Shown here: piece after piece, positions 1 to 64,000 of the stretch
Position numbering within the stretch: position 1 is the first letter of the stretch
Layout: every line of letters begins with the position of its first letter
Assembly: GCF_008727735.1 (NCBI RefSeq)
Contig: NZ_CP044227.1
Coordinates: 2,677,001-2,741,000 of the forward strand
From: Flintibacter sp. KGMB00164
Lineage (GTDB): Bacteria > Bacillota > Clostridia > Oscillospirales > Oscillospiraceae
Direction of reading: 5' to 3'
Length of the DNA: 64,000 nucleotides
Program-made: the position numbers and the translations under genes
The notes under the pieces: generated by a model
Seen by the model: the letters and a program-made list of their open reading frames with translations, nothing else
Databases searched by the model: none
Told to the model about the DNA's origin: nothing

Positions 1-247
1 CCGCCATCAGATTCACTCCGTTTTCCACGATGATGTGCAGTTCGATGGAGACGGTACCGTCCTCATTATAATATACCTTTACGCCCTTAGCCATGGACTC
101 CCGCTTGAGCAGGTGGACCAGGCCGTCGGTCTTGGAGCGCACCGCCATGCCCTTAACGCCATAGCAGTTGGTGGCGGCGCTGCCGGTGACAGCGGTGAAC
201 ACCTCGCTGCTGATGCGGATTTCGCCCAGATCGTTTTGCAGTTTCAT
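1..247 (-). CDS. Asp23/Gls24 family envelope stress protein (partial)
   Basis: N-terminal 82 residues of an Asp23/Gls24 (DUF322) protein; the gene runs off the left edge of the window. The reverse strand reads MKLQNDLGEIRISSEVFTAV and continues with the family pattern of an invariant 'CYGVKGMA' stretch and beta-strand-rich sequence. Members are small cytoplasmic or membrane-associated proteins linked to envelope stress or alkaline shock; in Firmicutes they often sit near nusB, accC or dak genes, which would lie outside this window. The ATG at 245-247 has an AAGGAAGG ribosome site 9-10 nt upstream. It is divergent from spoIIE. Family recognition is firm; the exact role is not inferable. Confidence 0.85.
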   Translation of the reverse strand, partial: MKLQNDLGEIRISSEVFTAVTGSAATNCYGVKGMAVRSKTDGLVHLLKRESMAKGVKVYYNEDGTVSIELHIIVENGVNLMA

Positions 248-301
248 AGGTTGGATACCTTCCTTTCGCTGAGGATAGGATTTCACACTGATATAGTCTA
301 T

Positions 302-330
302 ATTGTAGTCTATTTTCCTTGGAATTACAA
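302..330 (-). promoter_or_regulatory. Sigma-A type promoter for the Asp23 gene
   Basis: On the minus strand TTGTAA (325-330) and TACAAT (302-307) are separated by exactly 17 bp, about 55 nt upstream of the Asp23 start. Confidence 0.6.
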
Positions 331-400
331 GTAGAATTTGCTGGCTTGCCCCGCCGGTGCGCCTCTCCCTGTTCCGACGTGATTTTTCCAGTATATGGAA

Positions 401-406
401 TATAAT
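401..406 (+). promoter_or_regulatory. Possible -10 box upstream of spoIIE
   Basis: A perfect TATAAT lies 52 nt before the spoIIE start, but no good -35 box sits at normal spacing. B. subtilis spoIIE uses a sigma-A promoter with abnormal spacing activated by Spo0A~P, so a missing -35 is not unexpected. No exact 0A box (TGTCGAA) is seen. Confidence 0.3.
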
Positions 407-457
407 GGCTTCCACACACGGCCCGGCGACCGGGTCTTTTACAAAGGAGGAAAGGCT

Positions 458-2800
458 ATGGCGGCCAGGGAATCGGTGAAAACCAAACTCAACAGACTGC
501 GCTGGCACTCAAAACAGGGGGAGTCGGTGCCGGTGAACGCCTCGGCGCTGCTGCGCTGGAGCGAGGCGGGCATCCACTTTTTGCTTGCCTCGGTACTGAC
601 GGGAGCGGCAGTATTTGAAGAATACGCCCCCTTCGGGGTGGCCCTGGTGGGGGCAGCGGGTTCCGGCACCTGCGGGGCGGCCGCTCTGCTGGGAGCCTTT
701 GGTGGGTATCTCATTCAGCTGGGCTTTGCCGACGGCCTGCGCTATGCCGCTGCGGCCATTCTAACCTTTGCGGTGAGCTTTGCATTTTATGATGTACAGG
801 CTCTCCGCCGCCCCTGGGCCATGCCCCTGCTGGCCGCTTTGCTCAACGGCTGCACCGGGTTTGTCTACCTCTCCCAGGAGGGCTGGCGCACGGTGGACGT
901 CATCTACTTTGCCACGGAGCTCATCTTGTGCGCCGCCGCGGGCTGGTGTTACCGGCAGCTCCTGGCACCCATGCGTGCCGGACGCACCGACACCCTCTCC
1001 ACCCCCGCCCGCACCGCCAGCCTGCTGTTTCTGTTCTGCTCGGTGCTGCTGGCCCTGGCTCCGGTCTGCCTCTACCGGGATATCTCTCTGGGCCGGTGTC
1101 TGGCGGTGACCGCGGTCTTGGCGGTGGCCTGGCAGGGAGGCTGCGCCGCCGGGACGGTGCTGGGCATCTCGGCGGGACTGGCCCTGGATCTGGCCGCCAA
1201 CGGGGTGCCCATGTACGCCATGGCCCTGGGACTGGCGGGACTGGCTGCGGGGGCCTTTTCCGGCGGGCGAAAGCTCCGCTCCGCCCTAGCCTATGTGCTG
1301 GTCAACGGAGCCTCGGTCCTGTGGACCTGGGACAAGGGACTGCCCATTTCCATTTTATACGAGGCGTTTTTAGGTTCGGTGGTCTTTCTCCTGCTGCCGC
1401 AGGTTCCCCTGAAAAAGCTGGGCCGGTGGCTCGCCCCTGCCGTGCCCGCCGATCCGGACCAGGCCGCCCAGCAGCGCACCCGCCGCCGCCTGGAGGACAC
1501 CGCCCATGCCTTCCGCACCCTCTACGAGACCATGCGTTCCTCCTTTCGGCCGCCCCGGAATGACAACGATGTGGCCACCGTCTTTGACCGGGCGGCCTGT
1601 CAGGTGTGCCGCACCTGCTCCCTGCGCAGCCAGTGCTGGGAGCGGGGCTATGTGACCACCTTCAACGCCCTCAACGACGCCACCCAGGCCATGGTGGAGC
1701 GGGGCCAGGGGGAGCCTGGGGACTTCCCTGCCCACTTTTCCAGCCGGTGCATCCACTTTCCCGAGTTTTTGGCAGCGGTCAACCGGGAACTCACCGCCCT
1801 CCTTTACCGCCGCCAGTATAACAGCCGCATCCAGGAGAGCCGCTGGGCGGTGTGCCGGCAGTATGCCCAGCTCTCCAGCGTGCTGGAGCAGGCCGCCGCC
1901 CAGTTAGGAGAGGAATTGATTCCCGATCCGGTGACCCAGCGCAAGCTCCAGGGCCGACTGGCTCTGCTGGACGACCAGAGCCAGGGCAGCGCCTTCCGGG
2001 ATGGGCGGGGACTTCTCCGCCTGGAGGTGGTAGGTCCTGCCGCCGCCCAGCTGGCCCAGCCCCAGCATTTGGGCTCTCTCATTCAGCTGCTGGGATTGCC
2101 TCTCCGGGTGGAGGAGCAGGAGGAGGAGCGTCTGGTCCTCATCCAACAGGAGCCTCTCATGGCGGTGGCCGGGGTGGCGGCCCGGAAAAAGGACGGAGAG
2201 ACGGTCAGCGGCGACGGCGGCACCTACTTCAAGCGGGAGGACGGAACGTTATATGTTTTACTGTGTGATGGAATGGGCAGCGGTCTGGCTGCCAATCGGG
2301 AGAGCAGTTTGGCGCTGCGGCTGTTGGAACAGTTCCTGCAGGCGGGGGTGGACACGGAGCACGCGCTTACCACACTGAATTCCGCTCTGGCCCTCCGGGG
2401 GGAGGAGGCGGGGGGCTTTACCACGGTGGACCTGCTCCAGCTGGACCTGTTCACTGGCGACGGAGTCATCTTCAAGCTGGGCGCCGCACCCACCTACGTG
2501 AAAAAGGGCGAGACGGTCCGCCGCATCACCGCCGCCTCCCTCCCGGCAGGGCTGGAGCAAGGAAGCGCCGCCGTGCCCGACCGCACCCCCATCCACCTCT
2601 CCCCGGGGGACTGCGTGCTGATGATCAGCGACGGGGTGGCAGGACCTCAGGACGACCAGTGGCTGCGGGACCGCTTCCTGCAATTCAAAGGCGACAGTCC
2701 CAAGGAGCTGGCCCGGGACCTCATCGCCAACAGTCCCCAGCAGGCCACCGACGACCGCACCGCCATGGTGGTCCGCATTTCTTCTCGTCAGCTTTCTTGA
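458..2800 (+). CDS. spoIIE: Stage II sporulation protein E (SpoIIE phosphatase)
   Basis: A 780-residue SpoIIE. The first ~310 residues are alanine/leucine-rich membrane segments; a central region follows with a Cys cluster (CQVCRTCSLRSQC); the C-terminal ~230 residues are a PP2C-type serine phosphatase domain with metal-binding motifs CDGMGSG, ISDGVAG and TDDRTAMV. In spore formers SpoIIE sits at the polar septum and dephosphorylates SpoIIAA, which frees sigma-F in the forespore. The ATG at 458 has a strong AAAGGAGGAAAGG site; an upstream in-frame ATG at 395 has none. The length is close to the usual ~820 residues. Its presence implies that the host can sporulate. Confidence 0.95.
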   Translation: MAARESVKTKLNRLRWHSKQGESVPVNASALLRWSEAGIHFLLASVLTGAAVFEEYAPFGVALVGAAGSGTCGAAALLGAFGGYLIQLGFADGLRYAAAAILTFAVSFAFYDVQALRRPWAMPLLAALLNGCTGFVYLSQEGWRTVDVIYFATELILCAAAGWCYRQLLAPMRAGRTDTLSTPARTASLLFLFCSVLLALAPVCLYRDISLGRCLAVTAVLAVAWQGGCAAGTVLGISAGLALDLAANGVPMYAMALGLAGLAAGAFSGGRKLRSALAYVLVNGASVLWTWDKGLPISILYEAFLGSVVFLLLPQVPLKKLGRWLAPAVPADPDQAAQQRTRRRLEDTAHAFRTLYETMRSSFRPPRNDNDVATVFDRAACQVCRTCSLRSQCWERGYVTTFNALNDATQAMVERGQGEPGDFPAHFSSRCIHFPEFLAAVNRELTALLYRRQYNSRIQESRWAVCRQYAQLSSVLEQAAAQLGEELIPDPVTQRKLQGRLALLDDQSQGSAFRDGRGLLRLEVVGPAAAQLAQPQHLGSLIQLLGLPLRVEEQEEERLVLIQQEPLMAVAGVAARKKDGETVSGDGGTYFKREDGTLYVLLCDGMGSGLAANRESSLALRLLEQFLQAGVDTEHALTTLNSALALRGEEAGGFTTVDLLQLDLFTGDGVIFKLGAAPTYVKKGETVRRITAASLPAGLEQGSAAVPDRTPIHLSPGDCVLMISDGVAGPQDDQWLRDRFLQFKGDSPKELARDLIANSPQQATDDRTAMVVRISSRQLS

Positions 2801-2809
2801 AAGAAATCT

Positions 2810-2911
2810 CCTACTTTTTTCGAGAAAAAAGTAGGCAAAAAAGCTTCCTGCGAAGCTCCGCTTTCTTGAAAGAAAGCTTGGCAAAGAACTTTGTGCGAAA
2901 CTTCGTTTCGC
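2810..2911. repeat. Cluster of five short inverted repeats after spoIIE
   Basis: Five perfect small hairpins follow each other: 2810-2835 (11-bp stem CCTACTTTTTT, loop CGAG), 2842-2857 (AGCTTC/GAAGCT), 2860-2877 (GCTTTC/GAAAGC), 2882-2893 (CAAAG/CTTTG) and 2895-2911 (GCGAAA/TTTCGC). No canonical T-tract follows the last one. The first stem may serve as a terminator for spoIIE. The rest of 2912-3153 holds no gene I can support. Confidence 0.55.
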
Positions 2912-3153
2912 CTCTGCGCTTATACGTATCATTTTCGTGGGAGTGACGCTCTGCGCCGCTCCTGCGTTTTTGTTTTCCCGCTTCTTTCTGCCCGGCCTCG
3001 ACTCCAACCGCTCGCTCCATTGATTTGCAGGATATCCTGCATTAGGAAAACAGATTCCACAGAAAAGTCGCATTTAGACTGTTATATGTGATATACAGGT
3101 GAAAACGCCAAAAATTTCATCGTTAAAATGTTGTTAATCTTGCAGGATTGTGC

Positions 3154-3183
3154 TTTACAACCAGGGAAACAAAGCGTTAAAAT
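3154..3183 (+). promoter_or_regulatory. Promoter of the ion transporter gene
   Basis: TTTACA (3154-3159) and TAAAAT (3178-3183) are spaced 18 bp apart, 28 nt before the ATG at 3211. The GTTAAAATG string containing the -10 also occurs once about 55 bp upstream. Confidence 0.5.
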
Positions 3184-3210
3184 GACCGCCTGTGAAGGAA
3201 GTGATCGAGT

Positions 3211-4479
3211 ATGAACCTGCAACAAATGATTGCGGTGGGCGTATTTCTGTTGGTGATGGCCGCCATCATCTCGGAAAAAGTACACCGCAGCGTGGCTGCG
3301 CTGGCCGGAGCGGTGGTCCTGCTGCTGACCCACGTACTTACCATTGAAACCGCCGCCGACTATGTGGATCTGAACACCATCGGCGTGCTGGTGGGCATGA
3401 TGCTCTTTGTGGCCGTGGTCAAGAGTTCCGGCCTGTTTGAGTACATCGCCATCTGGTCGGCCAAGCTGACCCGGGGCCAGCCCATGGCTATCCTGGCGGT
3501 ATTCGCGGTCATCACCGCGGTGCTCTCCGCCTTTTTGGATAACGTCACCACGGTGCTGCTGATCGGCCCCATGACCATCGCCATTACCCAGATCCTGGAG
3601 GTCAATCCGGTGCCTTTTCTGCTCTCTCAGATCATGGCCTCCAACATCGGCGGTACCGCTACCCTCATCGGTGACCCGCCCAACATCATGATCGGCAGCG
3701 CCGCCGGTCTGAGCTTTGCCGACTTCATTGTCAACACCGGCCCGGTGGTACTGATCATTCTGGCCGTGGTGGTAACCATCTTTTTCCTCATGTATCGGGG
3801 GAACCTCCACGTGGAGTCGGAGAACATGGAAAAAGTTCTCACCCTGGATGAAAAACTGACCATAAAAGATGCTTCCCTTCTGCGGAAAAGTGTTATAATG
3901 ATCGTACTGGTGGTGGTGGGATTCATCTTCCATGCCCAGCTGGGCATCGAGTCGGCCACCGTGGCACTCACCGCGGCAGGCGTGATGCTGCTCATCGGCG
4001 GTCAGGACGCGGAAGACGTGATCCTGGGCGTGGAGTGGTCCACCATCTTGTTCTTCATCGGCCTGTTTGTGGTAGTAGGCGGCCTGAACAGCACCGGCGT
4101 CATCGCCATGCTGGCCAACGGCATGCTGGAACTGGTGGGCGACAATGAAGTGCTGGCCATTGTGTTGGTTTTGTGGGCCTCCGCCCTCATTTCCGCCTTC
4201 CTGGACAACATCCCCTTTGTGGCCACCCTCATCCCCATGATTCAGACCATGCAGCAGGGCGGCATGGATGTGCTGCCCCTGTGGTGGGCCCTGTCCCTGG
4301 GCGCCTGCCTGGGCGGCAACGGCAGCCTCATCGGTGCCAGCGCCAACGTGGTTCTGGCCGGAGTCAGTGCCAAGAACGGATACCCCATCACCTTTATGAG
4401 CTACCTGAAAAAGGGCTTCCCCTTGATGCTGCTGTCGGTAGCCATTTGTACCGTCTATCTGCTGATTCGATTTGCGTGA
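3211..4479 (+). CDS. ArsB/NhaD-type ion transporter (SLC13-like permease)
   Basis: A 422-residue polytopic membrane protein of the ion transporter superfamily (ArsB, NhaD and CitM relatives). It has about 11-12 hydrophobic segments and two internally similar halves. Each half has an 'AFLDN(V/I)' signature: LSAFLDNVTTVLLIGP around residue 110 and ISAFLDNIPFVATLIP around residue 330. Each is followed by a Gly-rich hairpin ('GGTATLIGDPPNIMIG' and 'GGNGSLIGASANVVLAG'), typical of anion or Na+/H+ exchange in this superfamily. The substrate (arsenite, Na+/H+ or dicarboxylate) cannot be assigned, and no arsenic genes lie nearby. The ribosome site GGAAGTGATC precedes the ATG. Confidence 0.85.
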   Translation: MNLQQMIAVGVFLLVMAAIISEKVHRSVAALAGAVVLLLTHVLTIETAADYVDLNTIGVLVGMMLFVAVVKSSGLFEYIAIWSAKLTRGQPMAILAVFAVITAVLSAFLDNVTTVLLIGPMTIAITQILEVNPVPFLLSQIMASNIGGTATLIGDPPNIMIGSAAGLSFADFIVNTGPVVLIILAVVVTIFFLMYRGNLHVESENMEKVLTLDEKLTIKDASLLRKSVIMIVLVVVGFIFHAQLGIESATVALTAAGVMLLIGGQDAEDVILGVEWSTILFFIGLFVVVGGLNSTGVIAMLANGMLELVGDNEVLAIVLVLWASALISAFLDNIPFVATLIPMIQTMQQGGMDVLPLWWALSLGACLGGNGSLIGASANVVLAGVSAKNGYPITFMSYLKKGFPLMLLSVAICTVYLLIRFA

Positions 4480-4498
4480 TGGAAAGGGAGGAAGGGTT

Positions 4499-4990
4499 AT
4501 GAACCAAAATACCGTAAGTGGTGATATCGTAGATTTAAAGCTCAGTCAGCTGGGCGCCACCCAGATCACCAAGCTGCGCAGCCACATGTACATCGTGGAC
4601 TTTGCCCTGGAAAACGGCACAGAGATCTCCTATGTCTTCAACATCACCAAGCACGACAAGTACTTTCTGCAGCGTATGCGCCCCTACGCCATGGTGCAGG
4701 GCAAGTATGCCGACACCAAGGAGATCACCAAGTTTATCAAAGAGGACCTGCGCCGTTTCCGCACCGCGGAGCACAGCAGCAACTTTGAGGAGTTTGTGGA
4801 CGTCTCCCGCAAGGGTGTGGAACTCTCCCACGAGCTGGAGAGCCTGTTCCTCCACTACAACGTGGACAAGGCCACCCTGGACGAGATGCAGGGCACCCTT
4901 ACCCGCATGATGCTCCACCTGGAGCAGCTGAAAAAGCAGCTTCCCCCTGTGGAGCCCGAACCCTGCAAGAAAAAAACCTCGGAATCCTGA
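4499..4990 (+). CDS. Hypothetical protein, two-part with helical C-terminus
   Basis: A 163-residue soluble protein that I do not recognise. The N-terminal ~85 residues are mixed alpha/beta (VDLKLSQLGATQITKLRSHM); the C-terminal half is helical and charged and ends in a Lys/Pro-rich tail. The ATG at 4499 follows GGGAGGAAGGGTT; an ATG at 4472 overlaps the transporter stop and has a poorer site. It lies 19 nt after the transporter gene and before a terminator, so the two are probably co-transcribed. It may be a lineage-specific Oscillospiraceae protein. Confidence 0.6.
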   Translation: MNQNTVSGDIVDLKLSQLGATQITKLRSHMYIVDFALENGTEISYVFNITKHDKYFLQRMRPYAMVQGKYADTKEITKFIKEDLRRFRTAEHSSNFEEFVDVSRKGVELSHELESLFLHYNVDKATLDEMQGTLTRMMLHLEQLKKQLPPVEPEPCKKKTSES

Positions 4991-5037
4991 GCCGCACCGC
5001 CGGCTTCGTTCCCCGCGTAAGAGCCAGATGTTCCGTA

Positions 5038-5071
5038 AGCCGGACCGCCTGAGACAGGCGGCCCGGCTTTT
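5038..5071 (+). terminator. Rho-independent terminator after the transporter operon
   Basis: Stem AGCCGGaCCGCCT / AGGCGGcCCGGCT with one mismatch, followed by TTTT. Confidence 0.75.
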
Positions 5072-5136
5072 CCATCTTTAAAAAACAGAAAGGAAGGAAA
5101 AGTTTTCTTAAAAAACGTCCTCCTTTCTGCGAACTA

Positions 5137-5145
5137 TGCTATAAT
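5137..5145 (+). promoter_or_regulatory. Extended -10 promoter of the pyrophosphatase gene
   Basis: TGcTATAAT forms an extended -10 element about 80 nt before the start. The -35 region is weak. Confidence 0.5.
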
Positions 5146-5227
5146 GACATAGAAAAGAGCGAATCCACCCCAAACCGACCCCAATATCCGCGGCATTTGC
5201 CGCCCTATGAGAAGGAATGAGGCGTAT

Positions 5228-6925
5228 ATGACCAATCAGGAACTGAACACCCATCAGATCAAGGTGATCGGCCACTGCAACCCGGATACAGACTCCATCT
5301 GTTCCGCCATTGCATACAGCCGGCTGAAAAATATGATCGACCCCGACCACCCCTGCAAGCCCTGCCGGGCCGGTCTTCTCAACCGGGAGACCGAGTTTGT
5401 CCTCAATTATTTTAACGTACCTGCACCGCAGCTCTACACCGACGTGCGCTCCCAGATCCGGGACGTGGACATCCGCCGCATGGCGGGCGTGGACGGCGAA
5501 ATGAGCCTGCGCAGCGCCTGGGTCACCATGCGTGACCAGGAGATCGACACCCTGTGTGTGGTGGACGAGGAGCAAAATCTGAAAGGCGTTATCACCGTAA
5601 AAGACGTGGCCACCGCCAACATGGACGTGCTGGACACCTACATCCTGGCCGAGGCCAAAACCAGCTATCAGAACATCATCGACACCCTGGGCGCCACCGT
5701 GGTGGTGGGCGACGTGGAGGGCAAGCGGGTCGAGGGCAGCATCATTATCGGCTCGGGCAGCCCCGAACAGATGGAGAAGGCCATCTCCAAGGGTGACATC
5801 GTCATTGTGGGCAACCGCATTGAAAGCCAGCTCACCGCCCTGGAGATGGATGCAGGCTGTCTGGTGGTGTGCATGGACAGCAAGATCTCCCGCACCATCT
5901 GCATGCTGGCCGAGGAAAAGGGCTGCATCATCCTCAGCACCACCTGCAACACCTATGTGGCCGGGCAGATGATCCGCCAGGCTGCTCCCATCCGCCACTA
6001 CATGGTGCAGAAAAATCTGCTCTACTTTAACCTGAACACCTCGGTGGAGGCGGCCACCAAGCGCATGGCCTCGGTACGTTTCCGCTACTTCCCTATTCTG
6101 GACGACGAGGGCAAGTATGTGGGCGTGGTCTCCCGCCGAAACATGATGAACCTGCGGAAAAAGCAGATCATTCTGGTGGACCACAACGAGAAGAGCCAGG
6201 CCGTGGACGGCATTGACCAGGCCGAGGTGCTGGAGATCATCGACCACCACCGCATCGGTTCCATGGAGACCGAGGGTCCCGTCTATTTCCGCAATGTCCC
6301 GGTGGGCTGCACCTGCACCATCATCTACCAGATGTACCTGGAAAATGCAGCGGAGATCGACCCCACCACCGCCGGACTCATGCTCTCCGCCATCCTCTCC
6401 GACACCCTGATGTTCCGCAGCCCCACCTGCACCCCCATGGACGAGCGGGCCGCCCGGGCACTGGCCGAGATCGCCGGGGTGGACCTGGAGAAGTACGCCG
6501 ACGCCATGTTTGAGGCGGGCGGCGACATCACCGGCAAGACCGCCGAGGAGGTCTTCCGGGGCGACTACAAGATTTTCACCAGCGGCGAGGTGCGCTTCGG
6601 CGTGGGCCAGGGCAGCTACATGAGCCAGAAAAACCGTCTGGCCAGCGAAAAGCTGCTGGGTCCCTACCTGCCCATCGCCCTGGAGAAGCAGGGGCTGGAC
6701 TTCATCTTCTACATGTTCACCGATGTACGCTCGGCCAGCACCGACCTGCTCATGGCGGGCAAGGGAGCCCAGCGTCTGGTGGAGCACGCCTTCGGCGTGG
6801 AGGTCAAGGACGGCATGGCAGTTCTGCCCCAGGTGGTCAGCCGGAAAAAGCAGATGGTCCCTGCTCTCATCAGCGCCGTGAAACAGGCCATGGAGGAATC
6901 CGACCAGCAAAGCGCCGCAGGCTGA
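5228..6925 (+). CDS. Manganese-dependent inorganic pyrophosphatase with CBS-DRTGG insert
   Basis: A 565-residue family II inorganic pyrophosphatase of the regulatory type. Order: DHH domain with GHCNPDTDSICSA (residues ~16-28); CBS domain; DRTGG domain; second CBS; then the rest of the DHH domain with VDHNEKSQ, IDHHRIG and SAILSDT; and a C-terminal DHHA2 domain with SRKKQMVP. It hydrolyses PPi to phosphate in the cytoplasm with Mn2+ or Co2+; the CBS/DRTGG insert binds adenine nucleotides and diadenosine polyphosphates in characterised clostridial members. The ATG at 5228 is preferred over 5207 because GAAGGAATGAGG precedes it. Monocistronic, between its own promoter and terminator. Confidence 0.93.
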   Translation: MTNQELNTHQIKVIGHCNPDTDSICSAIAYSRLKNMIDPDHPCKPCRAGLLNRETEFVLNYFNVPAPQLYTDVRSQIRDVDIRRMAGVDGEMSLRSAWVTMRDQEIDTLCVVDEEQNLKGVITVKDVATANMDVLDTYILAEAKTSYQNIIDTLGATVVVGDVEGKRVEGSIIIGSGSPEQMEKAISKGDIVIVGNRIESQLTALEMDAGCLVVCMDSKISRTICMLAEEKGCIILSTTCNTYVAGQMIRQAAPIRHYMVQKNLLYFNLNTSVEAATKRMASVRFRYFPILDDEGKYVGVVSRRNMMNLRKKQIILVDHNEKSQAVDGIDQAEVLEIIDHHRIGSMETEGPVYFRNVPVGCTCTIIYQMYLENAAEIDPTTAGLMLSAILSDTLMFRSPTCTPMDERAARALAEIAGVDLEKYADAMFEAGGDITGKTAEEVFRGDYKIFTSGEVRFGVGQGSYMSQKNRLASEKLLGPYLPIALEKQGLDFIFYMFTDVRSASTDLLMAGKGAQRLVEHAFGVEVKDGMAVLPQVVSRKKQMVPALISAVKQAMEESDQQSAAG

Positions 6926-6974
6926 ATGCACCGGGATTTCCAATACAAATTGGATTTTCATTGCTATACATAAC

Positions 6975-7009
6975 AAAACGGAGAGGACATAGTCCTCTCC
7001 GTTTTCTTT
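6975..7009. terminator. Bidirectional terminator
   Basis: A perfect inverted repeat AAAACGGAGAGGAC / GTCCTCTCCGTTTT with T-runs on both sides lies between convergent genes. Confidence 0.9.
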
Positions 7010-7017
7010 TCGTATGG

Positions 7018-7392
7018 TCAGGCCAGCAGATTGCGCAGGACGCCCCAGGCCAGAAAGTAAATGAGCAGGACCCAGAAAACCCGCTCCTCTCCCCGGCTGG
7101 GCAGCTTTTGGCCGGTACGCACATAGCGCACCGCCATGCGCGCCGCCAGCAAAAGCAGCACCGGCAGGGCCAGCAGCAGGGCCGCGTTGGCCCGCCAGGC
7201 TGCCGCCACATCCAGGCGCAACAGGGCCAGACACATCCGGGTCACCCCGCAGCCGGGACACAGAAGGCCGGTCAGCTTCCAGACCGGGCAATACAGTCCC
7301 CGGCCGATGACAAGGATCAGAACGGTGTAGGCCACTCCCAATCCCACCAGGGCCGCACCCCCAATGGTCAGCTTTTTCAGGCGTTCTTTCAC
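7018..7392 (-). CDS. DUF2752 membrane protein
   Basis: A 124-residue membrane protein with the DUF2752 signature: a hydrophobic N-terminal segment, then CPxxxxTGLLCPGCGVTR (residues ~35-52), then two further membrane segments. Its function is not established. The start overlaps the DUF4234 stop by 4 nt (ATGA), so translation is coupled. These two families often pair in Clostridia. Confidence 0.85.
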   Translation of the reverse strand: MKERLKKLTIGGAALVGLGVAYTVLILVIGRGLYCPVWKLTGLLCPGCGVTRMCLALLRLDVAAAWRANAALLLALPVLLLLAARMAVRYVRTGQKLPSRGEERVFWVLLIYFLAWGVLRNLLA

Positions 7393-7742
7393 AGGGGCTG
7401 TACAGGGGTATAGTGGTTCAGCTCACTCTGGATAATGGCGCAGGTGACGATGCTCAGGCCGAAAATATTCAGCACCAGAAACAGAATGGGGAAGGAACCG
7501 GCCGGTATATTGTTGCGCATCCGCGCCCGGTCCAGCTTGTCACCCATCTTGTAGCCCCAGTAGATGCTATAAATGCCGCAGGTGACGAGGCTGAGCAGAA
7601 ATGCTACGATCCCGGAGGTATCATACTCCTGGGTCACTTCGTTTACCTCATCGGTGAGGCTGACGAACCAATAGATGCCGTAAATACCGCATGTAATAAT
7701 GGACAGTACAATACTTAAGGGAATACTGCGAGGTCGAACCAT
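7389..7742 (-). CDS. DUF4234 membrane protein
   Basis: A 117-residue membrane protein with the repeated 'ITCGIYGIYWF' / 'VTCGIYSIYWGYK' pattern of the DUF4234/DUF805-like families and three to four membrane segments. First gene of a two-gene operon with the DUF2752 gene. Role unknown. The start ATG is preceded by GGAGGGGCC. No canonical promoter could be placed firmly in 7743-7820. Confidence 0.8.
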   Translation of the reverse strand: MVRPRSIPLSIVLSIITCGIYGIYWFVSLTDEVNEVTQEYDTSGIVAFLLSLVTCGIYSIYWGYKMGDKLDRARMRNNIPAGSFPILFLVLNIFGLSIVTCAIIQSELNHYTPVQPL

Positions 7743-7820
7743 AGTTGGCCCCTCCTTCTCTGTATCGAAATGGTTTGGATCGAAACCATCATACTATATT
7801 CTATGATCTGGCGCAAGGTT

Positions 7821-7850
7821 AAAAAAGCGGCCGTCCTTCGGGCGGCCGCA
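7821..7850 (-). terminator. Terminator after the phosphoribosyltransferase-like gene
   Basis: On the minus strand the stem GCGGCCG / CGGCCGC with a short loop is followed by TTTTTT. Confidence 0.85.
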
Positions 7851-7862
7851 AAGAAATATCGA

Positions 7863-8489
7863 TTACAGACGGGACAGGCCGTAGCTGTTGGACAGGGCGT
7901 CGATTTTAAGACCCTGGGCACACATGGCGCAGTCCTTGGGGGAGTAGGTGGCATATCCGGGAATATCCTCGGGGGTAAAGAGGCTGTAAATGGGGATATC
8001 GTCCACCGCATCCAGGGTACTGAATCCCGAGGCGATGCCCTGCACCTTGCCGCCGTAGTACTGCACGCACTCCACCGCCCGGCGTACGCTCTTGCCGGAG
8101 TTGACGGTAGAAATGAGGATCAGCACATCCTTGCCGGTAACCATGGGAGACAGGTTGTCACGGAAGATCAGCTGGCCGTTGGAATCGTACTCGGGGGTGA
8201 TGACATTGATGTTTTTATCACTGTTGACGGCAAAACGGTCATTCTTAGTGAGATGACGGGCCAGGAAGGCACCCAGCACCTCGCTGCCATCCAGACAGAC
8301 AATGGTGTCCACACCCTTGTCGTAGGCGTAGCGCTGGGCCAGCGTCATGGCAGCCTCCCGGGCCATGGTGTGTTCGTGCTTCATGCGGGTGATGTCGATG
8401 TAGTGGGAATTGTGAGAGTGACGGGTGGCAAAGTGGCCTGCAATCACGGATACCTCTACCTTGGGGTTCAGTTTGGACCGGATATTCAT
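7863..8489 (-). CDS. Phosphoribosyltransferase-like protein (PyrE-like fold)
   Basis: A 208-residue protein resembling orotate phosphoribosyltransferase. It has the PRTase core with a PRPP-loop-like segment VLILISTVNSGKSV (residues ~122-135), followed by 'QYYGGKVQGIASGFS' and a C-terminal 'CAMCAQGLKIDALSNSYG' tail with two Cys. Real PRTases carry acidic residues (vDDvxxTG) where this has ISTVNSG, so it may be a regulator or a divergent enzyme. This subfamily is common in Clostridia and usually annotated as orotate phosphoribosyltransferase without proof. Monocistronic, own promoter, divergent from asnS. Confidence 0.7.
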   Translation of the reverse strand: MNIRSKLNPKVEVSVIAGHFATRHSHNSHYIDITRMKHEHTMAREAAMTLAQRYAYDKGVDTIVCLDGSEVLGAFLARHLTKNDRFAVNSDKNINVITPEYDSNGQLIFRDNLSPMVTGKDVLILISTVNSGKSVRRAVECVQYYGGKVQGIASGFSTLDAVDDIPIYSLFTPEDIPGYATYSPKDCAMCAQGLKIDALSNSYGLSRL

Positions 8490-8534
8490 AGTGTCGCCTC
8501 CAATTCATCAAAGTCGCCAAAAAGCTGTGTACAT

Positions 8535-8563
8535 ATTATACTATTCCTTGTGCGAAAAAGCAA
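8535..8563 (-). promoter_or_regulatory. Promoter of the phosphoribosyltransferase-like gene
   Basis: Minus strand TTGCTT (8558-8563), 17-bp spacer, TATAAT (8535-8540), about 46 nt upstream of the start. Confidence 0.75.
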
Positions 8564-8606
8564 GCCGCAATCCCACATTTCTCCATCTCCACACCAGGCT
8601 TAGGGG

Positions 8607-8635
8607 TTGTAAATCCGGGGAAAACGCGGTATAAT
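8607..8635 (+). promoter_or_regulatory. Promoter of asnS
   Basis: TTGTAA (8607-8612), 17-bp spacer, TATAAT (8630-8635). Only ~60 nt of leader follow, too short for a T-box, and no T-box sequence is seen. Confidence 0.75.
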
Positions 8636-8700
8636 GACACATTATATTACCGTCTTGCGCCCCTTTCCGGCGCAGACGCGGAGAAATGGAGAGAACAACT

Positions 8701-10095
8701 ATGGATCGCACCACCATTGCCGCCATTTTTGCGGATCAGGAGGCGCTGGGCGGCCAGACGGTCACCGTCTGCGGCTGGGCCCGCACCATCCGAGACATGA
8801 AGACCTTTGGCTTTATCGAGCTCAACGACGGCTCCTGCTTTAAGAATCTTCAGATCGTCATGGACGCCAACGTGCTGGACAATTATAAGGAGATCGCCGG
8901 CCAGAACGTAGGCGCCGCCCTGATCGTCACCGGCACTGTGGTGCTCACCCCCGGCGCCAAGCAGCCCCTGGAGGTAAAGGCCGACACCATCGCTGTGGAG
9001 GGTCCCTCCGCCCCCGACTATCCCCTGCAGAAGAAGCGCCACAGCGTGGAGTTCCTGCGCACCATCCAGCACCTGCGTCCCCGGACCAACCTGTTCTCCG
9101 CCGCCTTCCGGGTCCGCTCCGCTACGGCCCACGCCATCCACTGCTTCTTCCAGGACCAGGGCTTTGTCTATGTCCACACCCCCATCATCACCGCCAGCGA
9201 CTGCGAGGGCGCCGGTGAGATGTTCCAGGTGACCACTCTGGACCTGGAGAACGTGCCCAAGAACGAGGACGGCACCGTGGACTACTCCAAGGACTTCTTC
9301 GGCAAGCGGGCCAACCTGACCGTGTCCGGCCAGCTCAACTGTGAGAACTTTGCCATGGCCTTCGGCAACGTGTACACCTTCGGCCCCACCTTCCGTGCTG
9401 AGAAGTCCAACACCCAGCGCCACGCCGCCGAGTTCTGGATGATCGAGCCCGAGATGGCCTTTGCCGACCTGAACGACTACATGGACAACGCCGAGGCGAT
9501 GATCAAGTATGTCATCCGCTATGTGCTGGACAAGTGCCCCGATGAGATCAACTTCTTCAACTCCTTCGTGGACAAGGGCCTCAAGGAGCGCCTGGAGCAC
9601 GTGGCCTCCTCCGACTTCGCCCGTGTGAGCTACACCGACGCGGTGAAGATCCTGGAGGAAAACAACGACAAGTTTGACTTTAAGGTCTACTGGGGCTGCG
9701 ATCTGCAGACTGAGCACGAGCGCTACCTCACCGAGCAGGTGTACAAGCGCCCTGTGTTCGTCACCGACTACCCCAAGGAGATCAAGGCCTTCTATATGCG
9801 CCAGAACGACGACGGCAAGACCGTTGCTGCCGCCGACTGCCTGGTGCCCGGTATCGGCGAGCTCATCGGCGGCTCCCAGCGTGAGGAGCGCCTGGAGCTG
9901 CTGGAGAACCGTATCCAGGAGCTGGGCATGGACCCCAAGGACTACTGGTGGTACTGCGACCTGCGGCGCTACGGCTCCTGCCGCCACGCTGGCTACGGCC
10001 TGGGCTTCGAGCGTATGGTGATGTACCTCACCGGCGTGAACAACATCCGCGACGTGGAGCTGCATCCCAGAACTTGGGGCAACGCCGAATTCTAA
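8701..10095 (+). CDS. asnS: Asparagine-tRNA ligase
   Basis: A 464-residue class IIb aminoacyl-tRNA synthetase that charges tRNA-Asn. It has an N-terminal OB-fold anticodon-binding domain ([22 protein letters not shown]), then the class II core with motif 2 ([23 protein letters not shown]) and motif 3 ([20 protein letters not shown]). It matches AsnRS rather than AspRS in length (~463) and in the RAE(K/N)S context. The ATG at 8701 has GGAGAG seven nt upstream; the ATG at 8686 lacks a site. Monocistronic, last intact chromosomal gene before the integrated element. Confidence 0.96.
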
Positions 10096-10109
10096 TAAAA
10101 CATATTAAG

Positions 10110-10157
10110 GCCCCTGGCGTGCTGCTGCTTCTTGCAGCTCCACGCCGGGGGCTTTTT
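10110..10157 (+). terminator. asnS terminator
   Basis: Stem GCCCCTGGCGTG / CACGCCGGGGGC (one wobble pair) followed by TTTTTT. Confidence 0.85.
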
Positions 10158-10185
10158 TATGTGTATTGTATTTTGCATCATCAAT

Positions 10186-10221
10186 AAAAATCCCGGAAAT
10201 CAATCGATTTCCGGGATTTTT
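10186..10221. terminator. Terminator next to the split tRNA gene
   Basis: AAAAATCCCGGAAATC / GATTTCCGGGATTTTT forms a near-perfect hairpin. It abuts the CCA end of the tRNA 3' half and is probably the original terminator of that minus-strand tRNA. Confidence 0.8.
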
Positions 10222-10265
10222 GGCACGCCAGAAGGGAATCGAACCCCCAGCCTCGCCCTTAGGAG
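10221..10265 (-). tRNA. 3' half of the split chromosomal tRNA-Arg(CCU)
   Basis: The minus strand reads the anticodon loop CTCCTAA (10265-10259), anticodon stem GGGCG, a variable region, the T loop TTCGATT, the acceptor strand CTGGCGT, and GCCA to 10221. Joined to the 5' half at 58,287-58,325 it gives a complete cloverleaf: acceptor GCGCCAG/CTGGCGT, D stem GCTC/GAGC, anticodon stem CGCCC/GGGCG, anticodon CCT. Alone it cannot make a tRNA. It is the disrupted remnant of the ICE attachment gene. Confidence 0.88.
10259..10265. repeat. Left attachment core
   Basis: TTAGGAG, identical to 58287-58293. It corresponds exactly to the 7-nt anticodon loop of the target tRNA, a normal crossover length for tyrosine recombinases. 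Confidence 0.85.
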
Positions 10266-10320
10266 TACGGCGTACCATTTCGTAAATTGTTCATATCATA
10301 TCTTCCCGTATTGTTTCTTC

Positions 10321-10354
10321 GCAAATTGTGCTGCCTGGAGGCAGGTCAATTTGC
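10321..10354. repeat. Imperfect hairpin near the left end of the ICE
   Basis: GCAAATTG-tg-CTGCC-tgga-GGCAG-gt-CAATTTGC: 13 of 15 positions pair. It lies between the left core and the arm repeats; it could be an architectural or regulatory site. Nothing coding is seen in 10266-10489. Confidence 0.5.
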
Positions 10355-10403
10355 ACAAATTCCCCTGAAATATGCTGCCTTACAACGGTTTTTCAAATGT
10401 CGT

Positions 10404-10475
10404 ATTAGCAAGGTATTAGCAGGAACCCCTTGTGACAGAGGGCTTTTAGGGGCCATTTCAAAATGCTATTAGCAA
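10404..10475. repeat. Left integrase arm-type repeats
   Basis: Three direct copies of ATTAGCA(A/G) start at 10404, 10415 and 10468. The same octamer occurs three times at the right end of the element. This layout matches arm-binding sites of lambda-type integrases. Confidence 0.65.
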
Positions 10476-10489
10476 TGGAGGATCATTTT

Positions 10490-10699
10490 ATGAGCACCAA
10501 CGAAAAAGGGACGCCCCAAAGCAGAACATACACTGTGAATGACATCGCAGCCATTCTCGGTATCGGCCGCGCTTCGGCCTATAAACTCGCAAACTCAGGA
10601 TTGTTCAAGACGATCCGCATCGGCAACATGATCCGCATCTCCAGGAAGTCCTTTGAGGATTGGCTGAAAGCGGAGGGGCTGGACGACGAAATGGAATAA
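10490..10699 (+). CDS. Excisionase-like DNA-binding protein (left copy)
   Basis: A 69-residue winged-helix/MerR-like HTH protein of the Xis/excisionase family ('TYTVNDIAAILGIGRASAYKL', then IRIGNMIRISRKSFEDWL). Such proteins bend attachment-site DNA and steer the integrase towards excision. The ATG at 10490 follows TGGAGGATC; one arm repeat overlaps the leader. It is a clear paralogue of the Xis next to the integrase at 56,329. Having an Xis at each end is unusual; this one may regulate the left end or be left over from an earlier element. Confidence 0.8.
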   Translation: MSTNEKGTPQSRTYTVNDIAAILGIGRASAYKLANSGLFKTIRIGNMIRISRKSFEDWLKAEGLDDEME

Positions 10700-10762
10700 C
10701 AGGTAGGAGCGCCATAGGCTCAAAGCCCATGGCGCTCTTGCACTACATAATGACTATACTAA

Positions 10763-13204
10763 TTAGTCAACATATGCACGCATTAGTTTGAATTTTAAAT
10801 CTCTAAGATACCGTTCATACATAGGGTGATTTTTGGTAAATTGAGATATTCTGTTATGTGCATCTTTGCAGGCCGCTTTATAGACTTCTCGGTATTCTTT
10901 ATCGGCCATCACAAGTTGCATCCGTTTTCTACAATAGTATCCAAATAATTGAACTACATTGTATTCGTTATCATTTGGTGACGAAATCGGCAACATGAGT
11001 AATTTGTGAGCTGCTTCAAAGTCTTTTAGTGGATTAAGCGAATTTCCACAGAGAATAGATTCTAAGTAGAAACGCGCTTGTTGGTTATTTATTTGGAATG
11101 GGACAAAATCTTCAGGAATTAGTCCATAGGCAGTATCCAAATAACGTTGTGCACGATCAAATCTTTTAATTTCAATACACGCTATCGCATATTGCAACCA
11201 AAAGAAATTACTCTGTTCATAATAGCTCAACTTGCTTAATTCATCATAATATGACAGGATGACCCTATCAGAATCTCTAAAACCACGCAAAAATGAATGA
11301 ATATGGGAATATGAAATTATAGATGTTAGAACCTGGGAAAATTTTGCTATAGAAGGATACTTTGCCGCATAAGTTGCCACACTATTTAACGCTGTAATAA
11401 CCGTTTCTGGCGTAGATACTTTTTGCAATATATATCTAGCCGTAACAGACGATTTCATAGTAATCTTACCGTCAGAATCAAAAGAAATAAGTTCTAAAAT
11501 TGCCGGATTTGATCTAAATAGTGCATCAGAAGAAATAGTCAAATCAAGAATACGTTCAATATCAAGAACAGATAACCGCAAGTTCATCATTTTTGTTAAA
11601 AGAATAATGATGACAGCATTATAATATTGCTTCGATGAACTTTTAATGTTTTCTACCAATTCTTCAACTTTAGAGCTTAACACTTGGGACTGGATTACAT
11701 CAAGCATAATTGCTTGGAATTTACGACTACATTTTCTGGGACTAATAAGATAGTCTTTCTTTTGCTTTCGTGTTAGTCCTGCGCGTTTACCAAATAGCCC
11801 GTATCTTTCAAATACTTTTATGCAGTGATCTATTCCAGTGTCATCTACTCTATTGAGGTTGAAAATTGCACTATCATTTTCTTGAACTGCAAAGTCGCTT
11901 AAGACGGACGGCATTTTGTTGTGATTTAGTGCAGTACGTGCAGTCAAAACAAATTGTATCTGCTTATTATCAAACAGAGTAAATTTTTTAAGAATATCAA
12001 TATAGCTTGTGTAGTCATCAATTATGACTAAAACTTTGCTAGTTTTTGACAAATTTGATATTGCGGATATCTCTTCACTTAACTTCGTGGATTCTGCATT
12101 AGTCAGAATAAAAACATGGATTTCCTGTTTGGAAAGTAAATGCCTCAACTCATTAATGCATGCGGTTTTCCCATTTCCCATGTCAGAATGAATAAACAAT
12201 ATTCTCTTTCCATTCAAAATTGCACATTCAATATCGGAAAAAATGTCTCTATAGACAAATGCACCATATGTTCCATCTGTTTTATAGTACAGTGAATCTA
12301 CATATTTGCCATTTAAAAAGAGGCCAAAAACATCTTCGGGAGTGGGTGCCTGAAAACAATACTTTCGCTTATAATCGTGTAAAAATGCGGTATACAATCT
12401 ATCTGCTTCGTCTTTAATCTGTGGAGTATATGTTTTTTGGACCTCTTGTATTGTTTCAGCAAAGTTATCAACGCCTATTTTATATACAGTACCATATCTC
12501 TTTAGCCTATTTTCAGCATTATTTGATAAGTCAGGACTACTTATTAGTATTGTTTTTGATATAAAATCTGGGCTAAATAAAATCCTACTTAAATCTAAAT
12601 CATATTTAAGTGATAATCCAACAATAAAAATGCTTTTTGCTGTTTCGAGATCATTTAAAAGGAGAGTCCCCCATTCAGAATTCATAATATGATCTCGGGA
12701 CATATAGCTATTAGCAGTTAGTTTAAACTCACCGTGAATAGTTGTTTCAGTAAGATGGCCAAGATGACCATTAATGTGGACGCACAATCTTTCTCGATCA
12801 GCATATTCTCGGACATGCGAAGAAAGAGTTACCGGAGTAATAGCAATGCCATTTTCTCTCGCTGCTAACATAGCTACATCATCGTAGTTTGTTGTATAGT
12901 ACCTCATCCAAGGTAGTGAATAAATTGTTGTATGAGATTTTGTAAAAGAACTGCATGTGAGCAATGTTCTAATTTCTGAAATAAGACTTGAAGTAGAGAA
13001 ACGTTCCTCATAGCATTGTGCAGCATCTTGAAGATCATTCTCGTCATCAGGGTCTATATCACATTTTTTATAAAGTTCACTTGCCAAACGAGACCCAGAG
13101 GGAAAGTCACCAAAAGCATTTTTAGCTCCATAGGATGCTCCTGCCCCCATAATAATGATTGCATTTCCATCAATAATATGTTTAATTCCTACATTTAGCT
13201 CCAC
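10763..13204 (-). CDS. SIR2-STAND NTPase, candidate anti-phage defence protein
   Basis: An 813-residue protein in three parts. Residues ~10-260 are a SIR2-like NADase domain (GAGAS at 20-24, TTNYDD at 104-109, HING at 143-146). Residues ~320-560 are a P-loop STAND/AAA-type NTPase with Walker A SDMGNGKT (340-347; the first Gly is Ser), Walker B VLVIIDDY (391-398) and sensor 'LTART'. The C-terminal ~250 residues are helical, TPR-like and could be the ligand sensor. Known SIR2-STAND proteins (Avs5 class) sense phage proteins and deplete NAD+. The GTG start has GAGGAGGGCG upstream. Strongly AT-rich against the ICE backbone and on the opposite strand: a cargo insertion. Function is inferred from architecture. 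Confidence 0.8.
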   Translation of the reverse strand: MELNVGIKHIIDGNAIIIMGAGASYGAKNAFGDFPSGSRLASELYKKCDIDPDDENDLQDAAQCYEERFSTSSLISEIRTLLTCSSFTKSHTTIYSLPWMRYYTTNYDDVAMLAARENGIAITPVTLSSHVREYADRERLCVHINGHLGHLTETTIHGEFKLTANSYMSRDHIMNSEWGTLLLNDLETAKSIFIVGLSLKYDLDLSRILFSPDFISKTILISSPDLSNNAENRLKRYGTVYKIGVDNFAETIQEVQKTYTPQIKDEADRLYTAFLHDYKRKYCFQAPTPEDVFGLFLNGKYVDSLYYKTDGTYGAFVYRDIFSDIECAILNGKRILFIHSDMGNGKTACINELRHLLSKQEIHVFILTNAESTKLSEEISAISNLSKTSKVLVIIDDYTSYIDILKKFTLFDNKQIQFVLTARTALNHNKMPSVLSDFAVQENDSAIFNLNRVDDTGIDHCIKVFERYGLFGKRAGLTRKQKKDYLISPRKCSRKFQAIMLDVIQSQVLSSKVEELVENIKSSSKQYYNAVIIILLTKMMNLRLSVLDIERILDLTISSDALFRSNPAILELISFDSDGKITMKSSVTARYILQKVSTPETVITALNSVATYAAKYPSIAKFSQVLTSIISYSHIHSFLRGFRDSDRVILSYYDELSKLSYYEQSNFFWLQYAIACIEIKRFDRAQRYLDTAYGLIPEDFVPFQINNQQARFYLESILCGNSLNPLKDFEAAHKLLMLPISSPNDNEYNVVQLFGYYCRKRMQLVMADKEYREVYKAACKDAHNRISQFTKNHPMYERYLRDLKFKLMRAYVD

Positions 13205-13269
13205 GTTACGCCCTCCTCAGTACATGAAATCTAATTAGTAGAATACAACAAGATAAACTGTTACAAATA

Positions 13270-13298
13270 ATTATACCATCGTTTTCCAACAACCGCAA
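13270..13298 (-). promoter_or_regulatory. Promoter of the SIR2-STAND gene
   Basis: Minus strand TTGCGG (13293-13298), 17-bp spacer, TATAAT (13270-13275), about 66 nt upstream of the GTG start. Confidence 0.7.
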
Positions 13299-13331
13299 TG
13301 TAATGCTTTTTACTTGAATACAACAACCAAT

Positions 13332-13361
13332 CGCCATCAGCACTGGGCTATGGCGTTTTTT
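13332..13361 (+). terminator. Orphan terminator left of the transfer module
   Basis: CGCCAT...ATGGCG followed by TTTTTT on the plus strand. No plus-strand gene precedes it, so it may belong to a gene lost when the defence gene was inserted. The remaining 13,362-13,586 holds only the leader of the next gene. Confidence 0.55.
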
Positions 13362-13586
13362 CATATTCGGTTGCAGCTTGCACATCATCATCCATTTTAA
13401 TAGCTTCCATGACATCACCCTTCAAAACTGCACCGAAAGGAACTGAAAATTTAATGTTTTTTCTCCCGCAATCATCCGAAAGACCCCCGCCTATAGGTTT
13501 TCCCCTCTGGGGTATCTGAAAGGCATAGAGGCCATCTTTTCCACGAAAACAAACACTTTTCCAAACCGCCGAAAGGAGGTGATAAC

Positions 13587-14480
13587 ATGGCGGTATTTCG
13601 TATTGAGAAAACCCGTGACTACACGGTGATGTCCAACCACCACCTGCGCAATGCGGGGCTGTCCCTGAAATCCAAAGGGCTGCTCTCCATGATGCTATCC
13701 CTGCCGGAGGACTGGAACTACACCACCAGGGGCCTGGCGAAAATCTGCAAGGAGGGCACGGACAGCATCGGTTCCGCCCTGAAGGAGCTGGAACGGGCCG
13801 GGTACATAGTCCGCAATCGGCTGCGGGACAGCAAGGGCAAAATCGTGGATGTGGAGTATGTCATCTACGAGACGCCCCATCCCCCGGACACGGGTCAGCC
13901 GTGTGAGGACGAGCCGGATGCGGCTTGTCCAGATACGGAAAACCCGGATATGGATAACCCATGTCTGGAAAACCGGCCGCAATTAAATAAAGAGAAAAGA
14001 AATCCTGAAAAACAAAATACTGATTCATCAAGTACGGAAGGATCAAATCCTGTCCAATCAAGCCCCCAAACCCCCGCAGAGTGTAGCCGGACCGGACGGG
14101 ACTGGATGCGAGAGCGAGAGAGCTATCGGGAACTGATTTTGGAGAACATCGAGTATGACTATCTATGCCGGGATGACCGGCTGGATCGGGATATGCTGAA
14201 TGAGTTGGTGGAACTCATGGTGGATACCGTCTGTTCCCGCAGGGAGACGATCCGCATTGCCGGGGACGACTATCCGGCGGAGGTGGTCAAATCCCGGTTC
14301 CTGAAGCTGAACAGTTCTCACATTGAGTATGTGTTGGACCGTATGCGGGAGAACACCACCTATGTCCGCAACATCAAGAAATATCTGCTGGCTGCCCTGT
14401 ATAACGCCCCGGCCACCATCGACAGCTACTATGCGTCCCTGGTGAACCACGACCTGTACGGCGGCGGAGAAAGGAGATGA
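13587..14480 (+). CDS. RepA-like replication initiator, DUF6017 type
   Basis: 297 residues. The N-terminal ~95 residues match the replication initiator A / winged-helix domain typical of the first gene of Tn1549-like ICEs (NHHLRNAGLSLKSKGLLSMM). A hydrophilic low-complexity linker follows, with a DNPCLENRPQLNKEKRN-type segment, and then a DUF6017-like C-terminal helical domain. It probably supports autonomous replication of the excised circle. The ATG follows AAAGGAGGTGATAAC. First gene of the long transfer operon. Confidence 0.82.
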   Translation: MAVFRIEKTRDYTVMSNHHLRNAGLSLKSKGLLSMMLSLPEDWNYTTRGLAKICKEGTDSIGSALKELERAGYIVRNRLRDSKGKIVDVEYVIYETPHPPDTGQPCEDEPDAACPDTENPDMDNPCLENRPQLNKEKRNPEKQNTDSSSTEGSNPVQSSPQTPAECSRTGRDWMRERESYRELILENIEYDYLCRDDRLDRDMLNELVELMVDTVCSRRETIRIAGDDYPAEVVKSRFLKLNSSHIEYVLDRMRENTTYVRNIKKYLLAALYNAPATIDSYYASLVNHDLYGGGERR

Positions 14481-14486
14481 TGACTT

Positions 14487-14975
14487 ATGCAGGAAGAAGT
14501 CACCCAGCGTACCGTTGCCCTCTGCGTGGAGGCCACCAAGCTTTCCGCCGGGATGCTGCAACAGGCCATGAAAAAAGTGCTGGACGAGATGCAGAAAGGA
14601 GTGACCGGCCACAAGACCAAGCTGCACCACGGCAAGCAGACCCTCCGGCAGCTTATGAAGCACAACACCGGCGTTTCCAACATCGAGATCACCGACCAGA
14701 ACATCCGGGCCTTTTCCGCCACCGCCAAGAAGTACGGCATTGACTTTGCGCTGAAAAAGGACACCAGCGGCGAGATACCCCGCTACCTGGTGTTCTTCAA
14801 GGGACGGGATGCCGACGTCATCACGGCGGCCTTCCGGGAGTTCTCCGCAAAGAACCTGGAGAAAGAGAAAAAGCCCTCCATCCGCAAGGAGCTGGAGCAG
14901 GCGAAGCAGCAGGCCAAAGCCCAGCACCGCCAGCGGGAGAAGGTCAAGACCAAAGACCGGGGTGTGGAATTATGA
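14487..14975 (+). CDS. pcfB: PcfB family relaxosome accessory protein
   Basis: A 162-residue DUF3801/PcfB protein. PcfB and its homologues link the relaxosome to the TraG/VirD4 coupling protein. The core reads TRNA-independent basic helices around 'KLHHGKQTLRQLMKHN' and a 'RYLVFFKGRDADVITAAF' strand-helix unit; the C-terminus is a Lys/Glu-rich coiled coil ending 'KKPSIRKELEQAKQQ'. Its stop overlaps the traG start (ATGA), which indicates coupled translation. Confidence 0.85.
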   Translation: MQEEVTQRTVALCVEATKLSAGMLQQAMKKVLDEMQKGVTGHKTKLHHGKQTLRQLMKHNTGVSNIEITDQNIRAFSATAKKYGIDFALKKDTSGEIPRYLVFFKGRDADVITAAFREFSAKNLEKEKKPSIRKELEQAKQQAKAQHRQREKVKTKDRGVEL

Positions 14976-15993
14976 CGGTTGACTTGAAGAAGGTTCTCAT
15001 CCTCAACCTCCCGTATCTGCTGTTCGTGTATCTCTTTGATAAGCTCTGCCAGGCGGTGCGCCTTGCGCCCGGCCTTGACGCCTCTGAAAAGCTCCTGCAT
15101 TTGAGCCAGGGCTTTACGGAGGCGTTTTCTTCTGGGCTGCCCAGCCTGCATCCGCTGGACCTGCTTGCAGGTATCGTCGGGGCGGCCATCGTCCGGCTGG
15201 CGGTGTACGCCAAAGGAAAAAACGCCCGCAAATACCGCAAGGGCATTGAGTACGGCAGCGCCCGATGGGGCACGGCGGCAGATATTGCCCCCTATGTCGA
15301 TCCGGTCCCTGACTGGAACATCCCGCTGACCCAGACGGAAAAGCTCACCATGTCCAGCCGCCCCAAAAATCCCAAGTACGCCCGGAACAAAAACATCCTG
15401 GTCATCGGCGGCAGCGGCAGCGGCAGCGGCAAGACCCGTTTCTTCGTCAAGCCCTCCCTCATGCAGATGCACAGCAGCTATGTGGTCACCGATCCCAAAG
15501 GACAGCTTTTGTCCGAGGTGGGAACCATGCTGCGGCGGGGAGCCCCCAAGCTGGACGAGAACGGAAAGCCCATGCGGGATGCCCACGGGAAGGTCATCTA
15601 TGAGCCGTACCGCATTAAAGTCCTCAACACCATCAACTTCAAAAAGAGCATGAAATACAACCCCTTCGCCTACATCCGGTCGGAGAAAGACATCCTCAAA
15701 CTGGTCAATGTCATTATCGCCAACACCAAAGGCGACGGGGAAAAATCCTCCGAAGATTTTTGGGTCAAGGCAGAGCGGCTTTTGTACTGCGCCCTGATCG
15801 GGTACATCTGGTACGAGGCGGAGCCGGAGGAGCGAAACTTCCTCACGCTACTGGAGCTCATCAACGCATCGGAGGCCAGAGAGGACGACGAGGAATTTCA
15901 AAGTGCTGTTGACCTGCTCTTTGCCAAGCTGGAGAAGGAGCACCCGGACCACTTTGCCGTGAAGCAGTACCGCAAATTCAAGTTGGCCGCCGG
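14972..15993 (+). pseudogene. traG: traG (VirD4-type coupling protein), 5' part, interrupted
   Basis: The N-terminal 340 residues of a TraG/VirD4 coupling ATPase: two membrane segments, then Walker A GGSGSGSGKTRFF (residues ~146-158). The open frame continues only 19 nt into the inserted element and stops at 16012. The conserved family sequence 'KLAAGKT.KSIL' breaks after LAAG. The remainder starts at 31,601. Joining 14972-15993 to 31601-32447 gives 1,869 nt = 622 codons plus stop, in frame. As it stands the product lacks Walker B and most of the motor domain. Confidence 0.92.
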
Positions 15994-15999
15994 TGATAT

Positions 16000-16062
16000 A
16001 TGCTCTAAGTGACTTCTTAATCATGATTTTGTCATGGTTAGTGAAGCAATCACTTAGAGCAT
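16000..16062. terminator. Long terminal hairpin at the left end of the nested element
   Basis: Perfect 13-bp arms ATGCTCTAAGTGA / TCACTTAGAGCAT at 16000-16012 and 16050-16062. A further imperfect stem lies inside and ATTTTTG follows. It would stop transcription coming from the transfer operon before the recombinase gene, or form a structured recombination end. Confidence 0.75.
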
Positions 16063-16084
16063 TTTTGTTTCAGGAGGTACAGCC

Positions 16085-17965
16085 ATGAGAAATGAAAAAA
16101 TCACCCCACTGTACGAGCGCCTGAGCCGGGACGATGAGTTACAGGGCGAGAGCAATTCCATATCCAACCAAAAACAGATGTTAGAGGATTTTGCCCGCCG
16201 GAATGGACTGCCAAACCCTACGCACTTTACCGATGACGGTATCTCAGGCACCCGTTTTGACCGCCCTGGATTTTTGGCGATGATGGAGGAAGTGGAGGCA
16301 GGGCGTGTAGAGGCAATCGTCATCAAGGACATGAGCCGGTTGGGGCGCGACTATCTGAAGGTCGGTCAGGTCATGGAGGTTTTGCGGCAGCGTGGAGTTC
16401 GGCTGATCGCCATCAACGACGGTGTGGACAGTCTGAAAGGCGATGACGATTTTACCCCGTTCCGCAACATTATGAATGAATTTTACGCCCGTGATACCAG
16501 CCGGAAAATCCGCTCTGTGTTTAAGTCAAAAGGCATGAGTGGCAAGCACCTGACCGGCACGGTGATTTACGGCTACTTATGGGACGAAAAACGGGAGCAT
16601 TGGCTGGTAGATGGGGAAGCTGCCGAAGTGGTACGCCGTATCTTCTCCCTCACGCTGGAGGGATATGGGCCTTACCAGATCGCCTGCAAATTATCCGCAG
16701 ACCGAATTGAAATTCCTGTCGTACACCTTGCCCGCTTCAACGAGGGTGTGAACCGTTCAAAGCCGGTCAAAGACCCCTATGGATGGGGATCATCTACCAT
16801 CGTGAACATTTTGAAAAAACGAGAGTATTTAGGGCATACCATCAATTTCAAGACCCGCAAGCACTTTAAGGACAAGAAAAGCCACTATGTTTCTGAGGAC
16901 GAATGGACGATCTTTGAGAATACCCATGAAGCCATTATCGACCAGCAGACCTTTGATTTGGCGCAGAAAATCCGCAGCAATGTACGGCGTTATCCAAACG
17001 GCTGGGGCGAAGCGGCTCCCCTCACAGGCTTGCTCTATTGTGCCGATTGCGGCGGCAAGATGTATGTCCACCGCACCAACAATGGCAAGCGGGTTTCTCA
17101 ATATACCTGTTCCAATTATACCAAAGTTCCGTGTGGGACACTATGCCCTACACAACACCGTATCAATGAGAGTGCCGTTCTGACATTGGTTTCCGACACG
17201 CTCCGGGCTATTGCTGAATATTCCAAAAATGATCGGACGGAATTTATTCACACTGTTCAGGAGACGCAGGTTGCCCAACAGAGTGCCGATATAGCGAAAA
17301 AGCGCAGGCGTCTGGCCGCTGCTCAAAAGAGATCCGGAGAACTGGAAAAACTGATTTGCAAAATCTATGAGGACAACACCCTCGGCAAGCTGCCGGATGC
17401 ACGATATAGGGCACTTGATGCACAGTATGCCAAAGAGCAGGACGCACTTGAGATTGAAATTACAGAGCTGGAAAAGGCTGTTACCGGCTACGAGCAAAGC
17501 CAGAAATCAGCGGAGAAATTTATAGCCCTGATTGATAAGTACGAGAATTTTGACACGCTGACAAACACCATGCTCAACGAGTTTGTAGAGAAAATCCTTG
17601 TCCACGAACGCGCCAGAAAAGGCAGTCAGGACACCACGCAGGAAATTGAAATCTACTTCAATTTTTTAGGACGCTATATCCCACCATCCTTACAGCCGGT
17701 TCCTTTAACACCGGAGGAACAGGAAGAATTGCGAAAAAAAGAAGAACGCAAGGACAGGCTCCATCAGAACTATTTGAAACGAAAAGCCAGCGGCGCACAG
17801 AAACGGTATGAGAACAAAATCAAGGCGAAGAAAAAAGCGGAAATGGACGCTAAGAAAGCCCTGATTCGGGCTGAGGATATGAAAAAAGGTGTTTTTTCTA
17901 CTGTCGGGCAGCTACCAAAAGAAGAACCGCGCAAAGGCGGCATAGCAGCCAGCGCAGCAGTCTAA
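16085..17965 (+). CDS. Large serine recombinase (TnpX-like)
   Basis: A 626-residue large serine recombinase that integrates and excises the nested element. An N-terminal resolvase domain has the catalytic Ser14 in 'YERLSRDDE' and the Arg motif 'IKDMSRLGRDYL'. A recombinase domain follows (GYLWDEKREHW...), then a zinc ribbon (CADCGGKMY...CSNY...CGTLC, residues ~318-355), a coiled coil (~390-470), and a Lys-rich C-terminus. The length (~700 in TnpX) and domain order are typical. AGGAGGTACAGCC precedes the ATG. It sits immediately inside the left end, as in Tn4451-type elements. Confidence 0.92.
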   Translation: MRNEKITPLYERLSRDDELQGESNSISNQKQMLEDFARRNGLPNPTHFTDDGISGTRFDRPGFLAMMEEVEAGRVEAIVIKDMSRLGRDYLKVGQVMEVLRQRGVRLIAINDGVDSLKGDDDFTPFRNIMNEFYARDTSRKIRSVFKSKGMSGKHLTGTVIYGYLWDEKREHWLVDGEAAEVVRRIFSLTLEGYGPYQIACKLSADRIEIPVVHLARFNEGVNRSKPVKDPYGWGSSTIVNILKKREYLGHTINFKTRKHFKDKKSHYVSEDEWTIFENTHEAIIDQQTFDLAQKIRSNVRRYPNGWGEAAPLTGLLYCADCGGKMYVHRTNNGKRVSQYTCSNYTKVPCGTLCPTQHRINESAVLTLVSDTLRAIAEYSKNDRTEFIHTVQETQVAQQSADIAKKRRRLAAAQKRSGELEKLICKIYEDNTLGKLPDARYRALDAQYAKEQDALEIEITELEKAVTGYEQSQKSAEKFIALIDKYENFDTLTNTMLNEFVEKILVHERARKGSQDTTQEIEIYFNFLGRYIPPSLQPVPLTPEEQEELRKKEERKDRLHQNYLKRKASGAQKRYENKIKAKKKAEMDAKKALIRAEDMKKGVFSTVGQLPKEEPRKGGIAASAAV

Positions 17966-17991
17966 TCATCACGGAGCAAAGGAGAATGAAT

Positions 17992-18345
17992 ATGAGTAAG
18001 TTGACTTACATTCGTTGTGGAGATTATGATATACCCAACCTAAAACTTTCTGAACAGCCGGAAACTTCTATTGGCAAGTACGGCAGGATGCGAAAATCCT
18101 ACCTGAAGGAACATCACCCCATTCTCTACAACCAACTACTGATGAGCGAGAAGCTGTATCCGCACCTGATAGAGATTGACCGGACAGCGCGGGAGCGTAT
18201 GGACGCCATGTTACCTCACATGATGGAGGTTGCGGGTGTCACTGAGGAACTGAAAGCCTGTGATCCTATGCGTTGGGTGGGGCTGATGAACACATTAACG
18301 GCACAGATTGAGGAAATTTTAATCAGGGAACTGATTTGCAGATGA
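17992..18345 (+). CDS. tnpV: TnpV-like transposon protein
   Basis: A 117-residue protein matching the TnpV family found beside large serine recombinases: 'RCGDYDIPNL' at the N-terminus, 'RKSYLKEHHPILYNQLLMS' in the middle, and 'MRWVGLMNTLTAQIEEILIRELI' at the end. It is predicted helical; the function in Tn4451 is not defined. The ATG at 17992 is preferred over 17986 because AAAGGAG lies 7 nt before it. It follows the recombinase by 26 nt. Confidence 0.82.
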   Translation: MSKLTYIRCGDYDIPNLKLSEQPETSIGKYGRMRKSYLKEHHPILYNQLLMSEKLYPHLIEIDRTARERMDAMLPHMMEVAGVTEELKACDPMRWVGLMNTLTAQIEEILIRELICR

Positions 18346-18361
18346 ATGGGAGGTGCGGGAA

Positions 18362-18661
18362 ATGCTGACCTTTGAAAAGGTTTTGAAAGTGTTTCAGGCA
18401 TATCTGGATGATGACCCTCTGTATGAGGTGGTTCAGACCAGTCATGGTTATACATTGATGGCATGGGAACCCCACCGGAATGACTGGTACAGCGCAGAAA
18501 TACAGAAAACCCCGGAGGATTTACGGAACGCTTTGTTGGGTACATACGCCAACTTTCTGGAAGATAAGATTACTGGAAATGACCGTGACCTGACTGTGAC
18601 AGAAACCGGAGAAATCCAGCAGAGGTGCCGGGAACTTTTGGAAAAGTGCAGGGAAACATGA
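18362..18661 (+). CDS. Hypothetical element protein
   Basis: 99 residues, acidic, not recognised. It has 'VFQAYLDDDPLYEVVQTSHGYTLMAWEP' near the N-terminus and a helical C-terminus rich in Arg/Glu/Cys. The ATG at 18362 follows GGGAGGTGC. The gene is tightly linked to tnpV and may be an accessory of the recombinase; that is position-based inference only. Confidence 0.6.
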   Translation: MLTFEKVLKVFQAYLDDDPLYEVVQTSHGYTLMAWEPHRNDWYSAEIQKTPEDLRNALLGTYANFLEDKITGNDRDLTVTETGEIQQRCRELLEKCRET

Positions 18662-18688
18662 TACAGAAACGCCAGAAGGAGGCCGCGA

Positions 18689-19057
18689 TTATGCGTCCTC
18701 CTTCTGCTTCGCAGTCTGTTCCATTTTGAGCGCCCCGTCTATGGCACCTTCGATAATCGGCAGGTATTCTTCAGGGCAAAGCTTCAGCTTGTGGCTGACC
18801 CGTTGCCGCTGTTCGCTTTCTTCTCGCATAATCTCCGGGTTAAAATACCGTTCCACGGGAAGTCCGCAGACCTTAATCAACTGGATCATCACAGGCAGGC
18901 TCGGAATCGCACCTTGATTCTCAATGTTGGCAAGATACCGCCATTCAATCCCAACCATTTCTGCCAATGTTTTTCGTGCCAGACGCCTTGCCCCTCGTGC
19001 GGCTTTGACATCTGCACCGAAGGTTTCAAAACCGGGACAATCTTCAACTTTCGCCAT
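18689..19057 (-). CDS. XRE-family regulator (nested-element copy)
   Basis: A 122-residue HTH_3/XRE regulator: HTH at residues ~18-70 (ARRLARKTLAEMVGIEWRYL, then ANIENQGAIPSLPVMIQLIK), then a conserved C-terminus 'VERYFNPEIMREESEQRQR'. It is strikingly similar to the ICE copy at 50,797-51,165; the two share the opening 'EDCPGFETFGADVKAAR'. Likely represses element or cargo genes from the intergenic region at 19,058-19,201, which has a repeated TATAATTCATA. Oriented opposite to the neighbours. Confidence 0.85.
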   Translation of the reverse strand: MAKVEDCPGFETFGADVKAARGARRLARKTLAEMVGIEWRYLANIENQGAIPSLPVMIQLIKVCGLPVERYFNPEIMREESEQRQRVSHKLKLCPEEYLPIIEGAIDGALKMEQTAKQKEDA

Positions 19058-19079
19058 ATAGCATCACCCGGTTACATTG

Positions 19080-19143
19080 TATAATTCATACTTCGCCCGT
19101 GGAATGTTGTTATATGCAGGTTGATTGAAGTTTATAATTCATA
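19080..19143. promoter_or_regulatory. Putative XRE operators (nested element)
   Basis: Two direct copies of TATAATTCATA at 19080-19090 and 19133-19143, start-to-start 53 bp. The ICE copy at 51,188-51,251 has the same motif pair with the same spacing. Confidence 0.55.
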
Positions 19144-19201
19144 TTTCGTTCCTTGCATTGTTCGAGAAAGAGAACTATAATGTACTCTGTGGAGGTGCGA
19201 A

Positions 19202-19390
19202 ATGGACTATATGACATTGAAAGAGGCCGCCGAAAAGTGGGGCGTGACACCTCGTAGGGTAAATTATTATTGCGCTGCTGGGCGTATCCCCGGTGCTGTG
19301 AAGATGGCTGGTGTTTGGCTAATCCCAAAGAACGCAGAAAAGCCGATTGACGGAAGGACAAAACAAGGGAAGGGGTTGCACCATGAATAA
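19202..19390 (+). CDS. Small HTH DNA-binding protein
   Basis: 62 residues with a single MerR/excisionase-like helix-turn-helix ('MTLKEAAEKWGVTPRRVNYYC') and the typical 'GAVKMAGVWLIPKNAEKP' wing. Commonly found in front of two-component immunity clusters in Clostridia. Its end overlaps the response-regulator start by 8 nt, so it is probably co-expressed and may regulate the cargo operon. Confidence 0.78.
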   Translation: MDYMTLKEAAEKWGVTPRRVNYYCAAGRIPGAVKMAGVWLIPKNAEKPIDGRTKQGKGLHHE

Positions 19391-20075
19391 AATCCTGATT
19401 ATAGATGATGACAGAGAACTGTGCGCTTTGATTAAACGTAGCGTACAAGCAGAAAACATAGAAGCTGATTTTTGTAATACCGGAAAAGAGGGCTTACAAA
19501 AATTAAGAGAGCAGGAGTATCAGCTTGTGGTGCTGGATGTGATGATGCCTGGTATGGATGGCTTTGAAACGCTGGAAGAAATCCGCAAAGAGAACAGTCT
19601 GCCGATTTTGATGTTCACATCTAAAAATGACAGCATTTCTAAAGTACGGGGCTTACGAGCCGGGGCGGACGATTATCTGACAAAACCGTTTGATATGGAC
19701 GAACTGATTGCCCGTATTGCGTCCCTCATTCGCCGCTACACCCGTTTTAATCATCAAGCCGGAGCTGTGCAAAAACTGGATTTTGATGGATTACAAATTG
19801 ACCTTGAAAATCGTTCTGTTACGACGGCAAACGGCACTTTTGAACTTCCGCCAAAGGAATTTGATTTGCTCCTGTACTGTGCAAAACATCAAGGGAAAAT
19901 TTTGACCAAACAGCAGATTTATGAGGAAGTATGGGGCGAAGAATATTTCTATGATGACAGTAACATTATGGCGATTATCAGCCGACTTCGTAAAAAATTA
20001 GAAGTCAATCCTTCAAGCCCAAAGTACATACAAACGGTCAAAGGGATTGGCTACCGGTTTAATAAGGAGGTGTAG
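19383..20075 (+). CDS. OmpR-family response regulator
   Basis: 230 residues. Receiver domain with acidic pocket D8-D10, phospho-acceptor Asp52 (VVLDVMMPG), Ser80 and Lys101 (TKPF); C-terminal winged helix (residues ~130-230, 'PPKEFDLLLYCAKHQGKILT'). Pairs with the kinase that starts 6 nt downstream. The four phased GCAAGGTT repeats before the ABC operon are its probable binding sites. The ATG at 19383 is chosen because the receiver begins MNKILIIDDD there, with AAGGGAAGGGG upstream. Confidence 0.9.
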   Translation: MNKILIIDDDRELCALIKRSVQAENIEADFCNTGKEGLQKLREQEYQLVVLDVMMPGMDGFETLEEIRKENSLPILMFTSKNDSISKVRGLRAGADDYLTKPFDMDELIARIASLIRRYTRFNHQAGAVQKLDFDGLQIDLENRSVTTANGTFELPPKEFDLLLYCAKHQGKILTKQQIYEEVWGEEYFYDDSNIMAIISRLRKKLEVNPSSPKYIQTVKGIGYRFNKEV

Positions 20076-20080
20076 TCAGC

Positions 20081-20998
20081 ATGGAAATTATCGTATTCTT
20101 GTCCATTGTGATTGCTGTTGTGGCTGTATTGACTTCTATCGTTCTCGTTCGGCGTGTAAAAAAACAAATAGCAGAAATGACCGATGTGCTGGTTGATGTG
20201 AAAAACGGAAATGGCAACCGGCGTATTCTATCTGCAACAAATGAACTGACAGCACCTCTTGCCTATGAAATCAATGAGATCGTTGTGGCCTATGAAAGCA
20301 GACTTTCAACTGTACGGCAGACAGAAGAAACCAACCGCCAGCTTATGACGAGCCTTTCCCATGACGTGCGAACGCCCCTTACTACTCTGCTTGGGTATCT
20401 TGACGCTACACACAAAGGACTGGTCACAGGAAAAGACCGGGATGATTATATTGAAACCGCCCGTCGGAAAGCCCATGATCTGAAAGAATACATTGATGTA
20501 CTCTTTGACTGGTTCAAGTTAAATTCCAACGAGTTTGCTTTGGAGATCCAGAGCGTTGAGGTTGCAGAGCTGACAAGAAACATTCTGATCGACTGGATAC
20601 CGATTTTTGAGGATAAACAGGTTGATTATGACATTGATATTCCTGAACAGCCTGTCCGGGTAAGATTGGATATGGATAGCTATATGAGGATCATCAATAA
20701 CCTTATTCAAAATGTAATCGCTCACAGCCATGCGGACAAAATCAAAATTTCCCTATCGAAGAAGGAAAATAACATGGAGCTGCTGCTGGCGGATAATGGA
20801 GTGGGAATTGAGAAAGAAGATTTGAAACACATATTTGAACGGCTTTATAAGTGTGATAAAGGACGCTCTGAAAAAGGCAGCGGACTTGGTCTTTCTATTG
20901 TCCATCAGCTTGTAGAAAAGATGGGTGGAAGTATAACAGTTGAAAGTTTGCCGGGAAAAGGAACTGAATTTATGTTGCTTTTTCCTTTGGAGAGTTAA
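20081..20998 (+). CDS. Sensor histidine kinase with minimal sensor region
   Basis: 305 residues. One clear N-terminal membrane segment (residues ~3-24), a HAMP-like linker, a HisKA domain with His94 (SLSHDVRTPLTT), and a HATPase domain with N-box 'NNLIQNVIAHS' and G boxes 'DNGVGIEKED' and 'GSGLGLSIV'. There is no extracytoplasmic sensor domain, as in kinases that detect membrane-active peptides together with an ABC transporter. Acts with the preceding response regulator. Confidence 0.88.
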   Translation: MEIIVFLSIVIAVVAVLTSIVLVRRVKKQIAEMTDVLVDVKNGNGNRRILSATNELTAPLAYEINEIVVAYESRLSTVRQTEETNRQLMTSLSHDVRTPLTTLLGYLDATHKGLVTGKDRDDYIETARRKAHDLKEYIDVLFDWFKLNSNEFALEIQSVEVAELTRNILIDWIPIFEDKQVDYDIDIPEQPVRVRLDMDSYMRIINNLIQNVIAHSHADKIKISLSKKENNMELLLADNGVGIEKEDLKHIFERLYKCDKGRSEKGSGLGLSIVHQLVEKMGGSITVESLPGKGTEFMLLFPLES

Positions 20999-21001
20999 GC
21001 G

Positions 21002-21036
21002 GGTTCCCGTCTTTATGGCGGGAGCCTTTGTCATTT
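21002..21036 (+). terminator. Weak terminator after the two-component genes
   Basis: GGTTCCCGTC / GGCGGGAGCC with GU pairs, followed by TTTGTCATTTT. Confidence 0.45.
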
Positions 21037-21052
21037 TACTGGATTTCAAATT

Positions 21053-21092
21053 GCAAGGTTAATGCAAGGTTGCGGCAAGGTTAATGCAAGGT
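21053..21092 (+). promoter_or_regulatory. Phased direct repeats, probable response-regulator sites
   Basis: Four copies of GCAAGGTT start at 21053, 21063, 21074 and 21085, i.e. 10-11 bp apart on one DNA face. TAGAAT (21100-21105) is a plausible -10 with no consensus -35, so the repeats cover the -35 region as in activator-dependent OmpR promoters. Confidence 0.7.
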
Positions 21093-21132
21093 TGGCATGA
21101 TAGAATACCTTACAGAACAGGAGGTTTTGAAT

Positions 21133-22059
21133 ATGGATACAAATTATATCATTGAAACAAAAAATCTGACAAAGCAATACGGCTCACAAAAGAGTGTGGC
21201 TGACTTAAATATCCATGTCAAGCGTGGGAGAATTTATGGTCTGTTGGGTAGAAACGGAGCCGGAAAAACCACAACTATGAAAATGCTGTTGGGTTTAACG
21301 AAGCCTACTTCCGGTGAGGTCAAAATCTGGGGAAAGTCTTTGCAAGGGAATGAAAAGAAGTTGCTGCCCCGCATTGGCAGTTTGATTGAGTCCCCTGGTT
21401 TTTATCCCAATCTGACCGGTACGGAGAACCTGCGTATCTTTGCTACCCTGCGTGGAGTACCAAACAATCATGCCATCAAAGACGCTCTGGATTTGGTCGG
21501 GCTACCTTACAAGGATAAAAAGCTGTTTTCGCAATACTCTCTTGGCATGAAGCAGCGGTTGGCGATTGCCCTTGCAGTCATGCACGATCCGGAGCTTTTG
21601 ATTTTGGATGAGCCGATCAACGGTCTCGATCCCATCGGTATTGCAGAAGTGCGATCCTTTATCCGTGAGCTTTGCGACACAAGAGGAAAAACCATTTTAA
21701 TCTCCAGTCACATTCTTTCGGAGATTTCCTTGCTGGCTGACGATATTGGAATTATTAACCACGGTGCATTGCTGGAAGAAGAAAGCCTTGCTGAGTTGGA
21801 GCAAAAAAGCAGTAAACATATCCGGTTTACGCTCTCTGATACTGCACAGGCGGCAAGAATTTTGGAACGCAATTTCCATGAAACCCATTTTTCCATACAA
21901 GACGACCACAATCTGCGTCTACACAATATGGAGCTACCCGTGGGGAAAATTGTAACTGCTTTTGTAGAAAACGGATTGGAGGTATCAGAAGCACATACCT
22001 GTGAAGAAAGTCTTGAAGATTACTTCAAGCGTGTGACAGGGGGCGAAGGAATTGCTTAA
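21133..22059 (+). CDS. ABC transporter ATPase, BcrA/lantibiotic-immunity type
   Basis: A 308-residue ATPase with Walker A (GRNGAGKTTTMK), signature 'QYSLGMKQRLAIA', Walker B 'LLILDEPINGLDP' and a C-terminal extension as in BcrA/NisF-like proteins. It energises the two permeases downstream, and the complex would remove peptide antibiotics from the membrane. The ATG at 21133 follows AGGAGGTTTTGAAT. Its end overlaps the next start by 8 nt. Confidence 0.88.
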   Translation: MDTNYIIETKNLTKQYGSQKSVADLNIHVKRGRIYGLLGRNGAGKTTTMKMLLGLTKPTSGEVKIWGKSLQGNEKKLLPRIGSLIESPGFYPNLTGTENLRIFATLRGVPNNHAIKDALDLVGLPYKDKKLFSQYSLGMKQRLAIALAVMHDPELLILDEPINGLDPIGIAEVRSFIRELCDTRGKTILISSHILSEISLLADDIGIINHGALLEEESLAELEQKSSKHIRFTLSDTAQAARILERNFHETHFSIQDDHNLRLHNMELPVGKIVTAFVENGLEVSEAHTCEESLEDYFKRVTGGEGIA

Positions 22060-22837
22060 ACTAATCAAATGCGAATTTTTGAAATTGAAACGGAAGAAAT
22101 TTATTCCGCTGATCATTTTGGCTGCGTTCCTGTTTCCAATCCCGCTGACTTATCTGATGACAACGCCCTCTATGATGGAGCGATATACGGATCGGGCAGA
22201 TGCTTTCGATGGACTATTTAACATGGTGTTGGGATATGGTATCCAGTTTTTACTGCCCTGCATTATCGGAGTGATTGCCGCTATTCTGTTTTTTATGGAA
22301 CGCGACAACGATACATTCAAAAATCTGCGTACAATTCCCGTAACCAGCACGCAAATGGTACTTGCAAAGATTATTGTCCTTTTTATCTTTGGAATTGTTT
22401 TTTGCGTGGCTTCTACCATTGCAACAATTCTTTGCGGAATTGGAACATTAGAAGTTTATGGAATTGGTTATAAGCTGTTTTTGGCGGTTGAAACGGGGAT
22501 CTTCATTACGGCAGGAACACTCCCGTTGATTGTCCTTGTTGTCTTTTTCAGTAAGACCTATGTTTTTTCCATTTTGTTGTGTGTCTTTTACAGCGTTCTG
22601 AACATGAGTGCTACGGCATTGTTTGACACACTGCCTAAAACTATGTTATGGCTTCTGCCCACGCCACTGACTACATTTTGGAGTGCGGGAGATATGGCGG
22701 CTCATGGAATAAAAATGGACTTGGAGCAAATGACAGGGCTAATTCCCTCAACATTTCAAGTTGTATTCATTCTTGGGATCATGGCATTGGTTTCGTTCTT
22801 ACTGATTGACAGATTATATAAGCAGAGGGGGGAATAA
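22052..22837 (+). CDS. ABC transporter permease 1 (MutE/EpiE-like)
   Basis: A 261-residue membrane protein with six predicted membrane segments, opening LIKCEFLKLKRKKFIPLI as in lantibiotic-immunity permeases (ABC-2 subfamily 4). TTG start overlapping the ATPase gene; AGGGGGC lies seven nt upstream. Forms the membrane part of the transporter together with the next gene. Confidence 0.82.
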   Translation: MLKLIKCEFLKLKRKKFIPLIILAAFLFPIPLTYLMTTPSMMERYTDRADAFDGLFNMVLGYGIQFLLPCIIGVIAAILFFMERDNDTFKNLRTIPVTSTQMVLAKIIVLFIFGIVFCVASTIATILCGIGTLEVYGIGYKLFLAVETGIFITAGTLPLIVLVVFFSKTYVFSILLCVFYSVLNMSATALFDTLPKTMLWLLPTPLTTFWSAGDMAAHGIKMDLEQMTGLIPSTFQVVFILGIMALVSFLLIDRLYKQRGE

Positions 22838-22839
22838 AC

Positions 22840-23619
22840 ATGGTTCGCATTGTAAAAACAGAATTTTATAAATTGAAAAGGTATCATATCCTTTGGGCGG
22901 GCGTTGCACTCATGCTCCTATCCGTCCTGCTGACCTTGTTTACCTCTATGGCGAATGATGGTTCCGTTTGGGATTTTGCCTATCTTACAGAACAGGTCAT
23001 CAAAAACAATATGTCCATGATTTTTCCGATGTGTATCAGCCTAATTGCTGGATATATGATTTCTCGTGAGCAGACGGATGACACATTGAAAAATATTCTG
23101 ACTGTGCCGATCTCTTTTAAGAAACTGTTGACCGGAAAATTGATTGTGTGCGGCGTATTGTCTATTATTTTCGGGCTGATATGCAGTCTGTTTACAATCA
23201 TAGCAGAAATGATTGTGGGATTTCCCGGCTTTGAGATTTCCTTAGCTCTAAAAGCAGCCTTGCAGATTACTGCAGTTAATTTCTTTTTATATCTTGCGGT
23301 TCTGCCGATTATCGCTCTTACTTGTCGGAGGGCAGGCAGCTTTTTAGTCGGTGTAATCATTGCTTTTGTCTATGGATATGGAGGGATGTTTGCCGCAGGA
23401 AATATGACATTAGCAAACCTTTATCCGATTACCGCAAGTCTTGGAATGGTAGGCTACCGTAGCTATGATACCGCAGTCAACTGGAATATCGGAACCTGTT
23501 CTTGCAGTCTTGCGCTTGCTGTCGTTATTTCTGCCATCTTGATTTTGTGCATGAAAGAACGAGAAGCAACCCAAACAAAGAAAAAGGCCAAAAAGGTAGC
23601 TCCAAAGAAAGGCTGGTGA
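22840..23619 (+). CDS. ABC transporter permease 2 (MutG/EpiG-like)
   Basis: A 259-residue membrane protein, six membrane segments, N-terminus 'VRIVKTEFYKLKRYHILW' resembling the first permease, with a Lys-rich C-terminal tail (KKKAKKVAPKK). It follows 2 nt after permease 1 and has GAGGGGGG at the overlap. Second membrane subunit of the presumed lantibiotic/bacitracin-type protection transporter. Confidence 0.82.
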   Translation: MVRIVKTEFYKLKRYHILWAGVALMLLSVLLTLFTSMANDGSVWDFAYLTEQVIKNNMSMIFPMCISLIAGYMISREQTDDTLKNILTVPISFKKLLTGKLIVCGVLSIIFGLICSLFTIIAEMIVGFPGFEISLALKAALQITAVNFFLYLAVLPIIALTCRRAGSFLVGVIIAFVYGYGGMFAAGNMTLANLYPITASLGMVGYRSYDTAVNWNIGTCSCSLALAVVISAILILCMKEREATQTKKKAKKVAPKKGW

Positions 23620-23626
23620 TGATTTT

Positions 23627-24088
23627 ATGAAGAAAATAGTTTTAGCATTAACATTTGTCCTTGTGGGAAGTTTTATGCTTGCTGGCTGTTCAAAAGATGA
23701 AATTCTCAATCATTACAATAACATTGTTCAGTCTGCGGGCTCCATAGAACTGACAGGGAAATCGTCACTGCAAGGGGAAAAAGAAAAAGGAATTGATGAT
23801 TATACAGGGACTTATACAGCTGATTATGCGAACTTTTCAGGTACAGAGTATTTGTTCGGAGGAACTTCCATAAAGAGAGAAGCCGGTAAGGAGCTGTCCA
23901 TTGATTGCACCTTGGAGATTACGGAAGGTACTGCAAAAGTATTTTGGATTTCTGGAGCTGATGAAGCAGTCACGTTGATTGAAGCAACCGGAACTTATAG
24001 TGACACAATTACACTTCCTGATGGTGGAAATTATATCGGAATTGAATGCGAGAGTTTCACAGGAAGCATTGAATTAAATATTGAATAA
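23627..24088 (+). CDS. Putative lipoprotein in the ABC transporter operon
   Basis: 153 residues with a signal peptide and lipobox LAGC (Cys21). The mature part is beta-rich and acidic, unrelated to any family I can name. It is seven nt after permease 2, so probably expressed with it. By analogy with immunity lipoproteins such as NisI it could bind the peptide outside the membrane; this is inference from context. Confidence 0.75.
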   Translation: MKKIVLALTFVLVGSFMLAGCSKDEILNHYNNIVQSAGSIELTGKSSLQGEKEKGIDDYTGTYTADYANFSGTEYLFGGTSIKREAGKELSIDCTLEITEGTAKVFWISGADEAVTLIEATGTYSDTITLPDGGNYIGIECESFTGSIELNIE

Positions 24089-24098
24089 CATTCTGCCG

Positions 24099-24430
24099 GA
24101 CGACGGCAAAAGAAAAAAAGCCGTCGTAGAGCAGACAATTTGACACGCCCATTTGAAACGGCGGCTTTGATTTCAGAGCCGCCGTTTCTTTGCGTTTACA
24201 CAATCCTATGACGACTTGCAGGGACACGGTAGCCGATTGGAGGTTAATTTACCGTGTCCTTCTTCTTATTTCGCAGTATCCATGATCTGCACCAGTTAAA
24301 AAAAGCCTGTTCCCAGCAGCGGAGCAATGCGGTCAGAAGTATGCACTATACCATGTAACTAAACAGCAAAATATACTCTATTACGCTCGTATGGCTTTAT
24401 GCCGTCCGGGCGCTTTTTTGTCCCTATGGA
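24099..24430 (+). promoter_or_regulatory. Structured non-coding block before the sigma-like genes (nested element)
   Basis: Successive hairpins: ACGACGGC/GCCGTCGT with an A-rich loop (24100-24127); AAACGGCGGCT/AGCCGCCGTTT (24156-24187); GGACACGGTA/TACCGTGTCC followed by TTCTTCTT (24222-24268). Then AAAAAAAGCC (24298-24307), a 26-nt box at 24339-24364, and GC-rich sequence before TTTTTT (to 24420). An equivalent block lies at 54,662-54,980. No coding region seen in 24,089-24,531. Confidence 0.6.
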
Positions 24431-24531
24431 GCCGAAACATCGGGTCAGCATGGCCCGAACTTTATCCCCGGTGCCATTCCCCGCCGCTCCATTCAGATTT
24501 TCTCGAAAAAATCTGAATGGAGGAAAGGCAG

Positions 24532-24945
24532 ATGGAAGTTACCATCAATTATAACGGACAAGCTGTGGCCGTGGAGGTCACGCTGGAAGTCTATGAATTT
24601 CTTGACCTGGCCGATCACAAAACGGAGAACCTGTTCCATGAACAGCGGCGGCATTGGGATGGCCGGGAGTTTGACGAGTACATCATTACCACCGAGGGTG
24701 TAGGGGTCTACGGCGAAACGCCGGAGGAATACCTTTGCCGCATGGAAACGCTGCATGAGCTGATGGCTGTTCTGGACACCTGTACCGAGGCCCAGCGCCG
24801 CCGGTTCCTGCTCTATGCGCTTGACGGGCTGAGCCTTGCAGAGATCGGTGTGCTGTGCGGCTGCTCCAAAGTGGCTGTTTATCAAAGTGTGGAGGCGGTC
24901 AGAAAAAAATTTATAAATTTCTTTGAGAACAGGCTTAACGAATGA
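24532..24945 (+). CDS. Sigma-70 region 4-like protein
   Basis: 137 residues. The N-terminal ~85 residues are of unknown fold; the C-terminus holds a sigma region 4 / HTH ('RRRFLLYALDGLSLAEIGVLCGCSKVAVYQSVEAVRKKF'). It may redirect RNA polymerase or act as a regulator of transfer genes. The ATG at 24532 follows GGAGGAAAGG; a perfect hairpin (CAGATTTTCTCGAAAAAATCTG, 24,494-24,515 region) lies just before. First of three sigma-like genes in a row. Confidence 0.75.
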   Translation: MEVTINYNGQAVAVEVTLEVYEFLDLADHKTENLFHEQRRHWDGREFDEYIITTEGVGVYGETPEEYLCRMETLHELMAVLDTCTEAQRRRFLLYALDGLSLAEIGVLCGCSKVAVYQSVEAVRKKFINFFENRLNE

Positions 24946-25048
24946 CCTGTTTTCGGGCTACCAAGTGAAAGGGATCATTTCCCTTATCTCAGCGAAGGGC
25001 GGACAGCGGACGAGCTGCCCGCCTCTCCAATTTTCAGGAGGTAAGCCT

Positions 25049-25501
25049 ATGAAAACAATCAATCTGCGGTGGATGTATCCCCACTACCGGCATGACGAGT
25101 TTGTGGATGTTACGGACGAGGTATGGGCAGCGATGTATCAGGCCCAGCGGGAGATGGAGAACTATGAGCGTCGGAAAGTCTACCACCGCGCCTACTACTC
25201 TCTGGACGCATACAGCTGGCTGGAAAATTACGCACTGGAACACAGCAGATCGCCGGAAGATATTTTGCTGGAACGAGAAGAAATGACCACCCGCCTGCAC
25301 CTGATTGCAGCTCTGCCTGCGGCTCTGGCTCATGCCACTCCGACACAGGCCCGCCGTGTTCACGCCTACTACATTGCCGGTATCAAGCAGCCGGAAATCT
25401 CCCGGAGAGAGGGCATCCACAGCAGCAAGGTCAGCGTTGCCATCCGTCGAGGTCTGCGGAATATGCGCCGCTGCTATGATGGCCTTTTCCAAACAGAGTG
25501 A
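25049..25501 (+). CDS. Sigma-70-like factor, paralogue A
   Basis: 150 residues opening MKTINLRWMYPHYRHDEFVD and ending in a sigma region 4 HTH ('RRVHAYYIAGIKQPEISRREGIHSSKVSVAIRRGLRNMRR'). A central SPEDILLEREE segment is typical of these mobile-element sigma factors. AGGAGGTAAGCCT precedes the ATG. Paralogous to the next gene, with which it shares the MxTINL opening. Confidence 0.78.
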   Translation: MKTINLRWMYPHYRHDEFVDVTDEVWAAMYQAQREMENYERRKVYHRAYYSLDAYSWLENYALEHSRSPEDILLEREEMTTRLHLIAALPAALAHATPTQARRVHAYYIAGIKQPEISRREGIHSSKVSVAIRRGLRNMRRCYDGLFQTE

Positions 25502-25511
25502 GGGCATGCCT

Positions 25512-25973
25512 ATGCAGACCATCAATCTCAAACAATATTATCCATTTTGCAAAGAGGACATTTTTGTGGAGGTGTCCGATGAGATCGTCGAAGCGTTTCT
25601 TCTGGACAAGAGAGCCGAGGTCGCCAGAGATCGCAAGATGTTCCGGTATAAGGCGTTTTATTCCCTCGATTGTAACGATGGAATCGAAAATGCCGCCATC
25701 GGCTGGGCGCAGCCATCGCCGGAGGACTACCTGATAGAAAAAGAAGAATTAGCCGAATACGAAGAACTGATACAGCGATTGTACGAAGCCATTTCTTCCC
25801 TGCCGCCTATGCAGGCCCGCCGTGTCCACGCCCGCTATATGCTGGGTATGAAAGTGAAAGATATTGCCGCAATGGAGGGTATCACGCCATCACAGGCGGG
25901 AAAATCCATCCACGCTGCACTGCGAAGGCTGCGCCGGTACTTTGCGCGTCAGAAATGGACGGTCAATCTATGA
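25512..25973 (+). CDS. Sigma-70-like factor, paralogue B
   Basis: 153 residues, opening MQTINLKQYYPFCKEDIFVE, with 'SPEDYLIEKEELAEY' and a C-terminal HTH ('RRVHARYMLGMKVKDIAAMEGITPSQAGKSIHAALRRLRR'). The start at 25512 is chosen by alignment to paralogue A; an ATG at 25506 adds two residues. It lies 10 nt after paralogue A, in the same transcription unit. Confidence 0.78.
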   Translation: MQTINLKQYYPFCKEDIFVEVSDEIVEAFLLDKRAEVARDRKMFRYKAFYSLDCNDGIENAAIGWAQPSPEDYLIEKEELAEYEELIQRLYEAISSLPPMQARRVHARYMLGMKVKDIAAMEGITPSQAGKSIHAALRRLRRYFARQKWTVNL

Positions 25974-26001
25974 GCGTTTTCAAAGAAAAGAGGTGCATGA
26001 C

Positions 26002-26292
26002 ATGAACGAAAAAAATACAGCCCAAACCCAAAAAGAAGAACGGGAGGAAGTCCTGAAGGAGATCCGACAGCTTGAAAACCGCAAGAAGATTTTGGAGAAC
26101 AAGCAGCGGAACGAAGAACGCAGGGTTCGCACCCGCCGCCTGATTGAGCGCGGAGCCATTTTGGAGGGTATTTTTCCGCTGGCTTCCAACCTTTCCGGCG
26201 CAGAGGTCAAAGCATTTCTGATTGCCCTGTCCCATCTTCCGGGGGCTGCGGAATTGACTGCAAACCTGCCAAAATCCGGGGACACGCCATAA
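26002..26292 (+). CDS. DUF3847-like mobilization accessory protein
   Basis: 96 residues. An N-terminal coiled coil (residues ~8-50, Glu/Arg/Lys-rich) is followed by 'RLIERGAILEGIFPLASNLSGAEVKAFL', the pattern of the DUF3847 proteins found before MobA/MobL relaxases. Probably helps the relaxase at the adjacent oriT. AAAGAGGTGCATGAC precedes the ATG. Confidence 0.72.
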   Translation: MNEKNTAQTQKEEREEVLKEIRQLENRKKILENKQRNEERRVRTRRLIERGAILEGIFPLASNLSGAEVKAFLIALSHLPGAAELTANLPKSGDTP

Positions 26293-26306
26293 GTCCCTTG
26301 TTTACA

Positions 26307-26335
26307 AGGGCGCACTTATACACCGTTGCCGGTGT
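26307..26335 (-). other. MOBQ-type origin of transfer (oriT) with nic core
   Basis: The minus strand reads ACACCG-GCAA-CGGTGT (26335-26320), then TAAGTGCGCCCT (26318-26307). The dodecamer equals the nic core known from RSF1010/R1162 (IncQ) oriTs, and the inverted repeat sits directly 5' of it as in those plasmids. It lies 150 bp before the MobA/MobL gene. The remaining 26,336-26,488 is GC-rich with no gene. Confidence 0.85.
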
Positions 26336-26488
26336 CGTGCGCCCTGCCGGGGGCTGTTGCGCTCTCCGAGCGCGATGGGGCGCTACACTCCCCAAACCCC
26401 TTGTGCGCCCCGCGCAGCCAGACACCCGCTTCGCGTCTGTCCGGCTCCACGGAGCCTGAAATATCCCCGCCGAAAGGAGGTGCCACCC

Positions 26489-27925
26489 ATAGATTTTTGC
26501 CATATTCCCGTCAGTATCATCAAGCGCAGCGCAGGCCGTTCTGCTGTTGCCGCAGCTGCTTACCGCAGCGGAACCAAGCTGACAAATGAATGGGATGGAA
26601 TGACCCACGACTACACCCGGAAAGGCGGCATTGTCCATGCGGAGATCATGCTGCCTGCCCACGCCCCGCCAGAGTTTGCAGACCGCTCCACCCTCTGGAA
26701 CAGCGTGGAGCAAATCGAGAAAGCAAGGGACAGCCAGCTTGCCCGCGAGATCGAAGCAGCTCTGCCCCGCGAACTGTCCAGAGAACAGCAGCTTGCCCTT
26801 GTCCGGGCCTATGTGAAGGACAACTTTGTGGACAAGGGGATGTGCGCTGACTTCGCCATCCACGATAAGGGAACCGGCAACCCCCATGTTCATATCATGC
26901 TGACCGTCCGGCCCCTGAAAGAAAATGGCGCATGGGGCGCAAAGTGCCGCAAGGCATACGACCTGGACGAAAACGGCCAGCGTATCCCGGACGGGAAAGG
27001 CGGCTGGAAGAACCACCGGGAGGACACCACCGACTGGAACGACAAAGGGAATGTGGAGATTTGGCGGGCGGCATGGGCGGCCTGCACCAACCGGGCATTG
27101 GAGGCCGCCGGTCATCCCGCCCTGGTAGACCACCGCAGCTACAAGCGGCAGGGCATTGATAAGATCCCCTCTGTCCATCTGGGGCCAGCCGCCAGCCAAA
27201 TGGAAAAGCGCGGTATCCGCACAGACAAGGGAGAAGTAAACCGGCAGATCGCCGCCGACAACAAGCTGCTGAAAGAAATCAAAGCCCGCATTACCCGTCT
27301 TTATCGCTGGTCGAAAGCCGAAACGGAAAAACCACAAACACAGCAAAGCAGCTTGACAGCTTTGTGGGAGGCCCAGCAGCAGTTGAACGCTCCCCGCACC
27401 CGCACCGGAAAAATCCGGGCCTTGCAGGAAAGCGCTGCGCTGTTCAGCTTTTTGCAGGCAAACGGCATCCAGTCTATGCAGCAGCTTCATGAAAAAATCG
27501 CTGATATGAACAGCCGTTACTATGACCTGCGCGGAAAGATCGTCAAGGCCGAGCGCCGGATCACTACCCTTACCGAGCGCGGGGAGATGTGGGAACAGTA
27601 CAACCAGTACAAGTCCATCCACAAGCAGCTTGCCAAAGTAAAGCCCGAAAAACGGGAACAGTTTGAACAGCGCCACAGCCGGGAACTGATTCTGTATGAC
27701 GCAGCGGCCCGGTATCTGAAAGAATTGAAAGACAGCGACGAGGCAATCACCCCAAAGGCATGGCAGCTGGAAATTAACCAGCTGGCCGCTGGAAAGCAGA
27801 CGGACACGCTTGCCATGAAAGCCATGCGGGAGGATTTGAAAGCAGTGGAACGGCTCCGCAAAACCGCCGAGCAGCTGTCCAGACAGGAACGGGACAAGTC
27901 TCACGACCGGGAGCCGGAGCGGTAA
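26489..27925 (+). CDS. MobA/MobL-type relaxase (MOBQ)
   Basis: About 478 residues. The N-terminal relaxase domain has 'PVSIIKRSAGRSAVAAAAYRSG', the three-His motif in 'GNPHVHIMLTVRP' (with His also in 'AIHDKGTGN'), and the MobA/MobL fold; the C-terminal ~250 residues are coiled coil. It nicks the element at the oriT upstream and leads the strand into a recipient. Family members start MPIFHxxxSIIKRS; here the codon in that place, right after AAAGGAGGTGCCACCC, is ATA (26489). In-frame ATGs exist only at 26357 and 26375, in non-coding-looking sequence. Start uncertain. Confidence 0.85.
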   Translation: MDFCHIPVSIIKRSAGRSAVAAAAYRSGTKLTNEWDGMTHDYTRKGGIVHAEIMLPAHAPPEFADRSTLWNSVEQIEKARDSQLAREIEAALPRELSREQQLALVRAYVKDNFVDKGMCADFAIHDKGTGNPHVHIMLTVRPLKENGAWGAKCRKAYDLDENGQRIPDGKGGWKNHREDTTDWNDKGNVEIWRAAWAACTNRALEAAGHPALVDHRSYKRQGIDKIPSVHLGPAASQMEKRGIRTDKGEVNRQIAADNKLLKEIKARITRLYRWSKAETEKPQTQQSSLTALWEAQQQLNAPRTRTGKIRALQESAALFSFLQANGIQSMQQLHEKIADMNSRYYDLRGKIVKAERRITTLTERGEMWEQYNQYKSIHKQLAKVKPEKREQFEQRHSRELILYDAAARYLKELKDSDEAITPKAWQLEINQLAAGKQTDTLAMKAMREDLKAVERLRKTAEQLSRQERDKSHDREPER

Positions 27926-27991
27926 GGGCTACCGCGTTTTGGCGTACCCCTTTTAGGTGCGTCGCGTTTCACGACACCCTTTTGCGCACAG

Positions 27992-28024
27992 AAAAACCGC
28001 CGTACAGGTTTCCCCATACGGCGG
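27992..28024 (-). terminator. Terminator of the toxin-antitoxin operon
   Basis: Minus strand CCGCCGTA / TACGGCGG followed by TTTTTC. Confidence 0.75.
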
Positions 28025-28032
28025 CAGTCGGT

Positions 28033-28323
28033 TTATTTGCCGAACAAGTCGCTGTGTGTGCCGGTGCGGGCCAGCGTCAGCACCAGAACATCATCTTCTA
28101 TGCGGTAGACAAGCAGCCAGTCCGGGAGAATGTGACATTCCCGATGGCCTGCCCAATCGCCGGACAGGTCATGGTCACGGTTCTTATCCGGCAGCGGTTC
28201 GCCCATCGCCAGCAACGCTACGACCTGCTCCAGCAGTTCGATCTTCAAGCCACGCTTGATGGCTCGTTTGTAGTCTTTTTTGAAACTGGTCGTGTACTTG
28301 ACGGTATATTTGGTTTCTTTCAT
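28033..28323 (-). CDS. yafQ: YafQ-type mRNA interferase toxin
   Basis: A 96-residue RelE/YafQ superfamily toxin: 'YTTSFKKDYKRAIKRG', 'DHDLSGDWAGHRECHILPDWLLVYR' and a terminal 'THSDLFGK', in which the conserved His and Phe of the YafQ active site are present. It would cleave mRNA on the ribosome when free of antitoxin. The start overlaps the antitoxin stop by 4 nt (ATGA). Probably stabilises the nested element. Confidence 0.9.
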   Translation of the reverse strand: MKETKYTVKYTTSFKKDYKRAIKRGLKIELLEQVVALLAMGEPLPDKNRDHDLSGDWAGHRECHILPDWLLVYRIEDDVLVLTLARTGTHSDLFGK

Positions 28324-28598
28324 CTTTTCAGGTCAGCAAACAACTCGTCAAGGTCATTGTAGCCCTTTACAGACGGGTCTTTTGCAATCCTTTCCGCTTC
28401 CAGCATGGCAGCAACCGTTTCTTTGTTCGGCTGTTCCAGCCTTACTTCAAAGGGAATGCCGCCTTCACGAAGAGACTGGCGCACAAAGATGTTAAACGCC
28501 GTAGTCAGGTTCATGCCAAGTTCAGTAAACAGTGCGTCCGCCTGCGCTTTCAAATCTGCGTCCATGCGGATACTGATGTTTGTGGTATTTCCAGCCAT
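28320..28598 (-). CDS. RelB/DinJ-family antitoxin
   Basis: A 92-residue antitoxin with an N-terminal ribbon-helix-helix ('NISIRMDADLKAQADALFTELGMNLTTAFNIFVRQ') and an acidic C-terminal segment that would wrap the toxin ('YNDLDELFADLK'). It starts the operon; AAAGGGG lies eight nt before the ATG at 28598. Direct repeats upstream are likely its operators. Confidence 0.9.
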   Translation of the reverse strand: MAGNTTNISIRMDADLKAQADALFTELGMNLTTAFNIFVRQSLREGGIPFEVRLEQPNKETVAAMLEAERIAKDPSVKGYNDLDELFADLKR

Positions 28599-28622
28599 AC
28601 GATCAACCCCTTTCTGCTGGCA

Positions 28623-28669
28623 ATTATAGTATATGCCATTTGCACGAAGAAAACAATACTTTGCACGAA
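28623..28669 (-). promoter_or_regulatory. Promoter and operator repeats of the toxin-antitoxin operon
   Basis: Minus strand TATAAT (28623-28628), with two direct copies of TTTGCACGAA (plus strand 28639-28648 and 28660-28669), 21 bp apart, i.e. two helical turns, covering the -35 region. This suits autorepression by the RHH antitoxin. Confidence 0.6.
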
Positions 28670-28724
28670 TATTTAATAATAAATTCATTTGAGGAGGTTA
28701 CCGGCTTTATGAAAGAAATCATTT

Positions 28725-29123
28725 ATGAAGAACAATAAGTCTGAACCTATCCCCGTCATGGATTACCGCCAGTACCGCAGAGTGCGGAGGCTGGTGCATG
28801 AGTGCTGTAACTACATCGACGGAAACTGTATCGCCCTGGACGATGGGGAGGAATGTGTCTGTGTCCAGTCTATTTCCTACTCCCTGTTGTGCAGGTGGTT
28901 TCGGGTGGCGGTATTGCCGCAGGATAAGGAACTGGAAACGGCGCTGTTCCACCGGCTGAATGCTAAGAAATGCTCCGTATGCGGGGCGCTGTTTACCTCC
29001 GGTTCCAACCGAGCCAAATACTGCCCGGAATGTGCCGCACGCATGAAGCGGATCAACGCCGCAAAGCGCAAGCGGAAACAACGGGAGAAATGTCACGCTT
29101 TAGGGGCTGAAAAACCCTTGTAA
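28725..29123 (+). CDS. Cysteine-rich VLP-domain protein
   Basis: 132 residues with two Cys clusters: CCNYIDGNCIALDDGEECVC (residues ~27-46) and a zinc-ribbon-like 'CSVCGALFTSGSNRAKYCPECAARMKR' (~83-109), then a basic tail. Known as 'cysteine-rich VLP' proteins of clostridial mobile elements; function unknown, but the zinc-ribbon and basic tail suggest nucleic-acid binding. A strong ribosome site (GAGGAGG) 30 nt upstream instead serves a 9-codon frame overlapping this start, so translation may be coupled. Confidence 0.78.
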   Translation: MKNNKSEPIPVMDYRQYRRVRRLVHECCNYIDGNCIALDDGEECVCVQSISYSLLCRWFRVAVLPQDKELETALFHRLNAKKCSVCGALFTSGSNRAKYCPECAARMKRINAAKRKRKQREKCHALGAEKPL

Positions 29124-29236
29124 ATCAAGGATTTTTTCGAGGGTGTCAAAGGCAGGCTGATAGATTTATCCTCCGACCCCTAAAACGGCCTTAAAATGCG
29201 TACAGAATCCCAAGAGAACCCCCAAGGAGGAACCCT

Positions 29237-29971
29237 ATGTCAGACAACCGAAAATATTATTACCTGAAACTCAAAGAAAACTATTTTGACGATGATTCCA
29301 TCGTGCTGCTGGAAAGTATGCAGGATGGTGTGCTGTATTCCAACATTCTGCTCAAGCTGTATCTGAAATCGCTGAAACATGGTGGACGGCTCCAGCTTGA
29401 CGAGGACATTCCTTACACGGCGCAGATGATCGCCACCATTACCCGCCAGCAGATCGGCACTGTGGAGAGAGCCTTGCAGATCTTTTTGAAGCTGGGTCTT
29501 GTGGAAGTGCTGGAGAGCGGCACATTCTACATGAGCAACATCGAACTTTTAATCGGCCAGTCCTCTACCGAGGCTGAGCGAAAGCGGGCTGCAAGGCTCC
29601 AAAATAAGGCGCTTTCTGCGCCCCGGACAAACGGCGGACATTTGTCCGACATTCGTCCACCAGAGATAGAGATAGAGTTAGAGAAAGAGATAGAGATAAA
29701 GAGAGAGATAGAGAAGGGACACCCCGCCCGCGCCTATGGCCGTTACCAGAATGTTTTCCTGACGGACGGGGAACTGGCAGACTTGCAGGCCAGCTTTCCT
29801 GCTGTATGGGAACAGTACATCGAAAAACTGTCCGAGTACATGGCTTCTACCGGCAAGCGTTATCAGAGCCATGCAGCGACCATCCGGCGCTGGGCCGGTG
29901 AGGACGCGAAGAAAGCAGCCCCGCCCTCTCGCAACCGGGATTACAGCGTAAAGGAGGATGAAACCGTATGA
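29237..29971 (+). CDS. Replisome organiser N-terminal domain protein
   Basis: 244 residues. The N-terminal ~120 residues match the phage replisome organiser N-terminal winged-helix domain ('YYYLKLKENYFDDDSIVLLESMQDG'). A Glu/Ile-rich charged linker (residues ~143-160) is encoded by GAGATA-type repeats; the C-terminal ~80 residues are helical, DnaD-like. With the DnaC-like gene that overlaps it by 4 nt, it would load the host helicase on the excised element. Confidence 0.82.
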   Translation: MSDNRKYYYLKLKENYFDDDSIVLLESMQDGVLYSNILLKLYLKSLKHGGRLQLDEDIPYTAQMIATITRQQIGTVERALQIFLKLGLVEVLESGTFYMSNIELLIGQSSTEAERKRAARLQNKALSAPRTNGGHLSDIRPPEIEIELEKEIEIKREIEKGHPARAYGRYQNVFLTDGELADLQASFPAVWEQYIEKLSEYMASTGKRYQSHAATIRRWAGEDAKKAAPPSRNRDYSVKEDETV

Positions 29972-30831
29972 TTGAGATTACCGCAGAAATCCGGGCGCTG
30001 ATCGACAAGGCAGCCGCCGGTGTGGAACTGGCCGGGGACGAGTACATAGACCCGGCAGACGGCCTCATTCACTGTAAGAAGTGCGGCGGCCAGAGGCAGA
30101 CCGTTGTGCCATGCTTTGGGAAATCCGGCTACTTTATGCCGCGCTGCATCTGCCAGTGCCAGCAGGAGGCTGAGGAGCAGCGCAAGGCTGCTGAAGAACG
30201 GCAGCGCCGCATGGAGCGTATCAAACGCCGAAAGGCACAGGGCTTGCAAGACCGTTATCTGTATGACTACACATTTTCCAATGATAACGGGCAAAACCCA
30301 TTGATGGACAAGGCTCACGCCTATGTGGAGAACTGGAAAGAGGCATATAAGAGCAATATCGGGCTTTTGCTATTTGGAGATGTGGGAACCGGCAAGTCTT
30401 TTTTCGCCGGATGTATTGCCAATGCTTTGCTTGACCGGGATGTGCCGGTGCTGATGACGAACTTTCCCACCATCCTGAACCGCCTGACCGGGATGTTCTC
30501 CGAAGACAGGTCGGAGTTTATTGCCAGCTTTGACGAGTATGACCTGCTTATCATTGACGATCTGGGAGTAGAGCGCAGTACCGAATATGCTATGGAGCAG
30601 ATGTTTTTCGTCATTGACAGCCGCTACCGCAGCCGCAGGCCCATGATCATCACCACCAACCTGAAGCTGGCCGAACTCAAAAACCCGCCTGACCTGTCCC
30701 ACGCCCGTATCTATGACCGTATTTTGGAACGGTGTGCGCCGATCCTCTTTGACGGGAAGAATTTCCGGGAAGAAAATGCCGGTGCTACCCGACAGACAGC
30801 AAAAGACATTGTAAGCAGTAAGCAAGACTGA
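29968..30831 (+). CDS. DnaC/IstB-like helicase-loader ATPase
   Basis: A 287-residue AAA+ protein: an N-terminal Cys pair region (CKKCGGQRQTVVPCFGKSGYFMPRC cut by charged residues), Walker A GDVGTGKSFF (residues ~136-145), Walker B 'LLIIDDLGVERS', and 'IITTNLKLAEL' with an Arg finger near 'IYDRILERC'. This is the DnaC/DnaI type helicase loader rather than a transposase helper, since no IS21 transposase is present. Start overlaps the replisome-organiser stop (ATGA). Confidence 0.87.
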   Translation: MIEITAEIRALIDKAAAGVELAGDEYIDPADGLIHCKKCGGQRQTVVPCFGKSGYFMPRCICQCQQEAEEQRKAAEERQRRMERIKRRKAQGLQDRYLYDYTFSNDNGQNPLMDKAHAYVENWKEAYKSNIGLLLFGDVGTGKSFFAGCIANALLDRDVPVLMTNFPTILNRLTGMFSEDRSEFIASFDEYDLLIIDDLGVERSTEYAMEQMFFVIDSRYRSRRPMIITTNLKLAELKNPPDLSHARIYDRILERCAPILFDGKNFREENAGATRQTAKDIVSSKQD

Positions 30832-30873
30832 TTTTTTACCGGCGGCACAGACCCGTTTGGAGAAAGGAGCGCC

Positions 30874-31068
30874 ATGAACAAAGAACCCCATACTATGCAG
30901 GTGGCAGACGCCGTTACTGCGTCCAGAGCGCCGGAAAACACGCCAGCGATGGTAAAGAAAATCGGCAAGACAACCTACAAGGTTCATGTCCATTTCAGCC
31001 AGACCAGCACAGAAACCATGAGCGATAAAATCAAGCGTATGCTCAAAAATGAAATTCAGCAGATGTGA
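30874..31068 (+). CDS. tnpW: TnpW-like transposon protein
   Basis: A 64-residue protein with the TnpW signature 'KKIGKTTYKVHVHFSQTSTETMSDKIKRMLKNE'. TnpW is a small conserved protein of Tn4451-type elements with no assigned role. GAAAGGAGCGCC precedes the ATG. Its presence together with TnpV and a large serine recombinase supports assignment of the nested element to that group. Confidence 0.85.
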   Translation: MNKEPHTMQVADAVTASRAPENTPAMVKKIGKTTYKVHVHFSQTSTETMSDKIKRMLKNEIQQM

Positions 31069-31145
31069 CAGACTGATAAACGAAGCCGCCTTGTGCTAAA
31101 CTGATAATGGTACGCACCAAAATTTTTGTCAAGGAGGACACGAAA

Positions 31146-31511
31146 ATGCTTTACACAGAAAAAGAGAAGCATGAAATTGAACGAGTAAAGGAGGTCTTTG
31201 CGGAACATCTGCGGCAAAGCCCTGATTTTGAACTGCTCTGGTCGGACAAGGTAGGCTATGTCTGGCTGGCGATTGGCGTCAATTCGCTTTATGTGGATAC
31301 TGGCATTAGGATAGAATCAGCTGCTGATCTCTGCGGCAGGTGTTTGGATGATGTTGCTACGGATGTTTTATATATGACAGGCAACGATCATGCACTGGAG
31401 AAAGCCGATCCGCTGGAATTGGCGGAAATCAAGCGGCGCTGGGAGCCATATATCAACCAGCTGCCAGACTATGCGTATCTCTGCAAAGACCTGCTGAACG
31501 GAAAAATGTAA
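31146..31511 (+). CDS. Hypothetical protein near the right end of the nested element
   Basis: 121 residues, acidic, mostly helical, not recognised. It contains 'EVFAEHLRQSPDFELLWSDKVGYVWLAI' and ends 'YLCKDLLNGKM'. The ATG at 31146 follows AAGGAGGACACG. It is the last gene before the terminator and right junction. Similar small proteins follow TnpW in related elements, as far as I recall; no function can be given. Confidence 0.65.
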   Translation: MLYTEKEKHEIERVKEVFAEHLRQSPDFELLWSDKVGYVWLAIGVNSLYVDTGIRIESAADLCGRCLDDVATDVLYMTGNDHALEKADPLELAEIKRRWEPYINQLPDYAYLCKDLLNGKM

Positions 31512-31522
31512 TCTGTCAAACG

Positions 31523-31561
31523 AGGTGTCAGGAGCCATACGGTGCTTCTGGCACCTTTTTT
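31523..31561 (+). terminator. Terminator at the right end of the nested element
   Basis: AGGTG.CAGGAGC / G..CTTCTG.CACCT followed by TTTTTT. It separates the element from the traG remainder. Confidence 0.7.
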
Positions 31562-31600
31562 GTGAATTTGATTAAAAAGTCCTTGACAATTTGTCTCTGG

Positions 31601-32447
31601 CAAGACCCTGAAATCCATCCTCATTAGCTGCGGTGCTCGCCTTGCCCCCTTCGATATTGCGGAGCTGCGGGAGATCATGTCCGATGACGAACTGGAGCTG
31701 GATACCCTGGGCGACCGGAAAACGGCGCTTTTCCTCATTATGAGCGACACGGACACGACCTTCAATTTCGTCATTGCCATGCTGCAAAGCCAGCTATTCA
31801 ATCTCCTGTGCGACAAGGCGGACGACGTGTACGGCGGCAGGCTGCCTGTTCATGTGCGGTGCCTCCTGGACGAGTTCGCCAACATCGGGCAGATACCCAA
31901 CTTCGACAAGCTGATCGCCACCATCCGGAGCCGGGAAATCTCGGCTTCTATTATTTTGCAGTCCCAAAGCCAGTTAAAGACCATCTACAAGGATGCCGCA
32001 GATACCATTGTGGGCAACTGCGACGCCACCTTGTTTTTGGGAGGCAAGGAGAAATCCACCCTGAAAGAAATCTCGGAGCTGCTGGGCAAGGAGACCATCG
32101 ACAGCTTCAATCAATCCGAGAACCGGGGCAGCCAGGTTTCTCACGGCCTCAACTATCAGAAATTAGGAAAGGAGCTGATGACCCAGGACGAGATCGCGGT
32201 GATGGACGGAGGCAAGTGTATTTTGCAGCTGCGAGGGGTGCGGCCATTTTTCAGCGACAAGTTTGATATAACGAAGCACCCCCGCTACAAGTACCTTGCC
32301 GACGCCGACAAGAAAAACACCTTTGACATTGAACGGTACATGAAACGCAGACCGGCCATTGTGAAGCCGGACGAGCCTTTCGATCTGTACGAATTGAAAG
32401 CCACCGATCTTCAACCCGACAATTCAACTGAACGAAAGGAAATGTGA
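31601..32447 (+). pseudogene. traG: traG (VirD4-type coupling protein), 3' part, interrupted
   Basis: C-terminal ~281 residues of TraG starting 'KTLKSILISCGARLAPFDI', which continues exactly where the 5' part ends. It carries Walker B 'LLDEFANIG', the 'ASIILQSQSQLKTIY' sensor region and 'FLGGKEKSTLKEIS'. An internal ATG at 31677 could give a shorter peptide but without Walker A. It no longer has a promoter or ribosome site of its own in the right place, so coupling function should be lost until the insert leaves. Confidence 0.92.
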
Positions 32448-32449
32448 AT

Positions 32450-32671
32450 ATGAGCTTTTTTACTAACGCTATCGACGTTTTGCAGACTCTGGTCATCGCC
32501 CTGGGCGGTGGCCTGTGCGTGTGGGGCGGCATCAACCTTCTGGAAGGTTACGGCCAGGACAACCCTGCTTCCAAGAGCCAGGGCATCAAGCAGCTCATGG
32601 CGGGCGGCGGCGTTGCCCTCATCGGCATCACCCTGATCCCCCTGCTGTCCGGTCTGCTGTCCACCACCTGA
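32450..32671 (+). CDS. Maff2-family membrane protein
   Basis: A 73-residue protein with two hydrophobic helices around 'GGGLCVWGGINLLEGYGQDNPASKSQG', the hallmark of the Maff2 family that follows traG in Tn1549-like ICEs. It resembles VirB2/TrbC pilin-like subunits in size and topology, but that role is unproven. The ATG at 32450 is chosen over the GTG at 32444 from the AAAGGA position; it lies 2 nt after the traG stop. Confidence 0.85.
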   Translation: MSFFTNAIDVLQTLVIALGGGLCVWGGINLLEGYGQDNPASKSQGIKQLMAGGGVALIGITLIPLLSGLLSTT

Positions 32672-32738
32672 TGTTTCTCCAAACCCGGCGGGGGCTTTCG
32701 CTTCACAGCGGGAGCCCCCGCAAAGGAGGTGATCTCCC

Positions 32739-33605
32739 TTGATATTGGATATGATCCAGGAGTGGTTCAAGGAACTGCTCATTGACGGTATCATTTCAAA
32801 CCTGACCGGGATGTTTGATACCCTGAACACAAAGGTGGGCGAGATCGCCGGGGAGGTCGGCATGACGCCCGCCGCCTGGAACAGCAGCATCTTCAACATG
32901 ATCCGCAACCTCTCGGAGACGGTAATCGTCCCCATTGCGGGCATTATCCTCACCTTCGTCATGTGCTACGAGCTGATCCAGCTCATCATCGAGAAGAACA
33001 ACCTCCACGACTTCGACACCTGGATTTTCTTCAAGTGGATTTTCAAGACCTTCTGCGCGGTGCTGATCGTCACCAACACCTGGAATATCGTCATGGCGGT
33101 GTTCGATGTGGCGCAGAATGTGGTCAGTCAGTCGGCGGGGGTCATCATCTCGGACGCGGGCATCGACATCTCCGGTGTGGTGGGCGATCTGGAGACCCAG
33201 CTTGCCGACTGGAGCGTGGGCGCCCTGCTGGGGCTGTGGTTCCAGAGCGTGTTTGTGGGGCTGTGTACGCAGATACTTTCCATCTGCATCTTCCTGGTAA
33301 TCTACGGCAGAATGATTGAGGTGTATCTGGTGACCTCCATCGGTCCCATCCCCTTTGCCGCGATGGTCAACCGGGAATGGGGTTCCACAGGGCAGAACTA
33401 CCTTCGCTCCCTGCTGGCTTTGGGCTTCCAGGCCTTCCTCATTATGATCTGCGTGGGCATCTATGCGGTGCTGGTGGAGGGTATCTCCACATCCGGCGAC
33501 AACATATCCGCAGCCATCTGGGGCTGCATGGGCTATACGGTGCTGCTGTGCTACACCCTGTTCAAGACCGGCAGCCTTGCAAAATCTCTGTTCGGCGCCC
33601 ACTAA
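32739..33605 (+). CDS. TrbL/VirB6-like conjugation membrane protein
   Basis: A 288-residue protein with five to six membrane segments ('VIVPIAGIILTFVMCYELIQLII', 'IEVYLVTSIGPIPFAAM') and matching the CD0411-type TrbL/VirB6 proteins of clostridial ICEs. VirB6 proteins form the inner-membrane channel of the mating apparatus. TTG start with AAAGGAGGTGATC eight nt upstream. Confidence 0.85.
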   Translation: MILDMIQEWFKELLIDGIISNLTGMFDTLNTKVGEIAGEVGMTPAAWNSSIFNMIRNLSETVIVPIAGIILTFVMCYELIQLIIEKNNLHDFDTWIFFKWIFKTFCAVLIVTNTWNIVMAVFDVAQNVVSQSAGVIISDAGIDISGVVGDLETQLADWSVGALLGLWFQSVFVGLCTQILSICIFLVIYGRMIEVYLVTSIGPIPFAAMVNREWGSTGQNYLRSLLALGFQAFLIMICVGIYAVLVEGISTSGDNISAAIWGCMGYTVLLCYTLFKTGSLAKSLFGAH

Positions 33606-33620
33606 AGGAGGTGTAAAACA

Positions 33621-34007
33621 TTGGCTTATGTAACGATCCCGAAGGACCTGAGCCGGATACAGAGCAAGGTCCTGTTCGGGCTGACCAAACGACAAGTGAT
33701 CTGTTTCGGAGCGGCGGCGCTGGTAGGCGTGCCGCTTTTCTTTTTGGCAAAGGCGAGCCTGGGAACCACCACGGCGGCGCTGTGCATGATTCTGGTGATG
33801 CTGCCCTTTTTCCTGTTCGCCATGTACGAGAAGAACGGGCAGCCGCTGGAAGTGTTCCTGGGCCATCTGATCCAGAACAAATTCATCCGGCCGAAGGTGC
33901 GCATCTACCAGACCAACAATCTCTATTCCGCCCTGGTGCGGCAATCCCAACTGGAACAGGAGGTGAAGCGGATTGCGAGAAAAGGCAGAAAAACCGGCAA
34001 AGCGTAA
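33621..34007 (+). CDS. PrgI-family (VirB3-like) conjugation protein
   Basis: A 128-residue protein: 'YVTIPKDLSRIQSKVLFGLTKRQ' N-terminus, two closely spaced membrane helices (~residues 28-75), and a basic C-terminal tail. PrgI is thought to be the Gram-positive counterpart of VirB3, tethering the VirB4 ATPase to the membrane. TTG start with AAAGGAGGTG. Its end overlaps the VirB4 gene by 35 nt. Confidence 0.88.
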   Translation: MAYVTIPKDLSRIQSKVLFGLTKRQVICFGAAALVGVPLFFLAKASLGTTTAALCMILVMLPFFLFAMYEKNGQPLEVFLGHLIQNKFIRPKVRIYQTNNLYSALVRQSQLEQEVKRIARKGRKTGKA

Positions 34008-36375
34008 GCTGACCCGTGCCGAGCGCAAGCAGATCGAGGCGGTGATCCGGCAGGCGAAGGGCGACGGGAAACCCCATACAGTGCAGGACAGCATTCCGTT
34101 TCAGAATATGTTCCCGGACGGTCTGTGCAGGCTGGAGGGCGGCACCTTCTCCAAGACCATTGCCTTTGAAGATGTGAATTACCGTCTGGCGGGGCCGGAG
34201 GACCAGCGGAGTATCTTTGAAAGCCTCTGCGACTTCTACAACGGCTACGATCCCTCCATCGGTGTCCAGGTCACTTTGGATAGCCGCAGCGGAGGCAGCG
34301 CCGCCGATGAAATGTTCGGTATCACCAGACAGGGCAACGACCTGGACCCCATCCGTGACGAGGCGGTGGACATCCTGCGGATGCAGTACAAGCGGGGCAA
34401 CAACGGCTATGTGAAAACAAAGTATGTGACCCTGACCATCGAGGCGGAGAACCTTCCCGCAGCGCGGGCGCGGTTTGCCCGCATTGAGGCCGACACCCTG
34501 AACCGTTTCAAGGTCATGGGGGCGGCGGCTCATGTGCTGGACGGAAAGGAACGGCTGGAGCTGCTTTACAACATCCTTCACCCGGAGGGCGGCCAGTTCG
34601 CCTTTGAATGGGACTGGCTTCCGGCCAGCGGCCTTTCGGTGAAGGACTTCATTTCTCCGTCCTCCTTCCACTTCGGAGAGACCCGTACCTTCCGCATCGG
34701 CAGGTGGTACGGGGCGGTGTCCTTCCTGCAAATCCTGGCGCCGGAGATGCACGACCGCATCCTCACCGACTTCATGGAGGCGGACGGCAATATCATGGTC
34801 ACCATGCACATCCGGGGTATCAACCAGAACGAGGCCATCAAAATGGTCAAGCGGAAGATCACCGACCTGGACGCCATGAAGATACAGGAGCAGAAACGGG
34901 CGGTGCGCAGCGGCTACGATATGGACATCCTTCCTTCGGACCTCTCCACCTACGGCGGCGCGGCGAAGGACCTTCTCACCGACCTGCAATCCCGCAACGA
35001 GAGAATGTTCAACATGACCTTCCTGGTGCTGCACACGGCGGAGACCCGGCAAAAGCTGGCGATCGCCGTGTCCCAGGCGGCCAGCGTTGCCCAGACCTAC
35101 AACTGCCTTCTGACCCGGCTGGACTTCCAGCAGGAGGACGGGCTGATGTCCTCTTTGCCTCTGGGCCTCAACCGTATCAAGATCGAACGGAGCCTGACCA
35201 CTTCGGCCCTGGCAGTGTTCGTCCCCTTCGTCACTCAGGAGGTGTTCATGGGCGGCGACGCCATGTACTACGGCCTCAACGCCCTCTCCAACAACATGAT
35301 CTTGCTGGACCGCAAGCAATCCCGATGTCCCAACGGTCTTGTGTTCGGCACGCCCGGCAGCGGTAAATCCATGAGCTGCAAGCGGGAGATCACCTTTATC
35401 ATGCTGATGACCCAGGACAATGTCATCATCTGCGACCCGGAGGACGAGTATTCGCCCCTGGTGAAGCGGCTGGGTGGTCAGGTGATCCGGCTGTCCCCGT
35501 CCAGCACCGACTATGTGAACCCCCTGGACATCAACCTCAACTACTCCGAGGAAGAAAACCCGCTGGCGCTGAAATCCGACTTCGTGCTGTCCTTTTGCGA
35601 GCTCATCATGGGCAGCAAGACGGGCCTGGAGGCCATTGAGAAAACCGTTATCGACCGGGCGGTGCAGATGATCTACCAGCCCTACTTTGCCAACCCCCGG
35701 CCGGAGAATATGCCGATTTTGGGAGACCTGATGAACGCCCTGCTGTCCCAGCACATCCCGGAGGCCGACCGGGTGGCCCAGGCGTTGGACCTCTACGTGA
35801 ACGGTTCGCTGAACTTCTTCAACCACCGCACCACCGTGGACATCTCCAACCGGCTTGTCTGCTTTGACATCAAGGGCCTGGGCAAGAACCTGAAAAAGCC
35901 GGGGATGCTCATTGTTCAGGATGCGGTGTGGAATACCGTCACCATCAACCGTGCCATTGGCCGGTCTACCTGGTATTTCGTGGACGAGTTCCACCTTCTG
36001 CTGAAGGAGGAACAGACTGCGGCGTACAGCGCCGAGATTTGGAAGCGGTTCAGAAAATGGGGCGGTATCCCCACCGGGGCGACCCAGAACCCCAAAGACC
36101 TGCTTTCCTCCCCGGAGATCGAAAACATTCTGGAGAACAGCGATTTCATCTATATGCTCAACCAGGCGGCGGGCGACCGGAAGATACTGGCAGAGCGGCT
36201 GAACATTTCTTCTGAACAGCTTGCCTATGTGACCAACTCCGAGCCGGGCCACGGGCTGCTGTTTTTCAATAACGTCATCCTGCCCTTTGCGGATGACTTT
36301 CCGAAGGATACCGAACTCTACAAACTGCTCACCACCAAGCCCAGCGAGGTGGAACATGAGGAAAGGATGGGATAA
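33973..36375 (+). CDS. VirB4/TraE-family conjugation ATPase
   Basis: An 800-residue ATPase that powers assembly and transport in the type IV secretion apparatus. The N-terminal CagE/TrbE-type domain (~1-430) is followed by Walker A GTPGSGKSMSCKREI (residues ~458-472), Walker B 'WYFVDEFHLLL' (~659-669), and 'TQNPKDLLSSPEIENILENSDF' typical of VirB4. Full length and intact. TTG start with AGGAGG nine nt upstream, inside the prgI 3' end. Confidence 0.93.
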   Translation: MREKAEKPAKRKLTRAERKQIEAVIRQAKGDGKPHTVQDSIPFQNMFPDGLCRLEGGTFSKTIAFEDVNYRLAGPEDQRSIFESLCDFYNGYDPSIGVQVTLDSRSGGSAADEMFGITRQGNDLDPIRDEAVDILRMQYKRGNNGYVKTKYVTLTIEAENLPAARARFARIEADTLNRFKVMGAAAHVLDGKERLELLYNILHPEGGQFAFEWDWLPASGLSVKDFISPSSFHFGETRTFRIGRWYGAVSFLQILAPEMHDRILTDFMEADGNIMVTMHIRGINQNEAIKMVKRKITDLDAMKIQEQKRAVRSGYDMDILPSDLSTYGGAAKDLLTDLQSRNERMFNMTFLVLHTAETRQKLAIAVSQAASVAQTYNCLLTRLDFQQEDGLMSSLPLGLNRIKIERSLTTSALAVFVPFVTQEVFMGGDAMYYGLNALSNNMILLDRKQSRCPNGLVFGTPGSGKSMSCKREITFIMLMTQDNVIICDPEDEYSPLVKRLGGQVIRLSPSSTDYVNPLDINLNYSEEENPLALKSDFVLSFCELIMGSKTGLEAIEKTVIDRAVQMIYQPYFANPRPENMPILGDLMNALLSQHIPEADRVAQALDLYVNGSLNFFNHRTTVDISNRLVCFDIKGLGKNLKKPGMLIVQDAVWNTVTINRAIGRSTWYFVDEFHLLLKEEQTAAYSAEIWKRFRKWGGIPTGATQNPKDLLSSPEIENILENSDFIYMLNQAAGDRKILAERLNISSEQLAYVTNSEPGHGLLFFNNVILPFADDFPKDTELYKLLTTKPSEVEHEERMG

Positions 36376-36379
36376 GGAT

Positions 36380-36703
36380 ATGGAACAGGAAAAACTGTAT
36401 GTCATCGAGGAAAAGACCTACGAGGCCCACATCGACGAGGAAGTGCATCTCTATGGGCTTCTGCACCAGCTTGCCTTCCTTGCCGGAAAGATCAAGGACC
36501 GCCGGGACATGGAGAACCTGATCGACACCGCCCGGCGGTACGGGGACATTGCCGACCAGATGTTTGACCGCTGGAGCATCCCCGGCCGCTACCTGGTGTT
36601 CGGCGACAAGGCCGACCTTGCCCGGCTGAAGGCCCTGGAGCTGTGCGAACTGGATGCCTTCTATGTGGACTGCGAGGATGATGAGGACCAGCCCCATGCC
36701 TGA
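36380..36703 (+). CDS. Conserved ICE hypothetical protein
   Basis: 107 residues, acidic, helical, not recognised beyond being a frequent passenger between virB4 and later transfer genes. Contains 'YVIEEKTYEAHIDEEVHLYGLLHQLAFLAGKIKDRRD' and an acidic C-terminus. The start lies 2-4 nt after the virB4 stop, and the stop overlaps the next gene start. Confidence 0.65.
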   Translation: MEQEKLYVIEEKTYEAHIDEEVHLYGLLHQLAFLAGKIKDRRDMENLIDTARRYGDIADQMFDRWSIPGRYLVFGDKADLARLKALELCELDAFYVDCEDDEDQPHA

Positions 36704-37721
36704 CCGCCTCACCCATGTCAGCCTCTTTTCCGGCATCGGCGGGCTGGACCTTGCGGCGGAGGCGGCAGGCTTTGAAACGGTCTGTCAATGCGAGTGGGCG
36801 GATTATCCCTATTCCATCCTGCAAAAGCATTGGCCGGATGTGCCGAAATTCCGGGACATCACCACATTCACGAAGGAGGCGTTTTTTGAGAAAACAGGAC
36901 TTGAAACCATCACGATCCTCTCCGGCGGATTCCCGTGCCAGCCCTTCTCCACCGCAGGAAAACGGCGGGGCTTTGCGGATGAACGCTACCTGTGGCCGGA
37001 GATGTGCCGCGTTATTGCCGAACTGCGGCCCCGTTGGGTGCTTGGGGAAAATGTTGCTGGCTTCATCAATATGGGGCTCGACAAAACGATTTTTGACCTG
37101 GCAAAAGCGGGATACGCTGTTCTCCCATTCGTATTTCCGGCTTGCGGCGTCGGCGCATGGCATGAGCGCCAGCGAACTTTTATCGTCGCGGCTGATGTTT
37201 CCCACACCCCTTGCCTCCGACAAATCCACGGGGCGGGACGCTGCCAACCTGGATGTGTACCTGTCGGACAACGGGATCTTCCGCAAGCGGAACAAGGACG
37301 GGTCGATCTGGAGCCTGTCCCTGTCGGCGGCGGTGTTCTATCTGACCCCGGCGGCGTCGGAGGGCTACCGTTCCACCCTGAAACCCACGGCCTTCCGGGA
37401 CAAATCCCCGTCCTCCAACCTGTCGGCCCAGGTGATCCGGCAGGAGCAGCCCCTTTCCGAGAAAGCGGCGCTGAACCCGGACTGGGTGGAATGGCTTATG
37501 GGATTCCCCCCGAAATGGACGGACGTATCCTATGGCGTGCCGAGCCCAAAGGAGTCCCCCGCATGACCGAGGATACCGACAACCGGGCGCTGCGGCTGAA
37601 AACCCTGGGGAACGCGGTCTGCCCACCCCAGGCATATCCCATTTTCCAGTACATCGCCATGATTGAGGCCGGGGCGTGTGTCAATATCTGCCCCTATGGA
37701 ACAGGAGGTGACGCACCTTGA
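36696..37721 (+). pseudogene. DNA cytosine-5 methyltransferase, doubly frameshifted
   Basis: A Dcm-type methyltransferase. The first frame gives motif I 'SLFSGIGGLDLAAEAAG', motif IV 'GGFPCQPFSTAGKRRGF', motif VI 'LGENVAGF' and 'HERQRTFIVAA', then loses sense near 37,185. The +1-shifted frame from about 37,185 to 37,540 reads credible target-recognition sequence ('FPTPLASDKSTGRDAAN', then 'NPDWVEWLMGFPPKWTD'). The first frame resumes with 'AEPKGVPRM' and motif X 'LRLKTLGNAVCPPQAYPIF'. The first frame stays open throughout by chance, hiding the defect. Either two compensating indels or sequence errors; as written the protein has no proper target-recognition domain. Confidence 0.75.
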
Positions 37722-39607
37722 AAGAATGGAAAGCCTCCGAAAAGGAGGCGCAGAAGATGACCCGTGACGGGGCGGTATCCGTCAATCTGGTCACGGGCGA
37801 AACCACCCATCCCTCTGACCGGACACCGGAGCAGGACCATTCCGCCTCCGGCGATACGGCGGGCGCCGCTGGAAAAGTGGTGGACCGTGCGGAACTGCAC
37901 CGGGAACAGGCAGCAGCCAAAAAGAAGCTCCGGAAACAGCGCAAGGCCTATCGGGATGGCGAGGCGGCAGCGGGCCGCCCATCCTCCCGATTGCAGTTTT
38001 CCGAGGCGGATCAGGCCAAACCGGAGTTGCAAGGGGCCATCCGCAAGTCGGACAAGGCGGCGGACCGACTGGATGCCGCCAGGGACGCGATTCCCAATAA
38101 GAGTCCGGGAAAGCCCCACGCCAATCCGCTGTCCCGCCCCATTCAGGAGGCAGGCGCAGCGATTCACGGCAAGGTCCGGGAGGTGGAGCAGGAAAATTCC
38201 GGCGTCCAGTCGGGCCACCTGGGAGAACGCGGCATTGAGAAGGCTGTGGGCTACGGAAACCGCCGTGTCCAGAACTGGCGGGCGGAACGCAAACTGAAAC
38301 CCTGGAAGGATGCAGCAAAGGCGGAGCAGGCAGCGGTCAAGGCCAATGCGGATTTCTACTATCGGAAAACCGTGGCGGAGAACCCCCAGCTTGCATCCAA
38401 TCCCATCTCCCGCCTGTGGCAGAAACGGAAGCTGCAAAAGCAATATGCGGCGGCATACCGGGCGGCGGGCAAGACCGCCCAGGCCAGGAAAACAGCGGAG
38501 GCCACGGCAAAAGCGGCCAAGAAAACCGCCCAGGAGTCCAAGCGCACCGCCCTTCTCCTGAAACGGCATTGGAAGGGCGCGCTGATCGTGGGCGGCATCG
38601 GCCTTCTGCTGGTGATGCTGCTGGGCTCCCTGCAATCCTGTTCCTCCATGTTCGGCGGCGGGGTGTCCAATATCATGGCATCTTCCTATCTATCTGAGGA
38701 TGCCGATATGCTGGCGGCGGAAGAAGCCTACTGCGCCAAAGAGGATGAATTGCGGGAGTACCTGGATACCTACGAGGCCACCCACGACTATGACGAGTAT
38801 CACTTCGACATGGACGAGATCGAGCACGACCCCTATGTGCTGATCTCCATTCTGTCGGCGCTCCATGAAGGGGTGTTCACCATCGACCAGGTACAGGGCG
38901 ACCTTCAAACCCTCTTTGACAAGCAATACATCCTCACCGAAACTGTGACCACGGAGACCCGCTATCGGACGGAAACAAGGACGGACAGCGAGGGCAACAC
39001 CTATACGGTTCGGGTGCCCTATACCTGGACCATCTGCACCGTCACGCTGGAAAACTTCGACCTCTCCCATGTGCCGGTCTACATGATGGGCGAGGAACAG
39101 CTTTCCTTGTACGCCACCTATATGTCCACCCTGGGCAACCGCCCCGATCTGTTCCCGTCCTCCGGGTATGTGAACAAGTACATTGAGAACCCGCCCACCG
39201 CCTGGGAGATTCCCGCTGAATACCTGACGGACGAGCGGTTCAACACCCTTATCACCGAGGCGGAAAAATACCTGGGATACCCTTATGTGTGGGGCGGCAG
39301 CAGCCCCAGCACTTCTTTCGATTGCAGCGGCTTCGTCAGCTATGTGCTGACCAACAGCGGCCTGTGCAATACCGGACGGCTGGGCGCCCAGGGACTCTAC
39401 AACATTTCCACCCCGGTATCCGACCCCCAGCCCGGCGATCTGGTGTTCTTCGTGGGCACCTACGATACCAGCGGCGTGTCCCATGTGGGCATTTATGTCG
39501 GCGACGGGATGATGCTGCATTGCGGTGACCCCATCCAGTATTCCAACCTGAACACAAGCTACTGGCAGTCCCATTTCTACGCATACGGCAGACCGCCGTA
39601 CAGCTGA
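37718..39607 (+). CDS. NlpC/P60 cell-wall hydrolase of the transfer apparatus
   Basis: 629 residues. A long charged cytoplasmic region (1-285) contains Ala/Lys-rich coiled coil; one membrane helix ('GALIVGGIGLLLVMLLGSL', ~287-305) follows; the extracellular part (306-500) is linker; the C-terminal ~125 residues are an NlpC/P60 (C40) peptidase with Cys in 'FDCSGFVSY' and His in 'VSHVGIYVG'. CD1108-type proteins of Tn1549-like ICEs have this layout and open the peptidoglycan for the mating channel, like VirB1. TTG start with AGGAGGTGACG, overlapping the methyltransferase frame. Confidence 0.88.
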   Translation: MKEWKASEKEAQKMTRDGAVSVNLVTGETTHPSDRTPEQDHSASGDTAGAAGKVVDRAELHREQAAAKKKLRKQRKAYRDGEAAAGRPSSRLQFSEADQAKPELQGAIRKSDKAADRLDAARDAIPNKSPGKPHANPLSRPIQEAGAAIHGKVREVEQENSGVQSGHLGERGIEKAVGYGNRRVQNWRAERKLKPWKDAAKAEQAAVKANADFYYRKTVAENPQLASNPISRLWQKRKLQKQYAAAYRAAGKTAQARKTAEATAKAAKKTAQESKRTALLLKRHWKGALIVGGIGLLLVMLLGSLQSCSSMFGGGVSNIMASSYLSEDADMLAAEEAYCAKEDELREYLDTYEATHDYDEYHFDMDEIEHDPYVLISILSALHEGVFTIDQVQGDLQTLFDKQYILTETVTTETRYRTETRTDSEGNTYTVRVPYTWTICTVTLENFDLSHVPVYMMGEEQLSLYATYMSTLGNRPDLFPSSGYVNKYIENPPTAWEIPAEYLTDERFNTLITEAEKYLGYPYVWGGSSPSTSFDCSGFVSYVLTNSGLCNTGRLGAQGLYNISTPVSDPQPGDLVFFVGTYDTSGVSHVGIYVGDGMMLHCGDPIQYSNLNTSYWQSHFYAYGRPPYS

Positions 39608-39628
39608 TGGAGGTGATGAAGTATCAAC

Positions 39629-40363
39629 ATGGTTTCCTACGGGGGCGGCGCCAACAGCACCGCCCTTTTGATTGGGCTGCACCAGCACCGTATCCCGGTG
39701 GACCTGATCCTCTTTGCGGATACGGGGGCAGAGCATCCCCACACCTATGCCTATCTGGAGGTGATGGATTCCTGGCTGAAGGGCCACGGGATGCCGCCCA
39801 TCACCAGAGTGTGTAAGACCACCCGTGACGGGAAACGGCTGACGCTGGAGGATGAATGTCTGCAAAGTTGCAGCCTACCGTCCATTGCCTACGGCTTCAA
39901 GCGGTGTTCCCTGAAACACAAGATCGGGCCACAGGAAAAGTTCTGCAACCATTACCCGCCATGCCGCCGAACCTGGGCGGCAGGCAAGCGGGTGGTCAAG
40001 TTCATCGGCTACGACGCGGGCGAGGGCTACCGCAGCGACAAGGTGCTGCTGGGAGACCTAGCCGACCGAAAATACAGCAAGTGGTATCCCCTGATGGAAT
40101 GGGGATGGACACGGGACGATTGCATCCGGCAGATTGAGGCGGCAGGGCTGCCCCAGCCGGGAAAATCGTCCTGTTTTTTCTGCCCCAGTATGAAACCCGA
40201 CGAGATCACCACCCTGCGGGAGCAGCATCCCGATTTGTTCCGCCGTGCTCTGGCGCTGGAGGACAACGCCCGGCAAACCCTGAAAACGGTCAAGGGCCTG
40301 GGGCGGAACTATTCCTGGAGAGAACGATTTGGAAAGGAGTTTTGCACATATGGCAACGGTTGA
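39629..40363 (+). CDS. PAPS-reductase-like PP-loop protein
   Basis: A 244-residue PP-loop superfamily protein: 'VSYGGGANSTALLIGL' is the nucleotide-binding loop and 'ILFADTGAEHPHTYAYL' the following strand. Eight or more Cys, including 'SCFFCPSMKPDE', could hold a zinc or Fe-S site. Related to phosphoadenosine-phosphosulfate reductase-like and DndC-like proteins found in ICEs; the substrate is unknown, and no dnd genes are present. GGAGGTGATG lies upstream of the ATG. Embedded in the transfer operon. Confidence 0.75.
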   Translation: MVSYGGGANSTALLIGLHQHRIPVDLILFADTGAEHPHTYAYLEVMDSWLKGHGMPPITRVCKTTRDGKRLTLEDECLQSCSLPSIAYGFKRCSLKHKIGPQEKFCNHYPPCRRTWAAGKRVVKFIGYDAGEGYRSDKVLLGDLADRKYSKWYPLMEWGWTRDDCIRQIEAAGLPQPGKSSCFFCPSMKPDEITTLREQHPDLFRRALALEDNARQTLKTVKGLGRNYSWRERFGKEFCTYGNG

Positions 40364-40640
40364 GAAGATTCGCAAAGACATTGAAAAGACGAAGGAGAAG
40401 ATTTCCACCCAGCAGAAGCGCCTTCGGGAACTGGAGGCGCAGCTCACCGAGGAAGAAAATCTGGAGATCGTCCGCATGGTCAAGGCGGTGCGCATGGACA
40501 ACAAGGAACTGACCGCCTTCCTGAAGGCCTACGCCAGCGGCCTTATCACCTTGCCCGATGGGATGATGGAGGCGGAGGCAGCGGCGGACCCTGATGACGC
40601 GGATGTGGAAGGAATGGAGGATGGTGAAGATGAAGCGTAA
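40350..40640 (+). CDS. DUF4315 family protein
   Basis: A 96-residue DUF4315 protein: an N-terminal coiled coil ('[27 protein letters not shown]'), then '[26 protein letters not shown]', and an acidic tail. A regular member of Tn1549-like transfer operons located before DUF4366 and the topoisomerase gene. Role unknown. The ATG at 40350 follows AAAGGAGTTTTGCAC. Confidence 0.85.
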
Positions 40641-41361
40641 CAGAGTTTTTCGCCTCTTGGCGTCCCTGACGGTGGTGGTCCTGTGCATGACCGCCTTCTC
40701 CGTCACCGCCTTTGCGGGCGGCGGGGATGGCGACTACTACACCGGGGAACCCGCCGAGACGACGCCGGAACCCACCGAAGAACCTGCCACCGGAGGCATG
40801 GAGCCGGAGGGGCAGCCCCTGACCCCGGAGGGCAACGCCACGCTGGTAGACGACTATTACGGCGACAAGCAGCTTATCACCGTGACCACCAAAGCGGGCA
40901 ATTATTTTTACATCCTGATCGACCGGGCAAACGAGGACAAGGAGACCGCCGTTCACTTCTTGAACCAGGTGGATGAAGCCGACCTGATGGCGCTGATGGA
41001 AGATGGGCAGACGGAGGAACAACCCGCGGTCTGCACCTGCGTCGAGAAATGCCAGGCCGGTGCGGTGAATACCGCCTGTCCGGTCTGCGCGGTGAATATG
41101 AGCGAGTGCGCCGGAAAAACGCCGGAGGTGGGGCCGGAGCCCGAACCAGAGCCGGAGAAGGAGTCCGGCAGCGGCGGCGCCCTGGTGCTGATCCTGCTGC
41201 TGGCGGCCCTGGGCGGCGGCGGAGCCTTTGCCTACATCAAGTTCATCAAGCCCAAGCAGAGTGCAAAGGTCAGCGCCGACCCGGACGATTATGAGTTCGA
41301 GGACGAGGAATACGAAAACGAGGACGTTCCTGAACAGGAAGAACAGGAGGAACAGAATTGA
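40630..41361 (+). CDS. DUF4366 (CD1107-family) surface protein
   Basis: 243 residues. Signal peptide ending ~residue 27 (FSVTAFA), a Pro/Glu/Thr-rich stretch, the DUF4366 core ('[19 protein letters not shown]', 'NQVDEADL'), a Cys-rich segment ('[19 protein letters not shown]'), a C-terminal membrane helix (~190-212) and an acidic cytoplasmic tail. Exposed on the cell surface during mating; function unknown. The ATG at 40630 is chosen because GGAGG lies about nine nt before it and the signal peptide begins there. Confidence 0.85.
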
Positions 41362-43460
41362 GCAAATTGGTGATCTGCGAAAAACCGAGTGTAGCAAAAA
41401 GTATCGCGTCGGCCCTGGGTGTCACATCCAGGGCCGATGGCTATTTTGAAGGAAATGGGTATCTCATTTCCTGGTGTATCGGGCATCTGGTGGGGCTGGC
41501 AGACGCGGCCGCCTACGATGACCGCTACAAGAAGTGGCAGTATGAGGACCTTCCCATCCTGCCCAACCCCTTCCGCTATGTGGTGTCCGAGGAAAAGACC
41601 GCCCAGTTCCACATTCTCCGTTCCCTGATGGAACGCCCCGATGTGACAGAGCTGGTCAACGCCTGCGACGCAGGACGCGAGGGTGAGCTAATCTTCCGGC
41701 TGGTCTATGAGGCCGCCGGATGTTCCAAGCCTTTCTCCCGCCTCTGGATTTCTTCGATGGAGGACGCGGCGATCCGGGAGGGCTTTGCCGATCTGCGCCC
41801 CGGCGGGGACTATGACCCGCTGTATCAGTCGGCGCTTTGCCGCCAAAAGGCGGACTGGCTCATTGGTGTCAATGCAAGCCGCCTGTTCTCCGTCCTCTAC
41901 CATCGCACTCTGAATGTGGGGCGGGTACAGACACCCACCTTGGCGATGCTGGCCGACCGGGACAGCAAGATCGTCCTGTTCCACAAGGAGAAATACCATC
42001 ATGTGCGGCTGGCGCTGGAGGGAGCCGAGGCAGTCAGTGACCGCATTGTTTCCACGGAGGACGCCCAGGCCATCCGGGATACCTGTGACGGGCAGCGGGC
42101 CGTGTGTGTATCCCTGGTGCGGGAGAAAAAGACGGAGAAGCCGCCCAAGCTGTACGACCTGACCACCTTGCAGCGGGAGGCAAACCGGGTGTTCGGCTAC
42201 ACGGCCAAGCAAACCCTGGACTACGCCCAGTCGCTCTATGAAAAGAAGCTGCTGACCTATCCCCGCACGGACAGCCGGTATCTGACTGGCGACATGGCGG
42301 AGACCGCCTCCGTGGCCCTGCATCTGGCGGCACGGGTGCCGCCCTTCGACGCCTGCCCGGAGTTTTTCCCCGATGTTGCGGCGCTGGTGAACGACAAGGA
42401 GGTATCCGACCACCACGCCCTGATTCCCACTCTGGAGCTGGAAAAGGCGGATGTGCCTGCGCTGCCTGTGGGCGAGCGAAATATCCTTCTGCTGGTCTGC
42501 GGCAAGCTGCTGTGTGCGGCGGCGGAACCTTTCGTGTATGAGGCGGTCACGGCCACCTTTGACTGCGGCGGACATATCTTCACGGCAAAGGGAAAACAGG
42601 TGCTTTCCCAGGGCTGGAGGGCTATCCAGGAGGTGTTCCGTTCCTCCCTGAAGGAGAAGCCGGAGGATGAAGATGCCGAGCATGACCTTCCGTCCTTGAC
42701 CGAGGGGCAGGTCTTTGAGCCGGTCTCTGCCTCCGTCACCGAGCACTTCACTTCGCCTCCCAAGCCCTACACCGAGGACACCCTTCTGTCGGCCATGGAG
42801 AACGCGGGCAAGGAAGATATGCCGGACGAGGCAGAGCGCAAGGGCCTGGGCACCCCCGCGACAAGGGCGGCCATCATCGAAAAGCTGGTGTCCGGCGGAT
42901 TTGTGGAGCGCAAGGGCAAGAATCTGATCCCCACAAAGGCAGGTGTCAATCTGGTCACGGTGTTGCCGGAGCTGCTGACATCTCCCAAGCTCACAGCGGA
43001 TTGGGAGCAGCGGTTGAACGAGGTGGCAAAGGGTCAGGCGTCGCCGGAGGACTTCATGGACGAGATCAAGGCGATGGCGGCGGAGCTGGTGCGAAAATAC
43101 TCCCACATTTCCGAGGATGGGCAAAAGCTGTTCCAGCCAGAGAGGGAGACGGTGGGCCTCTGCCCCCGCTGCGGCAAGCCGGTCTATGAGGGCAAGAAGA
43201 ACTTCGCCTGTTCGGACCGGGCCTGCCAGTTTGTCATGTGGAAGAATGACCGTTTCTGGACCAGCCGCCGCAAGGAAATGACCCGGAAGATGGCGGCCGA
43301 CCTTCTGAAAAAGGGCCGTACCTCCGTCAAGGGAATGTGGTCGGAGAAGAAAGACTCCACCTATGACGCCGTGGTGATCCTGGACGATACCGGCGGCAAG
43401 TATGTCAATTTCAAGCTGGAGTTTCCCAAACGAAAGGATGGTGTTCATGGCAAAAAGTAA
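41358..43460 (+). CDS. DNA topoisomerase III of the ICE
   Basis: A 700-residue type IA topoisomerase: Toprim domain at the N-terminus ([27 protein letters not shown]), active-site Tyr in '[12 protein letters not shown]' (~residue 297), and a C-terminal zinc ribbon ([13 protein letters not shown]...CSDRACQF). Relaxes or decatenates ICE DNA during transfer or replication; such genes are standard in Tn1549-like elements. TTG start, AGGAGG seven nt upstream, overlapping the DUF4366 stop by 4 nt. Confidence 0.93.
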
Positions 43461-43983
43461 AACCGAGGTTAACTTCATGGAGCATTTGAAACCACTGCTC
43501 CCCGCAGGTGGTGACGCAAGCGAACTGGAGACAGCGACCCAGGCGCTTGCCGGACTTTCCCCGGAGGACCGTGACCTCCTGGCCGCTGTCCAGGAGTCGC
43601 CCTATCGTCTGACCACCCTGGAGCAGTTCCGGGAGTTTCCCACCAACACCGAGTATTTTGTTCTGGAGCCCAACATCCGCAAGGTGGAGGATGTGGGCTG
43701 GCGCTATCTGGCACAGCATTTTGACGTCCTTCTGCCCCCAGAGCTGCTGGACGCCATTGATCCCGTTCCCTTCGGCAATCACGCCATGCGGGAGGAACAG
43801 GGGTGTTTCACCAGTAAAGGGTATCTCACCCTCTCCGGCGACGAGTGGGAGCACGAGCGCCCCAGGGAGAGGCAAACAGAGAAAAAGCCCTCCATCAAGG
43901 AACGGCTGGAACAGAGCCGGAAAGAGTGTGTAGGTCAGAGCAAGGCGCAGCCCCATCGGGAAAAGCCTGCGCCAGAGCGATAA
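43447..43983 (+). CDS. Hypothetical ICE protein with KKPSIKERLEQ tail
   Basis: 178 residues, soluble. The first ~135 residues are of unknown fold ('QESPYRLTTLEQFREFPTNT', 'GWRYLAQHFDVLLPPELLD'); the C-terminus 'EKKPSIKERLEQSRKEC' closely matches tails on PcfB (14,487) and on the ArdA fusion (43,996) of the same element, suggesting a shared docking peptide. The central part resembles YodL-type domains, but I am not certain. Overlaps the topoisomerase gene by 14 nt. Confidence 0.65.
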   Translation: MAKSKTEVNFMEHLKPLLPAGGDASELETATQALAGLSPEDRDLLAAVQESPYRLTTLEQFREFPTNTEYFVLEPNIRKVEDVGWRYLAQHFDVLLPPELLDAIDPVPFGNHAMREEQGCFTSKGYLTLSGDEWEHERPRERQTEKKPSIKERLEQSRKECVGQSKAQPHREKPAPER

Positions 43984-43995
43984 GGAGGTGTCGCT

Positions 43996-45855
43996 ATGCC
44001 CCATTATGACTATGACAAAGATTATCCCTTTGCCGCCTTCATCACCAACCTGGGCAAGTACAACGAGGGCGCCCTTGTGGGCGAATGGGTAAAGTTTCCC
44101 ACCACGGCGGAGGAACTGAAAAAGGTCTTTGAACGCATCGGGATCGGTGCGAAAGACGACTTCGGGCAGACCTATGAGGAATGGTTCATCACGGACTACG
44201 ACTGCTATGTGGATGGCCTCTATGACCTGCTGGGCGAGTACGCCAACCTGGACGAGCTGAACTATTTAGCCTCCAAACTGGACGGTATGAGCCAGGATGA
44301 ATATGAGCGGTTCCAGGCGGCCATGGAGATCGGCGACCACACGGGCAGCATCCAGGAACTTATCAACCTGACGGAGAACCTGGACTGCTACGATATTTAC
44401 CCCAACATCCACGATCACGATGATCTGGGCCGGTATTACATCGAGGAACTGGACGCCATGCAGGTGCCGGAGCATCTGTGCAATTACATCGACTATGAGG
44501 CCTACGGACGGGACATCGCCCTGGAGGAAAGCGGCCAGTTCACCGACCTGGGCTATGTGCGGGATACTGGGGATAGTTTCCATGAGTATTACGATGGTGA
44601 GCGCGGTAGCATCCCGGAGGAATACCGGGTGATGACCTTCCAGGACGACATCCCCGAAGAAGAAATTTCGGAATGGGTCATGGACCTTGCCTACGACATG
44701 GACGAGTTTTTCCGGCAGCACGACCCGCAGTATGCCGCCGAGCACCCGGAGGAACACGCGGCAAAGGAAGAAATCTACGAGAACCTTTCTGATTGCCGCA
44801 TTGCCTCTCTGGAAGAAAAGCTGAAGGCGTTGGGCCAGACCCCGGAGGACTACCTTCCCTCCGAGTTGGAGAAGTTCAAGGAGGCTGTGGGCTACGAGGC
44901 ATATTTGGATGTGGACCCGCAGGTGATTCGGGAGGCCATCGAAAACCCGGATCAGTCCCATGTGGACGAGATGCTGGCCTTTGCGGAACAGGCAAACCGG
45001 GAGTATGAGGCGGAGTTGTACGGGCAGCAAGCGGCGCCCACCCCGGATGACCGAGAGACCGGCGAGACGGTGCGGACCCCCAGGGGCACCTTCCATGTGA
45101 CGGATATGAGCCGGGAACAGATGGAGGCGGCTGGATACGGTTTTCACCACGAGTCCGAGGACGGGAAGTATCTCATCATGGCCAACGGAAGCCGCGCCTT
45201 TGCCATCCCCAGTGGAGCCGCCCCCGAACATACCGCGCCGGAGAAGCTGACCGTCCTGGTAGTAGAGCCCATGAAGGAACCCTATGTGAAGAAGATCGAT
45301 CCCGGCCTCCATGCGCTGCAAGCGGAGGTGGGCGGCGATATTGCCGCCTCCTATCCCTTTGACGATCCGGTGGGGCTGGTGCTGAACGACGAAGGCAAGC
45401 TCATCGGCCTGGACCTAAACCGTTCCCTCAGGGACGAGCATGGGGAGATTTACGACATTGTGGCGGGCACCTTCCTGGTGGTGGGCCTGGGGCCGGAAAG
45501 TTTCGCGTCCCTGCCCCCGGACATGATCCAGAAGTACACCGAGCAATTCAAGCGGCCGGAGCTGTTCGCCAGCATCAACGGGCAGATCGTGTCCGTTCCC
45601 GTGGAGCCGGAAAACTCGCTGCGCACGGCGGAAATGACCCTGGAGGACGACTATGGGATGATCGACGGGATCATTAACAACGGCCGCCGTGGGGAAGAAT
45701 TGGAGAAAGCCCAGGCCGAGGCTCGCAGGACCACGCCGGAGAAAAAGCCCTCTATTCGGGAGCGGCTGGAGGACGCAAAACGGGAGTGCGCGGAACGGAA
45801 AAGCCCGGACAAGCCCGCCCCGCAGAAGAATCCACCGGAGCTGGGCAACTTATGA
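43996..45855 (+). CDS. ArdA-DUF3846-DUF4316 fusion, anti-restriction protein
   Basis: 619 residues. Residues ~10-185 match ArdA antirestriction proteins ('FAAFITNLGKYNEGALVGEWV', 'DYDCYVDGLYDLLGEYANLDELN'), which mimic DNA and inhibit type I restriction enzymes; the region is very acidic. A helical acidic middle follows. Residues ~415-530 are DUF3846-like ('LTVLVVEPMKEPYVKKIDPG'), and ~540-565 carry the DUF4316 motif 'LRTAEMTLEDDYGMIDGIIN'. The tail is 'EKKPSIRERLEDAKREC'. It would protect incoming ICE DNA. AAGGAGGTGTCGCT precedes the ATG. Confidence 0.82.
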   Translation: MPHYDYDKDYPFAAFITNLGKYNEGALVGEWVKFPTTAEELKKVFERIGIGAKDDFGQTYEEWFITDYDCYVDGLYDLLGEYANLDELNYLASKLDGMSQDEYERFQAAMEIGDHTGSIQELINLTENLDCYDIYPNIHDHDDLGRYYIEELDAMQVPEHLCNYIDYEAYGRDIALEESGQFTDLGYVRDTGDSFHEYYDGERGSIPEEYRVMTFQDDIPEEEISEWVMDLAYDMDEFFRQHDPQYAAEHPEEHAAKEEIYENLSDCRIASLEEKLKALGQTPEDYLPSELEKFKEAVGYEAYLDVDPQVIREAIENPDQSHVDEMLAFAEQANREYEAELYGQQAAPTPDDRETGETVRTPRGTFHVTDMSREQMEAAGYGFHHESEDGKYLIMANGSRAFAIPSGAAPEHTAPEKLTVLVVEPMKEPYVKKIDPGLHALQAEVGGDIAASYPFDDPVGLVLNDEGKLIGLDLNRSLRDEHGEIYDIVAGTFLVVGLGPESFASLPPDMIQKYTEQFKRPELFASINGQIVSVPVEPENSLRTAEMTLEDDYGMIDGIINNGRRGEELEKAQAEARRTTPEKKPSIRERLEDAKRECAERKSPDKPAPQKNPPELGNL

Positions 45856-46028
45856 GCCGGAGCAAGAAATGGCGTCTGGAATGGGCGTTCTTCCTGGGCG
45901 AGAACGGCAGGCGCCAGTATAACAAGTTCTGTAAGAGCTGCGTTCATCCCTGCAAGCAGAGTTTCCGGGCGGTGGTGGTGTCCTGTCCGCACTATTTTTC
46001 CCGCCGTTCCAAAAAGTGCGGGAATTAG
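45852..46028 (+). CDS. Small cysteine-rich ICE protein
   Basis: 58 residues, basic, with four Cys (KFCKSCVHPCKQSF...VVSCPHYFS) that could bind zinc. The start overlaps the ArdA-fusion stop (ATGA). Similar peptides close the transfer operon in related ICEs. Function unknown. Confidence 0.65.
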   Translation: MSRSKKWRLEWAFFLGENGRRQYNKFCKSCVHPCKQSFRAVVVSCPHYFSRRSKKCGN

Positions 46029-46161
46029 GGTTCAAAATGGGCAAAGAAACAGCCTGTGGCGGCTTTTCCGTGTAGGGGCAGTATGATTTCCCATGTGGGA
46101 CGGCAGGGCGTTTCTATATAGGAAAAACGCCGGGTTTTGACTTTTTTGCAAGTAAAACGAT

Positions 46162-46207
46162 AGCGCCGTCATCGGATCAAAGTGGTCTGATGGCGGCGCT
46201 CTTTTTT
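46162..46207 (+). terminator. Terminator of the transfer operon
   Basis: AGCGCCG.CATC / GATG.CGGCGCT, then CTTTTTT. It closes the transcription unit that begins near 13.5 kb. Confidence 0.85.
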
Positions 46208-46215
46208 ACTAGAGG

Positions 46216-46261
46216 TTGACTCTTATAAGTTACATATTGGCAAAACGACACTTATAAGTGT
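46216..46261 (+). promoter_or_regulatory. Controller-protein boxes of the restriction-modification system
   Basis: TTGACT (46216-46221) is a possible -35. Two CTTATAAG cores lie at 46222-46229 and 46251-46258 (centres 29 bp apart); the second is within the perfect palindrome ACACTTATAAGTGT (46248-46261). Tandem palindromes before a C gene are typical operators of C-protein regulated systems. Confidence 0.65.
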
Positions 46262-46312
46262 TAGCCTCTTTTTCGACTATGAGATATCATCTACATGAAA
46301 GGAGAGGTTCAT

Positions 46313-46561
46313 ATGGAAATTGAAGAGATTTTCGCAAAGAATGTTCGACTCCAAAGAGATCGTCTTGGGCTAACCCAAGAAGAACTGGCCGAGAGATGTT
46401 TCCAAATTGAAGAGGATGCGTTAGCAAACCGATCCTATATCAGTGATATCGAAAATTGTCGTCGCAACATAACACTTGACAAGATTGGAAAACTGGCCAA
46501 AGCCTTGGGCGTACAACCGTATAAACTTTTTCTAACGAAGGATATCGACGAAAAACTATGA
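46313..46561 (+). CDS. Restriction-modification controller (C) protein
   Basis: An 82-residue XRE-type HTH protein: 'NVRLQRDRLGLTQEELAERCF...NRSYISDIENCRRNITLDKIGKLAKALGV'. The size and the 'SYISDIE' recognition helix match C proteins that first activate and then limit their own and the endonuclease gene's transcription, delaying restriction until methylation is complete. It lies 19 nt before the nuclease gene and downstream of the paired palindromes. GGAGAGG precedes the ATG at 46313. Confidence 0.85.
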   Translation: MEIEEIFAKNVRLQRDRLGLTQEELAERCFQIEEDALANRSYISDIENCRRNITLDKIGKLAKALGVQPYKLFLTKDIDEKL

Positions 46562-46580
46562 TGAATGGAGGAATACTAAT

Positions 46581-47666
46581 ATGCCAGCAGTGGATTATGC
46601 TGAAGCTAGACGTGTTTTAAACGAGACTTTTTCCGAAACTCTGCAGCAATGCTCTCCTACAACAATGGAACTGCTAGAAAGATACGAGGATGCGCTAGAC
46701 ATTGTGTTTGAATCGAAAACACAATCTTATAGAGAGGTCTTGTTGGGGTGTGCACTGGTACACATTATTAACCCAACGGTAAACATCCGTTTGCCATATG
46801 TAAAACAAGGTCCCACTGCATTTAATGGAAGGACGCTTGATGAACAAGTAATAAATCCGTTTTTGATGTCTAAGCAAATACCTTGCTCCAAAGGACCTTA
46901 TTTGGCAACTTTTCGGCGGAATGTTAGACTGGATGAATCCACCCGCTCAGGACTTCGTGACCAACATGGATATGATGCTATGCTAATTGTATTGAGTGCG
47001 ATTGAAGCTGCGGATAATGAAAATGACAAAAAGGCATTTCTTTCTTGCCTGCTTAAGAGGTTTATCATTCTTCGCGAGAAGTCAAATATCCAGTTGTCTG
47101 GAATTGCAAGAATGAGTGTGGAACAGTATCAAGTATTTTTGAATACTCTCCTGCATAATCAAAGTGGTGGTCTTTTACCTATGTTAGTTACCATAGCAGT
47201 ATTTCAAACCATTAACGATCAGTATTGCTGTGGGTGGGATATCAACTATCAAGGTATAAATGCTGCAGATGGCGCCACTGGTGCTCCAGGAGACATTACC
47301 ATTTTTAGAAATGGACAGATTGTTAAGGCTATTGAGGTTACTGAACGGCCAATAAGTGAGACGCGAGTTGTCACCACATTTAATACAAAAATTGCTATTA
47401 ACGATGTAAAAGATTACCTTTTTGTCTATACGGCCACTTCCCCTGAGGACGGAGCATACAGCGTTGCTAAAGTGTATTTCGCTCAAGGATATGACATTAA
47501 CTTTATTAAGCTGAGTAATTTTGTCCTTTCAACATTTATTGCAGGAAATATAGAAACACGGCAGAGGTTTACGGACCATATGCTAACGCTTCTTCGACAG
47601 GATAATGTCCCTGCAGCAGTAAAAACCGCGTGGAATGATTCTCTTCAAGAAGTAATTGGAGCATAA
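46581..47666 (+). CDS. Type II restriction endonuclease, possibly SacI family
   Basis: A 361-residue protein between a C protein and a convergent m5C methyltransferase, so almost certainly the endonuclease. A PD-(D/E)xK-like core is visible: 'APGDITIFRNGQ' with Asp238, then 'AIEVTE' with Glu252-Val-Thr254, so Thr stands where Lys is usual. The length and the 'FNGRTLDEQVINPFL...SKGPYLATFRRNV' segment recall the SacI family (GAGCTC), but this is from memory and not certain. AT-rich relative to the transfer genes. AATGGAGGAAT precedes the ATG. Confidence 0.72.
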   Translation: MPAVDYAEARRVLNETFSETLQQCSPTTMELLERYEDALDIVFESKTQSYREVLLGCALVHIINPTVNIRLPYVKQGPTAFNGRTLDEQVINPFLMSKQIPCSKGPYLATFRRNVRLDESTRSGLRDQHGYDAMLIVLSAIEAADNENDKKAFLSCLLKRFIILREKSNIQLSGIARMSVEQYQVFLNTLLHNQSGGLLPMLVTIAVFQTINDQYCCGWDINYQGINAADGATGAPGDITIFRNGQIVKAIEVTERPISETRVVTTFNTKIAINDVKDYLFVYTATSPEDGAYSVAKVYFAQGYDINFIKLSNFVLSTFIAGNIETRQRFTDHMLTLLRQDNVPAAVKTAWNDSLQEVIGA

Positions 47667-47668
47667 AA

Positions 47669-47705
47669 ACAAATGGCCAGTTGGATTGTCCAACCGGCCA
47701 TTTGT
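47669..47705. terminator. Bidirectional terminator between nuclease and methyltransferase
   Basis: ACAAATGGCC..TTGGA / TCCAA..GGCCATTTGT; the T-run lies on the plus side (TTTGTTTATTT), with A/T-rich sequence also on the other. Confidence 0.75.
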
Positions 47706-48761
47706 TTATTTGATTTGGCTTTCTAACTCGATAACTGTTTCTGCAACACATTGGGCCAAATTGCACGGAACAGCATTTCCAATTTGTCGATAGATGGATG
47801 ACTTTCCCCCTAGAAATATATAATCTGGAGGAAAAGTCTGTATTGCAGCAGCTTCCTTAATTGTAAGACGTCGCAAGAAAGAGGGCACCGATACTTCTTG
47901 ATTTAGAGAATTATTTACCAAAGATTCATGGTATTTTTCAACCCAATTTTCAGCAGAAGGATCATGGAGTAACCTTTCATCTACAATAGGGGTCTTGTTT
48001 CCGCCCATTGAGGCAGGCAATGTATTAGCCTGCCCTTCAAAATCGAGAGGTCTTCCCATTCCGTTGAAAAGCATCCCTGCATATGGGGATTTTCTAATAA
48101 CTGGATTTGTGGCCAAAGAGATTTTCGCTGTACAAGAAAGCGGATTTTCGGGAGTTCCTGCAACACCAACACTTAGAAGGCAATCTCTTAATGTCAATCT
48201 TGGTTTCTTTTTGCTTTCAATAATAGAATCAAAAGCATTCTCGATGTTAATATTACTGCTACGTACTCCAATAAAAAAGACGCGTTCTCTTTTTTGTGGA
48301 ACTCCAAAATCAGCAGCATTCAATATTCTGCTAAAGCAGTAATACCCTAATTCTTTTGCACGATCAAAAATTTTATTTCGTACCTGTTTCCAGCGAGCCA
48401 GTTCACCAAGAGCTTTGACATTCTCCATCACAAAAAACTGGGGAGATACCATCTCAACGACATCAAAAAATTCCCAGATCATTGTGCTGCGTTCATCGGT
48501 TGGATCCATTTTTCCTGCCACCGAAAAGCCTTGACATGGGGGGCCACCAAATACCAATTGAATATCTTTACTACTATATTTATAGAGGTCTTTCTTTGCC
48601 TCTCGAATATCAGCATGTTCCACATAGGTATGTGGGTGATTTGCTCTATACGTTTCTACGGCATCAGAATTAAACTCGTTCGCCCAAAGTATGGATACAC
48701 CAGCCCTTTCAAAACCGATATCCATTCCCCCGGCACCCGAAAAAAGAGATATTGCGTTCAC
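47706..48761 (-). CDS. DNA (cytosine-5) methyltransferase of the restriction system
   Basis: A 351-residue m5C methyltransferase with motif I 'SLFSGAGGMDIGFE', catalytic motif IV 'GGPPCQGFSVAGK' (Cys ~77), motif VI 'FVMENVKAL', motif VIII 'QKRERVFFIG', a target-recognition region ('KSPYAGMLFNGMGRPLDFEGQANTL'), and motifs IX-X 'RRLTIKEAAAIQTFPPDY' / 'RQIGNAVP'. It protects host DNA at the site cut by the adjacent nuclease. GTG start with GAGGTGATGAT upstream. Intact, unlike the methyltransferase at 36,696. Confidence 0.92.
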   Translation of the reverse strand: MNAISLFSGAGGMDIGFERAGVSILWANEFNSDAVETYRANHPHTYVEHADIREAKKDLYKYSSKDIQLVFGGPPCQGFSVAGKMDPTDERSTMIWEFFDVVEMVSPQFFVMENVKALGELARWKQVRNKIFDRAKELGYYCFSRILNAADFGVPQKRERVFFIGVRSSNINIENAFDSIIESKKKPRLTLRDCLLSVGVAGTPENPLSCTAKISLATNPVIRKSPYAGMLFNGMGRPLDFEGQANTLPASMGGNKTPIVDERLLHDPSAENWVEKYHESLVNNSLNQEVSVPSFLRRLTIKEAAAIQTFPPDYIFLGGKSSIYRQIGNAVPCNLAQCVAETVIELESQIK

Positions 48762-48913
48762 ATCATCACCTCACAATCTATGATATTGTACCAGTTTTTT
48801 TAGCCGTCTACAAGCCCCCCTGGATTCAAAACTTTCTTGTTGCAATTTGCTTTATATGTCCGAAAGACCCAGGATTCAGCGAACATAAAGTTACAAAAGA
48901 TGTATAGGATTTC

Positions 48914-50263
48914 TTACTCTATGCTATTATCTAGTCGATGTCTCCAAACTTGTTCCATCGAAATATCAAGAACAGCATCCACATTCCTACGGAGGGCATC
49001 GTAATCCTTTTCCTCCCGCTGTATCTTCCGAAGTTCCGTTTGCAGGGCGGTCTTGCGGGCGGCGAGTCCGTCCAGTTCTGCTTTCAGCTTTTCGGCTGAA
49101 GGAAGTCTGGCGAGTCCGACTTTCTTGATCTCCCTGGCTGCCGCCTCGAATAAGATGATCTCGCTCTCAAAACCACGCAGGAATTTTTCCTTGTCCTTTG
49201 ATGCCTTGTATCGGTCATAGACAGGTTTCAGCTTGCGATAAGTGTCGATCTGCTTTCCCAGGAGGGCAAGGTCGGTGATCTGCTGTTCCACATTCCGCAA
49301 GCTCTCCCTTGTGCGGATGGAGGTAGCGGCAACGGCATCGCACCGTTCCACTAATTCCTCATAGGTGCTGATGCCATGTTCAGTGAGAAAGTTCATGGTG
49401 GCGGCCGCCCGTTTCAGATTCTCAATGGTTGCCCACCGCTGGTATCCGGCGCTCTGCTGGGCCTTGATATTGTTCTGAATATCAATGAGCAGGCTGACCT
49501 TCCCACTGCGCTGCCGGGGCTGCCTGGAGGGGCGGGGCCCTCCGGCGATACGAGAGGTAATAGCTTCTTCCGTGTAATCGGAGCCCAGGGTTTTGAGCCG
49601 GGTAAACCGCTCTTGGTCCGGTGCCCTGGCGGAAATATACTTTCCCCGCTTGATCTCGTATCCTTCCCGCTGCAACCGGGCAAGCAAATCTTCCAGGCTA
49701 GAGGACACGGGGATTAGCCGATCGATGACGGCTTTCAGCTTTGCCTTGTAACTGGTGCCGTTCTGCGCGGCCTGATGCTCGATGTAACTCTTGCCCTTAT
49801 CCCGGCCAGGGACGATGACGGACAAGCCGTGTTCTCTGCACAGCCGATCACTGACCCGGCGTATCTCATGGTAGCTGCGCTTGTTGGAGTGGTAGTGCTT
49901 GTGGTCGGTGAAGCTGACCGCATTGAAGATCAGATGATTGTGAATATGCCCTTTATCAATATGGGTGGTAAGTACAAACTCGTACTTGCCACCCAATATT
50001 TCTTTTGCCAACTGCATCCCGATCTCATGGGCTTCCTCTGGCGACACCTCCCCAGGTTCAAAAGCTTGGATCAGGTGGCGGCCCAGGTGTGTGCCCTTGT
50101 CGATGGAATGGCGGCGTGTCCATTCAAATTCAATGTCGGCGGTCTCGGCAGTGCAGCCAAAGGAGGACACCAGCAGCTTTCCGTCCGTCTTGTCGGGATT
50201 GCAGATATAGTCAATGGCCGCTTTCAGCGTTGACTTAATAGGATGCGTCTTTGTAACTGCCAT
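48914..50263 (-). CDS. MOBP-type relaxase of the ICE
   Basis: 449 residues. The relaxase domain (~1-250) has a Tyr in 'AAIDYICNPDKT' (Tyr19), and the metal-binding His triad in 'TTHIDKGHIHNHLIFN' (His101, 106/108, 110); the C-terminal ~180 residues are coiled coil. It nicks the ICE oriT and pilots the strand through the TraG/VirB channel. It starts inside the 3' end of mobC (40-nt overlap). Opposite strand to the transfer operon and far from traG, as in Tn1549-like elements. Confidence 0.9.
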   Translation of the reverse strand: MAVTKTHPIKSTLKAAIDYICNPDKTDGKLLVSSFGCTAETADIEFEWTRRHSIDKGTHLGRHLIQAFEPGEVSPEEAHEIGMQLAKEILGGKYEFVLTTHIDKGHIHNHLIFNAVSFTDHKHYHSNKRSYHEIRRVSDRLCREHGLSVIVPGRDKGKSYIEHQAAQNGTSYKAKLKAVIDRLIPVSSSLEDLLARLQREGYEIKRGKYISARAPDQERFTRLKTLGSDYTEEAITSRIAGGPRPSRQPRQRSGKVSLLIDIQNNIKAQQSAGYQRWATIENLKRAAATMNFLTEHGISTYEELVERCDAVAATSIRTRESLRNVEQQITDLALLGKQIDTYRKLKPVYDRYKASKDKEKFLRGFESEIILFEAAAREIKKVGLARLPSAEKLKAELDGLAARKTALQTELRKIQREEKDYDALRRNVDAVLDISMEQVWRHRLDNSIE

Positions 50264-50553
50264 ATCTGATCCAGCCTTTCCCGGATTTCCTCCATATCGG
50301 CCTGATAGGTGGGGCCTCCGGCATTGACTCGCTTGGCGATCTGATTGATGTTCCGGCCAATGGCGGACAGGAGCTTGTTCATCTCCTTGATATCCCTGGT
50401 GTCCACATAGATGATATATCCGTCAATCGCCATCTTCCGCAGGTAGGCGCCGATCCGCTTTGTATGGAGCTGGGCCATCTTCTGCTCAATTAGGTTGCGT
50501 TCTTCCGCTGTTACCGGGCAGCGCAGGATGATGGGGCGTTTGCGCTTTGCCAT
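50224..50553 (-). CDS. mobC: MobC-family relaxosome protein
   Basis: A 109-residue MobC: basic N-terminus (MAKRKRPIILRCPVTAEERN), ribbon-helix-helix-like region, then 'LLSAIGRNINQIAKRVNAGG' (the MobC signature) and a helical end. It opens the oriT for the relaxase. The ATG at 50553 follows GAAAGGACGG. Overlaps the relaxase gene. Confidence 0.9.
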   Translation of the reverse strand: MAKRKRPIILRCPVTAEERNLIEQKMAQLHTKRIGAYLRKMAIDGYIIYVDTRDIKEMNKLLSAIGRNINQIAKRVNAGGPTYQADMEEIRERLDQIWQLQRRILLSQR

Positions 50554-50582
50554 AGGGTGGCACCGTCCTTTCTGTATAAGGG

Positions 50583-50666
50583 TTTGGGAGTATCCCAAAA
50601 AGCAATTTTGTGTTTAGGGACAAGGGACTCCCTAAAACCAAAATTCGCAAGTGTGGCCACACTTGC
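50583..50666. other. Putative origin of transfer of the ICE
   Basis: Three perfect inverted repeats in 84 bp directly upstream of mobC: TTTGGGA-gta-TCCCAAA (50583-50599), TTTAGGGA-N8-TCCCTAAA (50613-50636) and a 20-bp palindrome GCAAGTGTGG/CCACACTTGC (50647-50666). Such clusters beside mobC and the relaxase gene are typical oriTs. The nic position is not identified. The region 50,554-50,796 contains no gene. Confidence 0.65.
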
Positions 50667-50796
50667 TGTGCTTGCTCTACGCTTCTTCCCCCGTAAATAC
50701 AATGCCGGAAACACCTTTATCTGCCCGCAAAATCTCGGATTTTTCAAAAAGAAAAGGTCAGCAGAGCCGCCCTGGAGAAACGAAAACAGAGGATGC

Positions 50797-51165
50797 TCAC
50801 GCACCCTCTGTTTCATCTGCTGATTTTTCAGTTTTCAGCGCCCCGTCAAGCGCCCCCTCGATGACGGTCAAATACTGCTCTGGACAAAGTTTCAGTTTAT
50901 GGCTGATACGCTGCCGCTGCGCGCTTTCCTCCCGCATGATCTCTGGATTGAAGTACCGTTCCACGGGAAGTCCGCACACTTTGATAAGCTGTATGATAAC
51001 CGGCAAGCTAGGGATCGTACCCTCGTTCTCGATATTTGCGAGATACCGGGAGTCGATGTTGACGATCTCCGCCAATGTCCTGCGCGACAGATGCTTTGCG
51101 CTCCGTGCGGCTTTTACATCGGCACCGAAAGTTTCAAAACCGGGGCAATCTTCAATGTTCGCCAT
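50797..51165 (-). CDS. XRE-family regulator (ICE copy)
   Basis: A 122-residue HTH_3 regulator nearly collinear with the nested-element copy at 18,689: shared 'EDCPGFETFGADVKAAR', 'IPSLPV(M/I)IQLIKVCGLPVERY' and 'FNPEIMREES.QRQR'. The recognition helix differs slightly (IVNIDSRYLANIENEG). Likely controls mobilization or cargo genes through the paired motif upstream. Because the proteins are close, the two elements may cross-regulate. Confidence 0.85.
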   Translation of the reverse strand: MANIEDCPGFETFGADVKAARSAKHLSRRTLAEIVNIDSRYLANIENEGTIPSLPVIIQLIKVCGLPVERYFNPEIMREESAQRQRISHKLKLCPEQYLTVIEGALDGALKTEKSADETEGA

Positions 51166-51187
51166 ATAGCATCACCCACTTACATTG

Positions 51188-51251
51188 TATATTTCATACT
51201 TTGCCCGTGGAATGTTGCTATATGCGTATAAATTACATTTTATAATTCATA
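51188..51251. promoter_or_regulatory. Putative XRE operators (ICE copy)
   Basis: TATATTTCATA (51188-51198) and TATAATTCATA (51241-51251), start-to-start 53 bp, the same as in the nested element. Confidence 0.55.
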
Positions 51252-51263
51252 TTAGAGTAAAAG

Positions 51264-51314
51264 AAAACAGGCCATCAGATTGCAGATGCTACCACAATCT
51301 GATGACCTGTTTTT
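51264..51314 (-). terminator. Terminator of the left padR gene
   Basis: AAAACAGG.CATCAGATTG / CAATCTGATG.CCTGTTTTT; on the minus strand TTTTCTTTT follows. Confidence 0.8.
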
Positions 51315-51320
51315 GTAATT

Positions 51321-51842
51321 TTATTGTTTTGTCAAAGAATTGATCCATGTCTGGATTGCTTCTGCCAATACATATTGCTGATGTAATACGGCCATACCTG
51401 TTGCCGGAATACTGGGTTCGTGTTCCTTCTCTTTTATGTTTTGCTCCAGGTAAGCTTTCAAAGTATCAATATTCTCCTGAATCTCTGCAAGGCACGCTCG
51501 CTGCTTTTCGGCCGGTAAAGAATCCAGATTCACAATAACAGCATTGAAGTCCAAGAAAATGTTTATTGGCTTTGAAGAGATTTCAAACATAAGCCGTTCA
51601 AATTCAGATTCTCCAGCTTCGGTCAGAGAGTAAATTGCCTTTTCCGGCATCTTGCCTTCTTTGACAACTTCGCCCCGGATTAGCCCTTTTTCTTCTAACT
51701 GAATTGCCTTTTTATAGATAGATGGAGTGCTGATTTTTACCCATTTAGAGATGTTCCTGTATTCCACCAGTTTCTGTATATCATAGGCACTCATCGGCTC
51801 TTTTTTTAACATTCCAAGAACAATCAAATCAATGGTAGCCAT
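51321..51842 (-). CDS. PadR-family regulator 1
   Basis: A 173-residue PadR regulator: N-terminal winged helix ('MATIDLIVLGMLKKEPMSAYDIQKLVEYR') and a C-terminal helical dimerisation domain ('SLPAEKQRACLAEIQENI'). PadR proteins repress efflux genes until an inducer, often a phenolic or drug, binds. Divergent from the MATE gene; palindromes ACTATAAATTATAGT lie between them. The ATG at 51842 has GGAAGGGCG upstream. Confidence 0.88.
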   Translation of the reverse strand: MATIDLIVLGMLKKEPMSAYDIQKLVEYRNISKWVKISTPSIYKKAIQLEEKGLIRGEVVKEGKMPEKAIYSLTEAGESEFERLMFEISSKPINIFLDFNAVIVNLDSLPAEKQRACLAEIQENIDTLKAYLEQNIKEKEHEPSIPATGMAVLHQQYVLAEAIQTWINSLTKQ

Positions 51843-51886
51843 GTGGATCACGCCCTTCCGTTCCAGTGCGCATTTTAAATGGAAAC

Positions 51887-51901
51887 ACTATAAATTATAG
51901 T
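51887..51901. promoter_or_regulatory. PadR operator, left gene
   Basis: Perfect palindrome ACTATAAATTATAGT, 45 bp upstream of the padR 1 start. Confidence 0.65.
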
Positions 51902-51942
51902 ATTGGATTTTATAGCCTTTGTCAAGAGTGGGCGATACTCCC

Positions 51943-52000
51943 TTGACAACTACTATAATTTATAGTAGTATAGTCGTTGCAGTATACTATAATTTATACT
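51943..52000 (+). promoter_or_regulatory. MATE promoter with overlapping PadR operators
   Basis: TTGACA (51943-51948), 17-bp spacer, TAGTAT (51966-51971). CTACTATA-att-TATAGTAG (51950-51968) lies between the boxes; AGTATA-N8-TATACT (51981-52000) follows. Binding would block RNA polymerase. Confidence 0.75.
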
Positions 52001-52035
52001 ACTATAATTTATTCTTTTGGGAGGGAGTATTCACA

Positions 52036-53412
52036 ATGAGTGAACGCAACAACAAACTTGAGCTTTTGGGCAGTGCGCCGATTCCCAAAGCTCTGATGGC
52101 TCTCGGCATACCGATTATGATTGGGATGTTGATCAATGCACTCTATAATCTGGTAGATGCCTATTTTGTGGGTGGCCTAGGCGAAAGTCAAATGGGTGCT
52201 ATTTCCGTCGTGTTTCCCTTGGGACAAGTTGTGGTTGGTTTGGGCCTTATGTTCGGTAACGGAGCCGCATCCTATCTGTCAAGACTACTGGGGCGCGGAG
52301 ATAAAGATACCGCCAATAGGGTGGCAAGCACCGCACTATACAGCAGTATTCTGATTGGCGCCATTATCATTCTGTTTTCTACGATTTTCCTCAAACCAAT
52401 TTTGGCGATGTTGGGCGCAACAGAAACGATTATGCCGTATGCCCTGACATACGCAAGAATTTATGTGCTGTCCTGTATTTTCAACGTGTTTAATGTAACA
52501 ATGAACAACATTGTAAGCAGCGAGGGTGCCGCAAAGACGACCATGTGCGCCTTGCTGCTGGGAGCCGTATTGAACATCGGATTGGACCCTCTTTTCATTT
52601 ACGCTTTGAACACGGGGGTAGCAGGTGCAGCAATTGCCACAGCAATTTCGCAAATGGTATCCACACTTGTTTATCTAACCTATGTTCTTCGCAAAAAAAG
52701 CGCATTTTCCTTCAGTGTAAAAGTGTTTTCTCCTACGGGACAAATGATGGCGGAAATTTTGAAAATTGGAATTCCCACTTTAGTGTTCCAACTGCTGACA
52801 AGTCTTTCGATTGCGCTGATTAACCGTGCATCTGGTGATTATGGCGATTCGGTCATTGCAGGCATGGGGGCAGTCACGCGAATTACTTCTATGGGAACGC
52901 TTGTTGTCTTTGGATTTTTGAAAGGGTTTCAGCCTATTGCCGGATTCAGCTATGGGGCAAAGAAGTTTGATCGCCTGCGCGAAGCAATCAAAACCTCAAT
53001 CATTTGGTCTACAAGTTTCTGCTTAGTCGTGGGCTTGGTGATGGCCGTTTTCTCCACGCAGATTATCTCTCAATTTACCGAGGGAGATACTCAAATGATT
53101 TTAGCCGGTCAAAAATCTCTGTTTGCGAACGGCCTTACATTCATTCTTTTCGGTTTCTACACGGTATACTCCTCTCTGTTTCTTGCTCTGGGCAAGGGGG
53201 CGGCAGGTTTCTTTTTGGGAGCATGCAGACAAGGCATCTGCTTTATTCCTGTCATTTTGCTGCTGCCTATGGTATGGGGAATGAACGGAATCCTATATGC
53301 CCAACCCATCGCAGATGTAATTTCCGTAGTAATCACTGTGGTTATGGCGTTGCACCTTCATCGGGAATTATCCAGGGCTGAAAAACAGATTATGTCCAAT
53401 TCGGAAATGTAA
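52036..53412 (+). CDS. MATE-family multidrug efflux transporter
   Basis: A 458-residue MATE protein with 12 membrane segments in two halves, opening 'LGSAPIPKALMALGIPIMIGMLINALYNLVDAYFVG', including the typical 'NxxDAYFVG' and 'GNGAASYLSR' motifs of the DinF/NorM type. It exports cationic drugs or metabolites by Na+ or H+ antiport. The ATG at 52036 follows GGGAGGGAG; in-frame codons before it overlap the operators and are not translated. Occupies the cargo position where Tn916 carries tet(M). Confidence 0.9.
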   Translation: MSERNNKLELLGSAPIPKALMALGIPIMIGMLINALYNLVDAYFVGGLGESQMGAISVVFPLGQVVVGLGLMFGNGAASYLSRLLGRGDKDTANRVASTALYSSILIGAIIILFSTIFLKPILAMLGATETIMPYALTYARIYVLSCIFNVFNVTMNNIVSSEGAAKTTMCALLLGAVLNIGLDPLFIYALNTGVAGAAIATAISQMVSTLVYLTYVLRKKSAFSFSVKVFSPTGQMMAEILKIGIPTLVFQLLTSLSIALINRASGDYGDSVIAGMGAVTRITSMGTLVVFGFLKGFQPIAGFSYGAKKFDRLREAIKTSIIWSTSFCLVVGLVMAVFSTQIISQFTEGDTQMILAGQKSLFANGLTFILFGFYTVYSSLFLALGKGAAGFFLGACRQGICFIPVILLLPMVWGMNGILYAQPIADVISVVITVVMALHLHRELSRAEKQIMSNSEM

Positions 53413-53422
53413 GTTACGCCCC

Positions 53423-53461
53423 TTGACTTTTACTATTGTCAATAGTACTATTGTTAATAGT
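53423..53461 (+). promoter_or_regulatory. Promoter of padR 2 with tandem operators
   Basis: TTGACT (53423-53428), 17-bp spacer, TACTAT (53446-53451). Two abutting palindromes ACTATTGtcAATAGT and ACTATTGttAATAGT (53432-53461) cover the promoter. Confidence 0.7.
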
Positions 53462-53479
53462 AAAAGCTGGAGGTGCGTT

Positions 53480-54004
53480 ATGTCGTCAATCGATTTAGTC
53501 ATACTTGGTATTGTATTGGAAAAACCGCAAAGCGCCTATGACATTCAAAAGGATGTTGAGTACCACCATTTTTCCCGCTGGACAAAAATAAGCGTACCCT
53601 CTATTTATCGGAAAGTACTCCAGTTGAGCGAGAAGGGTTATCTGCAAAGCGATATTGTCAAGGGCGATAAGTTTGCGGATAAGGTCATTTATTCCATTAC
53701 CGATCAGGGCAGAGCGTATTTCAAGGAGCTGATGGCCTCTTGCGCCACTGGCCCGGTGCCCCTGTTATTCGATTTCAATGTGGTCATTACCAATCTGAAC
53801 AAGATGGATAAAGCCGAAGCGTTGGAGCTGGTTTCGGCTTTGCGCCGGAGCATACAGTCCTCGGCCGAATCGAACGAGGGCTATGCGCGGGAATTCGCAG
53901 ACATTCCCTTGGTTGGGAGAACGATTTTTGAGCAGCAGCAGCTTCTCTATCACGCTCTTCTGGAATGGCTGGATCACTTTGAAGGGCAGTTCTTGGAAGA
54001 ATGA
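53480..54004 (+). CDS. PadR-family regulator 2
   Basis: A 174-residue PadR paralogue: 'SSIDLVILGIVLEKPQSAYDIQKDVEYHHFSRW', then the C-terminal helical domain. Its operators (ACTATTG-type) differ from those of padR 1 (ACTATAAATT-type), so each may read a different signal. GGAGGTGCGTT precedes the ATG. The stop overlaps the YjdF gene start. Confidence 0.88.
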   Translation: MSSIDLVILGIVLEKPQSAYDIQKDVEYHHFSRWTKISVPSIYRKVLQLSEKGYLQSDIVKGDKFADKVIYSITDQGRAYFKELMASCATGPVPLLFDFNVVITNLNKMDKAEALELVSALRRSIQSSAESNEGYAREFADIPLVGRTIFEQQQLLYHALLEWLDHFEGQFLEE

Positions 54005-54423
54005 GTGCAGGCCCTCAAAGCAGTTTGACCATCCTGTTTGAAGCTCCGTTTTGGATCGGTCTATATGAAAGAACGGATAATGGCAAGTACGAGGTATGCA
54101 AAATCACTTTTGGTTCGGAACCCAAAGATTATGAGGTCTATGAGTTTTTGCTGAAGAATTGGAATAAGCTGAAATTCAGTCCTCCGATCCAGGCCGAAGT
54201 AGCCATAGAGCGAAAAATTAATCCCAAACGTATGCAGCGCGAAATTCAAAGCCAACTGCAGGATAAAGGCATTGGGACAAAGGCGCAGCAGGCGTTGAAA
54301 CTCCAGCATGAGCAATGTAAGCTGGAACGGAAAGCCAAGAGCCGTGAGCAGAAAGAGGCGGAGAAAGACCGCCAGTTTGCCATACGTCAGGAAAAGAAGA
54401 AAGCCAAGCACAGAGGAAGATAA
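54001..54423 (+). CDS. YjdF-family protein
   Basis: A 140-residue YjdF protein: beta-rich first half ('LTILFEAPFWIGLYERTDNGKYEVCKITFG', 'DYEVYEFLLKNWNKLKF') and a long charged helix rich in Lys/Glu/Gln. In other Firmicutes yjdF is controlled by a riboswitch that binds azaaromatic compounds; here it is instead in an operon with a PadR regulator beside a MATE pump, which again points to toxic aromatic compounds. ATGA overlap with padR 2. Confidence 0.85.
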   Translation: MSAGPQSSLTILFEAPFWIGLYERTDNGKYEVCKITFGSEPKDYEVYEFLLKNWNKLKFSPPIQAEVAIERKINPKRMQREIQSQLQDKGIGTKAQQALKLQHEQCKLERKAKSREQKEAEKDRQFAIRQEKKKAKHRGR

Positions 54424-54424
54424 C

Positions 54425-54610
54425 ATGAAGATAGAATGGATTTTATGCCCCTTTTGCGGCAGCAAAACGCGATTGAAAATCCGCGATGATACAGTTCTGG
54501 AAAACTTTCCGCTGTATTGCCCGAAGTGCAAACATGAAACCTTGATTGCGGTAAGACAACTGAATCTATCCATCATCCAAGAGCCAGACGCTAAGACGCA
54601 GAGCCGATAA
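54425..54610 (+). CDS. Cysteine-rich KTR-domain protein (Tn916 Orf6-like)
   Basis: A 61-residue zinc-ribbon protein: 'CPFCGSKTRLKIRDDT...YCPKCKHE', the KTR family found after tet(M) in Tn916 elements. Function unknown. Starts 1 nt after the yjdF stop. Marks the boundary between cargo and the Tn916-like tail. Confidence 0.88.
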   Translation: MKIEWILCPFCGSKTRLKIRDDTVLENFPLYCPKCKHETLIAVRQLNLSIIQEPDAKTQSR

Positions 54611-54650
54611 CACTGAGGGAAAACCTCGTAGGTTATCGGCTCTGTTTTTA
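54600..54650 (+). terminator. Terminator after the KTR gene
   Basis: AGAGCCGATAAC / GTTATCGGCTCT followed by GTTTTT. The stem overlaps the stop codon of the KTR gene. Confidence 0.85.
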
Positions 54651-54661
54651 TATCCTCTATG

Positions 54662-54980
54662 ATCTGCCCGGCGGCAGAAAAGAAAAAAACCGCCGCGGGG
54701 CAGATGGCTTTCTGCGCGCAAAAGCACTTTCTTCACGGCGGTTCAATTCGAGCCGCCGTTTTTCTTTGCCCTGACAGCTTCCACGGCGGCATAGAAGGAG
54801 GATGCCGCCATGCTGCGTCGGATACTATCCCCGCCTGATCTGACAAGGGCTAACCGCTCAAAAAAAGCCCATTTCAGTCGGCGGAGAGGTTCGGCTATGA
54901 GTATGAACTATACCATGTAAATAAACTTCATATTGCTTGCCATTGCGCCCGGTGGGTCTGTGACCCGCCGGGCGTTTTTT
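54662..54980 (+). promoter_or_regulatory. Structured non-coding block before the sigma factor (ICE)
   Basis: Hairpins in order: ATCTGCCC.GGCGG with an A-rich loop (54662-54706); ACGGCGG/CCGCCGT then TTTTC (54735-54763); GGCGGCAT/ATGCCGCC (54785-54809). Then AAAAAAAGCC (54860-54869), a 26-nt box at 54901-54926 matching the nested element, and a strong terminator CGCCCGG/CCGGGCG + TTTTTT (54946-54980). The rest to 55,133 holds no gene. Confidence 0.6.
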
Positions 54981-55133
54981 GTCGTTTCCTGCGGTTGGGA
55001 TGGCTGGCCGCTTTTTTTCTCAAATTTTCTTCAAAAAGGAGGCGCTTAGCGGGCAGAACACGCTCTCGCAGGATTGGTAGTAGCGGAAAGGGAGAGAACC
55101 ACCTGATCCCCCCATGGAAAGGGGGTGAAACTG

Positions 55134-55565
55134 ATGGAATCTAACCCCCGCGACTATGGCGAGCAATGCCGGTTCGATGCTTTTTGCAAGAAGGTATTGC
55201 GAAACGAGGCCAGAGCCTACCTGCGGAACATGAAACGCCAGAGAGAGCGTGAAGCCTTCTTTAGCGACTTGTCCCAGGCGGAACTGGACAAGCTCTGCGT
55301 CATGGATCGTTACCCCAGCGACAGCATTGTGTTCTCGTCGCACGGCTACGATCTACATATCGACAACGAGCTTGTGGCCGAGGCTTTCTCTACTTTGCCG
55401 CAGATGGAGCAGAGCATTTTGATTTTGCACTGCACCCTGGACCTGGCAGACGGTGAGATCGGCAATCTCGTTGGGATGTCCCGGAGCGCCGTTCAGCGGC
55501 ACCGGACGAGGGCGCTGCAGGAGCTGCGCGAAGCATTGTCGGCGCTGATGCCGAAAGGAGGCTGA
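55134..55565 (+). CDS. Sigma-70 family factor (Tn916 Orf7-like)
   Basis: A 143-residue sigma factor: region 2-like N-terminus ('DAFCKKVLRNEARAYLRNMKRQRERE'), acidic linker, and region 4 HTH ('LPQMEQSILILHCTLDLADGEIGNLVGMSRSAVQRHRTRALQELREAL'). In Tn916, Orf7 drives expression of transfer and excision functions. The ATG at 55134 is preferred over the GTG at 55125 from the position of GGGGGTG. Confidence 0.85.
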   Translation: MESNPRDYGEQCRFDAFCKKVLRNEARAYLRNMKRQREREAFFSDLSQAELDKLCVMDRYPSDSIVFSSHGYDLHIDNELVAEAFSTLPQMEQSILILHCTLDLADGEIGNLVGMSRSAVQRHRTRALQELREALSALMPKGG

Positions 55566-55570
55566 GGAAG

Positions 55571-55800
55571 ATGACAGAGCCCATCCACAAGGGAAAGGAC
55601 CTGCCGCCCGGGTGATCCACGCGGCCTCCGGCGGTGACAGCGAAGCCATGGAGCAAGTGCTGCGGTACTACGACGACTATATGAGCCGCCTGTGTACCCG
55701 TACCCTTTATGACAAGGACGGAACCCCTCATGTGTGCGTGGATACCCACATGAAACGCTGTCTGGAAATCCGACTAATTCGGGCCGTGATGCGCACCTGA
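55571..55800 (+). pseudogene. HTH protein (Tn916 Orf8-like), probable frameshift
   Basis: ATG at 55571 opens 'MTEPIHKGKDLPPG' and meets TGA at 55610-55612 in that frame. The next frame continues without a gap of sense: 'VIHAASGGDSEAMEQVLRYYDDYMSRLCTRTLYDKDGTPHVC' to the stop at 55800, the Orf8-type helix-turn-helix family. One base is missing near 55,600-55,612 (CCGCCCGGG run), or the gene starts at the GTG at 55612. I favour a frameshift, since family members have the 'KGKDLP.GVIHAA' continuity. Confidence 0.65.
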
Positions 55801-56328
55801 TCCTTTCAGCCCTGGCAGAAGGCAAGCGACTTACCCTTTCCACCTTTGCCGATGCCGGGGACTGACCCCACCTTGACAAAGAAAGCCTTCGGGCAGCATA
55901 AGGCAGACGGATACGATCTGTCTGTGTGGAGCCGGTCGGCCGGTGCGCCATGACCCTGTTGCAAGTCCGCAGGACGGGACCCCTACCAAACAGGCGAGCG
56001 ACAAAACCAGGCCGCGAAACAGGTGTGGCAGCCTGTGGGCGAGGATGCACAGACAGGATAATGAGACTCCCGCGTTGAACGCCCTCAAAGCATTGCGCGG
56101 CGCACCCATCAGTATGGGCCGGGGTGAGATTCCCGTGGAGCTGTAGCCAGCAGCCATCCGTTTTTTGCCTCTTTAATTTTCAGATAAATCTTCTGCTTTT
56201 CTGTTTACGGATAATTCGTAAACTTTCCATTAGCAGCAGACAAACCCGAAAGGGCGCGGTACAATGAGGGTGGAAGTTATGAATGAACACCTCATTGCGT
56301 GCCGTTTCTGACTGGAAAGGAGGCTGCT
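55801..56328. other. Decayed 530-bp gap before xis
   Basis: No complete gene. Short coding-like fragments on the plus strand: 'RDAHLILSALAEGKRLTLSTFADAGD' split by the frame near 55,790-55,865, and 'DNETPALNALKALRGAPIS' to 56,146. They look like remnants of deleted reading frames. 56,160-56,328 is AT-richer leader of xis and includes one more ATTAGCAG (56,230 region). Confidence 0.45.
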
Positions 56329-56535
56329 GTGTCAGAGATTCAGAACGGTACGGAGAAAAGGCCTTTGGAGTGCCGCACCTATACGGTCAATGACATTGCC
56401 ATGATTTTAGGTGTCAGCCAAGCACGGGCATATAGCCTTGTGCGTGAGGACCTTTTCAAAAGCGTACGAATTGGCAACGCCATACGGATTTCCAAGCGGT
56501 CGTTCGACCACTGGCTGGAGTCACTTGACTTGTGA
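56329..56535 (+). CDS. xis: Excisionase (right copy, next to integrase)
   Basis: A 68-residue excisionase: 'CRTYTVNDIAMILGVSQARAYSLV', 'VRIGNAIRISKRSFDHWLESL'. Located 21 nt before the integrase gene as in Tn916. GTG start at 56329 with GGAGGCTGCT upstream. Close paralogue of the left-end copy at 10,490. Confidence 0.88.
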   Translation: MSEIQNGTEKRPLECRTYTVNDIAMILGVSQARAYSLVREDLFKSVRIGNAIRISKRSFDHWLESLDL

Positions 56536-56556
56536 CACAAGAAAGGAAGGTTCGTT

Positions 56557-57966
56557 ATGGCATCCATTATCAAAAGAAAGAAAAACTATTCCATCGTCTA
56601 CACCTATGTGGACGAGAACGGCGAGACCAAGCAGAAGTGGGAGACCCGCTCCAGCTATCAGGACGCATTGAAGCGCAAGGCGGAGGTGGAGAATCAGAAA
56701 ACCACCCGGTCTTTTCTCCCGCCCAGCAATCAAAGCATCTCGGAGTTTCTGCTGGACTTCGTCTCCCTCTACGGCGAAAAGCGGTGGGGGGTGTCCATGT
56801 ATGACAGCCAAAACTCCCTGATCGCTAACTACATCAACCCCATCATCGGGGATATGAAAGTGCAGGACATCACGCCCCGAGTGGTGGACAAGTACATCCA
56901 AACCTTGCAGAAAACCCCTGCGGTGAACACCAAGAACCACCATGCCAAAACGGAGTTCGTGACCAACGCCACCATTGACAAGATTATTAAACTCCTCCGC
57001 TGCGCTTTCAAGCAGGCGGTCCGATGGGAGCTGGTTCCAAAGAACCCCTTCGATAATGTGATCCTGCCCAAAGTGGAACATAAAAAGCGGGACATCTGGA
57101 CTGCCGATATGATCCGCACCGCACTGGATCAGTGTACGGACGGAAAACTCTATGTGGCGATGAATCTGGCCTTTGCTTGTTCCATGCGCATGGGCGAGAT
57201 CATGGGCCTGACCTGGAGCAATGTCCACATCTCCGATGAAGAAATTGCTGCCGACAACGCCTATGTCTATATCGACAAGGAGCTGGCGAGGGCCTCCAAG
57301 CGGGCCATTGAGATGCTGGGGCACAGGGATGTTTACTATGTGTTCCCGCCCTTGTTTGCCAACACCAGCACCCGGATCATCCTGAAGAAGCCCAAGACCG
57401 ACTCCAGCATCCGCAAAGTGTGGCTGCCCAAGACCCTGGCCTACATTCTGCTGGAATGGAAGAAGTCCCAGGACGAGCTGAAAGAGATGCTCCGGGACGA
57501 GTATCAGGACTACGACCTGGTGGTGGCGCTGCCCAACGGGCGACCCTGTGAGGACCGGGTGCTCCTGAAGGAGTTTGAAAAGCTGCGGGAGAAGGCGGGG
57601 CTGCCTAAAGTGGTCTTTCACTCTCTCCGCCATTCCAGCACCACCTACAAGCTGAAACTCAACCACGGCGACCTGAAGGCCACCCAGGGCGACACGGGCC
57701 ACGCCCAGATTGACATGATCACCAGCGTGTATGCCCACATTCTGGACGAGGACCGGAAAGTGAACGCCCAGAAGTTCGAGGACGCCTTCTACGCCAGCGC
57801 CAATCCCGACCTGCGGACGGTGCGCCCTCCGGCAAAAACCAGGGGACCGAAGGAGCCGGAGAGCGTGTCGCTGGACCTGGAGGCCCTGGTGGAACAGCTC
57901 CGCAAGTCGCCGGAACTGGCCAACACACTGGCCGCATTGCTGGCGTCGGCCCCATCCGGAAAATAG
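56557..57966 (+). CDS. int: Tyrosine integrase of the ICE
   Basis: A 469-residue tyrosine recombinase: N-terminal arm-binding domain (~1-55), SAM-like core-binding domain (~60-160), and catalytic domain with Arg211 (SMRMGEIMG), Lys near 280, His355-x-x-Arg358 (HSLRHSS), His382 and nucleophile Tyr392 (SVYAHI). A ~70-residue C-terminal extension follows. It recombines the CTCCTAA core in the tRNA-Arg anticodon loop. It lies about 320 bp from the right core, with three arm repeats in between. Confidence 0.95.
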   Translation: MASIIKRKKNYSIVYTYVDENGETKQKWETRSSYQDALKRKAEVENQKTTRSFLPPSNQSISEFLLDFVSLYGEKRWGVSMYDSQNSLIANYINPIIGDMKVQDITPRVVDKYIQTLQKTPAVNTKNHHAKTEFVTNATIDKIIKLLRCAFKQAVRWELVPKNPFDNVILPKVEHKKRDIWTADMIRTALDQCTDGKLYVAMNLAFACSMRMGEIMGLTWSNVHISDEEIAADNAYVYIDKELARASKRAIEMLGHRDVYYVFPPLFANTSTRIILKKPKTDSSIRKVWLPKTLAYILLEWKKSQDELKEMLRDEYQDYDLVVALPNGRPCEDRVLLKEFEKLREKAGLPKVVFHSLRHSSTTYKLKLNHGDLKATQGDTGHAQIDMITSVYAHILDEDRKVNAQKFEDAFYASANPDLRTVRPPAKTRGPKEPESVSLDLEALVEQLRKSPELANTLAALLASAPSGK

Positions 57967-57980
57967 TTCGGAAAAATCGT

Positions 57981-58041
57981 GTTAGCAAATCCCCGATTTT
58001 CATTAGCAACCCCGGAAAAAATGTTCGAAGCCAATTAGCAA
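57981..58041. repeat. Right integrase arm-type repeats
   Basis: (G/A)TTAGCAA at 57981-57988, 58002-58009 and 58034-58041, same orientation as the left-end copies. Confidence 0.65.
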
Positions 58042-58108
58042 GGATACAGCGGAAAATGTATAAAATCGTTCCGGCGGAGCGGCAAGGCCGTTCAAAAGAA
58101 ACGGTAAC

Positions 58109-58150
58109 AAAAAACCGCTGTAAACCATCAGAAAACGGCTTACAGCGGTC
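58109..58150 (-). terminator. Terminator of the element-borne tRNA
   Basis: Minus strand ACCGCTGTAA / TTTACAGCGGT then TTTTT, immediately downstream of the tRNA CCA end. Confidence 0.88.
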
Positions 58151-58155
58151 ATTTT

Positions 58156-58232
58156 TGGCACCCCCGGCGAGACTCGAACTCACTACATTCCGCTTAGGAG
58201 GCGGACCCTCTATCCTGGTGAGGTACGGGGGC
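58156..58232 (-). tRNA. tRNA-Arg(CCU), complete copy carried by the ICE
   Basis: 77 nt with encoded CCA. Acceptor GCCCCCG/CGGGGGT, D stem CCTC/GAGG, anticodon stem TCCGC/GCGGA around loop CTCCTAA (anticodon CCT), T stem GTGAG/CTCGC with loop TTCGAGT. It lies inside the element, 54 bp from the right core. It differs in sequence from the interrupted host tRNA-Arg(CCU) except for the anticodon loop and general features, so it is not a simple duplication. It reads AGG codons and would replace the broken gene. Confidence 0.93.
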
Positions 58233-58286
58233 ATATACAGAAATTATTCAGTTATACAAGGCTCGGGGATTCGAACGGTTCGATTG

Positions 58287-58293
58287 TTAGGAG
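58287..58293. repeat. Right attachment core
   Basis: TTAGGAG, identical to the left core at 10259-10265. Confidence 0.85.
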
Positions 58294-58325
58294 GGGCGCG
58301 CTCTATCCTATTGAGCTACTGGCGC
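58287..58325 (-). tRNA. 5' half of the split chromosomal tRNA-Arg(CCU)
   Basis: The minus strand reads GCGCCAG TA GCTC AATAGGATA GAGC G CGCCC and CTCCTAA (58325 to 58287), then element sequence that does not pair with the anticodon or acceptor stems. It pairs perfectly with the 3' half at 10,221-10,265. Its promoter is intact, so the transcript would run through this half into the element-borne tRNA. Confidence 0.9.
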
Positions 58326-58353
58326 ATATTCAGTTAGGCGATACAGCCCCTCT

Positions 58354-58382
58354 ATTGTAGCCCACCGCCGGAAAACTGTCAA
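58354..58382 (-). promoter_or_regulatory. Promoter of the split tRNA-Arg gene
   Basis: Minus strand TTGACA (58377-58382), 17-bp spacer, TACAAT (58354-58359), 28 nt before the tRNA 5' end. It reads towards the element-borne tRNA with no terminator between. Confidence 0.88.
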
Positions 58383-58492
58383 CGGGAAAGCTGTCCCGCT
58401 CCGTTTGTCCTGTGCTGACGGCCATTCGTCCAAAATCGGTAGACGGAGAAGAAGCTCTCGTCTATACTAAAGCCAAGAAAGGGGGCGAAGGG

Positions 58493-58954
58493 ATGCAGGT
58501 GGAAGTGAAGCTGGACCCGGAGCGCAAGGAGATCGGGATCGTGGTGCTGGCGCCCGCTCCCTCGCCGGAGCTGGACGAGCTGGTGCGGCGGCTGGAGGCG
58601 GAACAGCTCTCCCCCCTGCGGGCCTGGCGGGAGGACACCATGACCCTGCTACCCCAGAGCCAACTGGTGCGCTGCTACGCCCAGGACAAGCGGGTGTATG
58701 CCACGGTGGACGGCGGGGCGGTCTATCTGCTGCGGGAGCGGCTGTATGAGCTGGAGGAGCAGCTGGACCGGGGAAAATTTGTGCGCATCTCCAACGGAGA
58801 GATCATCAATCTGGACAAGGTGACGGCGGTGGATCTGTCCCTCACCGGCACCATCCGCATGACCCTGGGAGAGGCAGGATACGCCTATGTGTCCCGGCGG
58901 TATGTGAAGAAAATCAAAGAGACCTTACAGCTGGAGAGGAGGCGGACACGATGA
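58493..58954 (+). CDS. LytTR-domain transcription regulator
   Basis: 153 residues. A short N-terminal region, then a LytTR DNA-binding domain (residues ~55-148): 'LLPQSQLVRCYAQDKRVYATVDGG', 'RERLYELEEQLDRGKFVRISNGEIINLDKV'. There is no receiver domain. LytTR proteins paired with DUF3021 form a small regulator/membrane-inhibitor system in Firmicutes. The ATG at 58493 follows AAGGGGGCGAAGG. Overlaps the next gene by 4 nt. Confidence 0.88.
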   Translation: MQVEVKLDPERKEIGIVVLAPAPSPELDELVRRLEAEQLSPLRAWREDTMTLLPQSQLVRCYAQDKRVYATVDGGAVYLLRERLYELEEQLDRGKFVRISNGEIINLDKVTAVDLSLTGTIRMTLGEAGYAYVSRRYVKKIKETLQLERRRTR

Positions 58955-59739
58955 AACAAGAGACACGGGCACTGCTGGTGCGCATCCTTTTGGGCAGTGC
59001 ACTGGGACTGTTGGTGGGGATCATCTGGATTCCCTATGTGATACACAGCCGGGAGAGCTCATTTCTGGCGGTATTGGCCTGTGTAGGCCTTGGTGCCATG
59101 GCGGGACTGGCCACCCAGCCCTTTGCGGACAGCGGCCGTGCGCTGCTGCTCCATTCTATGGGCCATTTTGTATGCACCGCCGCCTTTTTTGCCCTGTTGG
59201 TAGTAGAGCTGAATATGGCCAAGGACATACGCGGCGTGCTGTTCTGGGAAAGCCTGCTGCTTTTGCTGTACCTGCTCATCTGGCTGGGCCGCTGGACGGG
59301 GTGGTATTTGGAGGTGGCTCAGCTGCGGGAGCTGCTGGGCCTGGACCCCGGGCCAACTCCCCTCAAGTGGCGGGAGACTCTGCCCTATCTCCCCTTTGTC
59401 CTTTTGCTGTGCACCGCCCTTCCGCTGGGGCTGCGCGGGATCGAGCGGGCGGCGGGAGTTGACTTGCCCGCCCTCACCGGGCTTGTGTACCCCTACCTCA
59501 TTTTGCCCGTCGCCAGCCTGTGCGCTGGGCTGTCCCTGGGTAAGCGCCAGGGGGTATGTCCCCTGTTCCCCATTGCCTGCTTTGTGTGCTATCTGCCCTT
59601 GGTATACCTGCTGTTTAACGAAAGCGCCCTGTTTCACTGCTTTATGACCGCCATCCCCGCTCTGGCAGGCAATATTCTGGGGGCGCTGTGGCGTGAAAAC
59701 CGCACAAAACGCAACGCTGGGAAGGAGGACCTTCCATGA
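58951..59739 (+). CDS. DUF3021 membrane protein, extended
   Basis: 262 residues, eight predicted membrane segments. The first ~130 residues fit DUF3021 ('LLVRILLGSALGLLVGIIW...LHSMGHFVCTAAFFALLV'), the usual partner and probable inhibitor of the LytTR regulator encoded upstream. The C-terminal ~125 residues add four more membrane segments not normally present, so this is an extended or fused form. Overlaps neighbours on both sides by 4 nt. Confidence 0.78.
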   Translation: MKQETRALLVRILLGSALGLLVGIIWIPYVIHSRESSFLAVLACVGLGAMAGLATQPFADSGRALLLHSMGHFVCTAAFFALLVVELNMAKDIRGVLFWESLLLLLYLLIWLGRWTGWYLEVAQLRELLGLDPGPTPLKWRETLPYLPFVLLLCTALPLGLRGIERAAGVDLPALTGLVYPYLILPVASLCAGLSLGKRQGVCPLFPIACFVCYLPLVYLLFNESALFHCFMTAIPALAGNILGALWRENRTKRNAGKEDLP

Positions 59740-60239
59740 AGAAGGAAGTGCGCCTGTACAACGTGCTCTTTCCCGTGTGGCTTCTCTGGCTTTTTCCCCA
59801 GATCTTTTTGATTGTTGCCCCCGCCAACCTGCTGGTGGACTGCTTGGTGCTCACCCTGGCTCTGCTGGGCCTGAAGCACAAAAACAAGTGGGCCGTGGTG
59901 AAAAAACTGGGGTTGAAATTCTGGTGGTGGGGCTTTGTTGCCGATTTTATTGGGATGGCACTCCTGCTGCCAGGGGTCTTACTCCCCTTCTTTTTCCCTC
60001 ATGCGTCCTGGGCCGACGACATAAGCGCTTCCATCTATGCCAACGCCTTCCTTCACCCCGTAGCGTTTCTTTGGATGCTGGCGGGTGTAGCCCTGGCCGG
60101 GATATGCATCTACTACTTTGACAAGCGGGCCATGAAGGAGTGTGAGCTGCTCACCCCGCGGGAAAAGCACATGGTAGCTCTCACCATGGCCATCGTCACC
60201 GCCCCCTGGCTGTTCTTTATCCCCCTGTACTGGTACTGA
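59736..60239 (+). CDS. Hypothetical membrane protein of the LytTR operon
   Basis: 167 residues, four membrane segments, not recognised. Pattern: 'YNVLFPVWLLWLFPQIFLIVAPANLLVD', a 'KFWWWGFVADFIG' helix, and 'YYFDKRAMKECELLTPREKHMVA' before the last helix. Translationally coupled to the DUF3021 gene (ATGA), so likely part of the same LytTR-controlled unit. Confidence 0.7.
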   Translation: MKKEVRLYNVLFPVWLLWLFPQIFLIVAPANLLVDCLVLTLALLGLKHKNKWAVVKKLGLKFWWWGFVADFIGMALLLPGVLLPFFFPHASWADDISASIYANAFLHPVAFLWMLAGVALAGICIYYFDKRAMKECELLTPREKHMVALTMAIVTAPWLFFIPLYWY

Positions 60240-60262
60240 GACAGAAGGCTTTATCCACATAG

Positions 60263-60305
60263 AAAAATCCGGACCTGGTTTTAAAAACCAAGTCCGGATT
60301 TTTTA
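60263..60305. terminator. Bidirectional terminator
   Basis: AAAAATCCGGAC.TGGTTTT / AAAACCA.GTCCGGATTTTTT between the LytTR operon and the convergent thiamine operon. Confidence 0.9.
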
Positions 60306-60935
60306 TTTCAGAATGGCATCCAGCTTTTCCCGCAGACGGCGGGCCGCCTGCTCGGGGTCCTGGGCCTTGACGATGGCCCGCACCACCGCGCCGCCCTGAG
60401 CGCCGCTGCCGGTGAGGATGTCCACGTTGCTCTCATCCAGACCGCCGATGCCCACTACGCCGATGGGCACCGCCTTGACGATGTCTTTCAGGGTATCGAT
60501 GGAGGTGAGGACGGTGTTCACCTTGGTCTCGGTGGGAAACAGCGCTCCCACGCCCAGGTAGTCCGCCCCCTGCTCATAGGCCTCCAGAGCCTGGGGCACC
60601 GTTTTGGCGGTAGCACCCACGATCTTGTCCGGGCCTATCAGCTGCCGGGCCGCCCAAACAGGCAGGTCGGTCTGGCCCACGTGGACGCCCGCCGCGCCGC
60701 AGGCCAGGGCTACGTCTACCCGGTCGTCGATGATGAGAGGCACCCCCGCCGGGTCAGTGATCTCCTTCACCGCCTGGGCCAGGCGCAGGTACTCCCGGCC
60801 GCCCCGGTTCTTCTCCCGCAGCTGCAAGAGGGTCACGCCGCCCCGGCAGGCCTTCTCCACCATGTCCAAAAACCGCTTCTCGTCGTAGTAGCCGCTGTCC
60901 GTCACCAGGTACAGCTTCAGATCCACAGGGTTCAT
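60303..60935 (-). CDS. thiE: Thiamine phosphate synthase
   Basis: A 210-residue TIM-barrel enzyme that joins HMP-pyrophosphate and THZ-phosphate to thiamine phosphate. Signatures: 'TLLQLREKNRG', 'LIIDDRVDVALACGAAGVHVGQTDLP', 'DYLGVGALFPTETK' and 'VVGIGGL'. Last gene of thiW-thiM-thiE. The ATG at 60935 has AAAGGA eight nt upstream; the ATG at 60944 overlaps the ribosome site. Regulated by the TPP riboswitch at the operon head. Confidence 0.95.
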   Translation of the reverse strand: MNPVDLKLYLVTDSGYYDEKRFLDMVEKACRGGVTLLQLREKNRGGREYLRLAQAVKEITDPAGVPLIIDDRVDVALACGAAGVHVGQTDLPVWAARQLIGPDKIVGATAKTVPQALEAYEQGADYLGVGALFPTETKVNTVLTSIDTLKDIVKAVPIGVVGIGGLDESNVDILTGSGAQGGAVVRAIVKAQDPEQAARRLREKLDAILK

Positions 60936-60940
60936 ATGTT

Positions 60941-61756
60941 TCATCCTTTCTCAAAGGGGCGTACCGCCGCCTCATGGTCCAATTCTTCCGGGGTAAGGAT
61001 ATAGGCCGCGTCCAACAGAGCGGCGCGCAGACTTCCCGGTCCACGGGCCTCTCGGGCTGCCCGCTCTCCGCAGATGCCCAGCATAGCGGCAGCGGCCGTG
61101 GCCGCCTCCTCCGGCTCCCCTACCGCCAAAAAGGCGGCGGTGAGCACGTTGAGCATGCACCCCGTACCGGTGAGGCAGCTCATCATGCTGTGGCCGTTGC
61201 GGATCTCCCAGCGCCGTCCGTCGGGGGCAAACACCCCGTCCACCGGCCCGGAAGCCAAAAGCACCACTCCCTGGCGGCGGCTGAACTCCCGCAGGGCGGA
61301 AAGGGTCTGCCCCTCCAGCCGGTCGCTGCCGTCCGCGTCCACCCCAGACATGCCCTGCCGGGCGCCGGAGAGGCACAACAACTCCGACAGGTTCCCCTTG
61401 GCCACCTGAGGCTGAATCTTGGCAAGGTAGTCCTGGGCATAGCGCCGACGCATGGTGCTGCACCCCACGCCCACACAGTCCAGCACCATGGGCACCCCCG
61501 CCTCCCGGGCCGCCTGTCCGGCCAACACCATGGACTCCATGCGCACGTCGGTGATGTTGCCCAGGTTCACCGCCAAAGCGGCGGCGGTGGCGGTGATCTC
61601 AGCCACCTCGCCGGGATGCTCGGCCATGATGGGCCGCCCCCCTGCCGCCAGGATCAGGTTGGCGCAGTCGTTGATGGAGATGGGGTTTGTGATGCAGTGA
61701 ATGAGGGGCCGGCGGCTGCGCAGGGCCTCCAGCAGCGCTCCCAGGGACTGACTCAT
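60941..61756 (-). CDS. thiM: Hydroxyethylthiazole kinase
   Basis: A 271-residue ribokinase-like enzyme that phosphorylates salvaged hydroxyethylthiazole. Motifs: 'PLIHCITNPISINDCANLILAAGGRPIMAEHP', 'NLGNITDVRMESM', 'VLDCVGVGCSTMRR', and the anion hole/catalytic 'LTGTGCMLNVLTAAFLA' (the typical motif has a GTGC Cys). The start overlaps the thiW stop (ATGA) and the stop is near the thiE start. Salvage role with ThiW uptake. Confidence 0.95.
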   Translation of the reverse strand: MSQSLGALLEALRSRRPLIHCITNPISINDCANLILAAGGRPIMAEHPGEVAEITATAAALAVNLGNITDVRMESMVLAGQAAREAGVPMVLDCVGVGCSTMRRRYAQDYLAKIQPQVAKGNLSELLCLSGARQGMSGVDADGSDRLEGQTLSALREFSRRQGVVLLASGPVDGVFAPDGRRWEIRNGHSMMSCLTGTGCMLNVLTAAFLAVGEPEEAATAAAAMLGICGERAAREARGPGSLRAALLDAAYILTPEELDHEAAVRPFEKG

Positions 61757-62472
61757 GCGTTGACGCTCTCCTTTCGGTGGGAGAAATAGTAGTAGGCGGC
61801 CACGGCCACGAACAGAGCCAGCACCACCCAGGGCATGGCCATGGCAGCGCCGGTGGCCTTCAGCACGTTCTTTACCAGCACCAGCACCGCCAGGTAGGCA
61901 ATGATGCCCAGGAAGACGATGCCCATGCTGTCCCCGGCCACGGTGACCGGGCGGTCAAACACCTTGGCCCCCAGCTCCTGCTGCATTTTCAGCAGCATGC
62001 CGTTTTTGGCCAGCTTCTTGAGCAGCAGGAAGGCCACGCTGCCGCCGATGAGGGTACCGGCAATGAAGGAGGGCACATAGTACACCCAGGTAAGGCCGGT
62101 ATAGCCCCACCACAGGGTCATCACCGGGTAGGAGGCCACCGCGCCGATGATGCCGGTGCCCACCACCTCACCGATGACGGCGAAGATGAGCCGTCCGCCG
62201 CTGAGGCGGTACAAAATACCCGACAGGGCCGCGCCAAACACTGCTCCGGTGAGGGCCAGAGGGGGGATGCCCATCAGGCTCATGCGGATGACGCCGATGG
62301 TGCAGGCGCACACGAAGGAGTACACCGGACCCAGCAGCACCGCACACACGATGTTGATAAGGTGGGCGGTGGGGCACATGCCCTCCACCCGGAGGATGGG
62401 CGAGATGACCACGCCCACGGCCACCAGCATAGCCAGCACCACCAGGCGCAGAAGAGAGGGGTTGCGTTTCAT
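61753..62472 (-). CDS. thiW: Thiazole uptake ECF S-component
   Basis: A 239-residue membrane protein with about six membrane segments, including 'VEGMCPTAHLINIVCAVLLGPVYSFVCACTIG', matching ThiW, the energy-coupling-factor S-component thought to import hydroxyethylthiazole. First gene of the operon. The ATG at 62472 follows AAAGGAGTC; the open frame extends upstream through the riboswitch region, but that part is not coding. Family members are ~170-200 residues, so the C-terminus here is somewhat longer. Confidence 0.9.
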   Translation of the reverse strand: MKRNPSLLRLVVLAMLVAVGVVISPILRVEGMCPTAHLINIVCAVLLGPVYSFVCACTIGVIRMSLMGIPPLALTGAVFGAALSGILYRLSGGRLIFAVIGEVVGTGIIGAVASYPVMTLWWGYTGLTWVYYVPSFIAGTLIGGSVAFLLLKKLAKNGMLLKMQQELGAKVFDRPVTVAGDSMGIVFLGIIAYLAVLVLVKNVLKATGAAMAMPWVVLALFVAVAAYYYFSHRKESVNA

Positions 62473-62735
62473 AAAAAAGACTCCTTTTCCCAAAAGCTTC
62501 CGCGGAAAAGGAGTGGGATCCCACATGGACAGCCCTCCCCCACGCCGGTCTCCCGGCGCCGCGGAGCCCCCGCCCGGGCAAACTACCGGGTCGGGTCGGT
62601 CGAAGCTTACTGGCTTCCTCTCATGCCGGAACACGGCCTCCCATCGCTGTCCAGTTGTATACGAAAGCAGGACACAGGCCCAGGGCGCTCCCCCTCGGCC
62701 TGCCGCCTTTGGCAGTCCTTCCTCGCACTCCGGCC
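62473..62735 (-). other. Long thi operon leader between riboswitch terminator and thiW
   Basis: 263 nt, GC-rich, no gene. On the minus strand it contains 'TGAGAGGAAG' and 'GCTTCGACC' near 62,590-62,615, the same two short strings that occur inside the TPP riboswitch, but not the remaining conserved TPP core. Probably a decayed or unrelated structure. Confidence 0.35.
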
Positions 62736-62768
62736 GAAAAAACAAAAGAGGCGTGCCGCAGGCACGCC
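62736..62768 (-). terminator. Riboswitch-linked terminator of the thi operon
   Basis: Minus strand GGCGTGCC-TGC-GGCACGCC followed by TCTTTTGTTTTTT, about 25 nt after the TPP aptamer. The arrangement fits ligand-induced attenuation. Confidence 0.85.
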
Positions 62769-62791
62769 CGGACGCACAACAGCACGTCCAC

Positions 62792-62867
62792 ATCCCTACG
62801 GCGGCATGATCCGCATCAGGTTTCTGGGTCGAAGCCGAACTTCCTCTCAGCGCTCGCGCGCTCCCCA
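62792..62867 (-). promoter_or_regulatory. TPP riboswitch (THI element)
   Basis: The minus strand shows the conserved THI-box elements in order: GGGGAGC, GCTGAGAGGAAG, GACCC, GAACCTGA-like AAACCTGATGCGGATCATGCCG and CGTAGGGA. It precedes thiW-thiM-thiE. When TPP binds, transcription should stop at the following terminator. Confidence 0.95.
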
Positions 62868-62973
62868 TTGTATTTTCCGTCCGAAGAATGTCCCGGCCTT
62901 GGCTGGGACGGGTTTATTATCCACCCCCCGCCCCTCTTTGTCAATCCCCATTTGAAGGGCAGGGAGGTGATGC

Positions 62974-63780
62974 TCAATATTTCCGGTCCAGGATCTCCAC
63001 GATGTCGCCGATGACGCCCTCGTCGCAGTGGCACAGCAGCTTGGCGCCCCAGTCCTTGACCTCCTGGGCACAGTTGGCCGGCGCGAAGGGAATGGCGGAC
63101 AGGGCCATCATGGGGATGTCGTTCTGGTTGTCCCCCACACAGTAGAGGTTGTCCCGCTCCACCCCCAGCATGTCGATGAGCCGCTGCACCATGCCGCCCT
63201 TATTGCATCCCCGGCGGGTGACCTCCAGGTAGTAGCGGTTGGAGAAAATGGCCTCGTACCGCTCCGGACAGTGCTCCTCCAGCCAGGCCCGGGCGCGCAG
63301 CAGCTGGTCGTACTCCTGCTGGACAATAACCTTGTTCCAGGGGGTGGGCATGTCGGCAATGGGGGCCACCGTGTAGTCAGTGCCTACCTTGCGCATGTGG
63401 CCGTAGGTGACGTAGTTGGGGCGGTAGACATAGATGTCCTCCCCGTGGTAGGCCTCCATTCCCAGAGAGGGGATGGAGGCCATCAGGGCCTGGAAGTCCT
63501 GGGGCGCCCGGGGGTCCAGCTGGGTCTCCACCAGCATGGTATCGGTGTGAAAATCGTAGATGGCCGAGCCGTTGGACAGCACCACCGGGGCATTGATGGG
63601 CGCTAAGTGGACGTAGGGGGCAAAGGTGGTGTAGGCCCGCCCGGTGGCCACGGTAAACCGTCCCCCCTCCCGCAGCCAGTAGTTGATGGCTGCCAAATTG
63701 CGGGGCGGCACCCGGTGGTGGGAATCATATAAGGTATCATCAAAGTCGCTGACCAGCAGCAGGCCGTCAAATTTACCCAT
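62974..63780 (-). CDS. Cof-type HAD-family phosphatase
   Basis: A 268-residue HAD hydrolase, Cof/subclass IIB type: motif I 'LVSDFDDTLYDS' (nucleophile Asp ~12), motif II 'VLSNGS', cap domain (~85-195), motif III Lys in 'GCNKGGMVQRL', motif IV 'GDNQNDIPMM'. Such enzymes dephosphorylate sugar phosphates, nucleotides or PLP-like cofactors. Placed between the thi operon and a ThiT-like gene, so a thiamine- or HMP-phosphate substrate is possible, but that is inference from position. Own transcription unit or with the upstream ThiT-like gene (31-nt gap). Confidence 0.88.
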   Translation of the reverse strand: MGKFDGLLLVSDFDDTLYDSHHRVPPRNLAAINYWLREGGRFTVATGRAYTTFAPYVHLAPINAPVVLSNGSAIYDFHTDTMLVETQLDPRAPQDFQALMASIPSLGMEAYHGEDIYVYRPNYVTYGHMRKVGTDYTVAPIADMPTPWNKVIVQQEYDQLLRARAWLEEHCPERYEAIFSNRYYLEVTRRGCNKGGMVQRLIDMLGVERDNLYCVGDNQNDIPMMALSAIPFAPANCAQEVKDWGAKLLCHCDEGVIGDIVEILDRKY

Positions 63781-63811
63781 GGGGGCCTCTCTTTCTTCGC
63801 CCCCGAAGGGG

Positions 63812-64000
63812 TCAGTTCAGGTCCTGGCCCTGGTAATACTTCTTAAGCGGGCCGTAGGACAGCGCCGCCACCAGGGAGGTAATGATAATTTCCGGGATCA
63901 TGTAGCTGCCATTGTAGGCAATGGACCAGACGGGCGCGGCCCAGCCCAGCTCATTGGGCCACAGCACCTCCCAAACCACCACGCCGGAGACATAGTGGCA
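63812..64000 (-). CDS. ThiT-like ECF thiamine transporter S-component (partial)
   Basis: The C-terminal 62 residues; the gene runs off the right edge. The sequence 'CHYVSGVVVWEVLWPNELGW...WSIAYNGSYMIPEIIITSLVA' matches the end of ThiT, the thiamine-binding S-component of ECF transporters ('SGVxFW' and 'YNGSYMLPExIIT'). Together with thiWME and the HAD gene it makes this a thiamine-related neighbourhood. A riboswitch for it, if present, would be outside the window. Confidence 0.8.
   Translation of the reverse strand, partial: CHYVSGVVVWEVLWPNELGWAAPVWSIAYNGSYMIPEIIITSLVAALSYGPLKKYYQGQDLN

Follow-up and report, generated by a model that had tools for sequence, protein, structure and literature searches.

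We find that a conjugative element of about 48 kb has broken the tRNA-Arg(CCU) gene of its host in the anticodon loop and carries, just inside its right end, a complete tRNA-Arg(CCU) of different sequence. The explanation that we favor, and hold to be very probable as a whole, is a gene swap by an element tRNA without a promoter, in which each delivered tRNA is both the repair and the landing site of the next element. According to this explanation, a tyrosine integrase would act on a 7-bp core and recombine it with the tRNA-Arg(CCU) anticodon loop, and the integration would cut the host gene and rebuild nothing. The element's own complete but promoter-less tRNA-Arg(CCU) would then lie directly inside the right end, where transcription from the host tRNA promoter would cross the dead 5' half and a short leader before reaching it. 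The new tRNA shares this anticodon loop and would so be a target for the next element, which would cut and replace it again. The elements would therefore nest, with the 5' halves piling up between the promoter and the current tRNA and the 3' halves at the left ends in the reverse, mirrored order. An element that brings a whole gene would also be free from having to match the acceptor and anticodon stems of its recipient. The more general proposal, that families of conjugative elements in gut Clostridia serially take over one tRNA gene behind a captured host promoter and so renew their own landing site, we consider likely.

The features on which the analysis is built are given below in the numbering of the window, which is the whole 64-kb stretch of DNA that was analysed.

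8,686-10,095 (+): host gene at the left flank, which we take to be asnS (asparaginyl-tRNA synthetase) from its C-terminal motif; it adjoins the uninterrupted tRNA in locus L115
10,221-10,258 (-): displaced 3' half of the host tRNA, with a terminator-like hairpin next to it at 10,190-10,217
10,259-10,265 (-): attL core CTCCTAA, from the sequence and the joined-halves test
10,266-58,286 (no strand assigned): integrated element of about 48 kb with conjugation genes, from profile matches in the window's open reading frames
56,557-57,966 (+): tyrosine integrase of the element (Pfam Phage_integrase, 8.9e-15)
58,115-58,148 (-): hairpin followed by a T run, terminator-like in sequence, 3' of the element tRNA
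58,156-58,232 (-): intact element-borne tRNA-Arg(CCU) (ARAGORN; Rfam tRNA, 53.8 bits)
58,233-58,286 (-): element leader of 54 bp between the broken half and the element tRNA; within it, by sequence, the T-arm-like GTTCGAATC (-)
58,271-58,283: palindrome TCGAACcGTTCGA, a few bases inside the right end, seen in the sequence
58,287-58,293 (-): attR core CTCCTAA, the anticodon loop, from the sequence and the joined-halves test
58,294-58,325 (-): 5' half of the host tRNA-Arg(CCU), pairing 12/12 with the 3' half at 10,221-10,258
58,354-58,382 (-): host tRNA promoter TTGACA-17-TACAAT, now facing the element, from the sequence and the homologous promoter in genome G042 (L115)
58,412-58,954 (+): host LytTR-domain gene at the right flank, 91% identical in L115, where it stands beside the uninterrupted tRNA

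We begin with the two junctions. ARAGORN finds one intact tRNA in the 64-kb window, the tRNA-Arg(cct) at 58,156-58,232(-). An earlier note on this DNA had read the stretches 58,287-58,325 and 10,221-10,265 as the halves of a full tRNA-Arg(CCU), and this is borne out: when the flanks are joined by script, ARAGORN recognizes a perfect 77-nt tRNA-Arg(cct) with the acceptor, D, anticodon and T stems all present, and the two halves pair at 12/12 positions (7 acceptor and 5 anticodon-stem pairs, G-U allowed). The 7-bp core CTCCTAA common to both ends coincides exactly with the anticodon loop, as had been claimed. Searched by itself with ARAGORN, the left junction contains no tRNA, and the right junction contains nothing but the element's own intact tRNA and no hybrid tRNA. 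Since neither junction holds a tRNA beyond the element's own, the host gene is destroyed without being rebuilt, in agreement with the earlier reading. The same holds for the intact tRNA-Arg(CCU) of different sequence, which lies 54 bp within the element in the same orientation and is followed by a terminator-like hairpin. The element thus has the features of tRNA-dependent integration, namely an attB in a tRNA gene, a short core, a whole tRNA of the same isotype and a tyrosine integrase, while the attP fragment that restores the split gene in a conventional tDNA island is missing from it.

Judged by its genes, the element is an integrative and conjugative element of about 48 kb, with an integrase, a relaxase, a coupling protein and type IV secretion genes between its ends. 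The integrase gene abuts the right end, and the other matches include a relaxase, parts of VirD4, a TrbL/VirB6-like protein, a TraG-type P-loop ATPase, NlpC/P60, a CD1107-like protein, a topoisomerase and ArdA. Among the 30 open reading frames of the window that were scanned, no phage structural family is found, one phage-type replication family (Phage_rep_org_N) is present, and the conjugation genes argue against a temperate phage as the carrier. The VirD4 gene appears split, with positions 96-207 of the T4SS-DNA_transf profile in 14,972-16,012 and positions 247-442 in 31,677-32,447, as if a mobilizable element sits within the conjugative one, and because of this split the present copy may not transfer unaided. 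Two attP patterns designed for the excised circle match nothing in viral_contigs, which is a weak test for a conjugative element. Other features seen in the window are a large serine recombinase, a MobA/MobL relaxase and replication genes between the VirD4 parts (14,972-32,447), a SacI-type restriction endonuclease adjoining a cytosine methyltransferase (46,581-48,761), an Rfam pemK RNA (RF02913, 45 bits) at 56,058-56,138 near the integrase, and a TPP riboswitch (Rfam) in the host flank at 62,775-62,877.

We turn our attention to how widely the arrangement occurs. In the genus, a CCU-type tRNA pattern has 59 matches in 42 of 64 genomes, and the reversed control pattern has 8. Two of the 59 (G004 contig C32 and G062) look like chance matches by eye, and the 57 remaining sites were examined; at least one broken 5' half is found at these sites in 19/64 genomes, a twentieth genome (G001) being excluded as its half (L079) looks false by eye. 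At the level of the family, 40/400 genomes and 26/106 genera have a core that precedes an intact CCU tRNA by the spacing seen in the element, with a pattern that covers core spacings of about 87-117 bp and misses shorter types (82-83 bp); its reversed control has no match in the 400 family genomes. These matches fall in 41 places, and a recognizable broken half is present in 28 of the 30 loci examined, which include the window's own and that of G006. At the level of the class, 9/391 genomes match, of which G000 (the genome of the window) and G083 are in the family and 7 outside it; in three of these 7 (G690, G840 and G626) the core appears by eye to be a chance TCCTAA in the promoter region. 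The earlier note had treated the swap as a single case. The swap itself stands, but its scale was underestimated, as it repeats and nests across the family and beyond.

The same picture is obtained from the integrase. We scanned named genomes with an alignment of the integrase, confirmed at least 558 relatives and retained the best 80 loci, which include loci in Angelakisella, Faecalibacterium, Gemmiger, Anaerotruncus, Coprococcus, Lactonifactor and [Clostridium] asparagiforme. Among these best 80 of at least 558, a complete tRNA-Arg(CCU) lies beside the integrase in 64, 149-263 bp past it and on the opposite strand, and in 49 of those 64 the intact tRNA is preceded by a stack of 1-4 broken 5' halves. 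The other 16 of the 80 have no adjacent tRNA: in 11 a lone core occupies this place, as though the tRNA too had been split, and 5 have none. Two of these 5 end at a contig edge, and one of the 5 (L250) has an intact CCU tRNA about 1.75 kb on. The element tRNAs come in more than one shape. A second shape of 75 nt with a short D arm is seen beside related integrases (L204, L244, L246, L248, L253, L258), and two loci (L090, L113) have an element tRNA-Arg(CCU) of 76 nt with an aberrant D arm (TAGCGTAGTGGATAACGCG). The displaced 3' halves of five loci (L261, L264, L270, L271, L272) end in ATTG, GCTG or GGGC, without CCA, unlike the element tRNAs of A3, which encode CCA; a swap can therefore also change how the end of the tRNA is made.

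In some stacked loci no related integrase is beside the tRNA, and ParA/ParB-like genes are there instead. Within the genus, a ParA-like gene is near 7/18 stacked CCU tRNAs versus 1/20 unstacked ones, and the sole unstacked case (L091) has a leader that looks element-like by eye; the genes lie 0.8-3.4 kb after the tRNA (L082, L091, L094, L107, L108, L120, L126, L130). This concentration at stacked sites makes the ParA/ParB-like genes look like element genes, and the same counts disfavor their being host genes. In three loci (L079, L083, L131) a related integrase is within about 0.5 kb of the left-end core. Perhaps there is a second build of the element, with ParA/ParB-like genes at the tRNA and the integrase at the far end.

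The next question is whether elements have indeed entered the tRNAs of their predecessors. The clearest case is the genome G029, in which the order is 5'H, 5'w, intact tRNA, then 3'w, 3't, 3'H (H host, w window-type), a mirror order over 232 kb. In detail, we find first the host 5' half, a window-type leader, a window-type 5' half, a second leader and an intact third tRNA, the last with its own integrase (48% to that of the window). The 3' half of the window-type tRNA lies 75 kb on, beside the integrase of that element (88%); a window-type left end at 281,464 is joined to the 3' half of another tRNA, and a further left end at 393,924 carries the host 3' half, followed by asnS (93%). Both 5'H/3'H and 5'w/3'w pair 12/12. 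Two levels are thus bracketed as nesting predicts. For the outermost element, the tRNA has no 5' half, and no relative of the window's integrase is found in its segment.

Pairing of the halves can be examined more generally. In a test that covers loci from 49 genomes rather than whole genomes, and that includes the doubtful half of G001 (L079), 13/18 displaced 3' halves have a 12/12 partner among the broken 5' halves of the genome they come from, and 5/18 find no partner there at 11/12 or better. As a control, 43 of 252 comparisons across genomes reach at least 11/12, so the pairing of the halves is not due to chance. Left ends of the window type occur joined to 3' halves that come from four different tRNAs (those of the window, L103, L110 and L266), from which it follows that the stems need not match; a wider range of hosts would be the benefit. 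In G006 (contig C1), a displaced 3' half at 148,668 and the intact stacked tRNA at 709,193 are 560 kb apart on opposite strands, as if an inversion followed the integration.

Plain nesting is not the whole story, however, because G456 has five stacked 5' halves and, by pattern, one displaced 3' half, 53 kb from the intact tRNA, an imbalance which means that elements must also be lost or displaced. A newcomer could enter the tRNA of a resident, whose body would then be deleted between the left-end cores, leaving its 5' half behind; each site would mostly hold one element together with a ledger of earlier ones. Such displacement is suggested by G456 and by the two or more halves present at several loci. 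It is opposed by G029, where three left ends are still nested in order and two have a matching integrase. Moreover, decayed 3' halves could go undetected by the pattern, and few contigs are long enough to contain both ends. We give an even chance to the view that stacks arise mainly by displacement, which would add to the serial swap rather than replace it.

We next consider where the promoter of the element tRNA lies. We scored the leaders of 100 stacked loci, a set that includes loci picked by their stack pattern, against the promoter consensus. The best scores are 6-9/12, not above those of shuffled leaders, and none of the 100 reaches 10/12. In the 110 bp before the first half, a score of 11-12/12 is obtained in 45 of 99 stretches, which are longer than the leaders and to which the shuffle control, made on leaders only, does not extend. 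The remaining 54/99 score below 11, and among them are the four-half loci L192 (none measured) and L212 (7). For the window, the leader scores 7/12, at the shuffle level, and the upstream host stretch 11/12. Judged by sequence, the element tRNA of the window has no promoter of its own, such as the one found in the phage Fionnbharth. A few leaders may hold one; that of L108, for example, has a TATAAT with a poor -35. The consensus-like promoter before the first half in 45/99 loci and the promoter-less leaders fit the capture of a host promoter. Of the earlier claim that the host promoter reads straight into the element tRNA, the conserved promoter and the leader without one are supported by sequence, and the read-through transcription itself we infer. 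A captured promoter would make expression of the tRNA conditional on integration.

The leaders themselves are diverse, as the 86 distinct ones fall into at least 40 families. The T-arm motif GTTCRANTC is found in 8 of 40 leader families, where 0.03 would be expected by shuffling. Most simply, the leaders can be read as eroded 3' halves, in which case the elements would descend from conventional, gene-restoring ones; alternatively, the motif may serve integrase binding. The palindrome TCGAACcGTTCGA could be an integrase or repressor site.

One may ask whether the broken halves and leaders are fossils at all, or whether they form a functional regulatory leader, for instance with pseudo-tRNA processing signals. 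The halves do keep their D arm, although this is partly built in because the search regex requires one, and the T-arm-like motif of the 8/40 families could be seen in the same light. A regulatory leader is nevertheless hard to reconcile with halves that number from 0 to 5, with cores of which some have decayed (CGCCTAA, CTCTTAA, CTCCGAA) and with leaders that split into at least 40 families, and we regard it as improbable.

An ordinary tRNA-targeting element is even less likely, to the point that we give it very little weight. Such an element would restore the split gene with a 3' fragment, and the intact tRNA nearby would be incidental cargo. In the part of PMC4383910 available, the anticodon loop counts as a standard site at which tyrosine integrases insert their elements, and the T-arm motif in 8/40 leader families indicates that the ancestors were probably of the ordinary type. 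But neither junction makes a hybrid tRNA, for which reason restoration of the host gene by a 3' half is rejected, and the tRNA stands at a fixed place beside the integrase in 64/80 loci (the best 80 of at least 558).

The uninterrupted site is provided by a congener, G042 (L115), which is another species of the genus and not another strain. There asnS (96%), one intact tRNA-Arg(CCU) and the LytTR gene of the right flank (91%) are neighbors. The acceptor stem of this tRNA is identical to that of the reconstructed host gene, the promoter before it is closely similar to the host promoter of the window, and the CCU pattern has this one match in the G042 genome, with no second CCU tRNA. The site supports the whole-gene swap with an element-borne replacement as the earlier note had proposed it; the relatives compared yielded no empty site that lacks the reconstructed tRNA or keeps the tRNA of 58,156-58,232 as its own. 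The window-type tRNA, leader and integrase also occur together in other genera. The idea that the second tRNA is chromosomal, the element having entered one of a pre-existing tandem CCU pair, draws on the closeness and common orientation of the two genes and can be dismissed as hardly credible, since the intact tRNA lies between the two cores, the congener has one CCU tRNA at its uninterrupted site, and the same tRNA, leader and integrase are found together in other genera.

With the swap by an element-borne tRNA as the preferred reading, we consider what it means for the host. The genome-wide count of CCU-reading tRNA-Arg genes that the earlier note had called for was carried out by three methods (the CCU pattern, Rfam with ARAGORN, and a covariance model), and each finds the element gene alone in the 2.92-Mb genome. 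The CCU pattern matches two places, the displaced 3' half and the element tRNA. The Rfam tRNA model gives 50 genes, and ARAGORN, run on their stretches, assigns one to CCU (that of the element) and one to Arg(UCU). A covariance model made from 53 CCU tRNAs, with 150 of 1172 first-look candidates scored, has 42 matches, of which 41 are listed genes and the other is the broken left site. The list of 50 genes for this genome (G000) is without tRNA-Trp and tRNA-Asn, which is probably a miss of the search, so that the Rfam/ARAGORN search has missed some genes and the list is incomplete. Codon use was counted in 137 long ORFs, which were chosen by a mechanical rule from 13 sampled stretches of the genome. 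AGG makes up 158 of 62,232 codons in them, or 5.3% of the Arg codons, and is used in 58 of the ORFs. AGG can possibly be read by tRNA-Arg(UCU) through wobble.

The earlier note had called the element addictive. In its favor, the element has the sole CCU tRNA found; against it, an element that excises cleanly would leave a restored host gene behind, and tRNA-Arg(UCU) might take over part of the reading of AGG. As site-specific excision should rejoin the host halves, the cell would be deprived of the tRNA only if element DNA were lost in some way other than excision, and the addiction is thus conditional and weaker than claimed.

The element tRNA looks functional from its cloverleaf, and it is presumably made and charged. 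In 53 distinct intact CCU tRNAs, mostly element-borne and taken from 62 distinct 77-nt sequences (74 distinct in all), 99.6% of the stem cells are paired and 15 of 21 pairs show double changes. Four of five measures of covariation beat shuffles, and the fifth, "further pair types", does not (164 of 500). The tRNA also follows its integrase, if only for a while. Where the integrases are at least 95% identical, the element tRNAs are 96.8% identical versus 84.7% for the adjoining broken halves (84 pairs, 49 loci). The corresponding values are 77.5% and 81.7% for integrases at 85-95% (234 pairs), 71.7% and 79.2% at 70-85% (768 pairs), and 69.5% and 75.4% below 70% (90 pairs). Below 95% integrase identity the element tRNAs thus resemble each other no better than the broken halves do, so integrase and tRNA travel together over short times only.

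If this explanation is true, mobile DNA has in effect taken charge of a core gene of translation, and horizontal replacement of that gene keeps recurring. An element would deliver the target of its own successor, making the tRNA gene a docking site that can be renewed, and past elements would be logged, readably and in order, in the stacked dead 5' halves. It would give a possible reason for the very different tRNA-Arg(CCU) sequences among the species of one genus, and it would extend tRNA-dependent integration from phages to conjugative elements. It also predicts that large families of elements escape those island finders that rely on a match between a tRNA and a fragment of itself. Islander, for one, uses BLASTN to find the fragment that belongs to a given tRNA gene, as far as the part of PMC4383910 available describes it; because the intact tRNA here differs from the fragment, it would be expected to miss such elements.

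The nearest known system is the tRNA-dependent lysogeny of actinobacteriophages, described for Fionnbharth, LeBron, Gaia and others (Guerrero-Bustamante and Hatfull 2024, PMC10865867, from the portions of that paper available), and the principle is the same. The window element and the actinophages have in common a tyrosine integrase, an attB in a tRNA gene, a short core (8-17 bp in the actinophages, 7 bp in the window), a tRNA that is not rebuilt and a whole tRNA of the same isotype; in Gaia the tRNA also adjoins the integrase gene, as it does here (PMC10865867). They differ in the carriers, which are phages there (PMC10865867) and, by the genes, conjugative here. The tRNA of Fionnbharth overlaps another gene and has a promoter shown with a reporter, whereas the tRNA of the window is directly inside attR and has no recognizable promoter. 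A single prophage, Lj965 of Lactobacillus johnsonii, is cited in the same source (PMC10865867), where it is reported to leave the tRNA unrestored and to carry a cognate tRNA, in which it resembles the window element. Nesting, stacked halves and the element tRNA as the next target, all seen here, have no description in the portions of PMC10865867 available, and the open-access literature, a scope that excludes most subscription papers and preprints, yields no description of conjugative carriers, promoter capture or serial nesting. Relative to tRNA-dependent lysogeny, then, the conjugative carrier, the tRNA without a recognizable promoter of its own and the tRNA as the next target are the features not described in the literature found.

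Conventional tDNA islands and integrative and conjugative elements, as they appear in the available part of PMC4383910, share with the window element a tyrosine integrase, the anticodon-loop class of crossover and a displaced 3' fragment at the far end. They restore the gene with a matching fragment, which the window element does not. Several elements also pile up in tandem arrays, by accretion at a shared attachment site (PMC4383910, same part), as they do here. In contrast to such arrays, each newcomer at the tRNA-Arg(CCU) site would enter the gene that its predecessor delivered, and the result is brackets within brackets and a stack of tRNA halves.
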